The notes under the pieces were generated by a model, which searched no databases, was not told the origin of the DNA, and saw only the letters and a list, made by a program, of their open reading frames with translations. The position numbers and the translations under genes are program-made. From Sinimarinibacterium arenosum (GTDB lineage: Bacteria; Pseudomonadota; Gammaproteobacteria; Nevskiales; Nevskiaceae): DNA of 64,000 bases. Shown piece after piece: positions 1 through 64,000 of this stretch; position 1 is the stretch's first letter, and the number at the start of each line of letters is the position of its first letter. The DNA lies in the NCBI RefSeq assembly GCF_005047655.1, contig NZ_SUKF01000001.1, forward strand, positions 151,394 through 215,393, in the 5' to 3' direction.

Positions 1-1470
1 CTGGCCGGCATCACACCAACCACGCTGACTGGTGAACGTCTGCGCGACAATGAAGCGCGAGACAGCGGTCAGTACGGCGTCGCCTTCAAGTACTACTCCG
101 ATGCCATCAACAACGGCACCGAGTTCGGCTTCTACTTCATGAATTATCATTCGAAGCTGCCGTATGCGAGCTTCTACTCGTCCGATGCCAGCTGTGCCCG
201 GCGAGAGGGCAATGCTGAGGGAGTCGATGCGCGTAATTCGCTCGAACTTCTGCGCGTCTGCCCGAACCTGCCGATCTCGCAGGCTCAGGCGCGGAATGCG
301 TTCATCGCAGATACGCTGGCACTGACTGCGGCGCATCCAGGCGTTCTGGCTGATCTGGGTCCAGTGGACAATCTTTCGACGATTCTTGCATCGCTGAACA
401 GTCTGCTGGTCTACGATCCGTCTCAGCCTTTCGCAGATATGGTCCCGATTGATACGGTAAAGATCCAGCTGGAATACCCCGAAGATCTGAAGATGTTCGG
501 GTTCAGCTTCAACACTACTGCGGGCGACTATTCGTTCCAGGGGGAAATGTCGTATCGACCGAACGTGCCGCTGCAGGTCTCGTTGGTTGACCTTGCCTTT
601 GCTGCGCTTGGTCCTGCGCTGACGCGGTGCCACAACGAATCACTGGAGTGCAACGGATCGACTGCGTCGCGCGGCTTTACCGAGGACGGCCAGTACACGT
701 TCTACGACAGCAATGATTTCACGGACGCCAATGGCAACAATCCGTATCCGGACACGGTCAACCTCGTGATCGGATCGGCGCCTGGCTCGGCACGTTCGTT
801 CCCGAACTTCATCATCCCGTACCGTGGCGGCACGGTCGGCGAGAACGCTCCGAACAGTTACATTCAGGGCTGGATTCCGGGCAAGGTCGCGCAGTACAAC
901 CTCGGCGCCACGCGCGTGCTCGGCAGTTCGGAGAACTGGATCGGAGCCGATCAGATCATCTTGCTGTACGAACTGGCGGCGACGCATGTGCTGAACATGC
1001 CGGACTTCGATGAGTTGCAGATCGAAGGCCCGTATACCGCGACTACGAGCGCCAGTGCCGGGGCCGATGGCAGCGGCGCAGACGGATCGCGGCTGGCGTG
1101 CTCTACAAATCCGTCATGCACGATCGGACCGGACGGTCTGCGCTTCAATCCGTTCCAGGCACCACGCAAGGCGTTCGCGGACGCGTTCTCATGGGGCTAC
1201 CGAGTGGTCGGCCGCATCAGCTACGAGTCCGTACTGCCCGGTATCAGTATCCAGCCGTTGTTCATCTGGATGCAGGACATCCACGGCAACTCGCCGGGGC
1301 CTGCTGGAAACTTTGTCGAGGGTCGCAAGTCGCTGAACTTCCTGCTGGAGACGCGCTACGAGAAGTCGTTCGCGTTCACTGTCTCCTACAACATGTTCAC
1401 CGGCGCGGGACACAACAACCTGTACGCCGATCGCGACAACCTCGGCTTCTTTGTGAAGTATCAGTTCTGA
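1..1470 (+). CDS. DUF1302 family outer-membrane protein, 5' end outside window
   Basis: The frame is open from base 1, so only the last 489 residues are present; an ATG at 139 is internal. Residues just after the window edge (DSGQYGVAFKYY, then NNGTEFGFYFMNYHSKLP) are the signature of DUF1302 proteins. These are large, probably beta-barrel proteins found beside YCF48-like and DUF1329 genes in degraders of steroids and aromatic compounds. The protein ends in an aromatic-rich segment with terminal Phe (FFVKYQF), as expected for a barrel inserted by BAM. The YCF48-like gene follows after 50 bases. The substrate is unknown; a role in passage of a hydrophobic compound is inference from family context. 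Confidence 0.8.
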   Translation: MAGITPTTLTGERLRDNEARDSGQYGVAFKYYSDAINNGTEFGFYFMNYHSKLPYASFYSSDASCARREGNAEGVDARNSLELLRVCPNLPISQAQARNAFIADTLALTAAHPGVLADLGPVDNLSTILASLNSLLVYDPSQPFADMVPIDTVKIQLEYPEDLKMFGFSFNTTAGDYSFQGEMSYRPNVPLQVSLVDLAFAALGPALTRCHNESLECNGSTASRGFTEDGQYTFYDSNDFTDANGNNPYPDTVNLVIGSAPGSARSFPNFIIPYRGGTVGENAPNSYIQGWIPGKVAQYNLGATRVLGSSENWIGADQIILLYELAATHVLNMPDFDELQIEGPYTATTSASAGADGSGADGSRLACSTNPSCTIGPDGLRFNPFQAPRKAFADAFSWGYRVVGRISYESVLPGISIQPLFIWMQDIHGNSPGPAGNFVEGRKSLNFLLETRYEKSFAFTVSYNMFTGAGHNNLYADRDNLGFFVKYQF

Positions 1471-1520
1471 CGACGGGTTGCGGGCGCGATCTTCTGATCG
1501 CGCCCGCACCGGAGAATCCC

Positions 1521-2525
1521 ATGCGAACCGTGCATCGTTTCTACACCTTTACCGCGCTCAAGGCGCTTCTTGTCCTCGGCGGCATCGCAACGTTGCCACT
1601 GCAGACCGCACAAGCGACGGCCGGCGAGCCGCTGGCGGCGCAACCGGCGTTGATTGCGCCATTGGCGCCGCGCAGCATGCTGCTTGACGTGGTCGAAGCC
1701 GGCGACCATCTGGTTGCTGTTGGCGAGCGAGGACATATCCTCGTGTCACCAGACGGCGTCGAGTGGAAGCAGGTCGACGATCCGGTCAATGTGATGCTGA
1801 CGGCCGTCAGCTTTCCGGACGCAAAGAATGGGTGGGCTGTCGGTCACGATGCAGCGATCCTGCACAGCGCTGACGGCGGCCAGACCTGGACTTTGCAGAA
1901 CTTCCAGCCTGATCTGGGTCAACCGTTGTTGGATGTCTATTTCGCCGACTCGCGCACTGGATTCGCTGTAGGCGCATTCGGTCTGTTCATGCAGACGCTC
2001 GATGGCGGGCAGAGCTGGGAAGTGATTACGCCGCCGGCGGTCGTTGATGATGGCAACCATCTCAATGCGATTACGCGCCTGCATGACGGCAGTTTGCTTG
2101 TCGTCGGTGAGATGGGGCTGATGGCGGTTGGCGATGCCGACGGCAACTGGCAGAAGATTGAATCACCCTACGAGGGCTCTCTCTATGCGGCCGAAGCACT
2201 GGGAGAGCATGGCGTCATGATCGTGGGCATGCGCGGCAACGCGTACCGCACCGATGATGTGCGCACCGGTTCTTGGTCGAAGGTTGAAACCGGCACGGTG
2301 CAGGGATTGACGGGCGTGCGCAGCCTGCCGGACGGAACGTTTGCGATTACCGGCATGAATCAGACCTTGTTGATCGTCGCGCAGGACGGCAAGGTCCACC
2401 GGGGCGAGATCGATTCGCATGATCCGAATGGCGAATCAGGTCCGTTCAACAGTATCGTGGTGCATGGAAAGCAGGTCCTGGTTGCGACGCATGAGGGTGT
2501 CAGACGTGCGGTGGTGAATCCGTGA
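1521..2525 (+). CDS. YCF48-like beta-propeller exported protein
   Basis: This 334-residue protein has an N-terminal signal segment (hydrophobic residues about 13-30). Repeats of the BNR/YCF48 type follow, such as GWAVGHDAAILHSADGGQTW and TGFAVGAFGLFMQTLDGGQSW, which fold as a propeller. Relatives include the photosystem II assembly factor Ycf48 and many exported proteins coded beside DUF1302 genes. The ATG at 1521 is chosen because GGAG at 1511-1514 precedes it and a signal peptide starts there; the frame is open further upstream but without a leader. Its stop overlaps the GTG start of the next gene by four bases. The function is unknown; assembly or stability of an envelope complex is a guess. 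Confidence 0.8.
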   Translation: MRTVHRFYTFTALKALLVLGGIATLPLQTAQATAGEPLAAQPALIAPLAPRSMLLDVVEAGDHLVAVGERGHILVSPDGVEWKQVDDPVNVMLTAVSFPDAKNGWAVGHDAAILHSADGGQTWTLQNFQPDLGQPLLDVYFADSRTGFAVGAFGLFMQTLDGGQSWEVITPPAVVDDGNHLNAITRLHDGSLLVVGEMGLMAVGDADGNWQKIESPYEGSLYAAEALGEHGVMIVGMRGNAYRTDDVRTGSWSKVETGTVQGLTGVRSLPDGTFAITGMNQTLLIVAQDGKVHRGEIDSHDPNGESGPFNSIVVHGKQVLVATHEGVRRAVVNP

Positions 2526-3013
2526 GCGCCGCGCCGCTGACGCAGGCGCAGCGGGCGACCATCATCCAGTACGCCGCCTGGCTGTTCGGAGCGGGTCTGG
2601 TCGTTGGTCTGGTGTTCACATTCGAGGCGATCGGGCATGTCGCAGCATGGCCGCTGCTGCCACCCATCAACTTTGATTTTCCGGGTACAGAAGCCGGCTG
2701 GCGGCGTGCGCATCTGGGCCTGATCATCAATGCGATCGCGATGCTGGCGTTTGCGGCGGTGGCAACGACGGCCCGCTTCGGTTCCCGCGGTCGAGCGATT
2801 TATGTCGTCAGCGTGATCGTGACCGGATATGCCAACTCGCTTGGTTTTTTGACCGGCACGCTGTTCGGGGTCCGTGGGCTCGAGTTTGGCGGTGCCGCGG
2901 CCAATACCGCGACCTATTTGTTCTTTCTGGTCGCCGTTGTGACCGGTTTCGCGCAAGCTGGGCTGCTGGCCGCTGCAGCCGCCACTGCGCGGCGCAGCGG
3001 AGGCGCCGAATGA
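2522..3013 (+). CDS. StyC-like (styrene oxide isomerase family) membrane protein
   Basis: This 163-residue protein has about four membrane helices and starts with GTG overlapping the preceding stop (GTGA). It resembles styrene oxide isomerase StyC, a haem-containing membrane enzyme. RAHLGLIINA matches the StyC segment with haem-ligand His58 and Asn64 (here H64 and N70, same six-residue spacing), and RGLEFGG matches RGLTFG. In an ungapped comparison from memory, catalytic Tyr103 of StyC falls on F109 here. The fold and haem site may therefore be kept without the same isomerase chemistry. It is translationally coupled on both sides, so it should act with the DUF1302/YCF48 genes. Confidence 0.65.
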   Translation: MSAAPLTQAQRATIIQYAAWLFGAGLVVGLVFTFEAIGHVAAWPLLPPINFDFPGTEAGWRRAHLGLIINAIAMLAFAAVATTARFGSRGRAIYVVSVIVTGYANSLGFLTGTLFGVRGLEFGGAAANTATYLFFLVAVVTGFAQAGLLAAAAATARRSGGAE

Positions 3014-3975
3014 ACAAGGTCGGTGTGCTCGCGCGACTGATGTCAGGAGTGATGCGCGCGCCGCGCACGCTCGGTTTCGCCGAGTCGTTCCTGGCAGCGT
3101 GGAATGCACATGATGCCGACAAGGTCACGGCAATGTTGGGCGGCGGCCACTACGCAGATCCGCTGAGCAAGGGGCGTCAGCAGGGCGCAGCGTTGCGCGG
3201 GCATGCGCAAACACTGTTTTCCGCGTTTCCCGATCTTTCATTCGATCTGAATGGCCCAATCACAGTGGGAGATGGGGCGGTTGCTGCGCGCTACACGCTC
3301 AGCGGCACTCATACGGGCGCGCTGCCCGGTGGTCTGGGCATCGAACGGGTCGAGCCCACCGGAAAGCGCATCCTGCTGGAAGCCACGATTTTTCTGGTAT
3401 TCAAGTCCGATGGCGCCGTCGAGGTCGACAACGGCTTCGATCTGGAAACGCTGGCCGAACAGCTCGGTTTCTACGCCTTGCTGATGCCGCGCACTCAGGG
3501 CAACTATCAGTTCGGCGCGTTCTACCGCCTGAACAAAGGCAATGTGCAGCCGCCCGAGGCGATCGGGATTACCTGGTTGCAGCTGCGCGATCCGGACCAG
3601 TTTGAAAATGCGGCGCGCATCACCAATGCGGTCGCCGAAAGCTTTTCCGATCGTCCCGGCTTCGTCACGGGCATCGTTGGCGCCCGCCCGCCAGATGAAA
3701 CCGGATACTCATCCGGATTCACCTTGTCGGCCTGGGAGAATCTCGAGGCTTTGGAGGCAAATCTGCTGCCCAACGCGACACACCAGGATGCGGTGCATCA
3801 GTTCATGAAGGAAGGTTTGGCCTGGGGCACCCATTCGCGGGTGTACCAGCTGGTGCGGGCCAAGCCGGTAATGGTGGCCTGCAGCCAGTGCGGCAAGAAG
3901 AACAATGCCCACAAATCGGTGCGCAAGTGTTCGGCCTGCGGGACCGAACTCGATGCCGCACCGGTCTATTGGTAG
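3010..3975 (+). CDS. SnoaL-like / ABM-like / zinc-ribbon fusion protein
   Basis: The 321 residues fall into three parts. Residues about 20-155 look like a SnoaL/NTF2 fold (FLAAWNAHDADKV, then a growth-factor-like HADPL variant and a C-terminal strand with DNGFDLETL). Residues about 165-282 look like a ferredoxin-fold antibiotic-biosynthesis-monooxygenase domain (FVTGIVGARPPDE, AWENLEAL). A C-terminal four-cysteine zinc ribbon (C291, C294, C307, C310) closes the protein. No signal peptide is seen, so it is probably cytoplasmic. It overlaps the previous gene by four bases (ATGA) and ends the operon before a strong terminator. SnoaL and ABM domains handle small hydrophobic substrates; the real substrate is unknown. 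Confidence 0.6.
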   Translation: MNKVGVLARLMSGVMRAPRTLGFAESFLAAWNAHDADKVTAMLGGGHYADPLSKGRQQGAALRGHAQTLFSAFPDLSFDLNGPITVGDGAVAARYTLSGTHTGALPGGLGIERVEPTGKRILLEATIFLVFKSDGAVEVDNGFDLETLAEQLGFYALLMPRTQGNYQFGAFYRLNKGNVQPPEAIGITWLQLRDPDQFENAARITNAVAESFSDRPGFVTGIVGARPPDETGYSSGFTLSAWENLEALEANLLPNATHQDAVHQFMKEGLAWGTHSRVYQLVRAKPVMVACSQCGKKNNAHKSVRKCSACGTELDAAPVYW

Positions 3976-4032
3976 CGGCCGTCGACTTCGAATCACCCTG
4001 CCAAATTCCGGATTACGCGTCTCCCCCGCGTT

Positions 4033-4070
4033 ACGGACCCTAACGAAAGTTTGGGTCCGTCTTTTTATTT
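4033..4070 (+). terminator. Rho-independent terminator after the DUF1302-SnoaL operon
   Basis: An eight-base stem (ACGGACCC at 4033-4040 with GGGTCCGT at 4053-4060) is extended by AAC/GTT and closed by a GAAA tetraloop, then followed by CTTTTTATTT. It follows the stop codon at 3975 by 57 bases. The same bases also contain a copy of a dyad found before two downstream catabolic genes, so it may have a second role. Confidence 0.8.
4038..4055. promoter_or_regulatory. Putative operator dyad, copy 1, upstream of MalT-type regulator
   Basis: CCCTAACGAAAGTTTGGG resembles CCCCTAACCTAAGTTGGG at 8471 and CCCCTACCCAAAGTTGGG at 10247. Each has CCC-T-A at one side and GTT-GGG at the other. It lies about 110 bases before the LuxR-family gene. 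It is inside the terminator stem, so part of the resemblance could come from hairpin symmetry. Confidence 0.35.
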
Positions 4071-4161
4071 GTGCGACAGTATGCAACCACCCCTGATGGA
4101 ACAGCGGCTGTTGCAGTGCAACAGGTAAGGAGAAGCCGCACCGTCCGATGGAAATGATCGA

Positions 4162-6924
4162 TTGATACCGGGGGAGACCGTGCAATTGAGCGTTGAGAGA
4201 GTAGTGCGGAACGGAGCGGCCACAGTGCGGGCTGAAGTCGAGCCGATGGAGGAGCGTGCGCTGAATCGCGCCCGCCTCGCGTTGCCGCGTGCGGTGACCG
4301 AAGGACGTCGTCAGATCGTCGAGATCGTGGCGCCGGCCGGCTACGGCAAGTCGACACTGGTCGAGAGCTGGTCGCGTGCGCTGGCCGCGGATGGCCGTCA
4401 GGTCTATCGCCTGCCGCTGACACAAAGCCATCGCGACCCGGTGCGTTTTCTGGCCAATCTTTTGCAAGCCATCGAAGGCCGCGATCCTGGAGCAACCGGG
4501 GCGGGGGCGCCGGTGTTTTCGGAAGATGCGGGCCTGGAGCAATTGATCGCCACGCTGCAGTCCGATTCGGCTCCGATCGCGGTCGTGATCGACGACGTGC
4601 ATCTGCTGGAATCGAGTCCGGCGATCGATACCCTGAACTGGATCTGTCGCAATCAGCCGGATCATGTACTGCTGATTCTGAGTGCGCGTGAATACACCGG
4701 ACTCGCCCTGCAGAAACGCCTGCTGGCCAAGCAGGTAACGCGTTACAGCGCGCGCGAGCTGGCATTTACGGTCGACGAAGCCGGGCACTTTCTGGAACAG
4801 ATGTACGGTCTGAGGCTGGATGCCGAGACACTGGTGCGTCTGCATGCTCAGACCGAGGGCTGGATTGCCGCCTTGCAGATGGCGGCACTGGCGATGGGGC
4901 ATCGCACCGATCCGACCGATTTTGTGCGTCATTTCGGGGGGTCCAATCGCGAGATCACCGACTATCTGGCCGAAGCGGTGCTGGACAATCTATCCGAAGA
5001 CGACGTGCAGTTCCTGTTTCGGATTTCGGTGCTGGATCGGGTCAACGCCGATGTCTGTCGTGCGCTGACCGGCGAAAAGGCGCCGCAGCTGCGGTTGGAA
5101 TCGATCGAGCGGCAGAATCTGTTTCTGTTGCCGATGGACGATCGCCGCGACTGGTACCGGTTTCATCCGCTGTTCGGCGAATTCCTGCGTGGACGTTTCC
5201 GCGCGGCCGACCCCGATGGCTGGGCGGATTGCCTGAAGCGCGCCGAATCGTGGTCGATCCAGCACGACTATCGCGACGATGCGATCAACTACGCGCTACG
5301 CGCTGGGCTGCAGGAACGCGCTGCGCAGATTCTGTCGATGTACGCCGAAGAACTGGTGCAGTGGCGCGGTGAGCATCGCACCCTGATGAACTGGATCGAT
5401 CAGCTGTCACCGCGTGTGCTGGCACGATACCCTCAGATCCAGATCAGCCTGGCGTGGTCGCTGAACTTCAATCACCGCTTCGCCGAGGCCGAGGCTGTGC
5501 TGGATGCCCTGCTGGCCGAGATTCAGGCCGACGACATGGCGGATTCCGCGACACTGCTGAAAAGTGTCGGCAGCTATCGTGACGTGGTCGAAATCGTCGG
5601 CCATGCGCTGGCGGATCACGCCGAGCAGACGCTGGATTGCGGGCGGCGCTGGATGCAATGCAATCCCAACGCGCCGGATTTCCTTCATGCCTCGGCAGGC
5701 GCCGCGATGGGCTACGCATTGAAGAGCGTCGGCCAGTTTGATGAGGCCCTGGAAGTGGCCCGCGATGCCAAGCTGCGCTTCACTCGTGCACGCGCGCCCT
5801 ATGGCAAGGTCTGGGCTGAAGCTGTCAGTCTGATGACGCTGATGCGACAGGGGCGGCTGCAGCATGCGCTTGCAGAGGCTGAATCGGCGCTCACGGTGTG
5901 CCGCGAAAAGCTTGGCCCCGCGTCACACGGATACTGCGTGCTGTCGGCGCTATCCGCCGGGCTGTACTACGAGTTCAACAATCTGCCTGCCGCGCGCGAA
6001 GCCTTGTCGCAGGGGCTACGCTTTCTGGCGATGTTCAGTTCGCTTGATCCGGTGTTGGTCGGTTACCTGACGCTGGCGAAACTACTGGTCGCTGAGGACC
6101 GCTATGACGATGCCAAGGACATCCTGATCGAGGGTGAGAATCTCGGTGTGCAGCGCAGCGCGCCGCGCATGGTCGTGTGCTCGCTGGTTGGTCGTGCCCT
6201 GATCTGCCTGAAGCAGGGGGATATCGCGACGGCCGAGGAATTGGCGCGCTCGCCGTTGCTCAACGGAGCGATTCACGACGAGCGCTACAGCGGATTGGTC
6301 CGCGACAAATCGGCGCAGTTGCAGGCGCGTATTGCCGTTGCACGGGGCCACGCCGATGCTGCCCTCGAGATCCTTCAACCATTGATCCGGCATGCGCGGG
6401 CGCAGGGCCAGCAGCTCAAGCTGGTTGATCTGCTGCTGCAGCGGGCGCATGCGCTCTATCTGCTCGGCAACCAGAATGAAGCCTTGCGCGCCTTGCACGA
6501 AGCGATTGGCATTGCCGCGCCGGAAGGGATGATCCGTGTCTTTGTCGACGAGGGCGAGAGTCTGCATCCCCTGTTGCGCAGTCTGTGCGAGCGCGAGGCC
6601 GGCCCGTCGGATGCCGAGGCGCGTATCACGGCGCACCTGCAGGCGATTCTCAGTGCGTGCCAGTTGACGCCCAATGCTGGTGCCGCGTCGTCAGCGCCAG
6701 GGCGGCAGGATCAGTCCGGCGCGATGCTCGAGCCCTTGACCAAGCGCGAGCTGCAGATCCTTCGCATGATCGAGTCGGGGATGTCGAACCGGCAGCTGGC
6801 GCAGGCCTTGTTCGTGTCCGAAGGCACGGTCAAATGGCACCTGCACAATCTCTACAGCAAGCTGTCGGTGCGCAGCCGCTCGGGCGCCATCGCCAAGGCA
6901 AGGCGTCTGACTCTGATCAGCTGA
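4162..6924 (+). CDS. MalT-type LuxR family ATP-dependent transcriptional activator
   Basis: This 920-residue STAND-type activator has a Walker A motif APAGYGKST (residues 57-65) and a Walker B motif IAVVIDDVHLL (DD at 144-145). A long helical TPR-like sensor region follows. The C-terminal LuxR helix-turn-helix starts at LTKRELQIL and runs through GTVKWHLHNLYSKL. The architecture matches MalT, AlkS and related regulators of alkane, aromatic and sterol catabolism, which oligomerise on binding ATP and an inducer. The start is uncertain: TTG at 4162 gives the longest frame, but GTG at 4180 has GGGGAG at 4171-4176 just before it. The nearby aldehyde dehydrogenase and acyl-CoA ligase, both preceded by the shared dyad, are its likely targets. 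Confidence 0.85.
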   Translation: MIPGETVQLSVERVVRNGAATVRAEVEPMEERALNRARLALPRAVTEGRRQIVEIVAPAGYGKSTLVESWSRALAADGRQVYRLPLTQSHRDPVRFLANLLQAIEGRDPGATGAGAPVFSEDAGLEQLIATLQSDSAPIAVVIDDVHLLESSPAIDTLNWICRNQPDHVLLILSAREYTGLALQKRLLAKQVTRYSARELAFTVDEAGHFLEQMYGLRLDAETLVRLHAQTEGWIAALQMAALAMGHRTDPTDFVRHFGGSNREITDYLAEAVLDNLSEDDVQFLFRISVLDRVNADVCRALTGEKAPQLRLESIERQNLFLLPMDDRRDWYRFHPLFGEFLRGRFRAADPDGWADCLKRAESWSIQHDYRDDAINYALRAGLQERAAQILSMYAEELVQWRGEHRTLMNWIDQLSPRVLARYPQIQISLAWSLNFNHRFAEAEAVLDALLAEIQADDMADSATLLKSVGSYRDVVEIVGHALADHAEQTLDCGRRWMQCNPNAPDFLHASAGAAMGYALKSVGQFDEALEVARDAKLRFTRARAPYGKVWAEAVSLMTLMRQGRLQHALAEAESALTVCREKLGPASHGYCVLSALSAGLYYEFNNLPAAREALSQGLRFLAMFSSLDPVLVGYLTLAKLLVAEDRYDDAKDILIEGENLGVQRSAPRMVVCSLVGRALICLKQGDIATAEELARSPLLNGAIHDERYSGLVRDKSAQLQARIAVARGHADAALEILQPLIRHARAQGQQLKLVDLLLQRAHALYLLGNQNEALRALHEAIGIAAPEGMIRVFVDEGESLHPLLRSLCEREAGPSDAEARITAHLQAILSACQLTPNAGAASSAPGRQDQSGAMLEPLTKRELQILRMIESGMSNRQLAQALFVSEGTVKWHLHNLYSKLSVRSRSGAIAKARRLTLIS

Positions 6925-6953
6925 AGCCGGCGACAAAACCGGCTTCAGCTGAT
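6916..6953. terminator. Bidirectional hairpin between convergent genes
   Basis: A perfect 15-base stem runs from 6916-6930 to 6939-6953 with an eight-base loop CGACAAAA. The left arm includes the stop codon of the LuxR-family gene (6922-6924). It lies between that gene and the convergent aldehyde dehydrogenase and could serve both. No T-run follows on either side, so termination efficiency is uncertain. Confidence 0.6.
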
Positions 6954-6963
6954 TCGCCAAGAA

Positions 6964-8412
6964 TCAGGTCAGCCAGCGGATCGCGATGTCGATCATGCGC
7001 CGGACAAACCCCGTGTACGGCGGAAACAGCATGTGCGTGGTGCTGTGCTTTTCGATCAGCACTGAGCGCTCGTGCGAAAACGCACGGAAGCCGAATTCTC
7101 CATGCGAGCTGCCGAGTCCGCTGTTGTTGACGCCGCCAAACGGCAGATGCGGATGCAGGAAGTGCAGCACAACGTGGTTGACCACGGTGCCGCCGGCACT
7201 GGTGCTTGAGATCACCTGTTCGATCCGCTTGCGATCACGTGCAAATACATACAGTGCCAGCGGTTTGGGGCGTGCGTTGATCTGGCGGATTGGGTCTTCG
7301 AGGTCGCGGAAGCGCAGGATCGGCAGTAGCGGTCCGAAGATCTCCTCTTCCATGATCTGTGCGTCAGCCGGCACGTCGGTCAGCAGGCTGGGTGACAGGT
7401 AATTCTGCGTCGCATCGCTGTCACCGCCGATCAGCAAACGCGCCCCGCGATCCAGCGCGTCCTTCAGCAAGCGCTGTACCCGGCCATGGTGGTGATGATT
7501 GACGATGCGCGCGTAGTCGGCGCTCTGGCGCCAGGCGGACGGATCGTTGCCGAACGTGCGCTTCAGCGCTTGCTGCATCTTGTCGATGAAGGCATCGGCA
7601 ACGTCGTCGTGAACGTAGATATGATCCGGCGCGATACAGGTCTGGCCGCAGTTGGTGAATTTTCCCCAGGCCAGATTGCGCGCGGCCTTGTCCAGGTCGG
7701 CATCGCGATCGACGATCACCGGAGATTTTCCGCCGAGTTCGAGGGTCACGCTGGTGAGGTGCTGAGCTGCTGCGGCCATCACGACGCGACCAACCCGCGG
7801 GCTGCCGGTGAAGAAGATGTGATCAAACGGCAGCGCCAGCAACCGTGTTGAGATGCTTGCGTCGCCTTCGATTACGGCAACGTCCTGAGGATCGAAGGCC
7901 GATTCCAGCATGCGCTTCATCAGGGCCGAAAGTGTCGGCGTCATCTCCGAAGGCTTCAGAATCACCGGGCAACCCGCCGCCAGGGCAGAGATCAGCGGGC
8001 GGAACGACAGCGTCACCGGGTAGTTCCAGGGCGACACGATAAGAGACACGCCGCGTGGCTCGGGGCGGATCTGCGCCTGCGTGCCGAGCATCGACAGCGT
8101 TGTCCGCACCCGCTTGGGCTTCATCCACTTCGAAAGATTGCGTAACGCTTCGCGGGCCTCGCCAACGACCGGATAGACCTCGGTCAGCGCCACTTCCGGA
8201 GCCGGCTTGCCGCAATCCTGTGCAGCTGCGGCAATGATGTCGTCACGGTGGCTCAGGACCAGATCGAGTACGCGCTGGATGCGCGCCTTGCGCTCAGCCG
8301 CGCTGGAACGGCGCAGCTCAATGGCACGCGCGCGTTGCCGCTCGAACAGCGCCAGCAGCGGATCGGCGGATTGATCCTGCATTTCCATTGGCATTTGCAT
8401 CACGGCATTCAT
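6964..8412 (-). CDS. NAD(P)-dependent aldehyde dehydrogenase (coniferyl-aldehyde dehydrogenase-like)
   Basis: This member of the aldehyde dehydrogenase superfamily oxidises an aldehyde to its carboxylate. From the chosen start it has 482 residues, with the general base Glu in VTLELGGKSP (E225) and the nucleophile in NCGQTC (C259). The SPWNYPV and LPFGGVNNSGLGSSHG segments and the short length are typical of the CALDH/fatty-aldehyde branch. The C-terminal PPYTGFVRRMIDIAIRWL may touch the membrane, as in fatty aldehyde dehydrogenases. The start at 8412 is chosen because GGAG sits eight bases before it; an in-frame ATG at 8442 has no leader. An acyl-CoA ligase lies upstream on the same strand, so an aldehyde-to-acid-to-acyl-CoA route is likely. 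Confidence 0.85.
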   Translation of the reverse strand: MNAVMQMPMEMQDQSADPLLALFERQRARAIELRRSSAAERKARIQRVLDLVLSHRDDIIAAAAQDCGKPAPEVALTEVYPVVGEAREALRNLSKWMKPKRVRTTLSMLGTQAQIRPEPRGVSLIVSPWNYPVTLSFRPLISALAAGCPVILKPSEMTPTLSALMKRMLESAFDPQDVAVIEGDASISTRLLALPFDHIFFTGSPRVGRVVMAAAAQHLTSVTLELGGKSPVIVDRDADLDKAARNLAWGKFTNCGQTCIAPDHIYVHDDVADAFIDKMQQALKRTFGNDPSAWRQSADYARIVNHHHHGRVQRLLKDALDRGARLLIGGDSDATQNYLSPSLLTDVPADAQIMEEEIFGPLLPILRFRDLEDPIRQINARPKPLALYVFARDRKRIEQVISSTSAGGTVVNHVVLHFLHPHLPFGGVNNSGLGSSHGEFGFRAFSHERSVLIEKHSTTHMLFPPYTGFVRRMIDIAIRWLT

Positions 8413-8470
8413 CGACGACTCTCCAGTCCTTTTTTCGTCCATCGACTGTGGGTGATGTCGGTGGCGCTGC

Positions 8471-8488
8471 CCCCTAACCTAAGTTGGG
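8471..8488 (-). promoter_or_regulatory. Putative operator dyad, copy 2, before aldehyde dehydrogenase
   Basis: CCCCTAACCTAAGTTGGG is an imperfect palindrome 59 bases from the chosen start codon of the dehydrogenase. A half-site, ACCCTAAC, follows at 8515-8522 and overlaps the end of the acyl-CoA ligase gene. The spacing suits an activator site near a promoter. Confidence 0.45.
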
Positions 8489-8517
8489 TCGTTGGTGCCG
8501 GCCGCATCGCTCCGACC

Positions 8518-10185
8518 CTAACTTGATCTGGGGGGAATCGTGGCTTCGGTGGTCGGTGGCGGTGCGGTACGGGTTTCTTCGCGCAGCATGCGGCGCAGGA
8601 TCTTGCCAACAGGGCTTTTGGGCAGTTCTTCGACGAACTGCACATGCCGGGGGACCTTGTACGCGGTGAGGTGCAAACGGCAATGCGCGATCAGGTCCTC
8701 GGCACTCAGGCGGGCGTCAGAGCGCACGACATGCACCTTGACTGCTTCGCCGGTACGAGCGTCCGGTACGCCGACGCAGGCGGCTTCGGCGACGCCCCAA
8801 TGTTCGGCGCAAACCGCTTCGATTTCGCTGGGGAACACGCTGAAGCCTGAAACCAGCACCATGTCTTTCTTGCGGTCGACCAGATAGAAGCGACCGTGGT
8901 CGTCCATGCGCGCGATGTCGCCGGTTCGAAAAAAGCCATCTGAAGTGAAGGCGAGCGCATTGGCCTCGGGAGCGTTCCAGTACCCGGACATCATTTGCGG
9001 CCCGCGCGCACAAAGCTCGCCGATTTCGCCGATCGGAACGTCGCGATTGTATTCGTCCCGCAGGGTGACCTCGGTCATCGGCAGCGGAAAACCGATCGAG
9101 CCATCGAATTCGTGTGTCGGAATGGGGTTGGTGCACAGCGCCGGCGAGGCTTCGGTCATGCCGTAGGCCTCGGTGATGCAGACGCCGGTCTGCGCGCGCC
9201 AGCGCCGCGCCACGGCCGGCTGGGTGGCGGCACCGCCGCCGAGCGTCATGTGCAGATCGGAAAAATCGATGCGGTCGAAGCCGGGTGTGTTCATCAGTCC
9301 GACGAACAGCGTGTTGACGCCGCTGATGAACGTCAGACGCTGTTGCTGCATGCGCTGCACCAGCGTCGGCAGATCCTTCGGGTTGGTGACCAGCACCAGA
9401 CGTGCACCGATCAGCATGCCGTAGAGAAAGTTCAGGGTCAGCGCGTACGCGTGATAGAGCGGCAGTGCAGTCAGGAAGACCTCGCGGTCTCGACGCAGCT
9501 GCGCACCGAGCCAGGCCTCAACCTGCAATACGTTGGCGGTCAGATTGCCGTGGCTGAGAACTGCGCCCTTGGATGGGCCGACGGTGCCTCCGGTGTACTG
9601 CAGCAATGCTGTGGAGCCGCGGCGGATCGCTGGTGGAACGAAGGCCAGTCCGCTCCCGCGTTCGATGGCCAGCTCGAACGAGGTCGGGTTTCCCGGCGAC
9701 TCGCAGCTGCCGGGTATCCATGAAGTGTCGACATCAACGGCGATGATGCGGTCGATGTTCAGCCGTTGCAGGACTGAACCCATTTTTCCGAGCAGGGTTC
9801 GGGCGATGACGATGGCGGTGGTGCCGGAATCGCGGAGCTGATGCTCCAGTTCGCGCGGCGTATACATCGGGTTCACGTTGACCAGGACCAGGCCGGCTTC
9901 CAGTACGGCCAGCGCCGTGATCGGGTAGGCCATGTCGTTCGGGATCATGATCGCAACGCGCTCGCCGCTGCGCAGGCCCAGCGCAGCCACCAGATACGCA
10001 GACAGTGCCGACGCCTGCTCGCCAAAGGCCCGATAGGTCATCTGTTGGCGGCCATCGTCGAATGCGATCGCGTCAGGTCGCTGTTCAATGGCGTGGCGAA
10101 GCAACTCCGGCACGCTCGAATACCGCGTCAGATCGACTTGGTATGGCACGTCGAGTGGATAGGCTCGATGCCAGAAGAAGTTCAT
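8518..10185 (-). CDS. FadD-like long-chain acyl-CoA synthetase (AMP-forming)
   Basis: This 555-residue enzyme of the ANL superfamily activates a carboxylic acid to acyl-AMP and then to acyl-CoA. The phosphate loop LLQYTGGTVGPSKGA is present with Val in place of the usual second Thr. The A5 region EAYGMTEASP, the hinge region DRKKDMVLVSGFSVFPSEIE and the C-terminal lysine motif SPVGKILRR are also present. The N-terminus is that of the FadD group. AGGG lies seven bases before the ATG. The gene is upstream of the aldehyde dehydrogenase on the same strand. The acid may be fatty or aromatic; the sequence does not decide this. Confidence 0.88.
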   Translation of the reverse strand: MNFFWHRAYPLDVPYQVDLTRYSSVPELLRHAIEQRPDAIAFDDGRQQMTYRAFGEQASALSAYLVAALGLRSGERVAIMIPNDMAYPITALAVLEAGLVLVNVNPMYTPRELEHQLRDSGTTAIVIARTLLGKMGSVLQRLNIDRIIAVDVDTSWIPGSCESPGNPTSFELAIERGSGLAFVPPAIRRGSTALLQYTGGTVGPSKGAVLSHGNLTANVLQVEAWLGAQLRRDREVFLTALPLYHAYALTLNFLYGMLIGARLVLVTNPKDLPTLVQRMQQQRLTFISGVNTLFVGLMNTPGFDRIDFSDLHMTLGGGAATQPAVARRWRAQTGVCITEAYGMTEASPALCTNPIPTHEFDGSIGFPLPMTEVTLRDEYNRDVPIGEIGELCARGPQMMSGYWNAPEANALAFTSDGFFRTGDIARMDDHGRFYLVDRKKDMVLVSGFSVFPSEIEAVCAEHWGVAEAACVGVPDARTGEAVKVHVVRSDARLSAEDLIAHCRLHLTAYKVPRHVQFVEELPKSPVGKILRRMLREETRTAPPPTTEATIPPRSS

Positions 10186-10521
10186 GCCGGTTCCCTTTTT
10201 GGTCTGGTTTTCCCTGTGCTAGACAAACATTCCATAGGGGATTTGGCCCCTACCCAAAGTTGGGATTTGCCTTGTATGGGCTGAAATTGCCACTCATGGG
10301 GCACGCCGCCAAATGGGTATAGGCCGCATTGAATTCGTCGTGAACTGATCTTTTGATCGGTGACGTTGTCCTAGGGGGCTCATATCGTGCAGTTGCTGCG
10401 TCGGCAGGTGCCCGGCAACACGTCATCTAGCGTCGTTGGCGGTCCTGGCCTCCACACACGATGTGACCTCGCCGCGCCGGCGTTCCCTGGCGGGGCATCG
10501 TCAGTGACTTTGAGGGTCATC
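10186..10521. other. 336-base divergent intergenic region
   Basis: This gap separates the minus-strand acyl-CoA ligase from the plus-strand SDR. It contains the dyad at 10247-10264, a neighbouring inverted repeat TAGGGG/CCCCTA at about 10235-10252, and no convincing gene. An in-frame extension of the SDR back to GTG at 10387 lacks a leader and is judged non-coding. Confidence 0.6.
10247..10264 (-). promoter_or_regulatory. Putative operator dyad, copy 3, before acyl-CoA ligase
   Basis: CCCCTACCCAAAGTTGGG lies 62 bases before the ligase start codon. It matches the copy at 8471 in 14 of 18 positions without gaps. The minus-strand bases following it (TCCCCTATGGAATG) could hold a -10 element, which would place the dyad near -35, as for an activator. 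Confidence 0.45.
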
Positions 10522-11334
10522 ATGATCGAGTTGCCCGCGAATTTTGCGCCGGCGCTGTTCGCCGGGAAGACAGTGCTTGTTGACGGCGGGATCAGTGGCA
10601 TCAGCCTGAATATCGCGCGGCGCTTTTCCGACCTGGGGGCCTCGTTGTTCGTGACCAGTCGATGGTCAGGCCGGGTTGCCGACGCGGTCGCGGACCTGTC
10701 GCGCAGCGGTCCGGCTGCGGGTGCTGCTGCAGACAGGCGCGATCTCGAGGCCATGCGCTCGGCAGTGGCTGAATGCGTATGGCAGTTCGGAGCCGTCGAC
10801 ATTGCGGTATCCGGCGCAGCCGAACAGGGCGAGGCGCCGACGGTGCGAGAGCATTCAGGGCGGGGCGAATTCGGTCCCGATATCGATTTGCTCGGGACTT
10901 TCAATGTCTGTCGCGCGGTGTACCCCGCATTGCGCAAGCCCGGCGCTTCGATTGTGAACATCTCGACGGCCCGTACGTGGAAAACGGATCAGGCGCAGGC
11001 CTTTGCGGCCAAGGCAGGTATCGACGCGCTGACGCGGGTACTCGCAATGGAATGGGGATTGGAGGGCGTACGCGTCAATGCCATCGCGCCCGGATGGTGT
11101 GACGGTTTCCGGAATTCGGATCGACCGACGCTGGATCCGGGTCATGAAGAGCGAGGGACCGGCACGTCTCCGCGCTACGGCGACGGCCGTTCTGCAGAGA
11201 TTGTGGATGCCGCGGTGTTTCTGTGTTCTCCTGCCGGCGCCGGGTTCAATGGCGAGACCGGTGACGTTGACCCGCATCGTGCAACTCTTGATGGCAGTGA
11301 CTTCGCCTTTGCTTTGGAGGAATTGACGGCATGA
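10522..11334 (+). CDS. Divergent short-chain dehydrogenase/reductase, 2,4-dienoyl-CoA reductase-like
   Basis: This 270-residue SDR has a Rossmann start GKTVLVDGGISGIS that departs from TGGxxGIG. The GPDIDLLGTFNVCR and LAMEWGLEGVRVNAIAPG segments resemble peroxisomal-type 2,4-dienoyl-CoA reductases (DECR2). At the YxxxK site the Lys is kept (QAFAAKAG) but the Tyr position is Ala, as DECR2-type enzymes also lack the canonical Tyr. The NNAG position reads VSGAA. It could therefore be an acyl-CoA reductase or a degenerate SDR. ATG at 10522 is chosen for GAGGG at 10512-10516. It overlaps the next gene by four bases. Confidence 0.65.
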   Translation: MIELPANFAPALFAGKTVLVDGGISGISLNIARRFSDLGASLFVTSRWSGRVADAVADLSRSGPAAGAAADRRDLEAMRSAVAECVWQFGAVDIAVSGAAEQGEAPTVREHSGRGEFGPDIDLLGTFNVCRAVYPALRKPGASIVNISTARTWKTDQAQAFAAKAGIDALTRVLAMEWGLEGVRVNAIAPGWCDGFRNSDRPTLDPGHEERGTGTSPRYGDGRSAEIVDAAVFLCSPAGAGFNGETGDVDPHRATLDGSDFAFALEELTA

Positions 11335-11771
11335 CGACATCCGATCTGAACCCGGCGGCATGCGTGGAGCATGACGACCGCTCCGCGCTGGCTGCCTGGC
11401 ATCGCGCAGTCGCCGCGCGCGACGTGGCCGCGCTGGATGTCCTGCTGGCGGATAACGCGGTGTTCCATTCTCCCGTAGTGCATACGCCGCAACGGGGCAA
11501 GGCGCGAACGCAGACTTATCTGGCTGCGGCGTTTGCGGTGTTCTTCAATGACAGTTTTCGCTATGTGCGCGAAGTCGTCCAGGGTCCGGAGGCGGTACTG
11601 GAATTCACGGTCGAGATCGATGGGATCGAGGTCAACGGGGTTGATATGATCACCTGGGATGCGACTGGGCGCATCGTCGATTTCAAGGTGATGCTGCGGC
11701 CACTGAAAGCGATCAATCTGATCCATCAGAAGATGGCCGAGATGCTGCAGCGCGGCGCGCCTGGGCACTGA
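11331..11771 (+). CDS. SnoaL/NTF2-like small protein
   Basis: This is a 146-residue cytoplasmic protein with NTF2-fold features: WHRAVAARDVAALDVLLADN at the start, a central His-Ser-Pro-Val segment, and a C-terminal DATGRIVDFKVMLRPL strand. The start overlaps the SDR stop (ATGA), so the two are translationally coupled and probably act on the same compound. The SnoaL fold occurs in cyclases, isomerases and binding proteins. No catalytic residue set is diagnostic here. Confidence 0.6.
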   Translation: MTTSDLNPAACVEHDDRSALAAWHRAVAARDVAALDVLLADNAVFHSPVVHTPQRGKARTQTYLAAAFAVFFNDSFRYVREVVQGPEAVLEFTVEIDGIEVNGVDMITWDATGRIVDFKVMLRPLKAINLIHQKMAEMLQRGAPGH

Positions 11772-11786
11772 TTGTCGTGATGGGCA

Positions 11787-11809
11787 GCAAGGGTTCGCCG
11801 GGCCCTTGC
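11787..11809. terminator. Hairpin between convergent SnoaL and ParM-like genes
   Basis: GCAAGGG at 11787-11793 pairs with CCCTTGC at 11803-11809, in the 49-base gap between convergent genes. There is no T-run, so it is only a weak candidate. Confidence 0.3.
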
Positions 11810-11820
11810 CGGCACCGGGA

Positions 11821-12834
11821 TCACGCGCCCCAGAGATGCATGCCGTACTTCCAGTAGCCGGTGACGTTGTTCAGGCGGGCGTCCTGATCGGTTGGCATCG
11901 GCAACACTTCGCCCTCCAGCAGAGGTGTCAGGAACGGAGCGAGCGCGGTGCCGCCGCCGCCGGAAATGACGATCGCATCGATGTCCCAGTCGTCCGCCCA
12001 CAGCCGGTTGACCTCCTGCGCGATGCGCGTGGCCAGCTGCTGGAACGCCTGCTGCACGATGCCGGTGAGATCGTAACGCTTGCCCTTGATCTTGATCGTG
12101 CCGCGGCTGACGCCGTCGTAGAGCCGGTACAGCTCGACGTTGACGCCGCTCTTCTCCTGCAACACGTTGGCGATCGCGGCATAGGCCACGGCGATCCCTG
12201 AGTCGGACGACTGACTGCCGCGCTCGGAATACCGCGTCTTGTCGCTGACGGTGTAGTCTGCCGTGCGGAAGCCGATGTCGATCAGGCCGATCTTTTCGTT
12301 GACGAAGCGCTGGTTGGTCGGCTTGCCGACGTCGTTCAGCATCAGATTGAACATCGCACCGAACGGCTGCGGAATCACGCGCACGCGCTCGATGTTGATG
12401 ATTTTTTCCTCTCGCTCGCCGCCACCCGCTTTGGGCACGATGACGGTGTGGCGCTGCTGCAGCAGCGTCGTCAACGCATCTTTCTGCTTGCGAAAAAAGC
12501 TGATCGGCAGGCCGGTCACCACGCGCACCGGCTCGCCACTGTCGACGAAGGGTGTCATCGCAGTCAGCGCCAGTGTCTTGGCGAACTGGGTCAGGAACTG
12601 CGCCTGATCCAGCGTGAACCCGCGACCGCGCGACTGCTGTTCGGCCAGCTCACCGACGAAGTAGGCGTCCTTGCCGATGCCGATGTGGCGCGGGTAGGTG
12701 ACTGACGAGGGCAGCAGGGTTTCGCTGAACTGCGCTTCATTGGCTTCGCCAACGACCGACTTGAAGACCTGGAACTGTTTCCCGTCGGTGGCTTTGGTAT
12801 AGCCGAAGCCGATATCTGTCCCGAGCACCTTCAC
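11821..12834 (-). CDS. ParM/StbA-like actin-family ATPase
   Basis: These 337 residues show the actin-superfamily core. Phosphate-1 is at VLGTDIGFGYTK (D7, G9), phosphate-2 at IGLIDIGFRTADYTV, and the adenosine motif at VISGGGGTALAPF. Relatives segregate plasmids (ParM, Alp7A), but chromosomal homologues of unknown role exist. No ParR-like partner or parC-type repeat array lies next to it. The GTG at 12834 is chosen because AGGGGG precedes it and a promoter at 12868-12896 would place the transcript start downstream of the alternative TTG at 12864. A chromosomal cytoskeletal role or a relic of an integrated element are both possible. Confidence 0.75.
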   Translation of the reverse strand: MKVLGTDIGFGYTKATDGKQFQVFKSVVGEANEAQFSETLLPSSVTYPRHIGIGKDAYFVGELAEQQSRGRGFTLDQAQFLTQFAKTLALTAMTPFVDSGEPVRVVTGLPISFFRKQKDALTTLLQQRHTVIVPKAGGGEREEKIINIERVRVIPQPFGAMFNLMLNDVGKPTNQRFVNEKIGLIDIGFRTADYTVSDKTRYSERGSQSSDSGIAVAYAAIANVLQEKSGVNVELYRLYDGVSRGTIKIKGKRYDLTGIVQQAFQQLATRIAQEVNRLWADDWDIDAIVISGGGGTALAPFLTPLLEGEVLPMPTDQDARLNNVTGYWKYGMHLWGA

Positions 12835-12867
12835 GGCCAACCCCCTACCTGCATTGATTTTCAAGCG

Positions 12868-12896
12868 TTTCTAGCACGCGCATGGTTAAAACACAA
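12868..12896 (-). promoter_or_regulatory. Sigma-70-type promoter of the ParM-like gene
   Basis: On the minus strand, TTGTGT (12891-12896) and TAGAAA (12868-12873) are separated by 17 bases. The predicted start of transcription is near 12861, about 27 bases before the GTG start codon. Confidence 0.4.
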
Positions 12897-12917
12897 AGCC
12901 GCTTCAGGCGCGTGTCG

Positions 12918-13493
12918 TCAGTCCAGGCCGCGTTCTGCGGCGGACAGTTGCGCCAGCGGGCGCGGTGGCGACGGCGCATCGGCATGCGGCTGCAATGCCC
13001 GCTGCCACCAGCCGACGTCATGCCAGGCGCCGTGCTTGTAACCGACCTTTTGGAACACCCCAACTGGCGCAAAGCCCAGCGATTCGTGCAGCGCGACGCT
13101 GGCCGGGTTGGGCAGCGCAATGCCGGCGTAGGCGTTGTAATAGCCCTGCCGGCGCAGGATCGGGAACAGTGCCTGATACAGGCGGCGCCCGAGCCCCTGC
13201 CGCCGGGCGTCGTCGCGCAGATAGATCGCGACATCGACGCTCCACTGATAGCCGGCGCGCTCCCGATGGCGGCTCGCATAGGCATACCCGAGCACGTTGC
13301 CGTCGCTCTCGGCGACCAGCCATGGCAGCAGTGGACGCAATGCCGCAATGCGCGCGGCCATGGCCGCCGCGTCCGGTGCGACGTCCTCGAACGACGTGTG
13401 CAGGGTCTCGATGTGCGGCGCGTAGATCGCCGCGAGGGCAGCGCCATCGGCCTCTGTGGCCGGGCGGATGCGGACGTCCGTGGGCATCGTCAT
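12918..13493 (-). CDS. GNAT N-acetyltransferase, phosphinothricin acetyltransferase family
   Basis: This 191-residue GNAT protein transfers acetyl from acetyl-CoA to an amino compound. IRPATEADGAALAAIYAPHI and SFEDVAPD are characteristic of the Bar/Pat/MddA group, and the acetyl-CoA loop is RRQGLGRRLYQAL. HESLGFAPVGVFQKVGYKHG is the typical C-terminal signature. Its ATG overlaps the stop of the GFA gene, so the two are co-transcribed. The natural substrate is often methionine derivatives or other amino acids; herbicide resistance is not implied. Confidence 0.85.
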   Translation of the reverse strand: MTMPTDVRIRPATEADGAALAAIYAPHIETLHTSFEDVAPDAAAMAARIAALRPLLPWLVAESDGNVLGYAYASRHRERAGYQWSVDVAIYLRDDARRQGLGRRLYQALFPILRRQGYYNAYAGIALPNPASVALHESLGFAPVGVFQKVGYKHGAWHDVGWWQRALQPHADAPSPPRPLAQLSAAERGLD

Positions 13494-13888
13494 GATCGCG
13501 GACGCGACAGTTCCGCCAGCGTATGGCCGCTGCGCTCCCAGCGCTGGCCGTCGAAGTCCTCGTAGTCGACGGCTTCGATCTGCATGCGGTCGAGACAGCG
13601 CAGGTTGACCGAATACCCGTCCGGATTGCTGCGAGGAACGTAGAACGACTTGATGCCGCAGACGCGACAGAACAGATGGCGCGCCACTCCGGTATTGAAG
13701 GTGTAGGTCGTCAGTAGTTCGGCGCCGGAGATCAGGCGGAAGTCCGCCGCGGGCACGATCAGGTGCTCGAATCCGGTCATCGTGCAGATCGAACAGTTGC
13801 AGCGCTGAATCCGCAGCCGGCGCGGTGCGCGGACTTCGAAGCGGACGCTGCCACAGTGGCAGCCGCCGGTATGCAGGGCAGTATTCAT
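13490..13888 (-). CDS. GFA (glutathione-dependent formaldehyde-activating enzyme-like) zinc protein
   Basis: This 132-residue protein has the GFA/CENP-V zinc-binding cysteines GGCHCGSVRFEV (C10, C12), RCNCSICT (C30, C32, C35) and FCRVCGIKSFYVPRSNPDG. The domain binds two zinc ions and a small thiol such as glutathione; most members have no proven substrate. The ATG at 13888 fits the domain start; the open frame to 13954 adds residues unlike the family. It is the first gene of a two-gene operon with the acetyltransferase. Confidence 0.85.
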   Translation of the reverse strand: MNTALHTGGCHCGSVRFEVRAPRRLRIQRCNCSICTMTGFEHLIVPAADFRLISGAELLTTYTFNTGVARHLFCRVCGIKSFYVPRSNPDGYSVNLRCLDRMQIEAVDYEDFDGQRWERSGHTLAELSRPRS

Positions 13889-13983
13889 GGGTGAGGGGAT
13901 CGCCGGCAGGATCTGACTCGCCAAATGCTGCCGCGGTCGAGGCGCGCTGCGCAAGCGCTCACGCGCCCCTGTAGAATTCCCTC

Positions 13984-14823
13984 ATGAAGCTGCAGTTCAC
14001 CAAGATGCATGGCGCCGGCAATGACTTTGTCGTGATTGACGCGACGCGCACGCCGTTTACGCCGGACCCCGCGCTGTTGCAGCGCCTGACCGATCGACGT
14101 TTCGGCGTCGGCTGCGATCAGGTGCTGGTGATCGAATCCCCGTCGCAGGCCGACGTCGATTTCGATTACCGCATCTTCAATGCCGACGGCAGTGAAGTGG
14201 GACAGTGCGGCAATGGTTCGCGCGCACTGGCGCGCTATGTTCGTGAGCACGGCCTGTCGGACAAGAACCCGATCCGGGTGCGGACCACCACTTCGGTGCT
14301 GGAATTGCGCGACGCCGGACCCGGCGAGTACCGGGTCAATATGGGCGTGCCGAAGCTGGAGCCGGCGCAGGTGCCGTTCGAGGCCGCGTCGCGCGCAACG
14401 CGGTACACCGTGATGCTGGATGGCAACACGGCGCTGGAGATCGGAGTGGTCAGCATGGGAAACCCCCATGCGGTGCTGCTGGTTGACGATGTTGACCGCG
14501 CGCCGGTGGCCGAAATCGGCGCGGCGCTGCAGGCGCACCCGGCTTTCCCACAGAGCGTCAACGTCGGTTTCCTGCAGATCCTTGATGCCGGCCACGCGCG
14601 GCTGCGGGTTTACGAGCGCGGTGCGGGCGAGACACTGGCTTGTGGCAGTGGGGCCTGCGCCGCCGCGGTCGTGGGACAGTTATGGGGGGTGCTGGGGCCT
14701 AGCGTGCAGATGCAGTTGCGCGGCGGGACCCTGACGATCGACTGGCAAGGCGAGGGACATCCGGTCTTGATGACTGGGCCCGCGCAAACCGTATTCACGG
14801 GGGAACTGGAATGGCCGAACTGA
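13984..14823 (+). CDS. dapF: Diaminopimelate epimerase
   Basis: DapF interconverts LL- and meso-diaminopimelate for lysine and peptidoglycan synthesis in the cytoplasm. The 279 residues have the usual length. The two catalytic cysteines are in GQCGNGSR (C75) and ACGSGACA (C220), and MHGAGNDFVVID is at the start. A TAGAAT box at 13972-13977 sits so close to the ATG that a very short leader is possible. The order dapF-DUF484-xerC is conserved in gammaproteobacteria. The end overlaps the DUF484 gene by 13 bases. Confidence 0.97.
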   Translation: MKLQFTKMHGAGNDFVVIDATRTPFTPDPALLQRLTDRRFGVGCDQVLVIESPSQADVDFDYRIFNADGSEVGQCGNGSRALARYVREHGLSDKNPIRVRTTTSVLELRDAGPGEYRVNMGVPKLEPAQVPFEAASRATRYTVMLDGNTALEIGVVSMGNPHAVLLVDDVDRAPVAEIGAALQAHPAFPQSVNVGFLQILDAGHARLRVYERGAGETLACGSGACAAAVVGQLWGVLGPSVQMQLRGGTLTIDWQGEGHPVLMTGPAQTVFTGELEWPN

Positions 14824-15515
14824 CTGCCAGCAAAGACGAAGTCGCAGGCTCGAAATTGAGCGAACGCGAGGTCGTTGCCTATCTGAAGCAGCACGATGAT
14901 TTCCTGTCGCGCCATCCGGATCTGCTGGAGGCGATCGAACTGCGCCACCGGTCCGGTTCGGCGGTGTCACTGATCGAGAAGCAGGTCGACATGCTGCGGG
15001 CCAAGAACCAGCGGCTGGAAGATCGCATGGCGCGGCTGCTCGAAGCAGCGCGCGAAAATGAGCGCCGCACCGAGGCCGTACAGCGCCTTGCGCGGACGCT
15101 GATCCGGGCGCCATCGCTGGCGGCGGTCGCGGCCGGGTTGGTCAAGTGCATGCGCGAGGACTTCGGCATTGATGCAGTGTTTGTCGGCGTCGCTTCCAGC
15201 CAGTTCAAGCGCCACGACATCGTCGGCATCGTGCCGATCGAGCCGGACGGCCGGCTGGCGCGCGCGTTCGAGGATTTTTTCCGTACCCGCCTGATCGAAT
15301 GCGGGCCGATTGCGGAAGACAAGGCGGCGTTGCTGTTCGGCAAGGCGGTCGATTCGATCGCTTCGGCGGCGGTGGTGCCGCTGGAAAAGGAAAAGAGTTT
15401 CGGCATGCTGGCTCTGGGCAGCAGCGATCCCAAGCGCTTTCAGCCGCGACAGGGCAAGCTGTTTCTCGAGCTGACGGCCGAGCTGGTCGCCGCGGCAATC
15501 CGCGCGCGAATCTGA
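14811..15515 (+). CDS. DUF484 family protein
   Basis: These 234 residues match DUF484. An N-terminal motif VVAYLKQHDDFLSRHPDLL and a coiled-coil around residues 55-95 (IEKQVDMLRAKNQRLEDRMA) precede a GAF-like domain ending in LELTAELVAAAI. The exact role is unknown. In pseudomonads and enterics it is co-transcribed with dapF and xerC, as here. Confidence 0.9.
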   Translation: MAELTASKDEVAGSKLSEREVVAYLKQHDDFLSRHPDLLEAIELRHRSGSAVSLIEKQVDMLRAKNQRLEDRMARLLEAARENERRTEAVQRLARTLIRAPSLAAVAAGLVKCMREDFGIDAVFVGVASSQFKRHDIVGIVPIEPDGRLARAFEDFFRTRLIECGPIAEDKAALLFGKAVDSIASAAVVPLEKEKSFGMLALGSSDPKRFQPRQGKLFLELTAELVAAAIRARI

Positions 15516-15523
15516 GCGCCGCG

Positions 15524-16471
15524 GTGACGCGGCCGCATGCAGCGCAGGAGGGCCCGCCCGCGGAGTGCCCCTGCCTGCAGCAGCCGATCGCTGAATATCT
15601 CGATCATCTGCAGCATCAGAAGCGCTACTCGCCGCGCACCTGCGAAGCCGTAGTCCACGATCTCGCCGGATTCTCTGCCTATTGTGTGCAGGCACGGATT
15701 GGCGACCTGCGCCAGATCGACAGCCATCTGGTTCGGGCCTATATCGGCGCTCGCCATCGAGGGGGTCTGCAACCGGCGTCGCTGCATCGGCATCTGTCGA
15801 CGCTGCGCGGATTCTTCCGGCATCAGCTGCGTCAGGGGCGGATCGACGCCAACCCGGCGCAGACCGTCCGCGCGCCGAAACTGCGCCGGCGTCTTCCCTC
15901 GGTCATCGGAGCGGATGCACTGTCTGCTGCGCTCGACCATTCGCCCGAGGATGCGCTGGAGCAGCGCGATCAGGCGATGATCGAGCTGTTCTACTCGGCG
16001 GGCCTGCGTCTGGCCGAGCTTCACAGCCTGGATGCGTCGATGGTCGATGCCGGCCAGGTCGAGATCACCATTCTGGGCAAGGGCAGCAAGGAGCGTCGGG
16101 TCATGATCGGTCGGCCGGCGCGTGCCGCGCTGGATGCGTGGCTGCGGCAGCGCCCCGAACATGCGAGGGCAGGGGAACCTGCCCTGTTCGTGTCACAGCG
16201 CGGCACGCGGCTGTCGCGCGCGGCCATCGGCCAGAGGCTCAAGGCCTGGGCGGCGCGCACGGGTTTGGGCGTGCATCTGCATCCGCACCGATTGCGGCAT
16301 TCGTTTGCGACTCACCTGCTGGAATCCAGCGGTGACCTGCGCGCGGTACAGGAGCTGCTCGGACATGCGCATCTGTCCACCACGCAGATCTACACGCATC
16401 TGGACTGGAAGCGTCTTGCTGCGGTCTACGACGATACGCATCCGCGTGCACGGCGCAAATCATCGTCCTGA
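15524..16471 (+). CDS. xerC: Tyrosine recombinase XerC
   Basis: XerC works with XerD at dif sites to resolve chromosome dimers. From GTG at 15524 it has 315 residues, with a SAM-like N-terminal core-binding domain. The catalytic set is R162 (SAGLRLAEL), K186 (GKGSKERR), H255 and R258 (HRLRHSFATHLL), H281 (LLGHAHLSTTQIYTH) and Y290. The start is uncertain because no clear ribosome site precedes the GTG, and the frame is open far into DUF484. Gene order supports XerC rather than XerD or an integrase. Confidence 0.93.
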   Translation: MTRPHAAQEGPPAECPCLQQPIAEYLDHLQHQKRYSPRTCEAVVHDLAGFSAYCVQARIGDLRQIDSHLVRAYIGARHRGGLQPASLHRHLSTLRGFFRHQLRQGRIDANPAQTVRAPKLRRRLPSVIGADALSAALDHSPEDALEQRDQAMIELFYSAGLRLAELHSLDASMVDAGQVEITILGKGSKERRVMIGRPARAALDAWLRQRPEHARAGEPALFVSQRGTRLSRAAIGQRLKAWAARTGLGVHLHPHRLRHSFATHLLESSGDLRAVQELLGHAHLSTTQIYTHLDWKRLAAVYDDTHPRARRKSSS

Positions 16472-16566
16472 AACATCGTCCTGCAATGGCCGCTGGCCGA
16501 ATCCAGCTATCATCGCGGATGATCAAGCGCCTGTCCGAAGGGCAGTGCCATATAGGGAACACAGCA

Positions 16567-16989
16567 ATGGGGATTGCGGGTATGAGTCGTTCTAGCGCGT
16601 ATGCCGTGGCGCTTGCCGCGCTGCTGTTGCTTGCGGCTTGCGGCAAGGAGACGCCACCGGCAGCCGAACAGCCGCGCCTGTATGGCCCGGATGCGGCCGT
16701 GTCCATGCCAACCGCCGACGAGGAGCGCGCGGCCGATGCCAGCGCCGCAGTAGCCTCATGCAGCCGGCAGTGCGGCGACGGGGTGACCGCGACGATCCAG
16801 TGTCCGACCGGTGAGGCTGCGGTGTGCAACTGCGATGCCGAACCGCGTGCGCGGTGCGAGCTGTTGCCGACACCGGGGGCGCCGTCGAACGGGTTGCCGG
16901 CGGGAACAACGATGCCGCCCGAGGCCGACGAAGCGTCTGCCGCGGGAGAGTCCGCGCCGCCTGCCGAATCCCCCGCAGCGCCGAACTGA
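16567..16989 (+). CDS. Predicted lipoprotein of unknown function
   Basis: This 140-residue protein has a lipoprotein signal: a hydrophobic run AYAVALAALLLL and lipobox LAAC with the lipidated Cys at residue 25. The mature part has six further cysteines in its middle (CSRQCGDG, CPTGEAAVCNCDAE, RCELL) and a Pro/Ala/Glu-rich tail. The ATG at 16567 is chosen for AGGGAA seven bases upstream; an ATG at 16582 is also possible. I do not recognise the family. Confidence 0.65.
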   Translation: MGIAGMSRSSAYAVALAALLLLAACGKETPPAAEQPRLYGPDAAVSMPTADEERAADASAAVASCSRQCGDGVTATIQCPTGEAAVCNCDAEPRARCELLPTPGAPSNGLPAGTTMPPEADEASAAGESAPPAESPAAPN

Positions 16990-17044
16990 GCGTCCGTTTT
17001 GATCGCGATGGACGCGCAATTGCGTCTGCCGCAGGATGCCCTGG

Positions 17045-17074
17045 CTTGAAACCAGGGCTTGGCGTCCCCACGAT
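17045..17074 (+). promoter_or_regulatory. Sigma-32 (RpoH) heat-shock promoter of hslVU
   Basis: CTTGAAA at 17045-17051 and CCCCACGAT at 17066-17074 are 14 bases apart, close to the RpoH consensus CTTGAAA-N13/14-CCCCATNT. The expected start of transcription is near 17080, 25 bases before hslV. The -35 lies in the loop of a hairpin with arms GCCCTGG (17038-17044) and CCAGGGC (17052-17058). Confidence 0.8.
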
Positions 17075-17104
17075 GGACTGTCCGATGATCAAGGACGAGT
17101 CCCT

Positions 17105-17647
17105 ATGAAACAGTTCGACGGCACCACAATCCTGTGTGTACGTCGCGGCGGCCAGGTCGCGCTGGGTGGCGACGGGCAGGTTTCGATGAACAACACGCGC
17201 GTCAAGAACAATGCGCGCAAGGTGCGCCGCCTGTACGGCGACAAGGTCATTGCCGGATTTGCCGGCGGCACCGCCGACGCCTTTACCCTGTTCGAGCGCT
17301 TCGAAGGCAAGCTTGAAAAGCATGGCGGCCAGCTGGTGCGCGCCGCGGTCGAGATGGCCAAGGACTGGCGCACCGACCGTTATCTGCGCCGGCTCGAGGC
17401 GCTGCTGTTGGTGGCGGATCGCGATGCATCGCTGATGATCAGCGGCAATGGCGACGTGATGGAGCCCGAAGAGCACGGTGTGCTGGCGATCGGTTCCGGT
17501 GGGTCGTTTGCGCAGGCCGCAGCGCTGGCGCTGGTACACAACACCGAACTGGGTGCACGCGAGATCGTCGAAAAAGGCCTGCATATCGCTGCCGACATCT
17601 GCATCTACACCAATCATCAGCTGACGATCGAAACGCTGGACGCCTGA
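17105..17647 (+). CDS. hslV: ATP-dependent protease subunit HslV
   Basis: HslV is the proteasome-like peptidase of the HslUV complex in the cytoplasm. The 180 residues include a six-residue propeptide MKQFDG, after which [20 protein letters not shown] begins with the catalytic Thr (T7). Position 11 is Cys, where many homologues have Ser. The [20 protein letters not shown] and ADICIYTNH segments are typical. The ATG at 17105 is supported by AGGA upstream and by the propeptide length seen in other proteobacteria. It is expressed with hslU from the RpoH promoter at 17045. Confidence 0.97.
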
Positions 17648-17688
17648 TCCGGCGTGCGCTGCCCCCGATCGCAAACTTTCGAGATCCC

Positions 17689-19044
17689 ATGACAGAAGCT
17701 CTTGCCGCTCCGGATACGATGACCCCGCGCGAAATCGTCGCGCAGCTCGACCAGCACATCGTCGGCCAGCAGGCCGCCAAGCGCGCCGTAGCGATCGCGC
17801 TGCGCAACCGCTGGCGCCGCGCCCAGCTCGACGGCCAGCTGCGCGCCGAGATCCACCCCAAGAACATCCTGATGATCGGGCCGACCGGTGTCGGCAAGAC
17901 CGAGATCGCGCGGCGCCTGGCCAAGCTGGTCAATGCGCCTTTCGTCAAGGTCGAGGCGACCAAGTTCACCGAAGTCGGCTATGTCGGCAAGGACGTCGAC
18001 ACCATCATTCGCGATCTGGTCGATGTGGCTGTGAAGATGGCGCGCGAGCAGGCCAAGCGCGGCCTGCGTGACCGTGCCGCTGATGCGGCCGAAGAGCGCA
18101 TTCTCGACGTGCTGTTGCCGCCGCCGAAGGACTTCGGCGAGGCCAGCCCGCAGCGTCAGCAAGAGAGCGGCGCGGCGCGGCAGGTGTTCCGCAAGCAGTT
18201 GCGCGAGGGCAAGCTTGACGACAAGGAAATCGAGCTGAAGCTGTCGCAGGGCAGCCCCAAGGTCGAGCTGATGGGGCCCCCGGGCATGGAGGAAATGACC
18301 CAGCAGCTGCAGTCGATGTTCGCCAATATGGGCCAGGGCAAGATCAAGACGCGCAAGCTCACGATCAAGGATGCGCTGGCGCAGCTGATTGACGAGGAAG
18401 CGGCCAAGCTGGTCGACGAAGAAGCGATCACCAGCGACGCCCTGCGCAACGTCGAGGAAAACGGCATCGTTTTCATCGACGAGCTGGACAAGGTCTGCAA
18501 GCGCGGCGAATACGCCGGCACCGATGTCTCGCGCGAAGGGGTCCAGCGTGACCTGCTGCCGCTGATCGAAGGCTGTACCGTCAACACCAAGTACGGTACG
18601 GTCAAGACCGATCACATGCTGTTCATCGCTTCGGGGGCGTTCCATCTGGCCAAGCCGTCCGATCTGATTCCGGAGCTGCAGGGGCGCCTGCCGATCCGGG
18701 TCGAGCTGGACGCGCTGAAGTCGGAGGATTTCCTGCGCATCCTCACTGAACCAAACTTCGCGCTGACCGAGCAGTACCGTGCACTGCTGGCGACCGAACA
18801 GGTCGAGATCGTGTTTGCCGACGACGGCATACGTCGCATCGCAGAAGTGGCATGGCAGGTCAACGAGCGCACCGAGAATATCGGCGCACGCCGTCTGCAC
18901 ACGGTGATGGAGCGGCTGATGGAGGATGTCGCGTTCGACGCGCCGGAGCGGCCGAATCAGAGCGTGCGCATTGATGCCGCATACGTCGATGAACGGCTCG
19001 GCAAGCTGGCCGGGGACGACGATCTGAGCCGCTACATCCTGTGA
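17689..19044 (+). CDS. hslU: HslU, AAA+ unfoldase of the HslUV protease
   Basis: HslU unfolds substrates and feeds them to HslV. The 451 residues carry Walker [10 protein letters not shown] (64-72), the pore motif in [15 protein letters not shown], an I-domain at about 110-240, Walker [13 protein letters not shown], and the C-terminal sensor-2 region [17 protein letters not shown]. The C-terminal RYIL matches the tail that docks into HslV. It follows hslV by 41 bases. Confidence 0.97.
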
Positions 19045-19772
19045 CGTCGCTGCGGACCGCGCTGGCATTGCTGTTGTCCGGATTGTCCGGCGCAGTGCCA
19101 GCGGCGGCCGCGGAGAAGGCCGACACGGTGGTGCTGCTGCACGGTCTCGCGCGCAGCTCGGCATCGATGGGGAGCATGGCCCGGGTGCTCGGTCATCACG
19201 GCTATGCCGTGGTCAACCTCGACTATCCGTCGACCCGGGCGCCGGTTGAACAGCTGGTTGATCAGGTCCTGGTGCCGCGCCTGTCGAAGCTCACGCTGGC
19301 GCCTGATGCCCGTGTGCATTTCGTTACCCATTCGATGGGCGGGATTCTGGTGCGTGACTACTTGCGCCGCTACCGGCAGCCGCAACTCGGACGCGTAGTG
19401 ATGCTGGCGCCGCCCAATCGCGGCAGCGAGCTGGTCGACCGTTTGGGGTCGCTGGCGCCGTTTCGGTGGATCAATGGCCCGGCCGGTCTGCAGCTCGGCA
19501 CGGGGGATAACCACCTTCCGCAGCAGCTCGGCGCCGTGGATTTCGAGCTCGGCGTGATTGCCGGCACGCGTTCGCTGAATCCGCTGTATTCGTCATTGAT
19601 CATCGGTGACGACGATGGCAAGGTGGCGGTGGCGCGCACCCGCGTTGACGGCATGCGTGATTTCCTGCGGGTGCCGCACACGCATACTTTTCTGATGTCG
19701 GCGCCGGAGGTGAAACGCCAGACGCTGCACTTTCTGCGCGTCGGCCGATTCGATTCTCAGGCGCAAGGCTGA
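19041..19772 (+). CDS. Exported alpha/beta-hydrolase (lipase/esterase-like)
   Basis: These 243 residues begin with a signal peptide ([18 protein letters not shown]). The alpha/beta-hydrolase fold follows: oxyanion segment [11 protein letters not shown], nucleophile elbow THSMGG, an acid in IIGDDDGKV and a C-terminal His in HTHTFLM. It resembles the small EstA/DUF-type lipases often coded after hslU. The GTG start overlaps the hslU stop by four bases (GTGA). The substrate is unknown; it probably acts in the periplasm. Confidence 0.8.
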
Positions 19773-19778
19773 AACGCA

Positions 19779-20195
19779 ATGAATACGAGCAACACGCCTA
19801 CACTCATTCGTCTGCACCGCAAGGCGCGTGCACTTGAAGTGGGTTGGGCTGATGGGACGCAGTACCTGCTGCCATGCGAGTACCTGCGCGTGTTTTCGCC
19901 CAGCGCCGAGCTGCAGGGGCATGGCTTGCCGGAGCCGATGCTGATCGGCGGCAAGCGTGAGGTGAACATCGAGAAAGTGGTCCCGGTTGGCCGCTACGCG
20001 GTCAAGCTTGTGTTCGACGATGGCCATGACACGGGGTTGTACAGCTGGCCGGTGTTGCGCGAGCTGGGCGAGCGCCAGACCGAGCAGTGGGCGCGCTACG
20101 AGCAACGCCTGGCCGAACACGGCATGTCGCGAGACCGTGATGTTGTGAAACTGTCCGCCCTGGTGCGGACCTATACCCCGCCTCCGAAAGCCTGA
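19779..20195 (+). CDS. DUF971 domain protein
   Basis: This is a 138-residue DUF971 protein, the domain that also forms the N-terminus of gamma-butyrobetaine hydroxylase. [31 protein letters not shown] and [12 protein letters not shown] are diagnostic. The role is unknown. The location before ubiE, with the two separated by 127 bases, is conserved in many proteobacteria. Confidence 0.88.
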
Positions 20196-20322
20196 ATCGC
20201 GCTTCCGGGTGCGCCGGTCCTCCCGCGGACCAGCACAGCGGTGCGGCCGCGCAGCTGCACACTCCCGGCGTCGCTCCGCAGCGGGGCGCTACAATGGGCC
20301 TCTTGAATTCAGCGTGCCGCCC

Positions 20323-21081
20323 ATGACCTCCAAAGAGAAATCGGCCACCACCCACTTCGGTTACGAAGAGGTTCCGGTCGTCGAGAAACAGCAGCGCGTG
20401 GCCGGGGTTTTCACCTCGGTCGCGAGCAAGTACGACCTGATGAACGACCTGATGTCGATGGGCGTGCACCGGTTATGGAAGCGCTTCGTCATAGATCTGG
20501 CCGGAGTGCGGCCGGGTGAGCGCGTGCTCGACGTCGCCGGCGGCACCGGCGATCTGACCCGCGAGTTTGCCCGGGCAGTGGGACCGACCGGGCTGGCGGT
20601 GCTGTCGGACATCAACGCCGCCATGCTGGGCGAGGGCCGTCGCCGCCTGCTCGACAAAGGCGTGGTCGGCGTCCCGCTGGCGCAGGCCAATGCCGAGAAA
20701 TTGCCGTTCGCTGATGCCAGCTTTGACTGCATCACGATCGGTTTCGGTCTGCGCAACGTCACCGACAAGGACGCTGCGCTGCGTTCGATGAAGCGTTGCC
20801 TGAAGCCGGGCGGCCGTTTGCTGGTGCTGGAGTTTTCCAAACCGCTGAATGCAGGTCTGGGCAAGGTCTACGATCAGTATTCGTTCAAGCTGCTGCCGAT
20901 GATGGGCAAGCTGGTCGCCGGCGACGAGGCTTCGTATCGGTATCTCGCCGAGTCGATCCGCATGCACCCGGATCAGGAAACGCTCAAGGGCATGATGCAG
21001 AGCGCGGGTTTGGAGCGCGTGCAGGTCTACAACCTGACTGGTGGTATCGTCGCCGTCCATCGCGGTTTCCGTCTCGAATGA
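20323..21081 (+). CDS. ubiE: Ubiquinone/menaquinone C-methyltransferase UbiE
   Basis: UbiE uses S-adenosylmethionine to C-methylate the ring of demethyl-quinone precursors. The 252 residues include [21 protein letters not shown] at the start, the SAM-binding loop [12 protein letters not shown], and the UbiE signatures [15 protein letters not shown] and [15 protein letters not shown]. The ATG at 20323 fits the family start; the frame is open upstream. A TACAAT box at 20290-20295 may be its -10 element. It heads the ubiE-ubiJ-ubiB cluster. Confidence 0.96.
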
Positions 21082-21124
21082 TCGTCGGTGCCAAACCAAG
21101 GTGCTCCGTGCCGGGGTGCCACGC

Positions 21125-21760
21125 ATGAACGCGCCGGCGATGCTGAGTGCCGCGCTGGAAGTGGCGCTGAACCGATATCTGGGGCTGGAGGCCTCGGCGC
21201 TTGAGGCCTGTGCGCAGTTATCCGGGCGTCGGATTGCCTTGCATGCGCAGGCACCGGATTGGCGCTTCGTCATCGAATTCCACGCCGGTGGTGTGCGTGT
21301 CGGCGGGGAGCTGGACGGGGCGGCGGACGTCAGCGTCAGCGGGCGCATGCCGGCCTTGATGAGGCTCGCCTGGACCGTTGCGCAGGGGCAGAGCGGTATG
21401 CCGCAGGACCTGCAGGTTGAGGGCGATGTCGAGCTGTTGCAGCGCTTCAATCGCGTGCTTGCCGGGGTGGGTTTTGACCCCGAGGAATTTGCGGCGCGTT
21501 TTGTTGGCGATGCCGCCGCGCACCGGGCGACTCAGGGCCTGCGCAGCCTGTTCGACTGGGGGCGACGTGCCGCGTCGACGCTGGGCCTGGATGCCGCTGA
21601 ATACCTGCGTGAAGAAACCCGCGATCTGGCGCGTGCGGCGGATGTCGAAGACTGGATGAACGAGATCGACCGGCTGCGTGACGACGTCGAGCGCTTCGAC
21701 GCACGCCTGCGGCGACTGGAAACGCCGCCGCCGCGATTGGACGAGACCCCGAATTCATGA
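21125..21760 (+). CDS. ubiJ: Ubiquinone biosynthesis accessory protein UbiJ (SCP2 domain)
   Basis: UbiJ is a lipid-binding scaffold of the aerobic Ubi complex. The 211 residues carry an SCP2 sterol-carrier domain (ALNRYLGLEASALEACAQLSG, then LQVEGDVELLQRFNRVL). A helical C-terminal region with EYLREETRDLARAADVEDW and a short coiled-coil, typical of UbiJ, follows. The position between ubiE and ubiB and the four-base overlap with ubiB support the name. Confidence 0.9.
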   Translation: MNAPAMLSAALEVALNRYLGLEASALEACAQLSGRRIALHAQAPDWRFVIEFHAGGVRVGGELDGAADVSVSGRMPALMRLAWTVAQGQSGMPQDLQVEGDVELLQRFNRVLAGVGFDPEEFAARFVGDAAAHRATQGLRSLFDWGRRAASTLGLDAAEYLREETRDLARAADVEDWMNEIDRLRDDVERFDARLRRLETPPPRLDETPNS

Positions 21761-23388
21761 GCCGCTCCACCTTCAGCTTCAACCGCCTGCGCAGGATCTG
21801 GCAGATCCGCCGGGTTGCCGCGCGCTACGGTTTGCGCGAGTTTCTCGATGGCAAGCCCCGCGGTGACGGACGTCCGCGTGGCGAGCGCCTGCGCCTGGCG
21901 CTGGAAGAACTCGGACCGGTGTTCATCAAATTCGGCCAGGCCTTGTCGACGCGGCCGGATCTGGTGCCGCCGGACATCGCGGCGGATCTGGCGCGACTGC
22001 AGGACCAGGTGCCGCCGTTCCCGATCGAGCAGGCGCGCGCAATCATCGAGGCCGAGCTGGGCAAGCCGGTCGAAGAACTGTTCGCAGCCTTCGATCCGGT
22101 CCCACTGGCATCGGCGTCGGTTGCGCAGGTCCATACCGCGCGGCTGCCGGATGCGGAAGACGGCAGCCCCGGGCTGGAGGTCGTGGTCAAGGTATTGCGG
22201 CCGGGCATCGAGCACGTCATGGCCGACGATATCGAGCTGCTGCATACGCTGGCGCAGCTTGCGCAGCGCTTCTCCGCGGATGCGCGCCGGTTGCGGCCGC
22301 GCGAGGTCGTTGCCGAGTACGAGAAGGTGCTGCTCGACGAGCTCGACCTGATGCGCGAGGGTGCCAACTGCGCGCTGCTGCGTCGCAACTGGCTCGGGTC
22401 GGAGCTGATCTACCACCCGATGGTCTACTGGGATTACACCCGCACCCGGGTACTGGTCATGGAGCGCATCTACGGCGTTCCGATTCGCGAACTCGATACG
22501 CTGCGCGCGCTGGGTGTCGATTTTCGCGCGTTGTCGGAGCGCGGCGTCGAAATCTTTTTCAAGCAAACCTTCCGCGACAATTTTTTCCACGCGGACATGC
22601 ATCCCGGAAACATCTTTGTCGATGCGTCGGATCCGGCCCACCCGAGTTATATCGCGGTCGATTTCGGCATCGTGGGTCAGCTGACACCGACGGACCAGCG
22701 CTATCTGGCCGAGAATTTCTACGCGTTCTTCAACCGCGACTATCGCCGAGTTGCAGAACTGCACATGGAGTCGGAATGGGTGCCGTCGGGCACCCGCGTT
22801 GAGGAATTCGAATCGGCGATCCGCACCGTCTGCGAGCCGATTTTCCAGCGGCCGCTGAAGGACATTTCGTTTGGCTTCTTCCTCCTGCGCCTGTTCCAGA
22901 TCGCGCGACGCTTCGACTATCAGGTCCAACCGCAGCTGGTCCTGTTGCAGAAAACCCTGTTGCAGATCGAAGGTCTGGGCCGCCAGCTCAACCCGGATCT
23001 GGATCTGTGGAAGACGGCCAAGCCGATCATGGAAGACTGGATGCGCAAGCGTCTGGGTCCGGCGGCGGCACTGGAGCGCATGCGCGCGAACATCCCGACC
23101 CTGGCCGATTCCTTGCCCGAACTGGCGCATCAGGCGCTACGGCAGTTGTCGCGCGGGCAGGGGCTGGGCGGCGTTGGCCGACAGGATCTGGACCGACTGC
23201 GCACGCAACTGCAGGCATCGAACCGGCGCCAGCTGCAGATGCTCGCGGCGGGCGCGCTGGCGTTCTGTGCAGCTCTGATCTATGTGTCCGGCAAGGGGCC
23301 GCTGTTGGCGGGGGCGCCCGTGCTCAGCGAAGCGCTGGGCCTGCTAGCGCTGTGGCTGGGCTGGCGGACCTTGCGCCAAGCGGACTAG
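21757..23388 (+). CDS. ubiB: Atypical kinase-like ubiquinone biosynthesis protein UbiB
   Basis: UbiB is an ADCK/Coq8-type ATPase required for coenzyme Q synthesis. The 543 residues include the family KxGQ motif FIKFGQALSTRPDLVP (K58-Q61), the Ala-rich loop ASASVAQVH in place of a glycine loop, DMHPGNIFV as catalytic loop and AVDFGIVGQL. Two C-terminal membrane helices are at about 493-538. Its last 65 bases overlap the convergent yibQ-like gene on the other strand. Confidence 0.96.
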   Translation: MSRSTFSFNRLRRIWQIRRVAARYGLREFLDGKPRGDGRPRGERLRLALEELGPVFIKFGQALSTRPDLVPPDIAADLARLQDQVPPFPIEQARAIIEAELGKPVEELFAAFDPVPLASASVAQVHTARLPDAEDGSPGLEVVVKVLRPGIEHVMADDIELLHTLAQLAQRFSADARRLRPREVVAEYEKVLLDELDLMREGANCALLRRNWLGSELIYHPMVYWDYTRTRVLVMERIYGVPIRELDTLRALGVDFRALSERGVEIFFKQTFRDNFFHADMHPGNIFVDASDPAHPSYIAVDFGIVGQLTPTDQRYLAENFYAFFNRDYRRVAELHMESEWVPSGTRVEEFESAIRTVCEPIFQRPLKDISFGFFLLRLFQIARRFDYQVQPQLVLLQKTLLQIEGLGRQLNPDLDLWKTAKPIMEDWMRKRLGPAAALERMRANIPTLADSLPELAHQALRQLSRGQGLGGVGRQDLDRLRTQLQASNRRQLQMLAAGALAFCAALIYVSGKGPLLAGAPVLSEALGLLALWLGWRTLRQAD

Positions 23389-24259
23389 CCGCCGGGCGGT
23401 CCGCGGGTGGCGCGCCGATTGCTGCAGCTGTGCCCGAATGGGACGTGTGGCCGAGCGCCGGGCTCATGCGCAAGGCCACCGGCAAGGTCGGAACCGAGCG
23501 CTCGACGCGGCGGATCAGCTCGGACGGCGCAATCAGGCTAATGCCCTGTTGTGCCAGCTGCGGCAGGCGTCGTGCCAGCATCGACAAGGTCGCCGGATGC
23601 GGATGCCCGATCGCCAGTGCGCTGCCGTCGCGTTGCGCCAGCGCGATCAGTCGCGAGAACTGCTGCTCGACAGCGTCAGCATCCGGGTCGTGATCGAGAA
23701 ACACCTGTCGTCGTGTCGACGGGATGCCGTAGGCGCGCGCCACCGCATAGGCGACGCTGTTGGGTGTGGTCCGACTGTCCACAAAGAAGCCGACCGGGTG
23801 CAGTGACAGCTCGCGCATCAGCCAACGCATCTGTCCCAGGTTGGCGGTGGCCTGACTGCCCTGGTGATTGTTGACGCCGGTGGCATGGGGAACTGATGCC
23901 AGCAGCTGCTGCAGCGAATCGTGGCGACTGGGCGCTGAAGCCTGCATCGATAACGCCAGCGGGTGCGCACGTGCCTCCATAGGCTGCAGTGGCAAGTGGA
24001 CCAGAATCTCCTTGTGGGCCGCATACGCGCGCTCGGCCAGGGGCACCGTATGGGGCGATTCCGGCAGGAACGCATAGGCCACTGCGCCGGGCAGTTCCAG
24101 AGCCGTTCGGCCCTGCTGTAGCGAGTCGCCCATGTCATCAATGATGACGCTGACGAGCGGCGCCGCAGCAACCGCGCGCACCGCACCGAGTGCTGCGATC
24201 AGCAACAGCGCGGTGGCCGCGCACGCACCTGGCCGTGAACGCATTGAGTGTCGGGTCAC
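23324..24259 (-). CDS. Divergent polysaccharide deacetylase family protein (YibQ-like)
   Basis: This exported protein of 311 residues has a signal segment ATALLLIAALGAVRAVAA and DUF610-type motifs: VSVIIDDMGDS, LPGAVAYAFLPESPHT, HLPLQPM, ATGVNNHQGSQAT, VGFFVDSRTT and AIGHPHPATL. Family members resemble NodB deacetylases and sit next to envC and ctpA, as here. The last 50 or so residues are Pro/Ala/Ser-rich and partly come from overlap with ubiB. The start is either GTG at 24259 or ATG at 24244. The substrate is unproven, probably a peptidoglycan-related glycan. Confidence 0.85.
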   Translation of the reverse strand: MTRHSMRSRPGACAATALLLIAALGAVRAVAAAPLVSVIIDDMGDSLQQGRTALELPGAVAYAFLPESPHTVPLAERAYAAHKEILVHLPLQPMEARAHPLALSMQASAPSRHDSLQQLLASVPHATGVNNHQGSQATANLGQMRWLMRELSLHPVGFFVDSRTTPNSVAYAVARAYGIPSTRRQVFLDHDPDADAVEQQFSRLIALAQRDGSALAIGHPHPATLSMLARRLPQLAQQGISLIAPSELIRRVERSVPTLPVALRMSPALGHTSHSGTAAAIGAPPADRPAASPLGARSASPATALAGPALR

Positions 24260-24287
24260 GGCCCTTGAATCTGGTCTGCAGTGGCGC

Positions 24288-25634
24288 TTACTGCGCCCGA
24301 GCGATCACCAGGCCCTTGAGCAGGTTCAACGCCTCATACAGCGCGTAATCCTTCTGCGCGAGTTCCTGCGCTGCCTTGGCGCGTTTCTCGAGTTCTTCGC
24401 GCTTCTGCGCGATTTCATCTAGATGCTTGGCGTCACCATTCTCGTTGGCCAGGCTGTTGGCGAGGCTAGCTTCCGTGATTGGATCGAAGCTGTCTTCATC
24501 CGGGTTGGCTTCGGTTTCGGCGATCTTCAGTGGACGGATATTGATGTCTGGGTCGATGCCTTCGGCCTGGATCGAGCGTCCGGACGGCGTGTAGTAGCGG
24601 GCTGTTGTCAGCTTGATCGCACCTTGATTGCTCAGTGGCAGGATGGTCTGCACCGAACCCTTGCCGAAACTGCGTGAGCCGACCAGCACGCCGCGCTTCT
24701 GATCCTGCAGCGCGCCGGCAACGATTTCAGACGCCGACGCCGAACCGCCATTGATCATGACCACCATCGGCTTGCCATTGAGCAGATCGCCGCGGGTAGC
24801 CTTGAATGAGCGTTCGGATGCGGTTTCACGGCCCTTGATCGTGACAATGGTGCCGTCGTCCAGGAAGTCGTCGCTGACTTTCACCGCAGCGTCCAGCACG
24901 CCACCGGGGTTGTTGCGCAGATCCAGCACCAGGCCATTGATCTTGCCGTCCGCTTCCTTTTCCAACTGATGGAAGGTCTTCTCCAGGGCCGGACCAGTCT
25001 CGGTGGTGAAGCTGGAGATGCGTACATAGGCCACGCCGGGCTCCAGCATGCGGCCGCGGACGCTGGCGACCTTGATCACGTCGCGCTCGATCTCGACCAC
25101 CTTAGGCGCCGCTTCGCCGTCGCGAACCACGGTCAGCTTGATCTTGGTGCCCGGCTCGCCGCGCATCTTCGATACCGCATCGTTCAGGGTCAGGCCCTTG
25201 ACCGGCGTTTCGTCGATCTTGACGATCAGGTCGCCGGACTGAATGCCTGCTTTCGCTGCCGGCGTGTCATCAATTGGCGCAACGACGCGGACGAAGCCGT
25301 CCTGCATCTGCACTTCGATACCGAGACCGCCGAACTTGCCGGTGGTCGCGATGTTCATGTCGCGGAATTCTTTCTTGTCGAGGTATGAGGAATGCGGATC
25401 CAGGCCGGACAGCATGCCGCGTACCGCATTCTCGAGCAGGGTCTGATCCTCGACCGGTTCGACATAGTCGGATTTCACCCGGTTCAGGATTTCAACAAAG
25501 GTCTGCAGCTCCTGCAGCGGCAGCTCGGACGGCGTGCTGGCCTTTTCAGCCAGAACCCCCGAGGTCAGGCTGATGGAGGCGCCAACCAACACGCCGACGG
25601 CAGTCGCCAGCGGAACACGGTATTTCAGGGACAT
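24288..25634 (-). CDS. ctpA: S41 family carboxyl-terminal processing protease
   Basis: CtpA is a periplasmic protease with a Ser/Lys dyad that trims or degrades envelope proteins, including peptidoglycan hydrolases. The 448 residues have an N-terminal signal/anchor (residues about 7-29), a PDZ domain (about 98-180; [24 protein letters not shown]) and the S41 core. The dyad is probably S300 ([15 protein letters not shown]) and K325 (SFGKGSVQT). The charged C-terminal helix is typical of CtpA. It is downstream of envC, a classic partner. Confidence 0.95.
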
Positions 25635-25733
25635 GGGTTTGATCTTGGGTTCAAGCTCGAATCAGGAAGGCACGATAGCAACTGTAGGACTGTGCGGAAA
25701 GCGCGGGGTTCCGCGGTGGCGTGGATTGGCCGC

Positions 25734-26882
25734 TTATCGGACCAGCCACTGGCTCGGGTCGATCGGCTCGGTGCCCTTGCGCAACTCGAAATAAACCCCC
25801 GAGCGGTCATGCCCGCCGGTATTCCCGGCGGCGGCGATGACCTGCCCGGCACTGACCGCGTCGCCAACCGCAACGGCGGTCGATTGCGCATGTCCATACA
25901 GGGTGTAGTAACTGCCTTCGTGCTCCAGCAGCACGATCAGTCCGTAGCGATGCAGCCAGCCGACGTAGACCACGCGGCCGCGGGCGACGGCACGGACTGA
26001 TGTGCCCTCGCTGGCGTCGATCCAGTGACCCTTCCAGCTCAGCTTGCCGGCAGCTTTGTCGTCGCCGAAGCGCGCGATCAGCTTGCCGCGGACCGGCCAT
26101 GGCAGCTTGCCCTTGAGCTTGGCAAACGGTTGATCGGAAAACTTTACGTCCGGGGGCAGGTCCGACAAGGCGTCCTGAAGACGCTGAATCAGGTCGCGAA
26201 CCGACTTTTCCTCGGCCTGCATGCGTTTGAGCTCGCCACGCTCATCGCGGATCCGCTGCTTCAGCTTATCCAGCATCTGGGCGCGTTCCTTGCGTGTTTT
26301 GCGCAGTTGGTCGAGCGCGTCCTGTTGCTCCTTTTGCAGGGCCAACAACTGATCCTGCTCTGCTTGCAGGCGTTCCGCCAACGCGGCGAGGGCGTCGATC
26401 CGCGATGCGATCTCCGCCATTGCCTTAGTTTGCGCGCGTTGCAGGTAATCGTAGTAAACCAGCATCCGGCCGACCTGCTGCACGTCGCTCTGGTTCAGCA
26501 ACAGTTGCGTCTGTGCCTGCCGTCCGACCACGTAGGCGGCACGCATCTGCTGCGCCAGCGCAGCGTGGCCCTGTTGCAGTCTGGACTGGGTTTCGGTGCG
26601 CTCGGCGCGGGTTGCATCAATGCGTTTCTGCTGTTCCGCGGAGCGGCGCTTGAGCGACTTGACCGCGGATTCGAGCTCGGCAACCCGGCGTTCGCTCTTC
26701 TGCACGTCGCGGGCGAGCGAGTCGCGCTCGGACTGGGTGTTCTCGATCGACGATGAAAGGGCCTGAATCCGGCTGCGAATCTGGTCGAGCGAGGCCTGGT
26801 TCTGCTTGATATCGCCGGAAGCCGCCATCGCCGCGGCCGCGGGAAGCAGGGACAGGCCGCACAGGAACGCCCGGTAGTTCAT
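25734..26882 (-). CDS. envC: Murein hydrolase activator EnvC (M23 family)
   Basis: EnvC activates septal amidases AmiA/AmiB during cell separation. The 382 residues have a signal peptide (LSLLPAAAAMAAS), two long coiled-coil stretches (about 25-115 and 155-245) and a C-terminal LytM/M23 domain (LPWPVRGKLIARFGD, VVYVGWLHRYGLIVLLEH, YGHAQSTAVAVGDAV). The LytM site lacks part of the zinc set, as in activators rather than enzymes. It is divergent from yibN, a conserved arrangement. Confidence 0.93.
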   Translation of the reverse strand: MNYRAFLCGLSLLPAAAAMAASGDIKQNQASLDQIRSRIQALSSSIENTQSERDSLARDVQKSERRVAELESAVKSLKRRSAEQQKRIDATRAERTETQSRLQQGHAALAQQMRAAYVVGRQAQTQLLLNQSDVQQVGRMLVYYDYLQRAQTKAMAEIASRIDALAALAERLQAEQDQLLALQKEQQDALDQLRKTRKERAQMLDKLKQRIRDERGELKRMQAEEKSVRDLIQRLQDALSDLPPDVKFSDQPFAKLKGKLPWPVRGKLIARFGDDKAAGKLSWKGHWIDASEGTSVRAVARGRVVYVGWLHRYGLIVLLEHEGSYYTLYGHAQSTAVAVGDAVSAGQVIAAAGNTGGHDRSGVYFELRKGTEPIDPSQWLVR

Positions 26883-26957
26883 GCGATAATGCTAGCCGGT
26901 TTGGCCGACGGATTGACGTGGCCTTGCCCCAACCACTTGTGAAAACCACCGGACACG

Positions 26958-27383
26958 ATGGACCAGTTCCTCGAATTTATCCGTAACCATCCCTATCACT
27001 TCGTCGCGCTCGGCGCCGGTGTGCTGGCCCTCATTGCCAACGAACTGCATGGCACGCTGACCGGCGGCAAGCGCCTGAGCGTGTCCGAGGCAGTGCGTCT
27101 GATCAATGACCGCGAGCCGGTCATTCTGGACGTGCGCACGCCCGCCGACTTCAAGCGGGGGCACCTGCTGAATGCGCAGAACGCTCCGCTGGCAAAGCTC
27201 GACGAGCACCTGACTCGTGTCGCAAAGGACAAGTCTCGCCCGGTCCTGGTGTATTGCGCGATCGGCAGCAGCTCGACCGGTGCGGTCGAGCGTCTGCGCA
27301 AGAGCGGCTATACCGAGGTCTATCCGCTGCGCGGCGGTATCGGTGCCTGGGTTTCGGCCAATCTGCCGGTGACGACGAAGTGA
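26958..27383 (+). CDS. Membrane-anchored rhodanese-like protein (YibN-like)
   Basis: This 141-residue protein has one N-terminal membrane helix (FVALGAGVLALIA) and a rhodanese domain with active-site Cys in VLVYCAIGSSS (C100). YibN-type genes precede grxC and secB in gammaproteobacteria. YibN has been linked to membrane-protein insertion, and the rhodanese loop suggests sulfur or persulfide handling. Its stop overlaps the GTG start of grxC. Confidence 0.88.
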   Translation: MDQFLEFIRNHPYHFVALGAGVLALIANELHGTLTGGKRLSVSEAVRLINDREPVILDVRTPADFKRGHLLNAQNAPLAKLDEHLTRVAKDKSRPVLVYCAIGSSSTGAVERLRKSGYTEVYPLRGGIGAWVSANLPVTTK

Positions 27384-27637
27384 AATCGGTGCGGATGTAC
27401 AGCACATTGATGTGCCCATTCTGTGTGATGGCGCGTCGGCTGTTGGCATCCAAAGGCGTCGCGGTCGAGGAGATTCGCGTCGACCAGGCGCCGGAAAAGC
27501 GCGTGGAAATGCGCGAATTGACCGGACGCCACACCGTTCCACAGATATTTATCGGCGAGCAGCACGTTGGAGGGTGCGACGATCTGTACGCACTGGACCG
27601 CAGCGGGCAACTCGACCCCCTACTCAATAATGACTGA
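27380..27637 (+). CDS. grxC: Glutaredoxin 3
   Basis: This 85-residue glutaredoxin has the CxxC motif MCPFC (C12, C15), the cis-Pro segment TVPQIFIG and the GGCDDLYAL glutathione-binding turn. It reduces mixed disulfides with glutathione in the cytoplasm. The GTG at 27380, overlapping the yibN stop, gives the normal GrxC N-terminus; an ATG at 27395 would remove the first strand. Confidence 0.93.
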   Translation: MKSVRMYSTLMCPFCVMARRLLASKGVAVEEIRVDQAPEKRVEMRELTGRHTVPQIFIGEQHVGGCDDLYALDRSGQLDPLLNND

Positions 27638-27658
27638 CGTTTTGAAGAGCCAAGGACT

Positions 27659-28183
27659 ATGAGCGAAACCCAGACTCCCAATCCGACTCCGGCAGCAGCG
27701 GCGGATGCCCCCGAACAGCGGCAGGTCGTGCTGCAGAAGATTTTTGTCCGCGACGCGTCGCTGGAAGTGCCGTTGGCGCCTGAAATCTTCACGCGCCCCT
27801 GGAAGCCGCAGATCGATGTACAGGTCAACACGGACGTCAAGACGCTGCAGCAGGACGTTTACCAGGTCACGCTGTCGCTGACCGTGACGGCCAAGCTGGA
27901 AGAAGACGTCGCCTTCCTGGTCGAAGCGCATCAGGCGGGTGTGGTCCTCGTGCAGGGTTTCAATACCGATGCCGAACGCCAGGCCGTTCTGGGTGCGTAT
28001 TGCCCCAATCTGATTTTCCCGTTCGCACGCGAAACTGTTGCCGATCTGGTGCAGCGCGCCGGGTTCCCGCAGTTGCTGCTGCAGCCGCTGAATTTCGATG
28101 CCTTGTATCTGGATCATCTCAAGCGCGCTCGCGAGCAGCAGACCGCTGCAGCGGCAGCCACTGGCGGCGCGACCGCGCACTGA
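27659..28183 (+). CDS. secB: Protein-export chaperone SecB
   Basis: SecB keeps precursors unfolded and delivers them to SecA. The 174 residues include LQKIFVRDASLEVPLAPEIF, PQIDVQVNTDVKTL, LTVTAKLEEDVAFLVE and GAYCPNLIFPFARETVADL, all diagnostic. The Ala-rich tail is longer than in E. coli. AAGGA precedes the ATG. Confidence 0.97.
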   Translation: MSETQTPNPTPAAAADAPEQRQVVLQKIFVRDASLEVPLAPEIFTRPWKPQIDVQVNTDVKTLQQDVYQVTLSLTVTAKLEEDVAFLVEAHQAGVVLVQGFNTDAERQAVLGAYCPNLIFPFARETVADLVQRAGFPQLLLQPLNFDALYLDHLKRAREQQTAAAAATGGATAH

Positions 28184-28235
28184 GCGGGCTCGCGGGCATG
28201 CTGGTTGACCTGCGCTGCGCACACCGGAGAACGCG

Positions 28236-29237
28236 ATGAGCTATGCCGTCGGTGTGCTCGGGGCGGGGTCATTTGGTACCGCGCTGGCGATCCAGCTGGC
28301 GCGTCGCGGCGCGCCGACCGTGCTATGGGGCCGTGACCCGCAGCGTGCCGAGGCGATGCAGGCTGATCGCCGCAATGCCACGTATCTGCCGGATTGTCCG
28401 CTGCCGGCAAAGCTGGACGTCACAGCCGATCTCGCCGCTACAGTAGCTGGCTCGGACGACTTGCTGATTGCCACGCCGTCTTACGCCTTGCGTCAGACCT
28501 TGCAAGCGCTGCGTCCGCTGCTGCGCCCCGGGCAGGGTATCGCGACGGCCTGCAAGGGGCTCGAACCTCAGACCAGCCTGTTGATCCACGAGGTCATCGC
28601 GCAGGAGCTCGGCGACGAAGTCGCTCTGGCGGTGATTTCCGGTCCGACCTTTGCCAAGGAACTCGCACTGGGCATGCCGACCGCGGTGACGATCGCCTCG
28701 GGTGATGAAGCGTTTGCCGAAAAAATGGCCAGGCATCTGCATGGCGATGGCTTCCGGGCCTATTGGACCAGCGATCTGCCGGGCGTTGAAATCGGCGGTG
28801 CTGCGAAGAATGTCATGGCGATCGGCGTCGGCATTGCCGATGGGCTCGGGCTGGGTGCCAATACGCGGGCAGCACTGATCACGCGTGGCATGGCCGAAAT
28901 CATGCGTCTCGCGGATGCGCTTGGCGCGCAAGCCGAGACGCTGATGGGTTTGGCTGGGATGGGAGATCTGGTGCTCACCTGCACCGACAACCAGTCGAGA
29001 AATCGACGGATGGGTTTGCTGTTGGCGCAGGGCAAATCGGTTGACGAAGCGACCCAGGAAATCCGGCAGGTGGTCGAAGGCGTGCGTGCCGCGCCAGAAG
29101 TGTCGCGTCTGGCCCAGCGGCTCGGCATTGAAATGCCGATCACCTCCGCGGTGTGTGCCGTGCTCGATGGCACGATGACCGCGATCGAAGCCGTGCGTGC
29201 GTTGGCCACACGCCCGGCCAAGCACGAGCTTGGCTAG
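28236..29237 (+). CDS. gpsA: NAD(P)H-dependent glycerol-3-phosphate dehydrogenase
   Basis: GpsA reduces dihydroxyacetone phosphate to sn-glycerol-3-phosphate for phospholipid synthesis. The 333 residues have the Rossmann loop VLGAGSFGTALA, the family signature GPTFAKELALGMPTAV, the catalytic Lys in GGAAKNVMAIGVG, and GLAGMGDLVLTCT. It follows secB, as in enterobacteria and pseudomonads. Its stop is one base from the end of the convergent trmL. Confidence 0.97.
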   Translation: MSYAVGVLGAGSFGTALAIQLARRGAPTVLWGRDPQRAEAMQADRRNATYLPDCPLPAKLDVTADLAATVAGSDDLLIATPSYALRQTLQALRPLLRPGQGIATACKGLEPQTSLLIHEVIAQELGDEVALAVISGPTFAKELALGMPTAVTIASGDEAFAEKMARHLHGDGFRAYWTSDLPGVEIGGAAKNVMAIGVGIADGLGLGANTRAALITRGMAEIMRLADALGAQAETLMGLAGMGDLVLTCTDNQSRNRRMGLLLAQGKSVDEATQEIRQVVEGVRAAPEVSRLAQRLGIEMPITSAVCAVLDGTMTAIEAVRALATRPAKHELG

Positions 29238-29238
29238 G

Positions 29239-29712
29239 CTACTGCCGCGGGTCAATTGCCCCTGCGAAGTCCTGCTGCCGCCACGCTTCATACAGCGCAA
29301 TCGCGACGGTATTTGACAGGTTCACGCTGCGACTGGCGGGCACCATGGGCACTCGGAGCCACTGTGTTGCGGGCACCTGTTGCAGGATTTCGTCCGGAAG
29401 CCCGCGGGTTTCCGGCCCGAACAGCAGCACATCGTCGTCCTGATAGCGGATCTGGTCATAGCGCTGCGTACCGCGGGTGGTAAACGCGAAGATGCGCGCA
29501 TCGGGCAGCGATGCGGTCAGATCCTGCCAGTGCGGGTGCTGCCGGATGTTCACGAGCCAGTGGTAGTCCAGGCCCGCGCGGCGCACCGAGCTCTCGTCAA
29601 GCCGGAATCCCAGTGGGTGGATCAGATGCAGCTGCGCGCCTGCGTTGGCGCACAAGCGAATGATGTTGCCCGTATTCGGTGGAATTTCGGGCTGGTAGAG
29701 CGCGATATGCAT
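29239..29712 (-). CDS. trmL: tRNA (cytidine(34)-2'-O)-methyltransferase TrmL
   Basis: TrmL is a SPOUT methyltransferase that 2'-O-methylates the wobble base of tRNA-Leu. The 157 residues start MHIALYQPEIPPNTGNIIR and contain FGPETRGLPDEIL and the knot segment IPM-like RVPMVPASRSVNLSNTVAI. The start at 29712 gives the normal length; the frame is open upstream into DUF2007. Stop and start overlap as TAATG. Confidence 0.95.
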   Translation of the reverse strand: MHIALYQPEIPPNTGNIIRLCANAGAQLHLIHPLGFRLDESSVRRAGLDYHWLVNIRQHPHWQDLTASLPDARIFAFTTRGTQRYDQIRYQDDDVLLFGPETRGLPDEILQQVPATQWLRVPMVPASRSVNLSNTVAIALYEAWRQQDFAGAIDPRQ

Positions 29713-30026
29713 TATTGATCCGGCGTTGGGCGGTCGCTGCCGCAGGCCCAGCAGGTTTCGAAGGTGATCGGCGATTGTTCGCCGCATGGGCACTGCCATA
29801 CGCCATGTGCATGGCGATGCCGCTCGTAGCGCTGCAGCAACTGGGTTGCATGCTCGGTGTCACGCGCGTCGCGAAGGACCAGGCGTGTTCCCGGATCGGC
29901 CGGAAGTTCGCCGCGCGCGCTCCACAGCCCGGCGCCGAAGATGCTGGCGTCAATTCCGTGCGCGGCCAGATAGGCCCGCAAAATTTCCGCTTCGACCGGG
30001 TCGGCCGGATGGTAAATTGCCTTCAT
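29712..30026 (-). CDS. DUF2007 domain protein with C-terminal zinc ribbon
   Basis: This 104-residue protein has a DUF2007 (PII-like signal-transducing) domain: IYHPADPVEAEILRAYLAAH, then LPADPGTRLVLRDARD. A C-terminal four-cysteine motif (CPCGEQ, CWACGSD) probably binds zinc. It is coupled to trmL through TAATG. The function is unknown. Confidence 0.8.
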   Translation of the reverse strand: MKAIYHPADPVEAEILRAYLAAHGIDASIFGAGLWSARGELPADPGTRLVLRDARDTEHATQLLQRYERHRHAHGVWQCPCGEQSPITFETCWACGSDRPTPDQ

Positions 30027-30054
30027 CCCAATGACTTGCGGGCATTATTTAACG

Positions 30055-30083
30055 TTGACAGTATGCCCATTCGGGCCTAGGCT
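30055..30083 (+). promoter_or_regulatory. Sigma-70 promoter of the small exported-protein gene
   Basis: TTGACA at 30055-30060 is a perfect -35 box. TAGGCT at 30078-30083 follows after 17 bases. The expected transcript start is about 26 bases before the ATG at 30116. Confidence 0.6.
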
Positions 30084-30115
30084 CGGAACACTGTTCCAGT
30101 GTAGAAGAATGCGCC

Positions 30116-30409
30116 ATGAAAAAGATCACGGCTCTTGCGGCGGCGGTGGCGATCGCCGTTTCGGCTTTCGCAGCCAATGCGCAGTCTCCAAACGTGATGG
30201 TCGACGATACGCCGTCGGCGCCTGCGATGGCATTCGATTTGGTGGTGGTCCGGCCCCTCAGTCTGGTGGTCACCGTTGCGGGAGCGGGCCTGTACGTCCT
30301 GCAGCTGCCGATTGCGATGGTGCAGATGGACTTCAGCACGCCGGCCAAGAAACTGATCGTCGAGCCGGCCCAATACACTTTCACGCGACCGCTCGGCGAA
30401 AGCTGGTAG
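30116..30409 (+). CDS. Small exported protein of unknown function
   Basis: This 97-residue protein has a clear signal peptide (KKITALAAAVAIAVSAFAANA, cleavage near residue 23). A hydrophobic middle segment (VVTVAGAGLYVLQLPIAMV) that could be a membrane helix follows, then a tail with KKLIVEPAQYTFTRPLGE. Proteins with this tail are common beside unrelated genes in gammaproteobacteria, but I know of no function. It has its own promoter. Confidence 0.75.
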   Translation: MKKITALAAAVAIAVSAFAANAQSPNVMVDDTPSAPAMAFDLVVVRPLSLVVTVAGAGLYVLQLPIAMVQMDFSTPAKKLIVEPAQYTFTRPLGESW

Positions 30410-30526
30410 CGCGCGGGCAAACCTCGCGCGCCCCGGCTTGCGGCGCGTTCAGGGCGTTCTGCCTCTGTATCTCCTCGAACTGACAAGTCCGCGTCGCCGC
30501 GTGCGTGCGGCGCCCCGAGCACTTGC

Positions 30527-30551
30527 TTGACCGTGGATACTCTACACGGTA
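30527..30551 (+). promoter_or_regulatory. Candidate MerR-family operator/promoter
   Basis: TTGACC at 30527 leads into a dyad ACCGTG-N9-CACGGT (30530-30550). The TTGACC...CTAC..GGT pattern resembles operators of metal-sensing MerR proteins such as CadR and PbrR. No merR-like gene or metal transporter is present in the window, and no good -10 box is visible. Confidence 0.4.
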
Positions 30552-30682
30552 GCGTCTGCCGCATTACATCAGATGACTCATCGACCGCCGGCCGTGCCGC
30601 GTCGAGGTTCTGAAAAGCATAAGGTTGGGCTGCCCCTTTCCGGCGGTACCCGCCGACGCATGATGCGAAGAGGAGAGCAGTG

Positions 30683-30889
30683 ATGATGGGGTGTGACCGG
30701 TGCGATGCTGTCAGTCGCTGCGTGTCTTACGCAGAGGGTGGCAGGTCGGCATCAGCCCAGGTAGTTCGGGGAATCCTCGCTGTGTCCGCTGAGGTGCGGT
30801 CGAATGGCGAGCTCACATCTTCTGAGCATCATCACAATTCTTCCCTATTGTTTTGCATGGCCGTGCGATGTTCGTCGCCGCGGGGATGA
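30683..30889 (+). CDS. Doubtful small cysteine-rich ORF
   Basis: AGGAG at 30671-30675 precedes GTG/ATG codons at 30680-30686, an unusually good ribosome site for an otherwise empty region. The product would have 66-69 residues beginning MGCDRCDAVSRCVSY, with five Cys in all. Third-position GC is lower than in the neighbouring genes, so it may be spurious or a leader ORF. Confidence 0.2.
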   Translation: MMGCDRCDAVSRCVSYAEGGRSASAQVVRGILAVSAEVRSNGELTSSEHHHNSSLLFCMAVRCSSPRG

Positions 30890-30979
30890 CCTGCCGCGTG
30901 CGCATCTGCATCGAACAGGGAGTGCGCGTGCCGAGGGGCTCGGCGTGCGGATCGACATCGGTTTTGAGGAGAATCGAGT

Positions 30980-32608
30980 ATGTGGCATGACATCGGGAAT
31001 GGATCAGGCGGTGTAGGGGCAGTGCCTGCGGAAGTCCCGCGAAAATCCGGAATCGCCCCGCTGTTCAGGCGATGCATTCTGGCTTCAGTCGCGTCACTGA
31101 CGTTGTGTGGACCAGCTGCGGCAACCAATGGGTACTTCGCGCACGGGTACAGCGCGTCGCAGTCCGCGATGGGTGGTGCAGGTACCGCGCTGGTTGAAGA
31201 TTCGCTGATTTCGACGATCAATCCGGGCGGTTCTGCCTGGGTCGGAAATCGCTTCGACTTCAATCTGGGCTTGTTTGCGCCTGTGCGCGACTACACCGCC
31301 ACCGAGCGTGGGCCGGACGCGCAGCAAAGCATCTTCACGATCGATCCCAAGACGATCCGTAGCGATAACGATCTGTACTACATCCCGGGGATGGCCGTGA
31401 ACTGGGAAATCGATGACGTGCAGAGCTGGGGTTTTGCGATGTACGGCAACGGCGGCATGAACACCGAATATCACGGCAATACCGCGCGCTTCGCCCAGGG
31501 GCTGGCGATGCAGGATCCGACGACGCTGTTGCTTGATATCAACTTCGAAACCCAGTGCTACGGCACATTCGGCGGCGGACAGCCGGTTGAAGGTGTCGAG
31601 GACCAGGCACATCTGTGCGGTTACGGCGACAAGACGGCGGGCGTTGATCTGATCCAGTTGTTTATCGCGCCGTTCTATTCGCGCAAGGTTGGAGATCGCA
31701 CCTCGGTGGGCATTTCGCCGATTTTCGCGGGACAGCGCTTTCGTGCCGACGGTCTGAAAGCGTTTGCGCGCTTCTCGAATGATCCGGACAGCGTTTCGGA
31801 CAATGGTTACGACACGTCGTACGGCTTTGGTGGGCGCATCGGTTTTTTGACTGGAGCAATCTCTGGGTTCGGCATCGGTGCGTCCTATCAGACGCGGATC
31901 TACATGTCCGAGTTCAAGAAGTACAAGGGCCTGTTTGCCGAACAGGGCGGCTTCGACATTCCGTCGTCGTGGAATGTCGGCATCTCGGCTCACATCAGCG
32001 AAAACCAGCGTCTTGCCTTTGATTGGCAGCGGATCAACTACAGCGAGATCAATTCGGTCGGCAATCCGCTGAATCCCAACCGCTTCATCAACGAATGTGC
32101 AATACCGGTACTGCTGGGTGACTTCCTTGCTGAGAATCCATTGTTTGGTGCCCTGATTACAGCCCCAGAGAAGAATCCCGACGCCTGTCTCGGGTCGTCG
32201 AGTGGGCCGGGATTCGGCTGGGAGGACATGGACGTCTACAAGCTCGGCTATCAGCTGAAGTTCGCCAGTTTCAAGTTCCGCCTGGGCTACAGCATTACCA
32301 ACCAGCCGATTCCCAGCAGCGAAGTGCTGTTCAACATTCTGGCGCCTGCCGTGGTCGAGATGCACTACACCGCTGGCGTGTCCTACCAGATGTCGAGCGC
32401 ACTGGGCTTCGATCTATCGTTCATGTACGCAGAAGACAATCCGGTTCGTGGCAAGAATCCGCTGAGCAACACCGACGCCACAGTGATTGATCTGATCGGA
32501 TTCGGTGGCAGCACCGCAGATGCATTCGGCTCGGATCCGCAGGATCAGGATCTGTCGCTGGACATGCATCAATGGGAAGCGGTCATCGGGATCAGCTACC
32601 GCTTCTAG
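30980..32608 (+). CDS. OmpP1/FadL family outer-membrane transporter
   Basis: The 542-residue protein is a FadL-type beta-barrel that would move hydrophobic molecules across the outer membrane. The N-terminal plug motif ATNGYFAHGYSASQSAMGGAG is diagnostic, and NPGGSAWVGNRFDFNLG follows. The last strand ends SYRF. The signal segment is at about residues 32-48, preceded by a long N-tail; GAGGAG before the ATG supports the long start. It lies beside the autotrophy and sulfur genes, so the cargo could be an organic compound or a sulfur species; the sequence does not say. Confidence 0.85.
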   Translation: MWHDIGNGSGGVGAVPAEVPRKSGIAPLFRRCILASVASLTLCGPAAATNGYFAHGYSASQSAMGGAGTALVEDSLISTINPGGSAWVGNRFDFNLGLFAPVRDYTATERGPDAQQSIFTIDPKTIRSDNDLYYIPGMAVNWEIDDVQSWGFAMYGNGGMNTEYHGNTARFAQGLAMQDPTTLLLDINFETQCYGTFGGGQPVEGVEDQAHLCGYGDKTAGVDLIQLFIAPFYSRKVGDRTSVGISPIFAGQRFRADGLKAFARFSNDPDSVSDNGYDTSYGFGGRIGFLTGAISGFGIGASYQTRIYMSEFKKYKGLFAEQGGFDIPSSWNVGISAHISENQRLAFDWQRINYSEINSVGNPLNPNRFINECAIPVLLGDFLAENPLFGALITAPEKNPDACLGSSSGPGFGWEDMDVYKLGYQLKFASFKFRLGYSITNQPIPSSEVLFNILAPAVVEMHYTAGVSYQMSSALGFDLSFMYAEDNPVRGKNPLSNTDATVIDLIGFGGSTADAFGSDPQDQDLSLDMHQWEAVIGISYRF

Positions 32609-32656
32609 CGCGCGCGTAGCACCGATCAGAGCGGGTCATCGACTGGAGAGAGCACA

Positions 32657-33586
32657 ATGAATATTCAAAGAATGCGAGCGGCAGCGGGCGTGGGGATGCT
32701 GTTGGGTGCGGGCTTGCTGATGGTTCCGTCGGCTTGGGCTGCGCCGATCCAACCCTATGTGCTGGCATCGACCGCAGACGGCGCGATGGCGACGCAGGTC
32801 GAGGCGGTCAAGGGCAAGCTGACCGCGGCGGGATTCGAAATCATCGGCGAGTTCAGCCCTTATGCCGGTGCGCAGGTAATTGCAGTTACGAGCCCCGAAT
32901 TGTTGCAGGCTGCGGCAGGCGACGCGCGTGGCGGCTTTGCTGCGGCTGAGCATGTCGCATTGACCGAAAGCGATGGGAAGGTTCAGATCAGCTACCTGAA
33001 TCCCGCCTACGTCGCCGCTGCGTACCGTATCAGCGCTGATCTGTCGGGCGTCAGTGCCAAATTGAAGGAGGCGTTGGGTCAGGCCGGGACCTTCGGCACT
33101 GAGAAGGGTCGCGAGCCGGATGATCTGCGCAGCTTCAATTACATGCTTGGCATGGAGCATTTCGACGATTTCTACAAGCTGGGCAGCCACGCCAGCTATG
33201 AGGAAGCGGTGAAGGCCGTCGAGGACAATCTGGCCAAGCAGGTCGGAGGCGCCGCCAAGGTGTATCGAATCGATATCCCCGGCAAGCAGCAGACGGTGTT
33301 CGGGATCTCGCGCGCCAGTGTCAAGGATCAGGCGGCCAACGATCAACACATCATGATGGACGTGGTCGACAAGAACTTTGACATCAAGACCACTGCGTAT
33401 CTTCCGTACCAGTTGATGGTCGATGGCAAAGACGTGGTCGCTCTGCACATGCGTTTTCGCATGGCGGTCTGGCACCCGGATCTGACCATGGTGACTTTCG
33501 GCAAGCTGATGTCGAGCCCGGGCGCGATCGAGGAATTGCTGCGCAAGGTGGCGGGCGGCGGCAAGGACAAGGGTTTCAACTTCTGA
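32657..33586 (+). CDS. Exported protein of unknown function, possibly DUF302-related
   Basis: This 309-residue protein starts with a signal peptide (GVGMLLGAGLLMVPSAWA). The mature part begins with KGKLTAAGFEIIGEFSPY and AQVIAVTSPELL, which look like DUF302-type alpha/beta repeats. It ends with VTFGKLMSSPGAIEELLRKV. It follows the FadL-like gene by 48 bases and is likely in the same operon. It has no cysteine in its mature part. I know of no function. Confidence 0.6.
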   Translation: MNIQRMRAAAGVGMLLGAGLLMVPSAWAAPIQPYVLASTADGAMATQVEAVKGKLTAAGFEIIGEFSPYAGAQVIAVTSPELLQAAAGDARGGFAAAEHVALTESDGKVQISYLNPAYVAAAYRISADLSGVSAKLKEALGQAGTFGTEKGREPDDLRSFNYMLGMEHFDDFYKLGSHASYEEAVKAVEDNLAKQVGGAAKVYRIDIPGKQQTVFGISRASVKDQAANDQHIMMDVVDKNFDIKTTAYLPYQLMVDGKDVVALHMRFRMAVWHPDLTMVTFGKLMSSPGAIEELLRKVAGGGKDKGFNF

Positions 33587-33655
33587 TTTGAGCGCGTGCC
33601 GGCTGCCGCAGTGCGCGGTGGCCGGCAGGCGCGCGGTCTGTGCGGCCGATGCGAC

Positions 33656-34117
33656 CTAGGGTTTGATGTAGGCGCAGCCCTCCTGAAGCTGCAGACGCGC
33701 AACCTCGGCAACGCCGGACGGTACAACCTGCACGTCCGGCAGCAGTGCGCCGGGCTCGACGTGGCGACCCAGCAATGAGTTGTTGCAGACGCGGAACTCA
33801 ACGCCGCGCAGCATCAGGGGATCGACCAGCGCATCGTAGGAATTGCCGCGGTCGTCCCGATGTCCGTCAACCAGGAAATCGATCCCGCGTCCGAGTGCGA
33901 CGACGATGATCTTGGTCTGCGGCCGCGCGTCGAGATGATTGGTGATATTGCGGAGTGCACCGATGGCCCGTGCGCTGTCGTCGATGTGGTAAACCACGCG
34001 TTCCTGTGCGGCGTGTTCCACTGTGGCCGCACTGGCAGCGCCGGTGCCCAGCACGGAAGCAAGGCCGGCGAGTCGTTGCAGCAAGCGTCGGCGCTGCGGG
34101 TTGCTTGTGTCGTCCAT
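33656..34117 (-). CDS. Exported DsrE-family protein
   Basis: This 153-residue protein has an N-terminal signal with RRRLLQRLAGLASVLG, resembling a Tat signal, and then a DsrE/DsrF-like fold (VVYHIDDSARAIGALRNI, IIVVALGRGIDFLV). The conserved Cys in FRVCNNSLLG (C111) would be the sulfur-carrying residue; a second Cys lies near the end (QEGCAYIKP, C148). DsrE proteins carry sulfur as persulfide, usually in the cytoplasm; an exported form suggests periplasmic sulfur handling. AGGAG precedes the ATG at 34117. It is downstream of cbbR on the same strand. Confidence 0.8.
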   Translation of the reverse strand: MDDTSNPQRRRLLQRLAGLASVLGTGAASAATVEHAAQERVVYHIDDSARAIGALRNITNHLDARPQTKIIVVALGRGIDFLVDGHRDDRGNSYDALVDPLMLRGVEFRVCNNSLLGRHVEPGALLPDVQVVPSGVAEVARLQLQEGCAYIKP

Positions 34118-34193
34118 TGGTTCGACTCCTGGTGGATGTAGGGTTGGCGGCGGGCTTCGTGGATGGCTTGCCGTGCCGTGTGCGCAAGCGCTA

Positions 34194-35165
34194 TCAGGTT
34201 GGCGACTCGTCCGGTGTGCCTGGCATTTCGACTGCCCGCGCCGAGCTCGCCAGCGGGAAGTGGGTGCGCAGAAACGCAGCGCCGCGTTCGAGGATGTCAT
34301 AGCGAAACGCTTCGGCAGCTGGAGACAGCGCACGTGCTCGCAGATGAACGATGTGCCACTGTCGGATCAGCGGTGTGTCAGCGATGGGAAGCCAGCGCAG
34401 ACGACCCAGCGACAGCTCGGTTTCGATTGTGTGCAGCGACAGAAACGACAGGCCCATGCGCGCAATCACCGCCTGCTTGATGCTCTCGTTGCTGGTCATC
34501 TGCATGATCACAGGTGGATGGACCCGCCAGCGACGCAGGCAGCTTTCCATGGCCAGCCGCGTGCCTGATCCGTGTTCGCGCATGATGAATGGCTCCGCAC
34601 TGAGTTGTATCGGGGTCACCGCCTCAAGCTGGGCCAGGGGATGATCGGCGGCGGCGACAAATGCCAGAGGATGCGGCGCAAACGGCTCGGCTCGGGTGTC
34701 CAGCTCGCTCGGCGGGCGCCCCATGATGGCCAGGTCGATTTCATTTCGATGCAGGCACTCGACTAGATTCTGTCGATTGCCTTCGGTCAGTTTGATCTCG
34801 ACTCCGGGGTGATCGTGCAGGAAACCCGACATCAGGCTCGGCAGGAAATACTTGGCGGTCCCCAGCATGCCGATGGTCAATCGACCGGTCTCGACTCGCC
34901 GCAACCGCGCAATCATGTCTTCGGCATCCTTCAGTGCCGACAGCACGCGCCGTGCGTGAATCAGCAAGTATTCACCGGTAATTGTCAGTGATACCGCGCT
35001 GCTGTTGCGTTCGAACAGAGGCAGGCCGACCAGGGATTCGAGTTGCCGGATCTGCATCGAGATGGCCGGTGGCGTCAAATGCAACTCCTCCGCCGCGCGC
35101 ACAAAGCTCAGGTGTCGGGCGACCGCGGTAAAAACCTGCAGCTGACGTGTGGTGGCGCGAAACAT
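34194..35165 (-). CDS. cbbR: LysR-type regulator CbbR
   Basis: CbbR activates the Calvin-cycle operon in response to metabolites. The 323 residues have the LysR winged helix (LQVFTAVARHLSFVRAAEEL, TPPAISMQIRQLESLVG) and an effector domain. It is divergent from cbbL and separated by 100 bases that contain TNA-N7-TNA boxes, the standard cbbR arrangement. Confidence 0.93.
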   Translation of the reverse strand: MFRATTRQLQVFTAVARHLSFVRAAEELHLTPPAISMQIRQLESLVGLPLFERNSSAVSLTITGEYLLIHARRVLSALKDAEDMIARLRRVETGRLTIGMLGTAKYFLPSLMSGFLHDHPGVEIKLTEGNRQNLVECLHRNEIDLAIMGRPPSELDTRAEPFAPHPLAFVAAADHPLAQLEAVTPIQLSAEPFIMREHGSGTRLAMESCLRRWRVHPPVIMQMTSNESIKQAVIARMGLSFLSLHTIETELSLGRLRWLPIADTPLIRQWHIVHLRARALSPAAEAFRYDILERGAAFLRTHFPLASSARAVEMPGTPDESPT

Positions 35166-35187
35166 CAGTAAATCCTGAACTTCTACC

Positions 35188-35201
35188 TAAGTTATTGTGA
35201 A

Positions 35202-35210
<9 letters not shown>
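35188..35210. promoter_or_regulatory. Double CbbR box in the cbbR-cbbL spacer
   Basis: TAA-N7-TGA-N7-TTA occupies 35188-35210, giving two overlapping copies of the LysR/CbbR motif TNA-N7-TNA that share the middle TGA. It overlaps the putative -35 of cbbL and lies 22 bases before the cbbR start on the other strand, so it could control both genes. Confidence 0.6.
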
Positions 35211-36753
<1,543 letters not shown>

Positions 36754-36769
36754 ACCTGGAGCATCGATC

Positions 36770-37198
36770 ATGCGACTGACCCAAGGTGCATTCTCTTTTC
36801 TGCCTGACCTCACCGATGAGGAGATTCGCTTGCAAGTCGACTACGGTCTCGAGCGTGGCTGGGCCTGGGCGATCGAGTACACAGACGACCCGCATCCTCG
36901 CAACACCTACTGGGAAATGTGGGGCACGCCGATGTTCGATTTGCGCGACGGTGCGGGCGTATTGCACGCATTGAATGAGTGTCGCAAAGCCTGCGGACGG
37001 GGATACATTCGCCTGTGCGCTTTTGATTCCACGCGCGGAGTGGAGTCAATCCGCATGGCGTTCATCGTCAATCGACCTGACGAAGAGCCCGGCTTCGGTC
37101 TTGATCGCCAGGAAGGTGAGGGTCGCAACATGCGCTACCGCCTGCATGGCTATGCGGCCGACCGATCGCCTGAAGAGCGATATCGGGCTGATCCATGA
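36770..37198 (+). CDS. cbbS: RuBisCO small subunit, red-type
   Basis: The 142-residue small subunit starts [19 protein letters not shown], includes [11 protein letters not shown], and has the C-terminal extension ([19 protein letters not shown]) that forms extra strands in red-type enzymes. It is 16 bases after cbbL, and its stop overlaps the cbbX start (ATGA). Confidence 0.96.
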
Positions 37199-38139
37199 GC
37201 GCGGATCAAACGATCCTTGCCGCGCGCGAGTCGTCCGCATTGACGGAAGGCACCATCGATTTGCAGGCGTTGCTGCGCGAGTCGGATGTGCAAAGCGTGC
37301 TGGACCAGCTCGATCGGGAGCTGATTGGACTGGCGCCCGTGAAGCGACGCCTGCGCGAGATCGCTGCCTTCCTGCTGGTCTCGCGGGCGCGCAAGCAGTT
37401 CGGTCTGGAAGTTTCGCCGCCGAGTCTGCACATGTGCTTCAGCGGCAACCCGGGTACCGGCAAGACGACGGTGGCTACGCGCATGGCCGACATCCTGCAT
37501 CGGCTGGGCTACGTGCGCAAAGGCCATCTGGTGTCGGTGACGCGGGACGATCTTGTCGGTCAGTACATCGGTCACACCGCACCCAAGACCAAGGAGATCC
37601 TGAAACGGGCCATGGGCGGCGTGCTGTTCATCGACGAGGCCTACTATCTCTATCGTCCGGAAAACGAGCGTGACTATGGGCAGGAAGCGATCGAGATCCT
37701 GCTGCAGGCGATGGAGAATCATCGTGACGACTTTGTTGTGATTCTGGCCGGCTACAAGGATCGGATGGAAACTTTCTTTCGCGCCAACGCAGGCATGGCC
37801 TCGCGCATCGCGCATCACATCGAGTTTCCGGACTACAGCGAAGATGAGCTGATGCAGATCGCGCAGCTGATGCTGGCGCAGATGAACTATCGACTGGACG
37901 CTTCGGGCGAGCAGGCGATGCGAGAGTACATCGAGCGTCGGGTGCGTCGGCCGAACTTTGCCAATGCGCGCTCGATTCGAAATGCGCTGGACCGTGCGCG
38001 TCTGCGGCAGGCCAATCGCCTGTTCGCATTGCCACAGGCGGTCGATCAGGTCGCGCTCAGCACACTGTCTGCAGCGGACCTGCACGCTTCCCGCGTGTTC
38101 CAGGAACTCGACGCGGTGTCTCACGGAGAAACGACATGA
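37195..38139 (+). CDS. cbbX: RuBisCO activase CbbX (AAA+)
   Basis: CbbX is the AAA+ activase of red-type RuBisCO. It pulls the large-subunit C-terminus to release inhibitory sugar phosphates and is stimulated by ribulose bisphosphate. The 314 residues have Walker [11 protein letters not shown] (83-92), Walker [13 protein letters not shown] (D147, E148) and an arginine-finger region [12 protein letters not shown]. It is coupled by four-base overlaps to cbbS and cbbF. Confidence 0.96.
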
Positions 38140-39218
38140 CGCGCATGTATACCGGACGCACCACCTTGTCCAAGTTTCTGATCGAGCATCTGCAGGATCT
38201 GGACGATGGAGGACAGCTGGCGGGCTTGCTGGTGGACGTCGCCGCGGCCGTCAAGACCATTGCCGCATTGACCGGGCGCGGCGCGCTGGGTGGTCATCAC
38301 GGCGATGCGGGCAGCGAAAACGTGCATGGCGAGGCGCAGACCAAGCTTGATGTGCTGGCTGACACCATCATGATCGAGCATTGCAACTGGAACGGACTCG
38401 TCGCCGGCATGGCTTCGGAAGAGAACGAACAGCCCATCCCAGTCGAAACAGACGGGCCGGTCGGACGCTATCTGCTGGTGTTCGATCCCCTGGACGGCTC
38501 ATCCAATGTGGCAATGAACGTGTCGGTTGGCACCATTTTTTCGGTGTTGCGCCACGCAAGCTCCGAGACGCCCGTCGCAGCCGATTTTCTGCAGCCGGGT
38601 GTGCGCCAGGTTGCGGCCGGCTACGCAATCTATGGCCCGGCGACAATGCTTGTGCTGACAGTCGGCAAAGGGACGCATGGATTCACGCTTGATCGTGAGG
38701 TCGGCAACTTTGTGCTGACGCACCCCAGTATTGCGATTCCACCGGAGACCAGCGAGTTTGCGATCAACACCAGCAACGAACGCTTCTGGGAGCCGCCGGT
38801 GCAACGGTACGTGACTGAATGCAAGGCGGGCGCCACCGGCGTGCGCGAGCGTGATTTCAACATGCGCTGGATCGCTTCGATGGTCGCTGATGTCCATCGC
38901 ATTCTGATGCGCGGCGGCGTCTTTCTGTACCCGCGGGACTTCCGCGATCCGACGCGGCCTGGGCGTCTGCGGTTGATGTATGAAGCCAATCCGATTGCGT
39001 TTGTGGTCGAACAGGCCGGTGGCGCCGCATCAACCGGGCGCATGCGCCTGATGGAAGTTGTGCCCGAAGACATGCATCAGCGGATTCCGGTCATTCTTGG
39101 ATCCAGAGCTGAAATAGAGCGGATCGAGCGCTACCACGGCGAGTACGAACAGGGCACTGACAAACCGTATCGCAGCCCGCTGTTCAAGGAGCGCTCGCTT
39201 TATCGCGCCGAGGTTTGA
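38136..39218 (+). CDS. cbbF: Class I fructose-1,6-bisphosphatase, Calvin-cycle copy
   Basis: This FBPase dephosphorylates fructose-1,6-bisphosphate (and often sedoheptulose bisphosphate) in CO2 fixation. The 360 residues carry the class I metal and substrate motifs [15 protein letters not shown] and the C-terminal [15 protein letters not shown] with RIPVILGS. It is within the cbb operon, so cbbF is preferred to a gluconeogenic fbp. Confidence 0.95.
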
Positions 39219-39277
39219 AGGTCAGAAGCCTGACTGCTGGTGCGGCGTTGATCGTCGCATGACGACAGGAGCACATG

Positions 39278-40150
39278 ATGTCGATCAAACATCCAATCAT
39301 GGCCGTCACCGGATCGTCCGGTGCCGGCACGACGACGGTGATGCGCGCGTTCGAGCACATCTTCCGGCGCGAAAAATTGAAGGCGGCGGTGATCGAAGGC
39401 GATGCTTTTCACCGCTATGACCGTGTCGGCATGCGCGCGGCAATGGCCGAGCATGAAACGCAGGGGCATCGCAATTTCAGTCATTTCGGTCCGGAGGCGA
39501 ATCTCCTCGCGGATCTGGAACAGACCTTCGCGCAGTATGCGGCAACCGGCCGCTGTCGCACGCGACGCTATTTGCACGATCACGTCGAGGCCGAGGCGGC
39601 CGGGCAGTCGGCCGGAACCTTCACACCGTGGAACGAGGTCGAAGCGGGCACCGATCTGCTTTTCTACGAGGGTCTGCACGGAGGGTATGCCGACGAGCAG
39701 GTCAACTGCGCGCGCCATGTCGATCTGCTGATCGGCGTGGTCCCGATCATCAATCTGGAATGGATCCAGAAGCTGCATCGTGATCAGAACATGCGTGGCT
39801 ATTCGCAGGAAGCCGTGGTCGACACGATCCTTCGCCGCATGCCGGATTACGTGAATCACATCTGCCCACAGTTCTCGCGGACGCATGTAAATTTCCAGCG
39901 GGTGCCGACGGTCGATACGTCGAATCCGTTCATTGCCAAGGATGTCCCGACGGCAGACGAAAGCATGGTCGTGATCCGTTTCGCGGATCCACATGGAATC
40001 GATTTTCCCTACCTGCTGTCGATGCTGGATGGCTCGTGGATGAGTCGGCCGAACAATATCCTGGTGCCAGGTGGAAAGATGGGGCTGGCCCTGCAACTGA
40101 TTCTGACGCCGATGATTTTGCGGTTGATGGACCAGAAGCGACGAGCCTGA
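39278..40150 (+). CDS. cbbP: Phosphoribulokinase
   Basis: CbbP phosphorylates ribulose-5-phosphate to ribulose-1,5-bisphosphate. The 290 residues are of the short bacterial type. The P-loop is VTGSSGAGTTTV, followed by EGDAFHRYDR and FYEGLHGGY. Two adjacent ATGs occur at 39275 and 39278; the second is six bases from AGGAG (39267-39271) and gives the usual N-terminus MSIKHPIMAVTGSSG. Confidence 0.96.
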   Translation: MSIKHPIMAVTGSSGAGTTTVMRAFEHIFRREKLKAAVIEGDAFHRYDRVGMRAAMAEHETQGHRNFSHFGPEANLLADLEQTFAQYAATGRCRTRRYLHDHVEAEAAGQSAGTFTPWNEVEAGTDLLFYEGLHGGYADEQVNCARHVDLLIGVVPIINLEWIQKLHRDQNMRGYSQEAVVDTILRRMPDYVNHICPQFSRTHVNFQRVPTVDTSNPFIAKDVPTADESMVVIRFADPHGIDFPYLLSMLDGSWMSRPNNILVPGGKMGLALQLILTPMILRLMDQKRRA

Positions 40151-40156
40151 GGGGCC

Positions 40157-40852
40157 ATGCCACAATTTGATCTGATTCTGTTTGATCTCGACGGCACGTT
40201 GATCGATACCGCGTCGGAGATCGCCGACACGATCAATGACGTGCTCAGTGACGAGGGCATTGCTCCGCTGCCGCTTTCGGAAGTGCGCAACTGGATCGGG
40301 CATGGCGCACGCGAGACGTTGCGGCAGGCGTACGCCGCGCGCACGCGGCGAAGCCTGTTGAGCCTGCGTGATGCGGCGGTGCTCGATCGTCTGTTTGCGC
40401 AGTTTGCACGCCATCACGCGCGCCGCGTAGGCACCGGCAGCACTTTGTTCGCCGGGGTTCGCGAAACACTCCAGGAGCTACGGCGACGTGGCCAGATCAT
40501 GGCGCTTGTGACCAACAAGGAAGGACGGTTCGTCGACGCGCTGTTGCAGTCTCATGGCCTGTCCGGCTGGTTTGCACCGGTTGTCGCCGGGGATACCTTG
40601 CCGGTGCGCAAGCCGGACCCGCGCACTGTCCGCCACTGTCTGCAGCACTGCGGAGTGGCGCCGAGTCGTGCGCTGCTGGTGGGTGATTCCGCAGTGGACG
40701 TCGCAACTGCCCGCGCTGCGGGCGTGTCGTGCTGGGCGGTCAGCTATGGCTACAACGCCGGGCGGCCGATAGCCGAAGCGCGACCTGACCGCGTGATTGA
40801 CTCGCTTGCGGAGCTGATCGAGGTGCGTGGCGCGACCGCCGCCTGTGTGTGA
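40157..40852 (+). CDS. cbbZ: Phosphoglycolate phosphatase
   Basis: CbbZ removes phosphate from 2-phosphoglycolate, the oxygenase by-product of RuBisCO. The 231-residue HAD-superfamily protein has LFDLDGTLIDTASEI (motif I), LVTNKEGRF (motif II), RKPDPRTV (motif III Lys) and LLVGDSAVDVATARAAG (motif IV). It starts six bases after cbbP and closes the cbb operon. Confidence 0.93.
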   Translation: MPQFDLILFDLDGTLIDTASEIADTINDVLSDEGIAPLPLSEVRNWIGHGARETLRQAYAARTRRSLLSLRDAAVLDRLFAQFARHHARRVGTGSTLFAGVRETLQELRRRGQIMALVTNKEGRFVDALLQSHGLSGWFAPVVAGDTLPVRKPDPRTVRHCLQHCGVAPSRALLVGDSAVDVATARAAGVSCWAVSYGYNAGRPIAEARPDRVIDSLAELIEVRGATAACV

Positions 40853-40892
40853 CGGATGGTTCGCAGTGCCGGGGTAATGGCGCACTGCAGCA

Positions 40893-40921
40893 TTGACGCC
40901 TGAGTGCCCGTGGTGTAAATC
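40893..40921 (+). promoter_or_regulatory. Putative promoter of the first YeeE/YedE transporter operon
   Basis: TTGACG at 40893-40898 and TAAATC at 40916-40921 are 17 bases apart. A dyad (40905-40936) and an ATAC-N8-GTAT operator-like site (40928-40943) overlap the -10 and the expected transcript start, as for a repressed promoter. Confidence 0.45.
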
Positions 40922-40936
40922 ACACCCATACGGGCA
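40905..40936. repeat. Nested inverted repeat upstream of the transporter genes
   Basis: Outer arms TGCCCGT (40905-40911) and ACGGGCA (40930-40936) enclose inner arms GGTGT (40912-40916) and ACACC (40922-40926), with a five-base loop and a CAT bulge. It could be a regulator-binding site or an RNA hairpin. No T-run follows, so it is not an obvious terminator of the cbb operon. Confidence 0.55.
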
Positions 40937-40943
40937 TGGGTAT
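40928..40943. promoter_or_regulatory. Candidate CsoR/CstR operator, copy 1
   Basis: ATACGGGCATGGGTAT has ATAC-N8-GTAT ends like the copy at 45362. It also lies inside an 18-base dyad ACCCAT-N6-ATGGGT (40924-40941). It is about 110 bases before the first YeeE/YedE gene, overlapping the predicted transcript start. The inner bases match the other copies less well. Confidence 0.4.
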
Positions 40944-41052
40944 ATCCCTCCGGCGATAAATAGATGAGGAGATCAAGCATGATTAGACGTTGCAATGCGT
41001 CTGTCGGGCGCGCGCCATTGAACAGAGATGCGGATTCTGAAGGGAATCAGCC

Positions 41053-41568
41053 ATGAATCAGCCCAAACCACTGTGGAATCCCTACGCTGCTGGAGCCTTG
41101 CTGGGCGCCGGTCTGTTGCTGACGTTCATGATGACCGGACATGGTCTGGGCGCCAGTGGATTCACCACTCGCCTGACCGCGGCGCTCGCACATGTTGCCG
41201 CACCGGAGGCCACCGAAGCCAACAGTTACATGGGTTCGATGGTCGAGGACGGTGCCAATCCACTGGATTCGTGGATCACCTGGCAGGTTATCGGGCTGGC
41301 ACTGGGGGCATTGATTGCTGCAGTTACCGCCGGTCGATTCAGGATCACGGTAGACGGACCGGGGCGCCTCAAAATAGGCACACGATTGCTGCTGGCATTC
41401 GCTGGTGGCGCCATCGCGGCCTTTGGTGCACGGATGTCGCTGGGATGTACCAGCGGTCTGGGGCTGTCCGGCGCGGCAACGCTGGCGACGGCCGGATTTC
41501 TGTTCCTGATCGGATTCTTTGCAACCGGGGCCGGATTCGGCCTGTTGATGAAGAGGTTTTGGCAATGA
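41053..41568 (+). CDS. YeeE/YedE family transporter, N-terminal half protein
   Basis: This 171-residue protein has about four membrane helices and the family motif GARMSLGCTSGLGLSG with Cys132. In the thiosulfate transporter TsuA (YeeE), one longer chain carries three essential cysteines that pass thiosulfate inward. Here the equivalent Cys are spread over this protein and the next (C33 and C102 there), suggesting the two form one transporter. It lies between the cbb and sox genes, so thiosulfate or a related sulfur anion is the likely cargo. The stop overlaps the next start (ATGA). Confidence 0.8.
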   Translation: MNQPKPLWNPYAAGALLGAGLLLTFMMTGHGLGASGFTTRLTAALAHVAAPEATEANSYMGSMVEDGANPLDSWITWQVIGLALGALIAAVTAGRFRITVDGPGRLKIGTRLLLAFAGGAIAAFGARMSLGCTSGLGLSGAATLATAGFLFLIGFFATGAGFGLLMKRFWQ

Positions 41569-42197
41569 CATTTCCCATGGCAATCAGCGGTGTGGCGTCG
41601 GGCCTGATCTGCGGTCTTATTTTTGGTTTCGCGCTTGAGCGCGCGGGCTTTGCCAGTGGATGCAAGTTGACCGCGCAGCTGCGCTTCCGTGACTGGGCCG
41701 TATTCAAGGTGATGTTCACGGCGATTCTGGTGTGCGCGCTCGGGCTGTATCTGTTGGATCTGACCGGCGTGATGCCATCAGAGATGATCTACATTCCGAC
41801 GACTTACGTGTGGGCGACGCTGCTGGGCGGCGTCGGCGTCGGTGCGGGTATGGCGATCGGGGGCTACTGTCCCGGCACCTCAGTGGTCAGCTTCATGTCA
41901 GGACGCATTGATGGACTGGTGTTCTTCGTCGGCCTGCTGTTCGGTACCTTGGCTTTTTCCGGCGTCTACGAGCGTCTTGAACCCGTGCTCGACGCGCTCC
42001 CCGGCCCGGAGGCACAAACTGTTCCGCAGCTGCTGCACTTGCCGACTTGGGTAGTGCTGGTCGCTCTGTTGGCCGTAGCGGTGGTGGTTGGCTGGCTGAC
42101 GCGCGGCCCGGTTCCTGATGCCCCATGCGCAACGCCTTCGAGCCGTGCGTCAACTGCACAGCCGCGGATCGGTGGTGCCACACGCAACGCGACCTGA
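41565..42197 (+). CDS. YeeE/YedE family transporter, C-terminal half protein
   Basis: This 210-residue, multi-helix protein has the paired signatures FALERAGFASGCKLTAQLRF (Cys33) and IGGYCPGTSVVSF (Cys102). It is coupled by ATGA to the preceding half. The hydrophilic tail after about residue 185 is unlike the family and may be poorly conserved. Together the two genes should form one sulfur-anion permease. Confidence 0.82.
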   Translation: MTFPMAISGVASGLICGLIFGFALERAGFASGCKLTAQLRFRDWAVFKVMFTAILVCALGLYLLDLTGVMPSEMIYIPTTYVWATLLGGVGVGAGMAIGGYCPGTSVVSFMSGRIDGLVFFVGLLFGTLAFSGVYERLEPVLDALPGPEAQTVPQLLHLPTWVVLVALLAVAVVVGWLTRGPVPDAPCATPSSRASTAQPRIGGATRNAT

Positions 42198-42259
42198 ACG
42201 GGCGAGTTCACGAGGGCCGCAAGTCGTGGGCCCGAAAACGTATGTTGATGGAGATGATG

Positions 42260-42538
42260 ATGTCCAAGAAGTCCCCCCGCAGTTCGCTCGCCAGTGCGGT
42301 TGGCGCCCTGAGTCTGGCTCTGAGCAGCGTCGCGGCGATGCCGGCCGCAGCCGAGGACATGGCGGCGGAGCCTTCGCCGGCCCCGACAGCGTCGGCGAGT
42401 CCTGACGCTTCGCAGTCAGCTGAGCCGACCACAGGTTCGACGACAGCGGCACCTGAACAGAAGCGCGATGCAAGCAATCCTTGCGCCCCTGCCAAGAAGA
42501 AGAAGCGGCCTGCGGGTCCCTGCGCGGTGGGTGGTTGA
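42260..42538 (+). CDS. Small exported protein with Lys-rich, two-Cys tail
   Basis: This 92-residue protein has a signal peptide (SLASAVGALSLALSSVAAMPAAA). A Pro/Ala/Ser/Thr-rich linker follows, and a tail NPCAPAKKKKRPAGPCAVGG in which two Cys flank a basic stretch. Of several clustered ATGs, 42260 is six bases from GGAG (42250-42253). It lies between the transporter and a His-rich unknown protein in the sulfur region. The tail might bind metal or sulfur species; no family is recognised. Confidence 0.6.
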   Translation: MSKKSPRSSLASAVGALSLALSSVAAMPAAAEDMAAEPSPAPTASASPDASQSAEPTTGSTTAAPEQKRDASNPCAPAKKKKRPAGPCAVGG

Positions 42539-42562
42539 GAGATCGGCGGCGGCGCCTGAGCC

Positions 42563-43261
42563 ATGGTTGCCCGCTACGGCGCGCTGGAGCCGAAGCTTGA
42601 TGCAACCCAGCTGCTGGCGCGGTGTGGCACCGATGAGCTGGAGCGGTCTGCCGCAGCGGCGGCGAGGTTGACGCAGCAGATGGTGCGAATGGCGCGGTTA
42701 GGCCGTTCAATCCTCAACGAGCTTGCTGATCCTGCTGCGGCTCCGAAGATCTGGCAGCACCTGCCGGAAGGCGACGCTCACGATCCGCGGAGCGGCTACC
42801 GCTACTACTACCACTGCCACCCGGGGCACGGCGCTACGCGCGCGGAGCACGGTCATTTTCACGTCTTCGCCGACGCCGACCGTGCTGGTGGCGTCACGCA
42901 CCTGGCTGCCATCGGGGTGGACGCGCATGGGTTGCCGCTGCGGCTGTTCACCACCAATCGCTGGATTACCGACGAGTGCTGGAAACCCGCGGGAAAGGTC
43001 CTGGATCTGATCGACGGCTTCGTATTGCGGGCGCCGCAGGGCCTGAAGCGTGTCCACGCGTGGTTGTCGGCATTGTTGCAGGTGTTTCGGCCGCAGCTCC
43101 GCTGGCTGCTGCGCGCACGTGATCAGCGCTTGCGTGAATTGCGCGGAGGTCAGCCGCGCCCAGGGCTGTTCGACGACCGCCGCGTCACGATATTGAGTCA
43201 ATTCCATGTTTCACTCGCACAGCAGGCGGTGGCGCTCGACGCGCTGACGGCCCGCGCATAA
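42563..43261 (+). CDS. Unknown protein with HCHPGHG...EHGHFHVF motif (DUF6969-like)
   Basis: This 232-residue protein has no signal peptide. Its striking part is YYYHCHPGHGATRAEHGHFH (residues about 89-108), a His-rich stretch that could bind a metal, followed by GVTHLAAIGVDAHGLPLRLF. The C-terminal half is helical and basic. I associate it with the DUF6969 family but cannot confirm this. It is 24 bases after the small exported protein and just before the rhodanese, suggesting a role in sulfur metabolism. Confidence 0.6.
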   Translation: MVARYGALEPKLDATQLLARCGTDELERSAAAAARLTQQMVRMARLGRSILNELADPAAAPKIWQHLPEGDAHDPRSGYRYYYHCHPGHGATRAEHGHFHVFADADRAGGVTHLAAIGVDAHGLPLRLFTTNRWITDECWKPAGKVLDLIDGFVLRAPQGLKRVHAWLSALLQVFRPQLRWLLRARDQRLRELRGGQPRPGLFDDRRVTILSQFHVSLAQQAVALDALTARA

Positions 43262-43284
43262 ATCAATCGACTGGAGGCAGCGTC

Positions 43285-44262
43285 ATGAAAGTATCTGTGT
43301 TGGCAAGTGTGTCCGCCATGGTGTTGGCGATGGGTTCAATGGCCGCGGTTGCCGGCGGCGTGCCGGGACCGGTGGTATCGGCGGAGTGGCTCAACAAGCA
43401 CGCCGGCGACGTCGTCGTTATCGATGTGCGCGACGATGCAGAGAGTTTTACGCAGGCGCCGGAGTACGAGTCCGGAGATGCCGGGGCCAAGAAACTGGTC
43501 GCAGCGGGTGGGCACATTGATGGAGCGCGACTGGTTGAGTTCGGCAAGCTTCGTGTCAGTCGCGAGATTGATGGCAAGAAGATCGACAAGCTGCTGCCGG
43601 ATCAGGCTTACGTCGAAGATCTGATGCAGTCCGCGGGCGTGCCCAAGGGCAAGGCGCTGGTAATCACCTCGCCCGGGGAAACCGTAAGCGAAGTCGAAGA
43701 GGCCGCGCGCCTGTACTGGACGCTGAAGGTCTATGGCGCCGATGACATGGCGATCCTCGACGGTGGCAATGCGGCCTGGCTCGAGGCGGGATACGCCGTC
43801 AGCACCGACAAGCCGTCAGCTGCGCGCGGCGACTGGAAGGCTTCTGCGGCGCGCAAGGCTTACCTAGCGGAGACTGCGGACGTCGAGAAGGCTACGAAAG
43901 GTGGAGTGCAACTGGTTGATGCGCGCCCGCTGGATCAGTATCTGGGGCTGAAGTTCAAGAAACCGGCCGTGACGGCAGGCGGGCATGTCGCTGGTGCCAA
44001 GAGCCTTCCCGGGGAAGTGCGCACACGCAGCGTCGGTATCTCGCAGAAATTCCTGAGCGAAAAGGAATATCGCGGTGTGCTGGCAGCGCAGGGTATTTCC
44101 ACGGATGCGCCGGCAATCACCTACTGCAACACCGGGCATATGGCCGCTGGGGCCTGGTTCGTCGAGAGCGAGATCATGGGCGGTAAGAACGTCAGCCTGT
44201 ACGACGGATCGATGCATGAATGGACCACGCTGGGCCATCCGGTCGTTGGTGTGACCGACTGA
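43285..44262 (+). CDS. Exported tandem-rhodanese sulfurtransferase
   Basis: This 325-residue periplasmic protein has a signal peptide (ASVSAMVLAMGSMAAVAGG) and two rhodanese domains. The C-terminal domain keeps the catalytic loop ITYCNTGHMAAG (C281). In the N-terminal domain the loop reads VITSPGET, with Ser129 at the Cys position. This one-active-domain pattern is typical of thiosulfate and 3-mercaptopyruvate sulfurtransferases. It could transfer sulfane sulfur from thiosulfate to cyanide or a thiol. A strong hairpin follows the stop. Confidence 0.88.
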   Translation: MKVSVLASVSAMVLAMGSMAAVAGGVPGPVVSAEWLNKHAGDVVVIDVRDDAESFTQAPEYESGDAGAKKLVAAGGHIDGARLVEFGKLRVSREIDGKKIDKLLPDQAYVEDLMQSAGVPKGKALVITSPGETVSEVEEAARLYWTLKVYGADDMAILDGGNAAWLEAGYAVSTDKPSAARGDWKASAARKAYLAETADVEKATKGGVQLVDARPLDQYLGLKFKKPAVTAGGHVAGAKSLPGEVRTRSVGISQKFLSEKEYRGVLAAQGISTDAPAITYCNTGHMAAGAWFVESEIMGGKNVSLYDGSMHEWTTLGHPVVGVTD

Positions 44263-44286
44263 TCGATTTCATTGGCTTGGATTGAA

Positions 44287-44321
44287 GACACCAGTGGGCG
44301 ACGCGCTCGTCCACTGGTGTC
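44287..44321. terminator. Bidirectional terminator hairpin
   Basis: An 11-base perfect stem (GACACCAGTGG at 44287-44297 with CCACTGGTGTC at 44311-44321) has a 13-base loop. It lies between the convergent rhodanese and metallo-hydrolase genes. No long T-run follows. Confidence 0.65.
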
Positions 44322-44327
44322 ATTCAT

Positions 44328-45332
44328 TCAATGCGGCGGAGCTTCCAGCAGCTCTGCCTGCATCTCCAGAAATACACTGTAGGCATTACGCCGGTTGGCG
44401 TCGGCAAAGGTGGGTAGATTGGCAAATGCCGACCAATCGGTCTTGACATAGGCTTCATCAAAATCTTCTAGCTGGGCTGCGGCATCACCCATGCGTTGCC
44501 TCAGGAACTGCAGATAGTCGTACGTCATTTTCAGGTCGTTTTCGACCGCGTGCGATGCGGCGCCATGTCCGGGCACCACAACCCTGGGGTGAATCTGCGC
44601 CATCCGTTCCAGCGCCCCCAACCAGTTTCGGGTATTGCTGCCGACAACGTAGGGCAGCCGACCGGTGAAGAACAGATCGCCGGAGAACAGCACGCTCGGC
44701 TCATGCGCGTACAGCATCAGATCGCTTGGCGAATGCGAGTCGCCGCCGTCAATCAGCTCGAAATGCATGCCGCCAAACTCGAACGGGATTGATCGCTCGT
44801 CGCCGAAGCGGATCCAGCGATCCGCAGGGATCAGTTGAGTATCAGAATTGACCCATGGCGCCAGTTCCTGGCGGCGAATCGTCAGGCGCTCACGCGCGGT
44901 GTCCGAGCTTAGATAGTCCTGGCCCGCATCGCGTGCCCAGATGGTCGCCCCTGCGGCTTTGAAGGCTTGCAGTCCGTAGATGTGGTCGGCGTGATAGTGA
45001 CTGATGATGACCAGCTTGATGGGAAGGTCGGTCACGTGTGCGATGGCATCGATCATTTCCGATCCCAGGGCTGGGGTGCCCAGCGCATCAAATACCACCA
45101 CCCCCGAAGCGGTGACAACGAATCCGGCATTGCTGGTGAAGCCACGATTGTCGGCGGCGGCGACGCCGGAGGTGCCGCGAAAGTACCAGGCGCCTTTGGC
45201 CACGGCCTGCGGGATCAGTTCAGGATCCTGGGCGATGATCTCATTTGGTGTCCGGGCGAGTGCGCAGGCGCACAGGGTGCATACCAGCAGGGCGGCTGCG
45301 GCGGCAAAAGTGGGTCGAATAAGTGACTGCAT
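44328..45332 (-). CDS. Exported metallo-beta-lactamase fold hydrolase, SoxH-like
   Basis: The 334-residue protein has a signal peptide (AAAAALLVCTLCACALA) and the metallo-hydrolase motif ISHYHADHIYG (H112, H114, D116, H117), plus LIDGGDSHSPSDLMLYA and VVVPGHGAAS. It resembles the SoxH and quinoprotein-relay metallohydrolase group that accompanies sox and methanol dehydrogenase genes. It is divergent from soxC and shares the 258-base spacer with the operator-like site at 45362. The substrate is unknown. Confidence 0.82.
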   Translation of the reverse strand: MQSLIRPTFAAAAALLVCTLCACALARTPNEIIAQDPELIPQAVAKGAWYFRGTSGVAAADNRGFTSNAGFVVTASGVVVFDALGTPALGSEMIDAIAHVTDLPIKLVIISHYHADHIYGLQAFKAAGATIWARDAGQDYLSSDTARERLTIRRQELAPWVNSDTQLIPADRWIRFGDERSIPFEFGGMHFELIDGGDSHSPSDLMLYAHEPSVLFSGDLFFTGRLPYVVGSNTRNWLGALERMAQIHPRVVVPGHGAASHAVENDLKMTYDYLQFLRQRMGDAAAQLEDFDEAYVKTDWSAFANLPTFADANRRNAYSVFLEMQAELLEAPPH

Positions 45333-45361
45333 GGGGCTTGTATATGCTCGCTGGACTTGAG

Positions 45362-45377
45362 ATACACTCGGGGGTAT
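45362..45377. promoter_or_regulatory. Candidate CsoR/CstR operator, copy 2, in the soxC upstream spacer
   Basis: ATACACTCGGGGGTAT is a near-palindrome (ATACNCNCGNGNGTAT) very like known CsoR/CstR operators. A TATAAC box (45375-45380) overlaps its right arm on the plus strand. It could control both soxC and the divergent metallo-hydrolase. The remaining 210 bases before soxC show no gene. Confidence 0.55.
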
Positions 45378-45590
45378 AACATATCGACGTATAAGTCACG
45401 CGCTGCTCTAGCCGCAAAGACGGCATGAATATAGTGCGACACCGTGCGAGGTGAGGATGAGAGCACACACTACAGGCGCTGTCGGCATTGGCTGTCCCCG
45501 TTATCAGGGGCGCCGTCGGCTATTACATCCGGGCGCGTGCCGCGGACAGGTTTTGCTGAGAGGGCTCGCTGGCCCCGAGGGCGGGCTGCA

Positions 45591-46946
45591 ATGACGTCTA
45601 AGAAAATCCGTCCAGGTCGTCTGCTCAAGGCACCAGAATCGTTCCTTGATCCGCAGTTTATTGCCGAGGTCAAGCAACACGGCTTTGACGAGACGCGCCG
45701 CGCATTTCTGCGCAAGAGTTTCCTTGCCGCCAGTGCGGCGCTGACCGCCGCGCCGTTGGGCGAGGCGCTGGCTGCGCCGGCACAGGGTGATCCGGACATT
45801 TTGAATCTGCCGCCATGGACGACTACGCTGGGCAAACCCGTAGCATCACGTCCGTATGGGTCGCCAGCGAAGTATGAAATGAATCTGGTGCGGCGCGAGA
45901 GTCCGGGGCTGGCCAGCGTGTCGCAGGCCTCCGTCGCGTTCACGCCCCTGCAGGGCATGTTCGGCATCATTACCGCGTCGGGCCTGCACTATGAGCGTCA
46001 TCACCAGGGTTGGGAGGAAATCGATCCTTCGCGGCATCGGTTGATGATCAATGGTCTGGTCAAGCGGCCGCGCGTCTACACCATGGACGATCTGATGCGG
46101 CTGCCATCGGTTTCGCGCATCCATTTTCTCGAGTGCGGAGCCAACTCGGCAATGGAGTGGGGCAACGTCGCGGTCCCAACGGTGCAATACACCCACGGCA
46201 TGCTATCGGGTTCTGAATTCACCGGCGTGCTGCTGTCAACCCTGCTGGAAGATGCCGGATTCGATCGCAAGCGGGGGCAATATCTTCTGGCGGAGGGCGC
46301 TGATGGTTCGAGCATGACGCGTACGCTGCCGATGGAACGCGTGCTCGACGACTGTCTGGTGGCCTACGGCATGAACGGTGAGATGCTGCGGCCGGAAAAT
46401 GGCTATCCATTGCGCCTAGTCGCGCCGGGGATTCAGGGCGTGTCCTGGGTCAAGTGGTTGCGCCGTCTCGAGGTTGGAGACAAGCCGTGGAATGCCAAGG
46501 ATGAAACGTCGCAGTACGCCGATCTGATGCCGGACGGCATGCAGCGCCAGTACGCGACGATTCAGGAGGCAAAGTCGGTTATCACCAGCCCGTCCGGCGG
46601 GCAGAAGCTGATCGACAAGGGGTTCTACAACGTCACCGGTCTGGCCTGGACGGGACGTGGCAAGGTCAAGCGCGTCGACGTGTCGTTTGACGGCGGCATC
46701 AATTGGCATGCCGCGAGGCTGGAACAGCCCGTTCTCCCCAAGGCGCTGACACGGTTCAACATCGATTGGGTCTGGAATGGCGCGCCTGCGATTCTTCAGA
46801 GCCGGGTAATCGACGACACCGGTTTTGTGCAGCCGACCTATACGCAGCTGCGCGAAGTGCGGGGAACGCGTTCGGTGTATCACAACAACGCCATCCAGTC
46901 GTGGAAAGTCGCCGAGTCCGGCGAAGTTTCCAACGTGCAGGTGTGA
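45591..46946 (+). CDS. soxC: Sulfane dehydrogenase SoxC, molybdenum subunit
   Basis: SoxC, with SoxD, oxidises the SoxY-bound sulfane sulfur in the periplasm and yields six electrons. The 451 residues have a Tat signal (ETRRAFLRKSFLAASAAL, R36-R37), a sulfite-oxidase-type molybdopterin domain with Mo-ligand Cys in FLECGANSAMEWG (C182), and a C-terminal dimerisation domain (VDVSFDGGINWHAARLE). ATG at 45591 follows GAGGG by nine bases and gives the usual length; the open frame from 45444 is leader. Confidence 0.96.
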   Translation: MTSKKIRPGRLLKAPESFLDPQFIAEVKQHGFDETRRAFLRKSFLAASAALTAAPLGEALAAPAQGDPDILNLPPWTTTLGKPVASRPYGSPAKYEMNLVRRESPGLASVSQASVAFTPLQGMFGIITASGLHYERHHQGWEEIDPSRHRLMINGLVKRPRVYTMDDLMRLPSVSRIHFLECGANSAMEWGNVAVPTVQYTHGMLSGSEFTGVLLSTLLEDAGFDRKRGQYLLAEGADGSSMTRTLPMERVLDDCLVAYGMNGEMLRPENGYPLRLVAPGIQGVSWVKWLRRLEVGDKPWNAKDETSQYADLMPDGMQRQYATIQEAKSVITSPSGGQKLIDKGFYNVTGLAWTGRGKVKRVDVSFDGGINWHAARLEQPVLPKALTRFNIDWVWNGAPAILQSRVIDDTGFVQPTYTQLREVRGTRSVYHNNAIQSWKVAESGEVSNVQV

Positions 46947-46951
46947 CCGCC

Positions 46952-47977
46952 ATGCGCCTACCGATAGTGTTTGGATGCTTTGCCGCCGCCGTCACGCTGA
47001 CGGCGCAGGCCGACTATGCGGGTGTCGGGCGGGATGCTACGCCAGCTGAAGTCGCTGCCTGGGACATTGACGTGCGCCCGGATTTTCTCGGACTACCCCC
47101 GGGTTCCGGGAGTGTCGAGGACGGCGAGGAACTGTGGATCGAGAAGTGTTCTAGCTGTCATGGTGACTTCGGCGATGCCAACCATGTGTTTCCTCCGCTG
47201 ATCGGCAACACCACCACCGAGGACATCGAAACCGGGCACGTCGCTTCGCTGAAGAAGGGTGGCGCGGTGCGCACCACCATTGCCAAGGTCAGCACGGTGT
47301 CGACCCTGTGGGACTTCATCAATCGTGCGATGCCGTGGAATGCGCCCAAGTCGTTGAGTACAGATCAGGTCTACGCGATTCTTGCGTATCTGCTGAATTT
47401 GGCCGAGATCGTGCCGAACGACTATGTGCTATCGAATGAGAACATCGCCGAGGTTCAGCAGCGCATGCCGAATCGCAACGGCATGACCCGTGACCACGGC
47501 ATGTGGACGATCGACGGCAAGCCGGATACGCATAACACCGCATGCATGAAGAACTGCAAGAAGGAGGCGACAATTCTGTCGTCGCTGCCGGACTATGCGC
47601 GTGGCGCCAACGGTGACCTATCAAAGCAGAATCGGGAGTATGGTCCGGTCCGCGGGGTGCCAACGCCTGAGCCAGGCGCCGCCGCGCCGGCAGCGGCAGC
47701 GACCGATGACAAGACGCCTGGACCGCCGACGGCGATCCTTGCCGCCAACGGCTGCACCGGATGTCACGGCATGGATCAGAAGGTTGTTGGCCCGGCGTTC
47801 AGCCACGTGGCTGAGAAGTATCATGGGCAGGCTGATATTGTGAGCCGTCTCAGTGGTCGCATCCGCAACGGTGGTTCCGGTAGTTGGGGATCGATCCCGA
47901 TGCCGCCGCAGCCGCAACTGACGGATGCTGAGATCCAGACGATTGTCGAATGGTTGGCCGCCGGCGCCAAGCATTAG
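46952..47977 (+). CDS. soxD: Sulfane dehydrogenase SoxD, dihaem cytochrome c subunit
   Basis: SoxD accepts electrons from SoxC. The 341 residues have a signal peptide and two haem c sites, CSSCH (66-70) and CTGCH (268-272). Two cytochrome domains are joined by a linker with an extra Cys pair (CMKNC, C198 and C202) and an Ala/Pro-rich stretch. RAMPW (M127) is a probable axial ligand. ATG at 46952 is used; GTG at 46943, overlapping the soxC stop, is an alternative. Confidence 0.94.
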   Translation: MRLPIVFGCFAAAVTLTAQADYAGVGRDATPAEVAAWDIDVRPDFLGLPPGSGSVEDGEELWIEKCSSCHGDFGDANHVFPPLIGNTTTEDIETGHVASLKKGGAVRTTIAKVSTVSTLWDFINRAMPWNAPKSLSTDQVYAILAYLLNLAEIVPNDYVLSNENIAEVQQRMPNRNGMTRDHGMWTIDGKPDTHNTACMKNCKKEATILSSLPDYARGANGDLSKQNREYGPVRGVPTPEPGAAAPAAAATDDKTPGPPTAILAANGCTGCHGMDQKVVGPAFSHVAEKYHGQADIVSRLSGRIRNGGSGSWGSIPMPPQPQLTDAEIQTIVEWLAAGAKH

Positions 47978-48037
47978 CATGAACCCACTTTGATCGCCGA
48001 TTGTGGCACCGACCGAAGAACCACGGAGTCAGTTGAT

Positions 48038-48499
48038 ATGAATTACCCCCGCAGATCATTCCTGAAGCTTGGCGGAAGCGCGCTGGCAGCGCTGGCGACG
48101 ACGGCAATGTGGCCGTTGCGCGCGCTGGCCGCTGCGGTGCGTCCCGAGGCAGCATTCGTCGCAAAGGATCTCGAAGGCACCTACAAGGGGCTGGGCGGCA
48201 CACCGACGGCAAGCGCCGAGATTGATCTCTCGACACCTGATATCGCGGAGAACGGGGCTGTGGTGCCGATCAACGTCACGAGCAAGCTTCCGGGGACCGA
48301 AGAGATCTACATTCTGGTCGAGAAAAACCCGAACCCGCTTGCGGCCGCCTTCACGATTCCCGAAGGGACGGAGCCTTTCGTCAGCCTGCGCGTCAAGGTT
48401 GCGCAGACCTGCAACCTGATTGCGGTGGTCAAGGCCGGGGGCAAGCTTTACAGCGCGTCCAAGGAAACCAAAGTCACGCTCGGCGGTTGCGGCGGCTAA
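48038..48499 (+). CDS. soxY: Sulfur-carrier protein SoxY
   Basis: SoxY carries the thiosulfate-derived substrate on a C-terminal Cys. The 153 residues end in GGCGG, the swinging-arm motif with Cys151. A Tat signal starts it (YPRRSFLKLGGSALAALA), allowing export as a folded SoxYZ heterodimer. The VEKNPNPLAAAFTIPEG segment is characteristic. GGAG at 48025-48028 precedes the ATG. Confidence 0.97.
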   Translation: MNYPRRSFLKLGGSALAALATTAMWPLRALAAAVRPEAAFVAKDLEGTYKGLGGTPTASAEIDLSTPDIAENGAVVPINVTSKLPGTEEIYILVEKNPNPLAAAFTIPEGTEPFVSLRVKVAQTCNLIAVVKAGGKLYSASKETKVTLGGCGG

Positions 48500-48547
48500 G
48501 GCCGCGCAGTTCATTCGCCGTCAACGCAATCAATCTGGAGATACACC

Positions 48548-48859
48548 ATGGCAAGCCCGATGCGGATTCGAGCCAAGACCACCGATGGCATCACCGAGGT
48601 CAAGGCACTGATGTCGCACCCGATGGAAACCGGCATGCGCAAGGATGCGGAAGGTAAACCGATCCCTGCGCACTACATTACTGAAGTCACCGCCACCCAC
48701 AACGACAAGCTGGTGCTGCATGCCTACTGGGGGCCGGCGGTTTCGCAGAATCCGTTCCTCAATTTCCAATTCAAGGGCGGCGCTGCGGGTGACACCGTGA
48801 CGATCAAGTGGGTCGACAATCTGGGCGAGTCGCAGACCGAACAGGCGACGCTGTCCTGA
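48548..48859 (+). CDS. soxZ: SoxYZ complex subunit SoxZ
   Basis: SoxZ is the partner of SoxY. The 103 residues begin MRIRAK after four residues and include EVKALMSHPMETG and FLNFQFKGGAAGDTVTIKW, which are diagnostic. It has no signal peptide and is exported with SoxY. GGAG precedes the ATG. Confidence 0.97.
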   Translation: MASPMRIRAKTTDGITEVKALMSHPMETGMRKDAEGKPIPAHYITEVTATHNDKLVLHAYWGPAVSQNPFLNFQFKGGAAGDTVTIKWVDNLGESQTEQATLS

Positions 48860-48905
48860 ACGTTGCGTCACCACCTCGCGGCGTCGACTCCGGAGTATCC
48901 AAGGC

Positions 48906-49730
48906 ATGAAAATCGACAAGAGCATCTTTGCCGCACTGGCTTGGGTCTCATTGGCGGTACTGACCGTACCGGACAGCGCCGTTGCGCAGGATGATGGCGA
49001 CAACGTCTTCGCGCAGTACCGCGAGATGTTCGGGGATGACAATCCAGCCGAGCTTATCGAGCTGCAGGGTGAGGATCTGTGGTCGCAGGTGCGTGGGCCG
49101 AAGAAAGCGTCGCTGGAAAAGTGCGATCTCGGCCTTGGGCCGGGCAAGCTGGATGGCGCCTACGCGCAGCTGCCGCGTTACTTTGCTGACACCAAGCACG
49201 TGATGGATCTGGAAACACGGCTGGTCTACTGCATGGTGACGCTGCAGGGATTTTCTGAAAAGGATCTGGTCGCCAAACCGTTCTCGGGGCGAGGCGAACA
49301 GCCCAGCGATCTCGAAGCGCTGTCGGCATTCATTGCGGGTCGATCGCGTGGCGCGCCCATCAAGGTATCGCAGTCGCACGCGCAGGAGCGTGCGGCCTAT
49401 GAGCGCGGCAAGGAATTCTTCTACTACCGAGCGGGGCCGCATGACTTTTCCTGTGCGACCTGTCATTCACAGAGCGGTAAGCGCATCCGCCTGCAGGCAT
49501 TGCCCAATCTGACCGAGGCGGCAGAAGCACGCAAGGCCTACTCGACGTGGCCGGGCTACCGAATTTCCGAAGGTACCGTGCGTACGATGGAATGGCGCAT
49601 GGGAGATTGCGTGCGGCAGCAGCGGTTGCCCGAGCTGCAGTTCGGTTCGGATATTGCGATCGGACTGATCACCTATTTGGGCGTGATGGCCAACGGAGAG
49701 CCGATGAACGCTCCCGGCCTGAAACGCTAG
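48906..49730 (+). CDS. soxA: SoxA, catalytic subunit of L-cysteine S-thiosulfotransferase
   Basis: SoxA (with SoxX) couples thiosulfate to the SoxY Cys. The 274 residues contain only one haem site, CATCH (183-187). The N-terminal domain has lost the haem and keeps Cys73 and Cys109, probably as a disulfide. The active-site persulfide Cys is in GDCVRQQRLPEL (C235). It is thus a mono-haem SoxA. A signal peptide is present. Confidence 0.96.
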   Translation: MKIDKSIFAALAWVSLAVLTVPDSAVAQDDGDNVFAQYREMFGDDNPAELIELQGEDLWSQVRGPKKASLEKCDLGLGPGKLDGAYAQLPRYFADTKHVMDLETRLVYCMVTLQGFSEKDLVAKPFSGRGEQPSDLEALSAFIAGRSRGAPIKVSQSHAQERAAYERGKEFFYYRAGPHDFSCATCHSQSGKRIRLQALPNLTEAAEARKAYSTWPGYRISEGTVRTMEWRMGDCVRQQRLPELQFGSDIAIGLITYLGVMANGEPMNAPGLKR

Positions 49731-49741
49731 CGGAGACTGAC

Positions 49742-50353
49742 ATGCACCGTACTGTGAAGTGGGGCCTGCTGGGCGCTGCGCTGTGCTGTACCTCGATGCT
49801 GGCCGCTGCGGCGGGCAAGTCGGATCCGTTGGGAAATGTTGCCGCGTCGTTCAAGGCGCATGGTCAGGCGGGCATGGACCGGCTCGAGCGCGATCCGATG
49901 CAGCAGGCCTGCAGTCAGCCGGCGAGTAGCGAACCTTCCGCAGAGGTGGCCAAGTCGATCAGCCGCAGCGCGCAGGAGCGCGTCAAGCCGCCGTCGGACG
50001 GGCAGTATCTTGGCGACTGGAAAGCGGGCGAAAAGATCGCGCAGACGGGCAAGGGCATGCAGTATTCGGACGATCCGGCCGAGCCTAACGGCGGTAACTG
50101 CTATGCCTGTCATCAGATGGCAGGTAGCGAAATCGCCTATGGCACGCTCGGGCCGAGTCTGAGCCAGTACGGCAAGCTGCGCGGCACCAGCCCGGCGATT
50201 CTCGAATACACCTGGACGCGTTTGTGGAATTCACACGTCTACAACGTTTGTTCCCACATGCCGCGTTTCGGCGATGCTGGCATTCTGACAGAGCAACAGC
50301 TGAAGGATGTGATGGCGTATCTGTTCGATCTGGATTCACCAGTCAACCAGTAG
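49742..50353 (+). CDS. soxX: SoxX, monohaem cytochrome c subunit
   Basis: SoxX takes electrons from SoxA. The 203 residues have a signal peptide (GLLGAALCCTSMLAAAAG), haem site CYACH (120-124) and the axial-Met segment VCSHMPRFG (M173). The N-terminal extension of about 80 residues is longer than in minimal SoxX proteins. It starts 11 bases after soxA. Confidence 0.95.
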   Translation: MHRTVKWGLLGAALCCTSMLAAAAGKSDPLGNVAASFKAHGQAGMDRLERDPMQQACSQPASSEPSAEVAKSISRSAQERVKPPSDGQYLGDWKAGEKIAQTGKGMQYSDDPAEPNGGNCYACHQMAGSEIAYGTLGPSLSQYGKLRGTSPAILEYTWTRLWNSHVYNVCSHMPRFGDAGILTEQQLKDVMAYLFDLDSPVNQ

Positions 50354-50368
50354 GACAGGAGCGGGCAC

Positions 50369-52078
50369 ATGAATCGGCGTGATTTTCTGCAGGTGCTGGC
50401 GGCAGCTGCCGCAGCCGGAATGCCGCTGACGCCACGTAGCGCGTGGGCGGGCTCGCAGTTCGATGGGCTGTATCAGGTGCCGCGCTTCGGCAATGTGCAT
50501 CTGTTGCACATGACCGATTCGCACGCGCAGTTGCAGCCGATCTATTTCCGCGAACCGTCCGTCAATCTGGGCATTGGCGAGGCGCGCAATCGAGCGCCGC
50601 ACATTGTTGGCGCCAACTTCCTGAAGCAGTTCGGGCTCAAGCCCGGAACACCGGAAGCCTATGCATTCTCCTGTCTCGATTTCGAGGCGGCGGCGCAGCG
50701 CTATGGCAAGGTCGGCGGATTTGCGCATCTAGCAACCCTGGTCAAGCAGCTGAAGGCTTCGCGTCCCGGTGCCTTGCTGCTGGATGGGGGTGATACCTGG
50801 CAGGGCTCCGGTACAGCTCTGTGGACCAAAGGCCAGGACATGGTCGATGCGATCCTGCAGCTGGGTGTCGACGTGATGACCGCGCATTGGGAATTCACCT
50901 TGGGCGAGGAGCGCGTCCAGGAACTGGTCAGCGGGCCGCTGAAAGGCAAGATCGATTTTCTGGCGCAGAACGTGGCCACCGCGGACTTCGGCGATCCTGT
51001 GTTCGAGGCCTACACCCTGCGTGAGATGAATGGTGTTCCGGTCGCGATCATTGGTCAGGCGTTCCCGTATACGCCGATCGCCAACCCGGGGCATCTGGTG
51101 CCGAACTGGACTTTCGGCATCCAGGAAGAACACCTGCAGTCAGTCATTGACGAAGCTCGCGGCAAAGGCGCCCAGGTTGTCGTGCTGTTGTCGCATAACG
51201 GCATGGACGTTGATCTGAAACTGGCCGGTCGTGTGCGCGGTCTCGACGCGATCCTCGGTGGGCACACGCATGACGGCATGCCTCAGCCGGTGCTGGTCGA
51301 TAACGGTGCCGGCAAGACGCTGGTGACCAATGCCGGCAGCAACGCCAAGTTCCTCGGCGTGCTCGATTTTGACGTCAAGAAAGGCAAGATCTCCGACTGG
51401 CGGTATCGTCTGTTGCCCGTGTTTGCCGATGCACTGCCGGCCGACCCCGGCATGCAGGCGCTGATCACGCGCGTGCGCAAGCCTTACGAGAAGCAGCTCG
51501 GCGAGGTCCTGGCGACGACGGAAGATCTGCTCTATCGCCGTGGAAATTTCAACGGCACCTTCGACCAGCTGATCGTCGACGCGATGCTTGATGTGCGCGA
51601 AGCGCAGATCGCATTTTCGCCGGGCTTTCGCTGGGGCACGAGCCTGTTGCCGGGCAGCCCGATCACAATGGAGCATGTTCTCGATCAGACCGCGATCACC
51701 TATCCCAGCACGACATTGACCGAGATGAGCGGCGAGCGCGTCAAAGCCGTGCTGGAAGATGTTGCCGACAATCTGTTCAACCCCGATCCCTACTACCAGC
51801 AGGGTGGAGACATGGTTCGCGTCGGTGGGCTGACCTATGCCATCGATCCCGGTGCGGTGATGGGGCAGCGGATTCAGGACATGCGGCTCGACGGCAAGCC
51901 GCTCGACGCCAGCAAGACTTACAAGGTGGCCGGCTGGGCATCGGTGCAGCCCAATGCCAGCGGCGAGCCGATCTGGGATGTGGTGGCGCAATGGTTGCGC
52001 GATCGAAAGACGGTGACGGTGCCGACGCTCAATCAGCCGCGTCTGATCGGCATCGGCGACAACCAAGGTCTGGTATGA
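50369..52078 (+). CDS. soxB: Thiosulfohydrolase SoxB
   Basis: SoxB hydrolyses the sulfonate from SoxY-Cys-thiosulfonate to release sulfate. The 569 residues belong to the 5'-nucleotidase metallophosphatase family, with metal-site segments LLHMTDSHAQLQP (D50, H52), LLDGGDTWQGSG and AHWEFTLGEE, the last replacing GNHE as in other SoxB proteins. A Tat signal NRRDFLQVLAAA is present. It ends the soxCDYZAXB operon. Confidence 0.97.
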   Translation: MNRRDFLQVLAAAAAAGMPLTPRSAWAGSQFDGLYQVPRFGNVHLLHMTDSHAQLQPIYFREPSVNLGIGEARNRAPHIVGANFLKQFGLKPGTPEAYAFSCLDFEAAAQRYGKVGGFAHLATLVKQLKASRPGALLLDGGDTWQGSGTALWTKGQDMVDAILQLGVDVMTAHWEFTLGEERVQELVSGPLKGKIDFLAQNVATADFGDPVFEAYTLREMNGVPVAIIGQAFPYTPIANPGHLVPNWTFGIQEEHLQSVIDEARGKGAQVVVLLSHNGMDVDLKLAGRVRGLDAILGGHTHDGMPQPVLVDNGAGKTLVTNAGSNAKFLGVLDFDVKKGKISDWRYRLLPVFADALPADPGMQALITRVRKPYEKQLGEVLATTEDLLYRRGNFNGTFDQLIVDAMLDVREAQIAFSPGFRWGTSLLPGSPITMEHVLDQTAITYPSTTLTEMSGERVKAVLEDVADNLFNPDPYYQQGGDMVRVGGLTYAIDPGAVMGQRIQDMRLDGKPLDASKTYKVAGWASVQPNASGEPIWDVVAQWLRDRKTVTVPTLNQPRLIGIGDNQGLV

Positions 52079-52119
52079 CGCAGGCGGTTCCGCGTCTGAC
52101 GGCCCATCACCAAGCCGCC

Positions 52120-52455
52120 TCAGGCGTACTTGGCCAGCAGGCGGGTCTTCTCGGCAATGCGTTCGCGGGCCTTGTCGTCCGTTGGCGTGCCTTGCAGTTC
52201 CATTTCCAGGCTGCAGGCCATCATTTCGTAAAACGCGCGGTCGAGCGCCTTGCGAGCGGCAGCCAGCTGCTGCGCGATGGCATCGCAGTCCTCATCGCGT
52301 TCGATCATCGTCAGGACACCGCGAATCTGGCCCTCGACCCGGCGCAGACGATGCACCACGTCCTGCTGGTGGGAGGGCGGAGTCAGCGCCGCTGGCGCAG
52401 CAGCACTCTTGCTTGCCGGACGGGCGGACTTGCTGGATTTGGCGGGCGACGGCAT
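52120..52455 (-). CDS. CsoR/RcnR/CstR-family repressor, probably persulfide-sensing
   Basis: The 111-residue DUF156 protein has an Ala/Ser/Lys-rich N-tail and the core VVHRLRRVEGQIRGVLTMIE. The first sensing Cys is in DEDCDAI (C57). In the second helix the copper-sensor His and Cys positions are Ser82 and Glu86, while Cys81 is present (FYEMMACSLEMEL). Two Cys without the copper His fits thiol-persulfide sensors of the CstR type rather than CsoR. It is divergent from a YeeE-YeeE-ETHE1-thioredoxin operon and has an operator-like dyad 14 bases before its start. Confidence 0.82.
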   Translation of the reverse strand: MPSPAKSSKSARPASKSAAAPAALTPPSHQQDVVHRLRRVEGQIRGVLTMIERDEDCDAIAQQLAAARKALDRAFYEMMACSLEMELQGTPTDDKARERIAEKTRLLAKYA

Positions 52456-52468
52456 GTGGATTCCCTCT

Positions 52469-52484
52469 ACCCCGGTGCGGGGGT
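52469..52484. promoter_or_regulatory. Candidate CsoR/CstR operator, copy 3, autoregulatory
   Basis: ACCCCGGTGCGGGGGT has arms ACCCC and GGGGT around six bases, close to CsoR-family operators. It lies in the spacer between the repressor and the divergent transporter genes, so it can serve both. Confidence 0.55.
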
Positions 52485-52595
52485 GTTTTACGCAAAGCAG
52501 TTAATGGGCCAGGTCCGCGGTACAAATGCTGACGGGGTTGCCTCCGATACTACCGACTGCCAGAGTGGCGTGCACGCCAATGAGGGGAGGCAGAC

Positions 52596-53033
52596 GTGGA
52601 GATTGTGATTCAACCGGAGCAGTGGTTGCGCTCGCTGGCCGGTGGCTTGTTGATAGGTTTTTCGGCGGTGCTGCTATTGGGCATTAATGGTCGCATTGCC
52701 GGGATCAGCAGCATTCTGGCCGGCATTCTGCCGTCTGCCCGAGTGATGTCGGAGTGGTCCTGGCGCGCGATGTTCATCGTCGGCCTGATCCTGGGCGGAG
52801 CGGTGTTCGCGCTGCTGTGGCCGGGCGCACTGCAGCACACCTTGCAGACCGGCTGGACCGGCATGGCTCTGGCCGGGCTGATCGTCGGATTCGGAACGCG
52901 GATGGGCAGTGGCTGCACTTCGGGGCACGGGGTTTGCGGCATCGCGCGTACATCGCGGCGTTCGATCGTGGCGACTATCACGTTCATGGCTTGCGGCATG
53001 CTTACCGTCTTTATCGTGCATCACGTGCTATGA
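52596..53033 (+). CDS. Second YeeE/YedE-type half transporter (N-terminal)
   Basis: This 145-residue protein has four membrane helices with the motif GTRMGSGCTSGHGVCG (C107, C114). Its GTG start is preceded by GGGGAGG (52584-52590). It is of the short PmpA-like type often linked to persulfide metabolism, unlike the longer pair at 41053. It overlaps the next gene by ATGA. Confidence 0.85.
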   Translation: MEIVIQPEQWLRSLAGGLLIGFSAVLLLGINGRIAGISSILAGILPSARVMSEWSWRAMFIVGLILGGAVFALLWPGALQHTLQTGWTGMALAGLIVGFGTRMGSGCTSGHGVCGIARTSRRSIVATITFMACGMLTVFIVHHVL

Positions 53034-53509
53034 CGCTCAGAAAATCCCTGTCGGCACTGCTTTGCGGCCTGCTATTCGGAATTGGCCTGAGTCTGGGCGG
53101 AATGACTGACCCGGCCAAGGTTGTCGCATTCCTCGATCTCGCCGGGCATTGGGATCCGTCGCTGGCGTTTGTCATGGGAGGCGCTTTGTTGCTGACCACG
53201 CCGGCTTTCCGTTGGTTGCTGCGGCTGAAGCGGCCGATGTTCGAAGAGCGGTTCGTTCTGCCGACCAAGCAGGATCTGGATTTCAATCTGCTTGCGGGTT
53301 CCGCGCTGTTTGGAATCGGCTGGGGCATCACCGGGCTGTGCCCCGGACCTGCGATCGTTGCGCTGGCGACTGGCGTGCCGCAGTTCTTCGTGTTTGTTGC
53401 AGCGATGATTGCCGGCATGTGGTTGAGCGATCGCGTGACCCTGTTGCAGACCCGGCGACAGATGATGCGTGCGGGCTTGCCGTCCGCATCGAATCTTTCC
53501 GGCTCGTAG
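53030..53509 (+). CDS. Second YeeE/YedE-type half transporter (DUF6691-like, C-terminal)
   Basis: This 159-residue protein has about four helices, with LLFGIGLSLGGMTDPAKVVAF and GIGWGITGLCPGPAIVAL (Cys104), typical PmpB-like signatures. With the preceding gene it forms a second split transporter, probably for a sulfur species. The frame is open upstream, but the ATGA junction at 53030 is the likely start. Confidence 0.85.
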   Translation: MTLRKSLSALLCGLLFGIGLSLGGMTDPAKVVAFLDLAGHWDPSLAFVMGGALLLTTPAFRWLLRLKRPMFEERFVLPTKQDLDFNLLAGSALFGIGWGITGLCPGPAIVALATGVPQFFVFVAAMIAGMWLSDRVTLLQTRRQMMRAGLPSASNLSGS

Positions 53510-53537
53510 ACATGCGACTGCAGACGCGAGTTACGGC

Positions 53538-54233
53538 GTGATTTTCCGGCAGCTGTTCGATGCGGCTTCGAGCACGTACACCTACGTGCTGGCTTCCGCG
53601 CGCGGACGTGAAGCCTTGATCATCGACCCGGTCAAGGAACAGCTGCCGCACTACCTCGCACTGATCCGCGATCTGGACCTCAAGCTGGTGACGGCGATCG
53701 ATACGCATACGCATGCCGATCACATCACGGCGCTGGGTGATCTGCGCGACAGCACCGGCTGTGTGACCGTGATGGGCGAATTCACCCGCGCGCAGTGCGT
53801 GTCGAGCCGCGTCGTCGATGGTCAGATGCTTGATGTCGACGGCATCCGTCTGCAGGCGCTGTACACGCCGGGACACACGGATGAATCGTTCAGCTTTGTG
53901 CTGCAACCGGATCGACCGAAAGCGGTCTTCACCGGCGACGTGTTGCTGATCCGTGGCACAGGGCGCACCGACTTTCAGGGCGGCGATCCCCGCAAGTCCT
54001 GGAATTCGATCGTCAACACTCTTTTCCGTCTCGACGACGATACGCTGGTTTACCCCGGACACGACTACAAGGGCTGGACCGCATCGAGCATCGGCGAAGA
54101 GAAGCGCGCCAATCCACGATTGGCCGGCAAGACCGAGGACGAGTATGTGCAGATCATGACTTCACTGAATCTGCCGAATCCGCGTTTGATGGATATTGCA
54201 GTGCCGGCCAATCTCGCATGCGGGAAGCAATAG
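53538..54233 (+). CDS. ETHE1-like persulfide dioxygenase
   Basis: This metallo-beta-lactamase-fold enzyme oxidises glutathione persulfide to sulfite using one Fe(II). The 231 residues have THTHADH (H57, H59, D61, H62), GHTDES (H113), FTGDVLLIRGTGRTDFQGG (D134) and YPGHDYKG (H175), all diagnostic of ETHE1 rather than glyoxalase II. GTG at 53538 gives the standard N-terminus (IFRQLFDAASSTYTYVL). It lies with CsoR/CstR-like and YeeE genes, as in cst-type operons of other bacteria. Confidence 0.92.
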   Translation: MIFRQLFDAASSTYTYVLASARGREALIIDPVKEQLPHYLALIRDLDLKLVTAIDTHTHADHITALGDLRDSTGCVTVMGEFTRAQCVSSRVVDGQMLDVDGIRLQALYTPGHTDESFSFVLQPDRPKAVFTGDVLLIRGTGRTDFQGGDPRKSWNSIVNTLFRLDDDTLVYPGHDYKGWTASSIGEEKRANPRLAGKTEDEYVQIMTSLNLPNPRLMDIAVPANLACGKQ

Positions 54234-54601
54234 GGCATCACCTGCCTGACGCATCCGTGCGTGCCCTGGCGGTGGCGCTACTGTTGTCCGCCATTGCGTC
54301 GCCGCTTTCGGCGGCAGAACTGCTGATGTACACCGATCCCAGCTGCGGTCCCTGCCGCCTGTTCGAGCATGAAGTCGGCGGCATCTACGCCAAGACAGCC
54401 GAACACCAGCGGGCGCCGCTGCGACGCGTCGAAATCCACGCCGCGCAACCTGATGATTTGTATGGCGTCGAGGTGCCGGCTGTCGCGCCGACCTTTGTGC
54501 TGATCGACGCTGGCCGGGAAATCGGCCGCTTCAGCGGCTACGCCAATGACGAGCTGTTCTGGCTCAGCCTGACCGCCTTGCTGGAGCGCCTTCCTGACTG
54601 A
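54218..54601 (+). CDS. Exported thioredoxin-fold protein (SoxW/SoxS-like)
   Basis: This 127-residue protein has a signal segment (LAVALLLSAIASPLSAAE) and a thioredoxin motif SCGPC (C43, C46) followed by the cis-Pro region VPAVAPTFVLID. SoxW/SoxS-type periplasmic thioredoxins keep the SoxY Cys reduced. The gene overlaps the ETHE1 gene by 16 bases; an alternative GTG start at 54257 would remove the overlap. Confidence 0.8.
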   Translation: MREAIGHHLPDASVRALAVALLLSAIASPLSAAELLMYTDPSCGPCRLFEHEVGGIYAKTAEHQRAPLRRVEIHAAQPDDLYGVEVPAVAPTFVLIDAGREIGRFSGYANDELFWLSLTALLERLPD

Positions 54602-54614
54602 AGGTCATGCGCAT

Positions 54615-57386
54615 TCAGCGCACGACCTTGCCATCGGTATCCAGCACGGTGACTTCGCCCCAACCCAGTTTGCGGATGGGGGCTTCGATCTTGGACAGAT
54701 CGCCGACCACGATCCAGGTCAGCGCATCCGGGTGCACCAGACGCTTCACTGCGGCGTTGACCTGCTGCAGATCCAATGCCTCCGCGCGGGTTACATAGTC
54801 GTTCCAGTAGCTGTCCGGCAGGCCGTAGCTGAGCACAGTGGTGTAGGAGCCGGCGATGTCGCCTGCGGTCTCGTTGTTGCCGGGCAGCGACCGCACCAGG
54901 CTGTCGCGCGCAAACTCGAGTTCGTCCTCCGACAGCGGCTGCTTGCCGATCACACGTTCCAGCTCTTTGCGCGTTTCCACCAATGACTCGACAGTCTTGT
55001 CGGTTTGCACCGGCGCGTAGGCAAAGAACGGGCGCTGCGCCTTGGCGCCGGAGACCACAGTGTACGCACCGTAGCTCCAGTGTTTGTCCTCACGCAGGTT
55101 CATGTTCATGCGCGACACAAAGTTGCCGCCAAGTGCGGTATTGGCGACTTCCATCGCCAGATCGTCCGGATCGGATTTCGGCGGGGCGAGATGCGCCGCC
55201 AGGATCAGCGACTGCTCGGCTGCGGTGCGGTTGATCAGGAAGATGCGCGGCTGCTTCGGCAGTGCCACCGTGTCCAATTGCTTCTTCGGCGCCGCGGTGT
55301 CGGGTGCGGTCCAGCTACCGAAGCGCTTCTCGATCAGTGGACGGATTTCGTCCAAGGTGGTGTCGCCGACCACCAGCAAGGTTGCCTGATCCGGACGCAC
55401 CCAGTGCTGATAGAACGCGCGCAAGTCGTCGGTGCTGATCGTGGCGACGCTGGCCTCGGTGCCATTGCCGCTGCGCGGATTGGCGTAGGCGTGGCCTTCG
55501 CCGTAGATCAGGCGCGTATACAGGCGGGAGGCGATGCCGTAGGGCTGCGCCTTTTCCTGCTGAATCCGCGCCAGTTGCAGCTGGCGCAAGCGCTCCAGCT
55601 CCTTGGCCGGGAATTGCGGTCGCAAAACGACATCGGCGTACAGGTCCAGGCTTGGATCAAGCTTGGCCTTCAACGCATTCAGGCCGATGTAGGAGGTGTC
55701 GAGATTCGAGCCGGCACCGATCACCGCGCCGAGCGCCTCCGCACGCGCCGACAGGGCCAGGGCATCGTAGTCGCCGGCGCCTTCGTCGATCATGTCCATG
55801 GTCAGTCGCGCGGTGCCGGCCTTGGCGCCGGCGTCGGCGGCAAAGCCGGCGTCCGCGATCAGGGTGAATTGCACGACCGGTGCAGCGTGCCGCTCGGCAA
55901 CTGCCAAGGTCAGGCCATTGGCCAGTTGTACCCGTTGCAGCGGCGGCAGCTTCAATGCCGGCGGTTTGCCCAGCGGCGGCAGCTTGCTGCGATCGGCCCC
56001 TTCCTTTGCCGAGGTGTATTCGGGGAACGGTTCGACGTTGAGCACGAATTGACCGTCGTCGAGCCAGCGGCGTGCCACCGTGCGCAGTTGCTTGGAGCTG
56101 GCGTCGCGAATTTCACGCAGTTCCTCGGTGTAGCGATCCGGTGTGCCGCAGTAGACCTGATACTGCGCCAAGGTCGCGGACTTGCCGCCGAAGCCATCGA
56201 TGCGCTCCAGCCCGCGCACCGCACCGGCGAAGACTTTGGTCTGCACGCGTTCGAGTTCTGCGCGCGTTGGTCCATCCTTCAGCAGACTCGCGACCTCTTC
56301 GTCGATCGCGCGCTCGACCGCGGCAGGATCTGCGCCGGGGGCGACAGTGGCGTCGATCGTGAATTGCGAGGCGATCTCAAACGGGCCGATGCTTACATCG
56401 ACCGCGGTTGCGCTGCGATCCCGGTAGACCAGGCGCTTGTACAGGCGGCTGTTCTTGCCGTCTCCGAGTACGGCCGCAACCATCGACAACAGGTTGGCGT
56501 CGGTTTCACAGAAGCCGGGAATGTTCCAGACCTTGTAGATGCGCGCCTGCGGTACGCGGTCCTGCAGGGTGGCGCGCTTGGTGCCGTGCATCTTTGCAAC
56601 CCAGGCGCCGGGGTGTTCGCGCGTCGGTCCCGGCGGAATGTCGCCGAAATAGTGCTCGACCTTGGCCTGGATGGTTTTCGGATCGATGTCGCCGGCGACG
56701 ACCAGCACGGCATTGGCCGCGCCATAGTTGTCGCGGAACCATTGTTTGACGTCATCCAGCGTTGCTGCGTTCAGGTCGTCGGCCGAGCCGATCGTGGTCC
56801 ACGAGTAGGGGTGCCCTGCTGGATAGGTTGCGTCGGCAATCAGTTCATCGACTTTGCCGTAGGGTTCGTTCTCACCCTGGCGCTTCTCGTTCAGTACCAC
56901 CTCGCGTTGCTCATCCAGCCGGGCCTGATCAATGGCGCCGAGCAGGTGCCCCATGCGATCGGATTCCAGCCAGAGGGTCATGTCGAGCGCGCTGGTCGGT
57001 ACATTCTGGAAATAGTTGGTGCGGTCGTACCAGGTCGTGCCGTTCATCTGCGTTGCGCCGGCTGGCTCCAGCGGGCGGAAGAACTCGTCGTTGTAGTTCT
57101 CCGAGCCGTTGAACATCAGATGCTCGAACAAGTGCGCGAAGCCGGTGCGTCCCGGTCGCTCATCCTTGCTGCCAACGTGATACCAGACGTTTACCGCCAC
57201 CACCGGAGCCTTGTGATCCTCGTGAATCAGCAGGGTCAGTCCGTTGGAAAGCACATGGCGCTCGTAGGGAATTTTCAGATCCGGAAAATCGGATTCGGCG
57301 GCGTGGCTGATGCCGCTGGCCAGCAATGCCGCAATGGTCACGGTCGCGATGCGGATGGCTTTCATCCAGCGCGTTGCGTCGGTCAT
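54615..57386 (-). CDS. Tandem M16 family zinc peptidase
   Basis: The 923-residue periplasmic protein has a signal peptide and two M16 halves (insulinase/pitrilysin type). The N-terminal half has the inverted zinc motif HLFEH (85-89) and downstream ENEPYGKVDE. The C-terminal half lacks HxxEH and supplies the partner fold (RTAAEQSLILAAHLAP). Such proteins degrade peptides in the envelope. It converges with the thioredoxin gene and is divergent from ampD. Confidence 0.93.
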   Translation of the reverse strand: MTDATRWMKAIRIATVTIAALLASGISHAAESDFPDLKIPYERHVLSNGLTLLIHEDHKAPVVAVNVWYHVGSKDERPGRTGFAHLFEHLMFNGSENYNDEFFRPLEPAGATQMNGTTWYDRTNYFQNVPTSALDMTLWLESDRMGHLLGAIDQARLDEQREVVLNEKRQGENEPYGKVDELIADATYPAGHPYSWTTIGSADDLNAATLDDVKQWFRDNYGAANAVLVVAGDIDPKTIQAKVEHYFGDIPPGPTREHPGAWVAKMHGTKRATLQDRVPQARIYKVWNIPGFCETDANLLSMVAAVLGDGKNSRLYKRLVYRDRSATAVDVSIGPFEIASQFTIDATVAPGADPAAVERAIDEEVASLLKDGPTRAELERVQTKVFAGAVRGLERIDGFGGKSATLAQYQVYCGTPDRYTEELREIRDASSKQLRTVARRWLDDGQFVLNVEPFPEYTSAKEGADRSKLPPLGKPPALKLPPLQRVQLANGLTLAVAERHAAPVVQFTLIADAGFAADAGAKAGTARLTMDMIDEGAGDYDALALSARAEALGAVIGAGSNLDTSYIGLNALKAKLDPSLDLYADVVLRPQFPAKELERLRQLQLARIQQEKAQPYGIASRLYTRLIYGEGHAYANPRSGNGTEASVATISTDDLRAFYQHWVRPDQATLLVVGDTTLDEIRPLIEKRFGSWTAPDTAAPKKQLDTVALPKQPRIFLINRTAAEQSLILAAHLAPPKSDPDDLAMEVANTALGGNFVSRMNMNLREDKHWSYGAYTVVSGAKAQRPFFAYAPVQTDKTVESLVETRKELERVIGKQPLSEDELEFARDSLVRSLPGNNETAGDIAGSYTTVLSYGLPDSYWNDYVTRAEALDLQQVNAAVKRLVHPDALTWIVVGDLSKIEAPIRKLGWGEVTVLDTDGKVVR

Positions 57387-57422
57387 GATGTCCCCTGAGG
57401 ATTTCGGCGAAACTGTGCGCCA

Positions 57423-58025
57423 ATGACTGAATTGAGTGCGAAGCGTCGGAAAGGTTCCGGAACCCCAAGTCTGGACTGCGACCGCGGCTGGCTCAAGCGC
57501 GCGCGACGCGTGCCGTCACCGAATTGCGATGACCGTCCAGACCCTGACGACATCAGCCTGCTGGTGATTCACGGCATCTCGCTGCCCCCGGGGCGCTTCG
57601 GCGGCCCGTGGATCGACGCGCTCTTCACCAACACGCTCGACCCCACGGCGGACCCGTACTTTCAAACGATCAGCCAGCTGCGCGTGTCCGCGCACCTGTG
57701 CATCCGTCGCGATGGCCGGTTGACGCAGTACGTCGCGTTCGATCAGCGCGCGTGGCATGCCGGCGTGTCGACTTTCAGCGGGCGCGAGCGCTGCAACGAT
57801 TTCTCCATCGGCATCGAGCTTGAAGGTGCTGACACGACGCCTTATACGGCGCGGCAGTACGCGCAGCTGATTCGCGTCAGTGCTGCGTTGCTGCGGACCT
57901 ATCCGCGGATCAAGCCGGAGCGCATCGTGGGGCACAGCGATATCGCGCCGGGTCGCAAGACTGATCCGGGGCCGGCGTTCGACTGGCCACGCTTCCGGGT
58001 TGGTTTGCGTGATCGGATAAAGTAG
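57423..58025 (+). CDS. ampD: 1,6-anhydro-N-acetylmuramyl-L-alanine amidase AmpD
   Basis: AmpD recycles peptidoglycan by cleaving anhydro-muropeptides in the cytoplasm. The 200 residues have zinc ligands in LLVIHGISLPPG, the WHAGVSTFSGRERCNDFSIGIELEG signature segment, and GHSDIAPGRKTDPG. No signal peptide is present, consistent with AmpD rather than AmiD. ampE follows after five bases. Confidence 0.95.
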   Translation: MTELSAKRRKGSGTPSLDCDRGWLKRARRVPSPNCDDRPDPDDISLLVIHGISLPPGRFGGPWIDALFTNTLDPTADPYFQTISQLRVSAHLCIRRDGRLTQYVAFDQRAWHAGVSTFSGRERCNDFSIGIELEGADTTPYTARQYAQLIRVSAALLRTYPRIKPERIVGHSDIAPGRKTDPGPAFDWPRFRVGLRDRIK

Positions 58026-58030
58026 CTGCC

Positions 58031-58897
58031 ATGACCTTGATCGGTATCCTCATTGCGCTGGGCATGGAACGCCTGTTGGGCCACGTGCCGGGGTGGGGCC
58101 GACCGGTGATTTTTCTCGGCGTGATGCGCGGCGTCCATGTGCTGACTCCCGAGCGGCTGTGGCAGTCAGGGATTCTGCCGCTGGTGGTCGTGGCGCTGCC
58201 GACCGCAGTGACCTGGTGGCTGCGCGGGCAGCTCGAAGACCCGCTGATTGAACTGAGTGTTTCCGCGGCCATTCTGCTGCTGTGTCTGGGGCCCCGCGAC
58301 CTGGCGGAAGAGGTGCACGAACTGTTGCGTGCGCGCGAGCACGGCGATCTGGTGCGGGTGACCCAGCTGTCACGCGCGCTGCAGCGTGGACCCAATCCGG
58401 GCGAAAGCCATCGCTCGCTGATGGGCGCGCTGTTCATCCAGTCGCATGAAAAGCTGTTTGGTGTGCTGATCTGGTTTTTCGTTGCCGGCCCTGCGGGCGC
58501 CGTGTTGTATCGCTTGGCGAGCCGTTTGCCGCGCTATCTTTCGGAAAATGCGCCCGACAGTACGGCGCTGTGGACCGCGGATCGGCTGCACGCCGGTCTG
58601 GCATGGATTCCGGCGCGCATCACGGCACTGGTTTATGCCTTGGCAGGCAGCCTCGACGATGCGCTGCAGGCCTGGCGCCGCCTGCTGCGCGAGCCCGAAC
58701 ACGAATGGCGCACGCAGACCTGGGCGTTACTGGCGGAAATTCCGGCGGCGTCGCTGGGCTCCGAAGAAGGAGATGGTTCGCCGGTGGTGCCGGCCAGCCT
58801 CGAGGCGATGATGCACGAGGTGCTGCATATGCAGACCCGCAGCCTGCTGATTCTGCTCGCCGGCTTCGTCCTGGTCGCGACTGGCACCCTGCTTTGA
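58031..58897 (+). CDS. ampE: AmpE family inner-membrane protein
   Basis: AmpE is a membrane protein coded after ampD with a proposed regulatory role. The 288 residues have three or four helices (near residues 60-85, 140-160 and 268-287) and family features LCLGPRDLAEEV, IQSHEKLFGVLIWFFVAGPAGAVLYRL and LAWIPARITALVYALAG. Its TGA overlaps the next ATG (TGATG). Confidence 0.92.
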   Translation: MTLIGILIALGMERLLGHVPGWGRPVIFLGVMRGVHVLTPERLWQSGILPLVVVALPTAVTWWLRGQLEDPLIELSVSAAILLLCLGPRDLAEEVHELLRAREHGDLVRVTQLSRALQRGPNPGESHRSLMGALFIQSHEKLFGVLIWFFVAGPAGAVLYRLASRLPRYLSENAPDSTALWTADRLHAGLAWIPARITALVYALAGSLDDALQAWRRLLREPEHEWRTQTWALLAEIPAASLGSEEGDGSPVVPASLEAMMHEVLHMQTRSLLILLAGFVLVATGTLL

Positions 58898-59721
58898 TGC
58901 GCCTGATGGCTGCTGCTGCGCTGCTGCTGGCGGCGGTGTCTGCACAGGCGGCCGAGCGCATCGTGACGCTGGCGCCGCATCTGGCCGAACTGGTGTGCGC
59001 GGTGGGGGCCTGCGATCGTCTGGTCGGTGTCGCTGCCTATACCGACGCTCCGCCACAGGCCGCTGCGCGACCGCAGGTCGGTAACGCATACAGCGTCAAT
59101 CTCGAAGCGGTGCTGGCGCTGCATCCGGATCTGGTGTTGAGCTGGGATGGCGGCAACAGTCCGGAATTGTTGCGCAGACTGCAACCGTTGAAGCTGCATG
59201 TCGAGGCGGTGACGGTGCGTGGCCTTGATGACATCGCCGATGCACTGGAACGCGTCGGCGCGCTGACCGGAGACACGCCTGTGGCGCAGCGGGCGGCGCA
59301 GGCTTATCGTCGGCAACTGGCGACACTGCGCGCACAGTACGCGGGCCGCAGACGTCTGCGTGCGTTCTATCACACCGAAACGGATCCGCCCTTCAGTGTC
59401 AATCGCAGCAGTCCGATTCACGCCGCATTGGACCTGTGCGGGGCGGACAATGTGTTCGCGGAGATGCCGGCGATCGCTGGCGCCATCAGTCTGGAAGCGA
59501 TTGTCGCGGCGAATCCGCAGGTGGTGATCTATGCACAGCAGGAAGATCCTGCAGCGATCGCGCGCCTGTGGTCCCGCCTGTCGGTGATGCCGGCGGCGGA
59601 CCCGGCGCGTCACGTCATCGTCGATGCCAACACACTGACGCGGCAGTCGCCGCGGGTGCTCGGCGGCATTGCGCAGCTATGTGCGGGAATTGACCGCGTG
59701 CGCAATACGCTCGCCGATTGA
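58897..59721 (+). CDS. btuF: Periplasmic cobalamin-binding protein, BtuF-like
   Basis: The 274-residue class III ABC substrate-binding protein has a signal peptide (AAAALLLAAVSAQA), RIVTLAPHLAELVCAVGACD and the two-lobe features LEAVLALHPDLVLSWDGG and AISLEAIVAANPQVVIY. These fit BtuF or a related iron-siderophore binder. The adenosyltransferase and BtuB genes beside it favour vitamin B12. The permease and ATPase (BtuCD) are not in the window. Confidence 0.82.
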   Translation: MRLMAAAALLLAAVSAQAAERIVTLAPHLAELVCAVGACDRLVGVAAYTDAPPQAAARPQVGNAYSVNLEAVLALHPDLVLSWDGGNSPELLRRLQPLKLHVEAVTVRGLDDIADALERVGALTGDTPVAQRAAQAYRRQLATLRAQYAGRRRLRAFYHTETDPPFSVNRSSPIHAALDLCGADNVFAEMPAIAGAISLEAIVAANPQVVIYAQQEDPAAIARLWSRLSVMPAADPARHVIVDANTLTRQSPRVLGGIAQLCAGIDRVRNTLAD

Positions 59722-60273
59722 TCAGCCGCCGCGCTTTTGCCAGGTTGATTCGGCCGCACCGGCGGAGCGCCCGAGCACTCGCGCCATCACGAACAGCAGA
59801 TCGGACAGGCGGTTCAGGAAGCGCAGGCTGAACGTGTGCTGCAATGGCGTGTTCTCGTGCGTGCGCCACAGCGCGCGTTCGGCCCGTCGCGCAACGGCGC
59901 GGGCAAGATGCGCCTGTGCTGCTGCTGGGCTGCCGCCAGGCAGGATGAACTCTTTCAGTGGTGGTAATGAAGCGTTGAACTGTTCCAGCGCCGCATCCAG
60001 TGTTGCCAGGTGCTCCTCGCGTATCGCGTGATACTCCGGCATCGCCAATTCGCCGCCGATATCGAACAGGCGCTGCTGCACATCGAGCAGAACGGTTGCA
60101 AGCTCTTGCGGCAGGTTTAGCGTCAGCAGCACGCCGAGGTGGCTGTTGAGCTCATCGACATCCCCCATCGCTTCAAAGCGCAAATCCCATTTCGGCAGGC
60201 GTGATCCATCTGCGAGTCCGGAGGTGCCGGTGTCTCCGGTCCGCGTAACGATCTTGCTCAGTCTGTGACCCAT
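59722..60273 (-). CDS. PduO-type ATP:cob(I)alamin adenosyltransferase
   Basis: This 183-residue helical enzyme makes adenosylcobalamin from ATP and cob(I)alamin. Signatures are KIVTRTGDTGTSGLADGSRL, the MGDVDELNSHLG segment, the ATP-site RRAER motif and FLNRLSDLLFVMARVL. It shares the minus strand with btuB, 57 bases away, and may be co-transcribed under the riboswitch. Confidence 0.94.
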   Translation of the reverse strand: MGHRLSKIVTRTGDTGTSGLADGSRLPKWDLRFEAMGDVDELNSHLGVLLTLNLPQELATVLLDVQQRLFDIGGELAMPEYHAIREEHLATLDAALEQFNASLPPLKEFILPGGSPAAAQAHLARAVARRAERALWRTHENTPLQHTFSLRFLNRLSDLLFVMARVLGRSAGAAESTWQKRGG

Positions 60274-60296
60274 GATGTGACGTGTCTCCGCTGAAA

Positions 60297-60322
60297 GGCC
60301 GCGGGGCCGAAACCCCGCGGCC
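60297..60322. terminator. GC-rich hairpin between btuB and the adenosyltransferase
   Basis: GGCCGCGGGG (60297-60306) pairs perfectly with CCCCGCGGCC (60313-60322) around CCGAAA. On the minus strand it is followed by only TTTC, so it may weaken rather than stop transcription between the two B12 genes. Confidence 0.5.
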
Positions 60323-60330
60323 GCAGCCTA

Positions 60331-62190
60331 TCAGTTGGAATAGCGCAGCGTTAGATACGCGCCAGTGCCGGGCTGATTGAAGCCGGCCGCTGTCTGGTAA
60401 TCCTTGTCCAGGGCATTTTCGATCCGTGCCAGCACTGACCATGCGGATGAGAACTGCAGACGCCCGTTCAAATTAAGCAGGGCATAGCCGCCTCGGCTAA
60501 CGTCGTTGCCGCTGGAGGCGTCAACATCCGGACGGTCACCGACGGCTAGCAGCTGCAGCCCGATCTCGTGGGGACCCAGAGGCAGCACCAGATCCGCATG
60601 CGCCGAGCGTTCGGCACGTCGTAGCAGCGCTTCACCGGTGCTGCGGTCTTCTGGTTTCTGCCAGATGCCGCCGACGCGCAGCGACACGCTGTCCAGGTTC
60701 AGCGCGTAATCGATTTCGGCGCCACGATTGCGATAGCGATCGATGTTGACCGCGTGGAAACCGAAGCTCGGGTCGTCTGCCGGTGCCGCCGGATCGAACA
60801 CCACGGCAATCAGATCGTCGACGTCAGACTGGAACAGGCTCAGACGCAGCGACTGCGCGGTCCCGATCAACTGGTGCAGCGCCAGTTCGAAGTTGGTTGC
60901 TTGTTCCGGATCCAGATCCGGGTTGCCCCCAAAGCCGAAACGGTCGGTCGCGTCCGGCGCGCGGAACCCGGTGCCGGCGGATGCCTGCACCTGGGTCTGC
61001 GCGCTGATGTCCCAGCGATACTCGGCGTTCCAGGTGATTTCGCTGCCGAAAGCGTCGTGGTCCGCATAGCTGGCCGCCAGCAGTACATGCTGTGCGCCGA
61101 GGCTGATTTCGTCCTGCAGATAGGCCGACCACAGGTCACGATCCTCTTCTATGCGTATCCCGTAGCTCAGCGCATCGACGGATTCCCGCGCCAGCATCAG
61201 GCCGCCGCTGAAGCGTTGCATCGACCCGAGTTCGACGACGTTGTGCCAATCCAGACTCGGCCGCTCGGTGCGCACGAAATCGTAGGCGCCCAGATAGTTT
61301 TGCTGCTGCTGCTCGATGTCGTCGACCATGCGGCTCAGGCTCAGCTGGGAAGTCCAGCCGGACAGCGGCCGCGCGCTGGCGCCGACTTGGACCACTTGAT
61401 TGCGGAAGTCCTGATCCAGCGGGTTGTTGCCGAAATCAGCGTCGCAGTAATCGACGTACTCGACATTGCCTTCGGTGTGATAAATCCGCGCGTCGAAATC
61501 GATTCCGATCGCGCTGCCACGTGCGCCCAGGGTGAGGCTGTTGCGGTCGTACCCACGATCCGGGCCGCCAAAGCTGCACGGCGGTAATCCGTCGCTGTGC
61601 GTGCTCTGAGCCTGAAGGTTGATGCCGGAGGTGTCGCCAGCCAGTGACGCATAGCCTGAGGCTTCGCGTGTGTCGAGCGCGCCGGCGCGCAGACTGGCAC
61701 CGACCCCGCTGCGCTGCGGCGTCCGGGTGATGATGTTGATGACGCCAGCAATGGCGTCGGAACCATACAGGGTGGCGCGCGGGCCTTTGACGATCTCGAT
61801 GCGTTCGATCAGCTCGGGTGAAAGATTTTGCACGGCTGCGCCACCGGCGGTGGCCGGATTGACGCGAACGCCGTCGATCAGCACCAGTGTGTGATTTGAC
61901 TCGCCTCCGCGTAGAAACACGGAAGTGACCTGGCCAGGGCCGCCATTGCGGGCGATGTCGACGCCGGTGACGTCGCGCAACAGCTCGGCAAGATCGGTTG
62001 CCTGTGCGCGTTCGATATCGGCACGGTTCAGCACGGTGGTGCTGGCCCAGGCGTCGGGTTCGGCGACGGGTGTGCGTGTAGCGGTAACAGTAATGGGGGA
62101 AAGTTGTTCAACGCTGTCTGCGTATGCCGAATGACAGGCAGCAGACAGCGTCGCCGCGAGCGCGGCACGGATACGAATATTCAAGATCAT
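60331..62190 (-). CDS. btuB: TonB-dependent vitamin B12 receptor BtuB
   Basis: BtuB imports cobalamin across the outer membrane. The 619 residues have a signal peptide, a TonB-box-like start (LSPITVTATRTPV), the plug domain (LLRDVTGVDIARNGGPGQVTS; VFLRGGESNHTLVLIDGVRV; GPRATLYGSDAIAGVINIIT) and a barrel ending in LTLRYSN. It lies directly behind a cobalamin riboswitch. ATG at 62190 fits the signal peptide; ATG at 62205 is an alternative. Confidence 0.95.
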   Translation of the reverse strand: MILNIRIRAALAATLSAACHSAYADSVEQLSPITVTATRTPVAEPDAWASTTVLNRADIERAQATDLAELLRDVTGVDIARNGGPGQVTSVFLRGGESNHTLVLIDGVRVNPATAGGAAVQNLSPELIERIEIVKGPRATLYGSDAIAGVINIITRTPQRSGVGASLRAGALDTREASGYASLAGDTSGINLQAQSTHSDGLPPCSFGGPDRGYDRNSLTLGARGSAIGIDFDARIYHTEGNVEYVDYCDADFGNNPLDQDFRNQVVQVGASARPLSGWTSQLSLSRMVDDIEQQQQNYLGAYDFVRTERPSLDWHNVVELGSMQRFSGGLMLARESVDALSYGIRIEEDRDLWSAYLQDEISLGAQHVLLAASYADHDAFGSEITWNAEYRWDISAQTQVQASAGTGFRAPDATDRFGFGGNPDLDPEQATNFELALHQLIGTAQSLRLSLFQSDVDDLIAVVFDPAAPADDPSFGFHAVNIDRYRNRGAEIDYALNLDSVSLRVGGIWQKPEDRSTGEALLRRAERSAHADLVLPLGPHEIGLQLLAVGDRPDVDASSGNDVSRGGYALLNLNGRLQFSSAWSVLARIENALDKDYQTAAGFNQPGTGAYLTLRYSN

Positions 62191-62240
62191 GCTCCCACAC
62201 CGCATCCCCGCGGTGTTTTGAAACCCAATTACCGGCGAAG

Positions 62241-62415
62241 TGCCGGGCCTCGCAGGCCGGTCTCCGGGCTCCTGGCGCATTCTTGGGTCTGAAGTCTTCC
62301 CGGCACGGGGCCAGTGGCTTCGACGGTGGGGCTTTGCCAGTTACCGTTGCGGGGGCAGCGTGGGCATCTCACCCACTTCCCGTTTCACCGCACGCATCGT
62401 GCGGCACCTGCTGGG
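62241..62415 (-). ncRNA. Cobalamin (AdoCbl) riboswitch upstream of btuB
   Basis: Read on the minus strand, the leader contains the conserved blocks in order: GGTGCCGCACG, a GAAACGGGAA-GTGGGTGAGA region, the B12-box-like CCCCCGCAACGGTAA, GCCACTGGCCC, GGGAAGAC and the closing GGAGCCCGGAGACCGGCC. This order is that of cobalamin riboswitches, which shut off btuB when B12 is plentiful. The ends are approximate. It lies 50 bases before the btuB start. Confidence 0.93.
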
Positions 62416-62420
62416 GCGAG

Positions 62421-62426
62421 ATTATA
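62421..62426 (-). promoter_or_regulatory. -10 box of the btuB leader transcript
   Basis: ATTATA on the plus strand is a perfect TATAAT on the minus strand, five bases before the riboswitch start. The -35 region (about 62444-62449) is poor. Confidence 0.5.
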
Positions 62427-62503
62427 CGCGGGCTGTAGTACCTGAGAGGAATTCACGCCGTGCGGCGGCCGGGTATCATGCGCGCCGCCAAGGAGAGATC
62501 GAT

Positions 62504-63304
62504 ATGTCCACCCACCAGCTCGCAGTTGCCCTGGAAGCGGCCCGTGCCGCTGCCGACATCATCCGCAAGGCCTACCGTGGCAACTTCTCGGTTGACTACA
62601 AGGCTGATGCCAGTCCCGTGACGGAGGTCGACGTCGCTGCCGAGCATGCGATCAAGGCGGTGCTGCAGGCACGGTTTCCCGGATACGGCTTCTTCGGCGA
62701 GGAAACCGGCAAGGACCACGCCGATGCCGAGTATCTGTGGCTGGTCGATCCGATCGACGGCACCAAGTCATTTGTGCGCGGCTATCCGATGTTCTCGGTG
62801 CAGATCGCGCTGATGCATCGTGGCGAGCTGGAGCTCGGCGTGTCCTGTGCCCCGTGCTGGAACGAGCCGGCGGGTGAGCTGTTGTGGGCACAGCGCGGGC
62901 AGGGCGCGTGGCGCGGTGATCTGAATACGCCGCTGGAGGCATTCGAGCGTCTGCAGGTATCGACGGTTGACCGCATCGAAAAAGCAACGTTGTCGACCGG
63001 AAATCTGGCGACCTTGGCGCGCGCGCCGCAGTGGGCGGCGCTGGGGGCATTGATCCCGCAGCTGCATCGCATTCGCGGCTACGGTGATTTTCTGCACTAC
63101 CACCTGCTGGCGGCGGGGCGGATTGATGCAGTGGTCGAATCCGACGTCAACATCCTGGATATCGCAGCGCTGGCCGTCATCGTGCGCGAAGCAGGAGGGA
63201 TCCTGACCGATCTGAATGGCGGGCCGGTCGGCCTGGATATTCGCACCGTGCGCGCGACCAACGGGCGTTTGCACGACGCGCTGGAGTCGTTGTCGCTGCG
63301 TTAA
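62504..63304 (+). CDS. Inositol-monophosphatase family phosphatase
   Basis: The 266-residue Mg-dependent phosphatase has GEETG, the metal motif WLVDPIDGTKSFVRGYPMF, and NILDIAALAVIVREAGG. The KSFVRGYP segment resembles the histidinol-phosphatase (HisN-like) branch more than SuhB. The substrate could be histidinol phosphate, inositol phosphate or a related sugar phosphate. AAGGAGAG at 62490-62497 fixes the start. Its end overlaps the convergent gene by four bases. Confidence 0.85.
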   Translation: MSTHQLAVALEAARAAADIIRKAYRGNFSVDYKADASPVTEVDVAAEHAIKAVLQARFPGYGFFGEETGKDHADAEYLWLVDPIDGTKSFVRGYPMFSVQIALMHRGELELGVSCAPCWNEPAGELLWAQRGQGAWRGDLNTPLEAFERLQVSTVDRIEKATLSTGNLATLARAPQWAALGALIPQLHRIRGYGDFLHYHLLAAGRIDAVVESDVNILDIAALAVIVREAGGILTDLNGGPVGLDIRTVRATNGRLHDALESLSLR

Positions 63305-63975
63305 TGTCCGACCGCGGCGTTTCCGCGCAGGCTGATGATGGACCAGCCGCGGCGTGCGGCGGTGGCCTGCAGTACTGCATCCGGATCGACTGCGACAGCA
63401 GCCTGCGCCATCTCCAGCAGTGGAATGTCGTTGTGCGAATCGCTGTAGCAGCTCATGTGCTCGCAGGCTTCTGAGCGGCTTTCAATCCACTGGCGTAGTC
63501 GCACGACTTTCCCTGCCTGGAAGTTCGGAATGCCGGCGATGCGTCCGGTGTAGCGACCGTCGACAATCTCGGGGTCGGTCGCCAGCAGATGATCGATGCC
63601 CAGCAGGGCCGCGATCGGCTCGGTGACGAAGCGATTGGTCGCAGTGGTGATGATCAGCGTATCGCCCTGTGCGCGGTGGCGTTCCAGCAATGCGGGAGTG
63701 CCGGTTGCGACGATCGGTGCGATGCATTCGCTTACGAAGCGCGAGCGCAGCGCCTGCATGTGCGCGAAGTCCTGAGCAACCAGACTCTGCAGCGCAAACG
63801 CAGCGTATTCATGAATATCCAGCGTGCCGGCCTGATATTCGCGATAGAAGCGCTGGTTTTCGCGCTCGTAAGTGTCAGCATCGACCACGCCCTGCTCGAC
63901 CTGGAAGCGTCCCCACAGATAGTCGCTGTCACCGGCAAGCAGGGTGTTGTCGAGATCAAAGACGGCAAGACGCAT
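63301..63975 (-). CDS. HAD-IB family phosphatase (SerB-like)
   Basis: The 224-residue HAD hydrolase has motif I VFDLDNTLLAGDSD, motif II IITTATNRF, a Lys in FQAGKVVRL and motif IV CYSDSHNDIPLLEMA. It belongs to the HAD-IB subfamily that includes phosphoserine phosphatase; the pattern GDSDYLWGRF is the common proteobacterial group of uncertain substrate. ATG at 63975 gives the family start; a TTG at 63996 would add seven residues. Confidence 0.85.
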   Translation of the reverse strand: MRLAVFDLDNTLLAGDSDYLWGRFQVEQGVVDADTYERENQRFYREYQAGTLDIHEYAAFALQSLVAQDFAHMQALRSRFVSECIAPIVATGTPALLERHRAQGDTLIITTATNRFVTEPIAALLGIDHLLATDPEIVDGRYTGRIAGIPNFQAGKVVRLRQWIESRSEACEHMSCYSDSHNDIPLLEMAQAAVAVDPDAVLQATAARRGWSIISLRGNAAVGH

Positions 63976-64000
63976 GGTCGGCTCGATCAGTCGCAATCAG

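Follow-up and report, generated by a model that had tools for sequence, protein, structure and literature searches.

A predicted CsoR-family regulon of sulfur import and sox genes in Sinimarinibacterium arenosum

A repressor of the CsoR family, which is known above all for copper sensors, probably turns on a cluster of sulfur import and sulfur oxidation genes in Sinimarinibacterium arenosum. The cluster lies in a stretch of 64,000 nucleotides (contig NZ_SUKF01000001.1, positions 151,394 to 215,393), here called the window, whose numbering is used throughout. We consider it likely, from the sequence, that this repressor acts at two predicted operators, starting at 40928 and 45362, and controls the YeeE1/rhodanese genes, a hydrolase gene and soxCDYZAXB in response to sulfane sulfur. 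Matching sites in relatives suggest that the wiring is real, and some relatives lack it or carry another regulator. CsoR-family control of sox has already been published for Thermus (PMC10318464), and the system described here is a variant.

Results

The cluster starts with two YeeE/YedE-like half transporters on the plus strand, YeeE1a and YeeE1b (41053..42197, PF04143), with partial TsuA matches below the cut-off. They are followed on the same strand by an ORF of unknown function that is kept beside YeeE1 in relatives (42563..43261) and by a rhodanese-like protein with two rhodanese stretches (43285..44262, PF00581). A SoxH-like hydrolase of the metallo-beta-lactamase fold is encoded on the minus strand (44328..45332, PF00753); it scores 162.6 bits against TIGR04559 (cut-off 280) and stays under the curated SoxH-related cut-offs. 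The genes soxC, soxD, soxY, soxZ, soxA, soxX and soxB occupy 45591..52078 of the plus strand (TIGR04488, TIGR04490, TIGR04484, TIGR04485 and TIGR04486, with soxC matching TIGR04555). SoxD was assigned by position and homology, its profile matches being to general cytochrome c models only, and the soxC start was taken as the ATG at 45591, with an in-frame GTG at 45444 also possible. The cluster ends on the plus strand with the PmpA/PmpB-like half transporters YeeE2a and YeeE2b (52596..53509, PF04143 and PF20398), an ETHE1-like persulfide dioxygenase candidate (53469..54233, PF00753) and a thioredoxin-like protein (54218..54601). The ETHE1-like ORF matches NF040641 partially and below cut-off, and its true start is probably later than that of the listed ORF; the thioredoxin-like protein matches PF13098 and PF00085 with E < 0.001, yet under the curated cut-offs. 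The half transporters, rhodanese, sox genes and ETHE1-like hydrolase were all found where the initial annotation had placed them, as was a two-cysteine protein of the CsoR/CstR family.

This protein of 111 residues, encoded on the minus strand (52120..52455), matches PF02583 with 73.4 bits (curated cut-off 22.8) and is the sole match to this profile in the whole genome. Helices at residues 28-52, 57-88 and 93-110 give it the three-helix fold of the CsoR/RcnR family, and its cysteines, C57 and C81, are both invariant in 15 of 15 aligned members. The earlier label "CstR-type" holds for the fold, the gene neighbours and the form of the operator. In the fold comparison the top match was CstR of Streptococcus pneumoniae, with FrmR and InrS next and CsoR structures also matched. 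In all 14 relatives whose csoR locus was read, the locus contains the YeeE2 pair or YeeE1, and csoR has an operator of the form ATAC-N8-GTAT, which in the window is found at YeeE1 and in the soxC spacer but not at csoR. The label does not hold for the second cysteine. CstR proteins were taken to have two cysteines about 29 residues apart, the second at the position equivalent to CsoR Cys65 (the cysteines of Enterococcus faecalis CstR are reported as C31 and C62); in the regulator C57 and C81 are 24 apart, and E86 occupies the CstR cysteine position in the alignment. With its second cysteine at +24 instead of +29, the protein does not qualify as a canonical CstR by this alignment.

Both predicted operators match ATAC-N8-GTAT exactly. 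They were scored with a matrix built from the csoR sites of 13 relatives, from which the window and all sox sites were kept out (the csoR site of G002 was omitted as well, though it fits the pattern). The site before YeeE1, ATACGGGCATGGGTAT (40928..40943), lies 6 bp past a -10-like hexamer and scores 11.5 bits (shuffle p 0.015); its orthologous counterpart in G004 scores 16.3 bits. The site in the spacer between the hydrolase gene and soxC, ATACACTCGGGGGTAT (45362..45377), scores 18.6 bits (shuffle p 0.001). The spacer blocks around both sites are conserved in G004, which belongs to the same genus, so that this identity partly reflects shared descent. A promoter-like arrangement before YeeE1, TTGACG-N17-TAAATC (40893..40921, plus strand), was found by eye and is also present in G004 and G002; a consensus promoter scan gave no hit in any of the three spacers concerned, including the YeeE1 upstream region.

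The two dyads are exactly where they had been proposed, against 0.10 exact matches expected in the window. The suggested scan of the whole 4.5 Mb genome gave 16 exact matches, compared with 8 for the pattern read backwards, and at genome density 0.002 matches are expected in the three spacers (595 bp), a post hoc figure. The genome-wide count alone was rejected as proof, because the 40928 site is outscored by 11 of the remaining 14 exact matches, and its score falls within their range. Nine of these 14 lie inside open frames of at least 250 codons, four of them no more than 100 bases from one end of the frame. With a looser test at 80 codons, both window sites are also covered by short frames on the antisense strand, of 81 and 83 codons, and only the 250-codon count is used for this reason.

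A further dyad, ACCCCGGTGCGGGGGT (52469..52484), had been read as an operator at the csoR promoter. It is present but has another motif, and neither its role as a third operator copy nor autoregulation through it was borne out. Its score with the operator matrix is -5.7 bits, and it was not seen in the aligned G004 spacer; ACCCC-N6-GGGGT occurs once in the genome, as does its backwards control, and a terminator scan called a terminator-like hairpin on the plus strand, so the dyad is perhaps a terminator hairpin. No 16-mer in the csoR-yeeE2 spacer of the window reached 0 bits, and the matrix scan found no operator in the window spacer preceding YeeE2. Since the 52469 dyad is a different motif, csoR, YeeE2 and ETHE1 are without a predicted operator in the window. 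The three dyads are therefore not one set, two of them sharing a motif from which the third differs. A regulon with an operator at each proposed promoter, linking both transporters, sox and persulfide oxidation, was recovered for YeeE1 and the hydrolase/soxC spacer but not for csoR/YeeE2; at csoR, YeeE2 and ETHE1 the same operator type is found in relatives only.

The regulator has matches in 37 relatives, of which 14 had their csoR loci read, and the csoR promoter carries an exact ATAC-N8-GTAT in every one of the 14. Of the named loci, 40 of 80 were read. Among sox genomes, soxC or its operon head is preceded by a site scoring 10.9 bits or more in 9 of the 14 that have the regulator and in 0 of the 18 that lack it (one-sided Fisher 7e-5, kinship not corrected), and seven of the nine positive genomes belong to the window's own family. 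The regulator is present and a sox site was not found in G015, G026, G166, G429 and G432; in G432 the regulator is 1 kb from soxC, yet there is no sox site. The cut-off was fixed on the first 29 sox genomes, and lowering it to 10.0 bits would admit G116 (10.5 bits, shuffle p 0.108), a genome that lacks the regulator. Within those 29 the site was present in 8 of 8 genomes with a sox-linked regulator and in 0 of 21 others, the link in G002 being inferred across two contig ends. This clean split broke down when three more genomes were added, of which G444 was positive and G429 and G432 were negative, which is why 9/14 versus 0/18 is the figure given. G052, with sites of 15.6 bits at YeeE1 and 20.4 bits at soxD, was counted at operon heads because soxC itself scores 3.4 bits. 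Treated apart were G051 and G012, which have a SoxC-like match and no SoxB match, and the second SoxC-like match of G015. Upstream of YeeE1, a site of at least 9 bits was found in 7 of 9 genomes examined, the G024 site having belonged to the training set.

Seven PF01022 (ArsR HTH) matches were found in the genome and none within the window, confirming the earlier remark that no ArsR-type soxR lies there. A SqrR/BigR-like ArsR gene is encoded on a different contig from sox (L191:9529-9882), divergently from an sqr-like gene and on the same stretch as a second ETHE1-like gene. A neighbouring ArsR gene of this type also accompanies sox in G371 and, less strongly, G282. The SqrR/BigR-like regulator could contribute to sox control. 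It is improbable, in our view, that sox is mainly under this ArsR protein or under both regulators, as gene and sox are on different contigs. The SqrR dyad is ATTC-N8-GAAT, which is missing from the spacer of the ArsR gene itself and has one match in the window (9108), outside the sox spacers, so that its distribution carries little weight here. The earlier claim that sox here has come under a CsoR/CstR-type repressor "instead of SoxR" stands in part. In its favour are the shared operator type and the contrast within one genus between G150, where the regulator gene adjoins soxB and soxC is preceded by an operator, and G371, with a weak regulator match (5e-7), no operator and a SqrR/SoxR-like ArsR gene 0.4 kb before soxC; against it are the 5 of 14 genomes without a sox site and the SqrR-like gene elsewhere.

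The 45362 operator might act on the divergent hydrolase gene only, soxC being otherwise controlled. The gap between the site and the start codon of the hydrolase gene is 30 bp, whereas the ATG of soxC is about 213 bp away, and G024 has a separate site for its hydrolase gene. We regard this as unlikely in view of the soxC-proximal sites in G023, G150, G020 and G444 (50, 137, 165 and about 50 bp upstream of the gene) and two weaker G024 sites in the rhodanese-soxC spacer, which suggest that the operator may act on soxC as well. The CsoR family also includes copper, nickel/cobalt and formaldehyde sensors, and the sulfur neighbourhood could be a side role of such a sensor, given that FrmR and InrS stand directly behind CstR in the fold ranking and that the closest NCBIfam models are RicR and FrmR, all far under cut-off. 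Cu(I)-sensing CsoR proteins use Cys-His-Cys ligands; these are not kept in the aligned regulator, where S82 and E86 take the places of the His and the second Cys, and this, the sulfur-gene neighbours and an operator matching that of a sulfane-sulfur sensor make a metal or formaldehyde sensor quite improbable. Least probable is that the dyads are chance palindromes, as the further exact genome matches outscoring 40928 might imply: each of the two window sites is located in a promoter spacer and conserved in G004, the same genes bear the motif in other genomes as well, and most of the other exact matches fall in long open frames.

Discussion

In the mechanism that we favour, regulation by the CsoR-family repressor at both sites, the protein with reduced cysteines would bind the 16-bp operators and block the promoters of the YeeE1/rhodanese operon and, divergently, of the hydrolase gene and soxCDYZAXB. 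When sulfane sulfur (persulfide or polysulfide) accumulates in the cytoplasm, perhaps through YeeE-type import, it would probably bridge C57 and C81 of neighbouring subunits. The repressor would then come off its operators, and the import of sulfur and its oxidation by Sox would increase together.

The control of sox is sparsely known. Besides ArsR-type SoxR and two-component systems, PMC10318464 names its own case, TTHA1953, a CsoR-family repressor of sox in Thermus thermophilus HB8 and, by that account, the first published link between this family and sox. TTHA1953 likewise has two cysteines, reported as C39 and C68 (+29, versus +24 here); its operator is TACNNTACNNNNGTANNGTA, compared with ATAC-N8-GTAT here, its gene is apart from its targets, unlike the regulator gene here, and it was not released by NaHS (PMC10318464). 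ScCsoR of Streptomyces coelicolor is a persulfide sensor that polysulfide releases from DNA, and its mapped operator, ATACC-N6-GGTAT, has the same 16-bp form as the one found here (PMC7533328). Its cysteines are C37 and C66 (+29, versus +24), and its reported targets are a persulfide dioxygenase, a rhodanese and a sulfite exporter, with no sox among them (PMC7533328). The CstR proteins of Staphylococcus, Enterococcus and Streptococcus share the fold, two cysteines and sulfurtransferase-type neighbours (PMC5480029, PMC9405070; PDB 7mq1-7mq3), but their second cysteine comes about five positions later than C81, and the targets reported there are cst-type operons, not sox. In Hyphomicrobium denitrificans the ArsR-type SoxR is likewise a sulfane-sulfur-responsive sox repressor with adjoining YeeE-like transporters (PMC10451225, PMC11582611), a response that is predicted here; SoxR belongs to an unrelated protein family, and SoxT is full-length, compared with the split halves in the window.

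A predicted proteobacterial CsoR-family regulon, with one operator type for sulfur import and Sox, would make sox control testable in many genomes. The +24 cysteine arrangement is unlike that of the CstR proteins compared from the literature. We tentatively suggest, while rating it slightly below even chances, that +24-cysteine CsoR-family proteins may represent a distinct sulfane-sulfur switch, found largely in Proteobacteria, whose pair of cysteines is not accounted for by known CstR geometry and which has repeatedly been wired into, and lost from, sox operons in exchange with ArsR-type SoxR. G150 and G371 provide a case of such regulator exchange within one genus.

Gene cluster and operator-like dyads

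The sulfur cluster of the window (G000:C1:151394-215393, G000 being the window's own genome) comprises the half transporters YeeE1a/b with an ORF and a rhodanese gene (41053-44262), a divergent metallo-hydrolase gene (44328-45332, minus strand), soxCDYZAXB (45591-52078), a CsoR-family gene (52120-52455, minus strand), and YeeE2a/b (52596-53509), accompanied by genes for an ETHE1-like hydrolase and a thioredoxin-like protein. By eye, cbbX-, fructose-bisphosphatase-, phosphoribulokinase- and phosphoglycolate phosphatase-like ORFs lie directly before the cluster (37195-40852), and the last two of the four also precede YeeE1 in G004, a genome of the same genus. This arrangement suggests sulfur-driven carbon fixation.

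The initial annotation had proposed three operator dyads, of which those at 40928 and 45362 proved to share one motif, ATAC-N8-GTAT (two copies in the window, 0.10 expected). Genome-wide, this motif occurred 16 times, versus 8 for the pattern read backwards; 9 of the 14 sites outside the window lay inside open frames (putative genes) of at least 250 codons, 4 of these 9 within 100 bases of the frame end. The third dyad, ACCCC-N6-GGGGT at 52469, is distinct and was rejected as an instance of the same motif; it was flagged as a terminator-like hairpin, and its single genomic copy equals the count for its backwards control.

The regulator was matched in 38 of 61 genomes, own genome counted, and csoR loci were read in 14 of the 37 others. 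All 14 carried an exact ATAC-N8-GTAT in the promoter region of csoR, in most cases in the spacer that csoR shares with a divergent YeeE2 pair. A symmetric matrix was built from 13 csoR-promoter sites of relatives, leaving out the window, sox sites and the related genome G002. With this matrix, the 45362 site scored 18.6 bits and the 40928 site 11.5 bits, while the csoR-yeeE2 spacer of the window contained no site reaching 0 bits, leaving the suggested operator at csoR's own promoter, and autoregulation in G000, unsupported. In alignments with G004, GAGATACA.T.GGGGGTATAACATA and CACACCCATACGGGC..GGGTATA were identical blocks; the rest of the spacers had diverged.

Predicted operators before sox co-occur with the regulator

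We compared 32 sox genomes, drawn from 61 relatives (SoxB in 9), 369 genomes from the class (21 of them, own genome counted, with SoxC at an E-value no higher than 1e-130), and 85 genomes of the order (three new). The regulator, searched with an alignment of its members (A1; E below 1e-25), was present in 14. Predicted sites of at least 10.9 bits before soxC or the operon head were found in nine of these 14 (G000, G002, G004, G020, G023, G024, G052 (operon heads), G150 and G444) versus none of the 18 genomes without the regulator (one-sided Fisher 7e-5, uncorrected for kinship), a comparison made among related genomes, its cut-off having been set from a subset of them. The best score without the regulator was 10.5 bits (G116). 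Seven of the nine positive genomes belong to the window's own family. No site of at least 10.9 bits was found upstream of soxC or the operon head in the regulator-bearing G015 (listed in that family), G026, G166, G429 and G432. YeeE1 had a predicted site of at least 9 bits in 7 of 9, and ETHE1 its own predicted site in G052 and G444.

The 45362 site may serve the hydrolase gene only. In a Burkholderiales MAG (L065), csoR is divergent from a run of genes that continues into sox; the spacer between them (L065:9560-9740) contains a predicted operator of 15.1 bits and, beside it, a 17-bp ATAC-N9-GTAT dyad identified by eye. In an Oleiagrimonas MAG (L098), csoR is beside sox, and the contig stops at soxC. 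In G432 (L232:13434-14767), csoR precedes soxC by 1 kb, the two being separated by an ORF that by eye is enoyl-CoA-hydratase-like; no operator was found at soxC or YeeE1 despite the nearby csoR.

One genus offers a possible case of regulator exchange. Its member G150 has the regulator 0.1 kb away from soxB and a site of 18.1 bits before soxC. In G371, which belongs to this genus too, the regulator match is only weak (5e-7), a SqrR-like ArsR gene lies 0.4 kb before soxC, and no operator site was found upstream of soxC (3.8 bits). In G282, which has neither a regulator match nor a sox site, an ArsR match 2.7 kb before soxC is weaker (33% identity). In the window's genome, seven matches to PF01022 were found, one of them SqrR/BigR-like (2.4e-26 to an ArsR-family PDB sequence which we take to be SqrR; BigR model match below its cut-off). 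Its gene lies in a second sulfur locus (L191:9529-17398, G000:C20), divergent from a sqr-like gene (match below the curated cut-off); on the same stretch are a second ETHE1-like gene, which shares 79% identity with the first, and what by eye resembles a cytochrome bd gene.

Sensor cysteines and relation to known regulators

All 15 aligned members share the cysteines C57 and C81 of the regulator, which lie 24 positions apart. This spacing differs from those given, in the portions of the reports consulted, for ScCsoR (C37/C66, 29; PMC7533328), TTHA1953 (C39/C68, 29; PMC10318464), S. aureus CstR (C31/C60, 29) and the E. faecalis sensor (C31/C62, 31), the last two from PMC5480029 and PMC9405070. 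In a profile alignment, the CstR cysteine of S. pneumoniae falls five residues after C81. Among 40 named loci, 19 proteins had the cysteine at +24 (by label, 17 proteobacterial, one Bacillota, one only "bacterium"), 18 had it at +29, and 3 were unclassified. The structure model, a monomer with mean pLDDT 80, best matched S. pneumoniae CstR, then FrmR and InrS.

Exact ATAC-N8-GTAT was also seen in L089, L091, L092, L093, L094, L097, L099 and L100, on contigs of Bacillota and Actinobacteria type that carry CsoR-family genes; an ETHE1-like match shares the locus in all but L099 (7/8). CstR-like proteins in general may use this operator form.

Thermus already provides a published case of sox under CsoR-family control, going by the part of the account consulted (PMC10318464). 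That case has another operator and +29 cysteines, whereas the proteobacterial version predicted here from sequence differs in both, with ATAC-N8-GTAT and a spacing of 24. A literature search, mostly at listing level and largely without subscription journals, found no CsoR-family control of sox for Proteobacteria, and a word search of the available text of two SoxR papers (PMC12423496, PMC10451225) found neither CsoR nor CstR.

Proposed mechanism

Genes, sites, conservation and co-occurrence form the observed basis of the proposed mechanism. ScCsoR, according to the portion of its report consulted, binds the same operator form and is released from DNA by polysulfide via its cysteines (PMC7533328). 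The reduced repressor would sit at the YeeE1 transcription start, where TTGACG-N17-TAAATC ends 6 bp before the operator; G004 and G002 share this layout, and a consensus promoter scan did not detect the element. It would also sit in the hydrolase/sox spacer. Sulfane sulfur in the cytoplasm would release it.

Within the hydrolase/sox spacer, a 45-codon ORF with two Cys (45457-45594) starts at an ATG inside a conserved GAGG-rich block, and its TGA overlaps the soxC ATG at 45591 (ATGA). G004 has a 46-codon ORF with the same position and overlap and little sequence likeness; a coupled leader peptide is possible.
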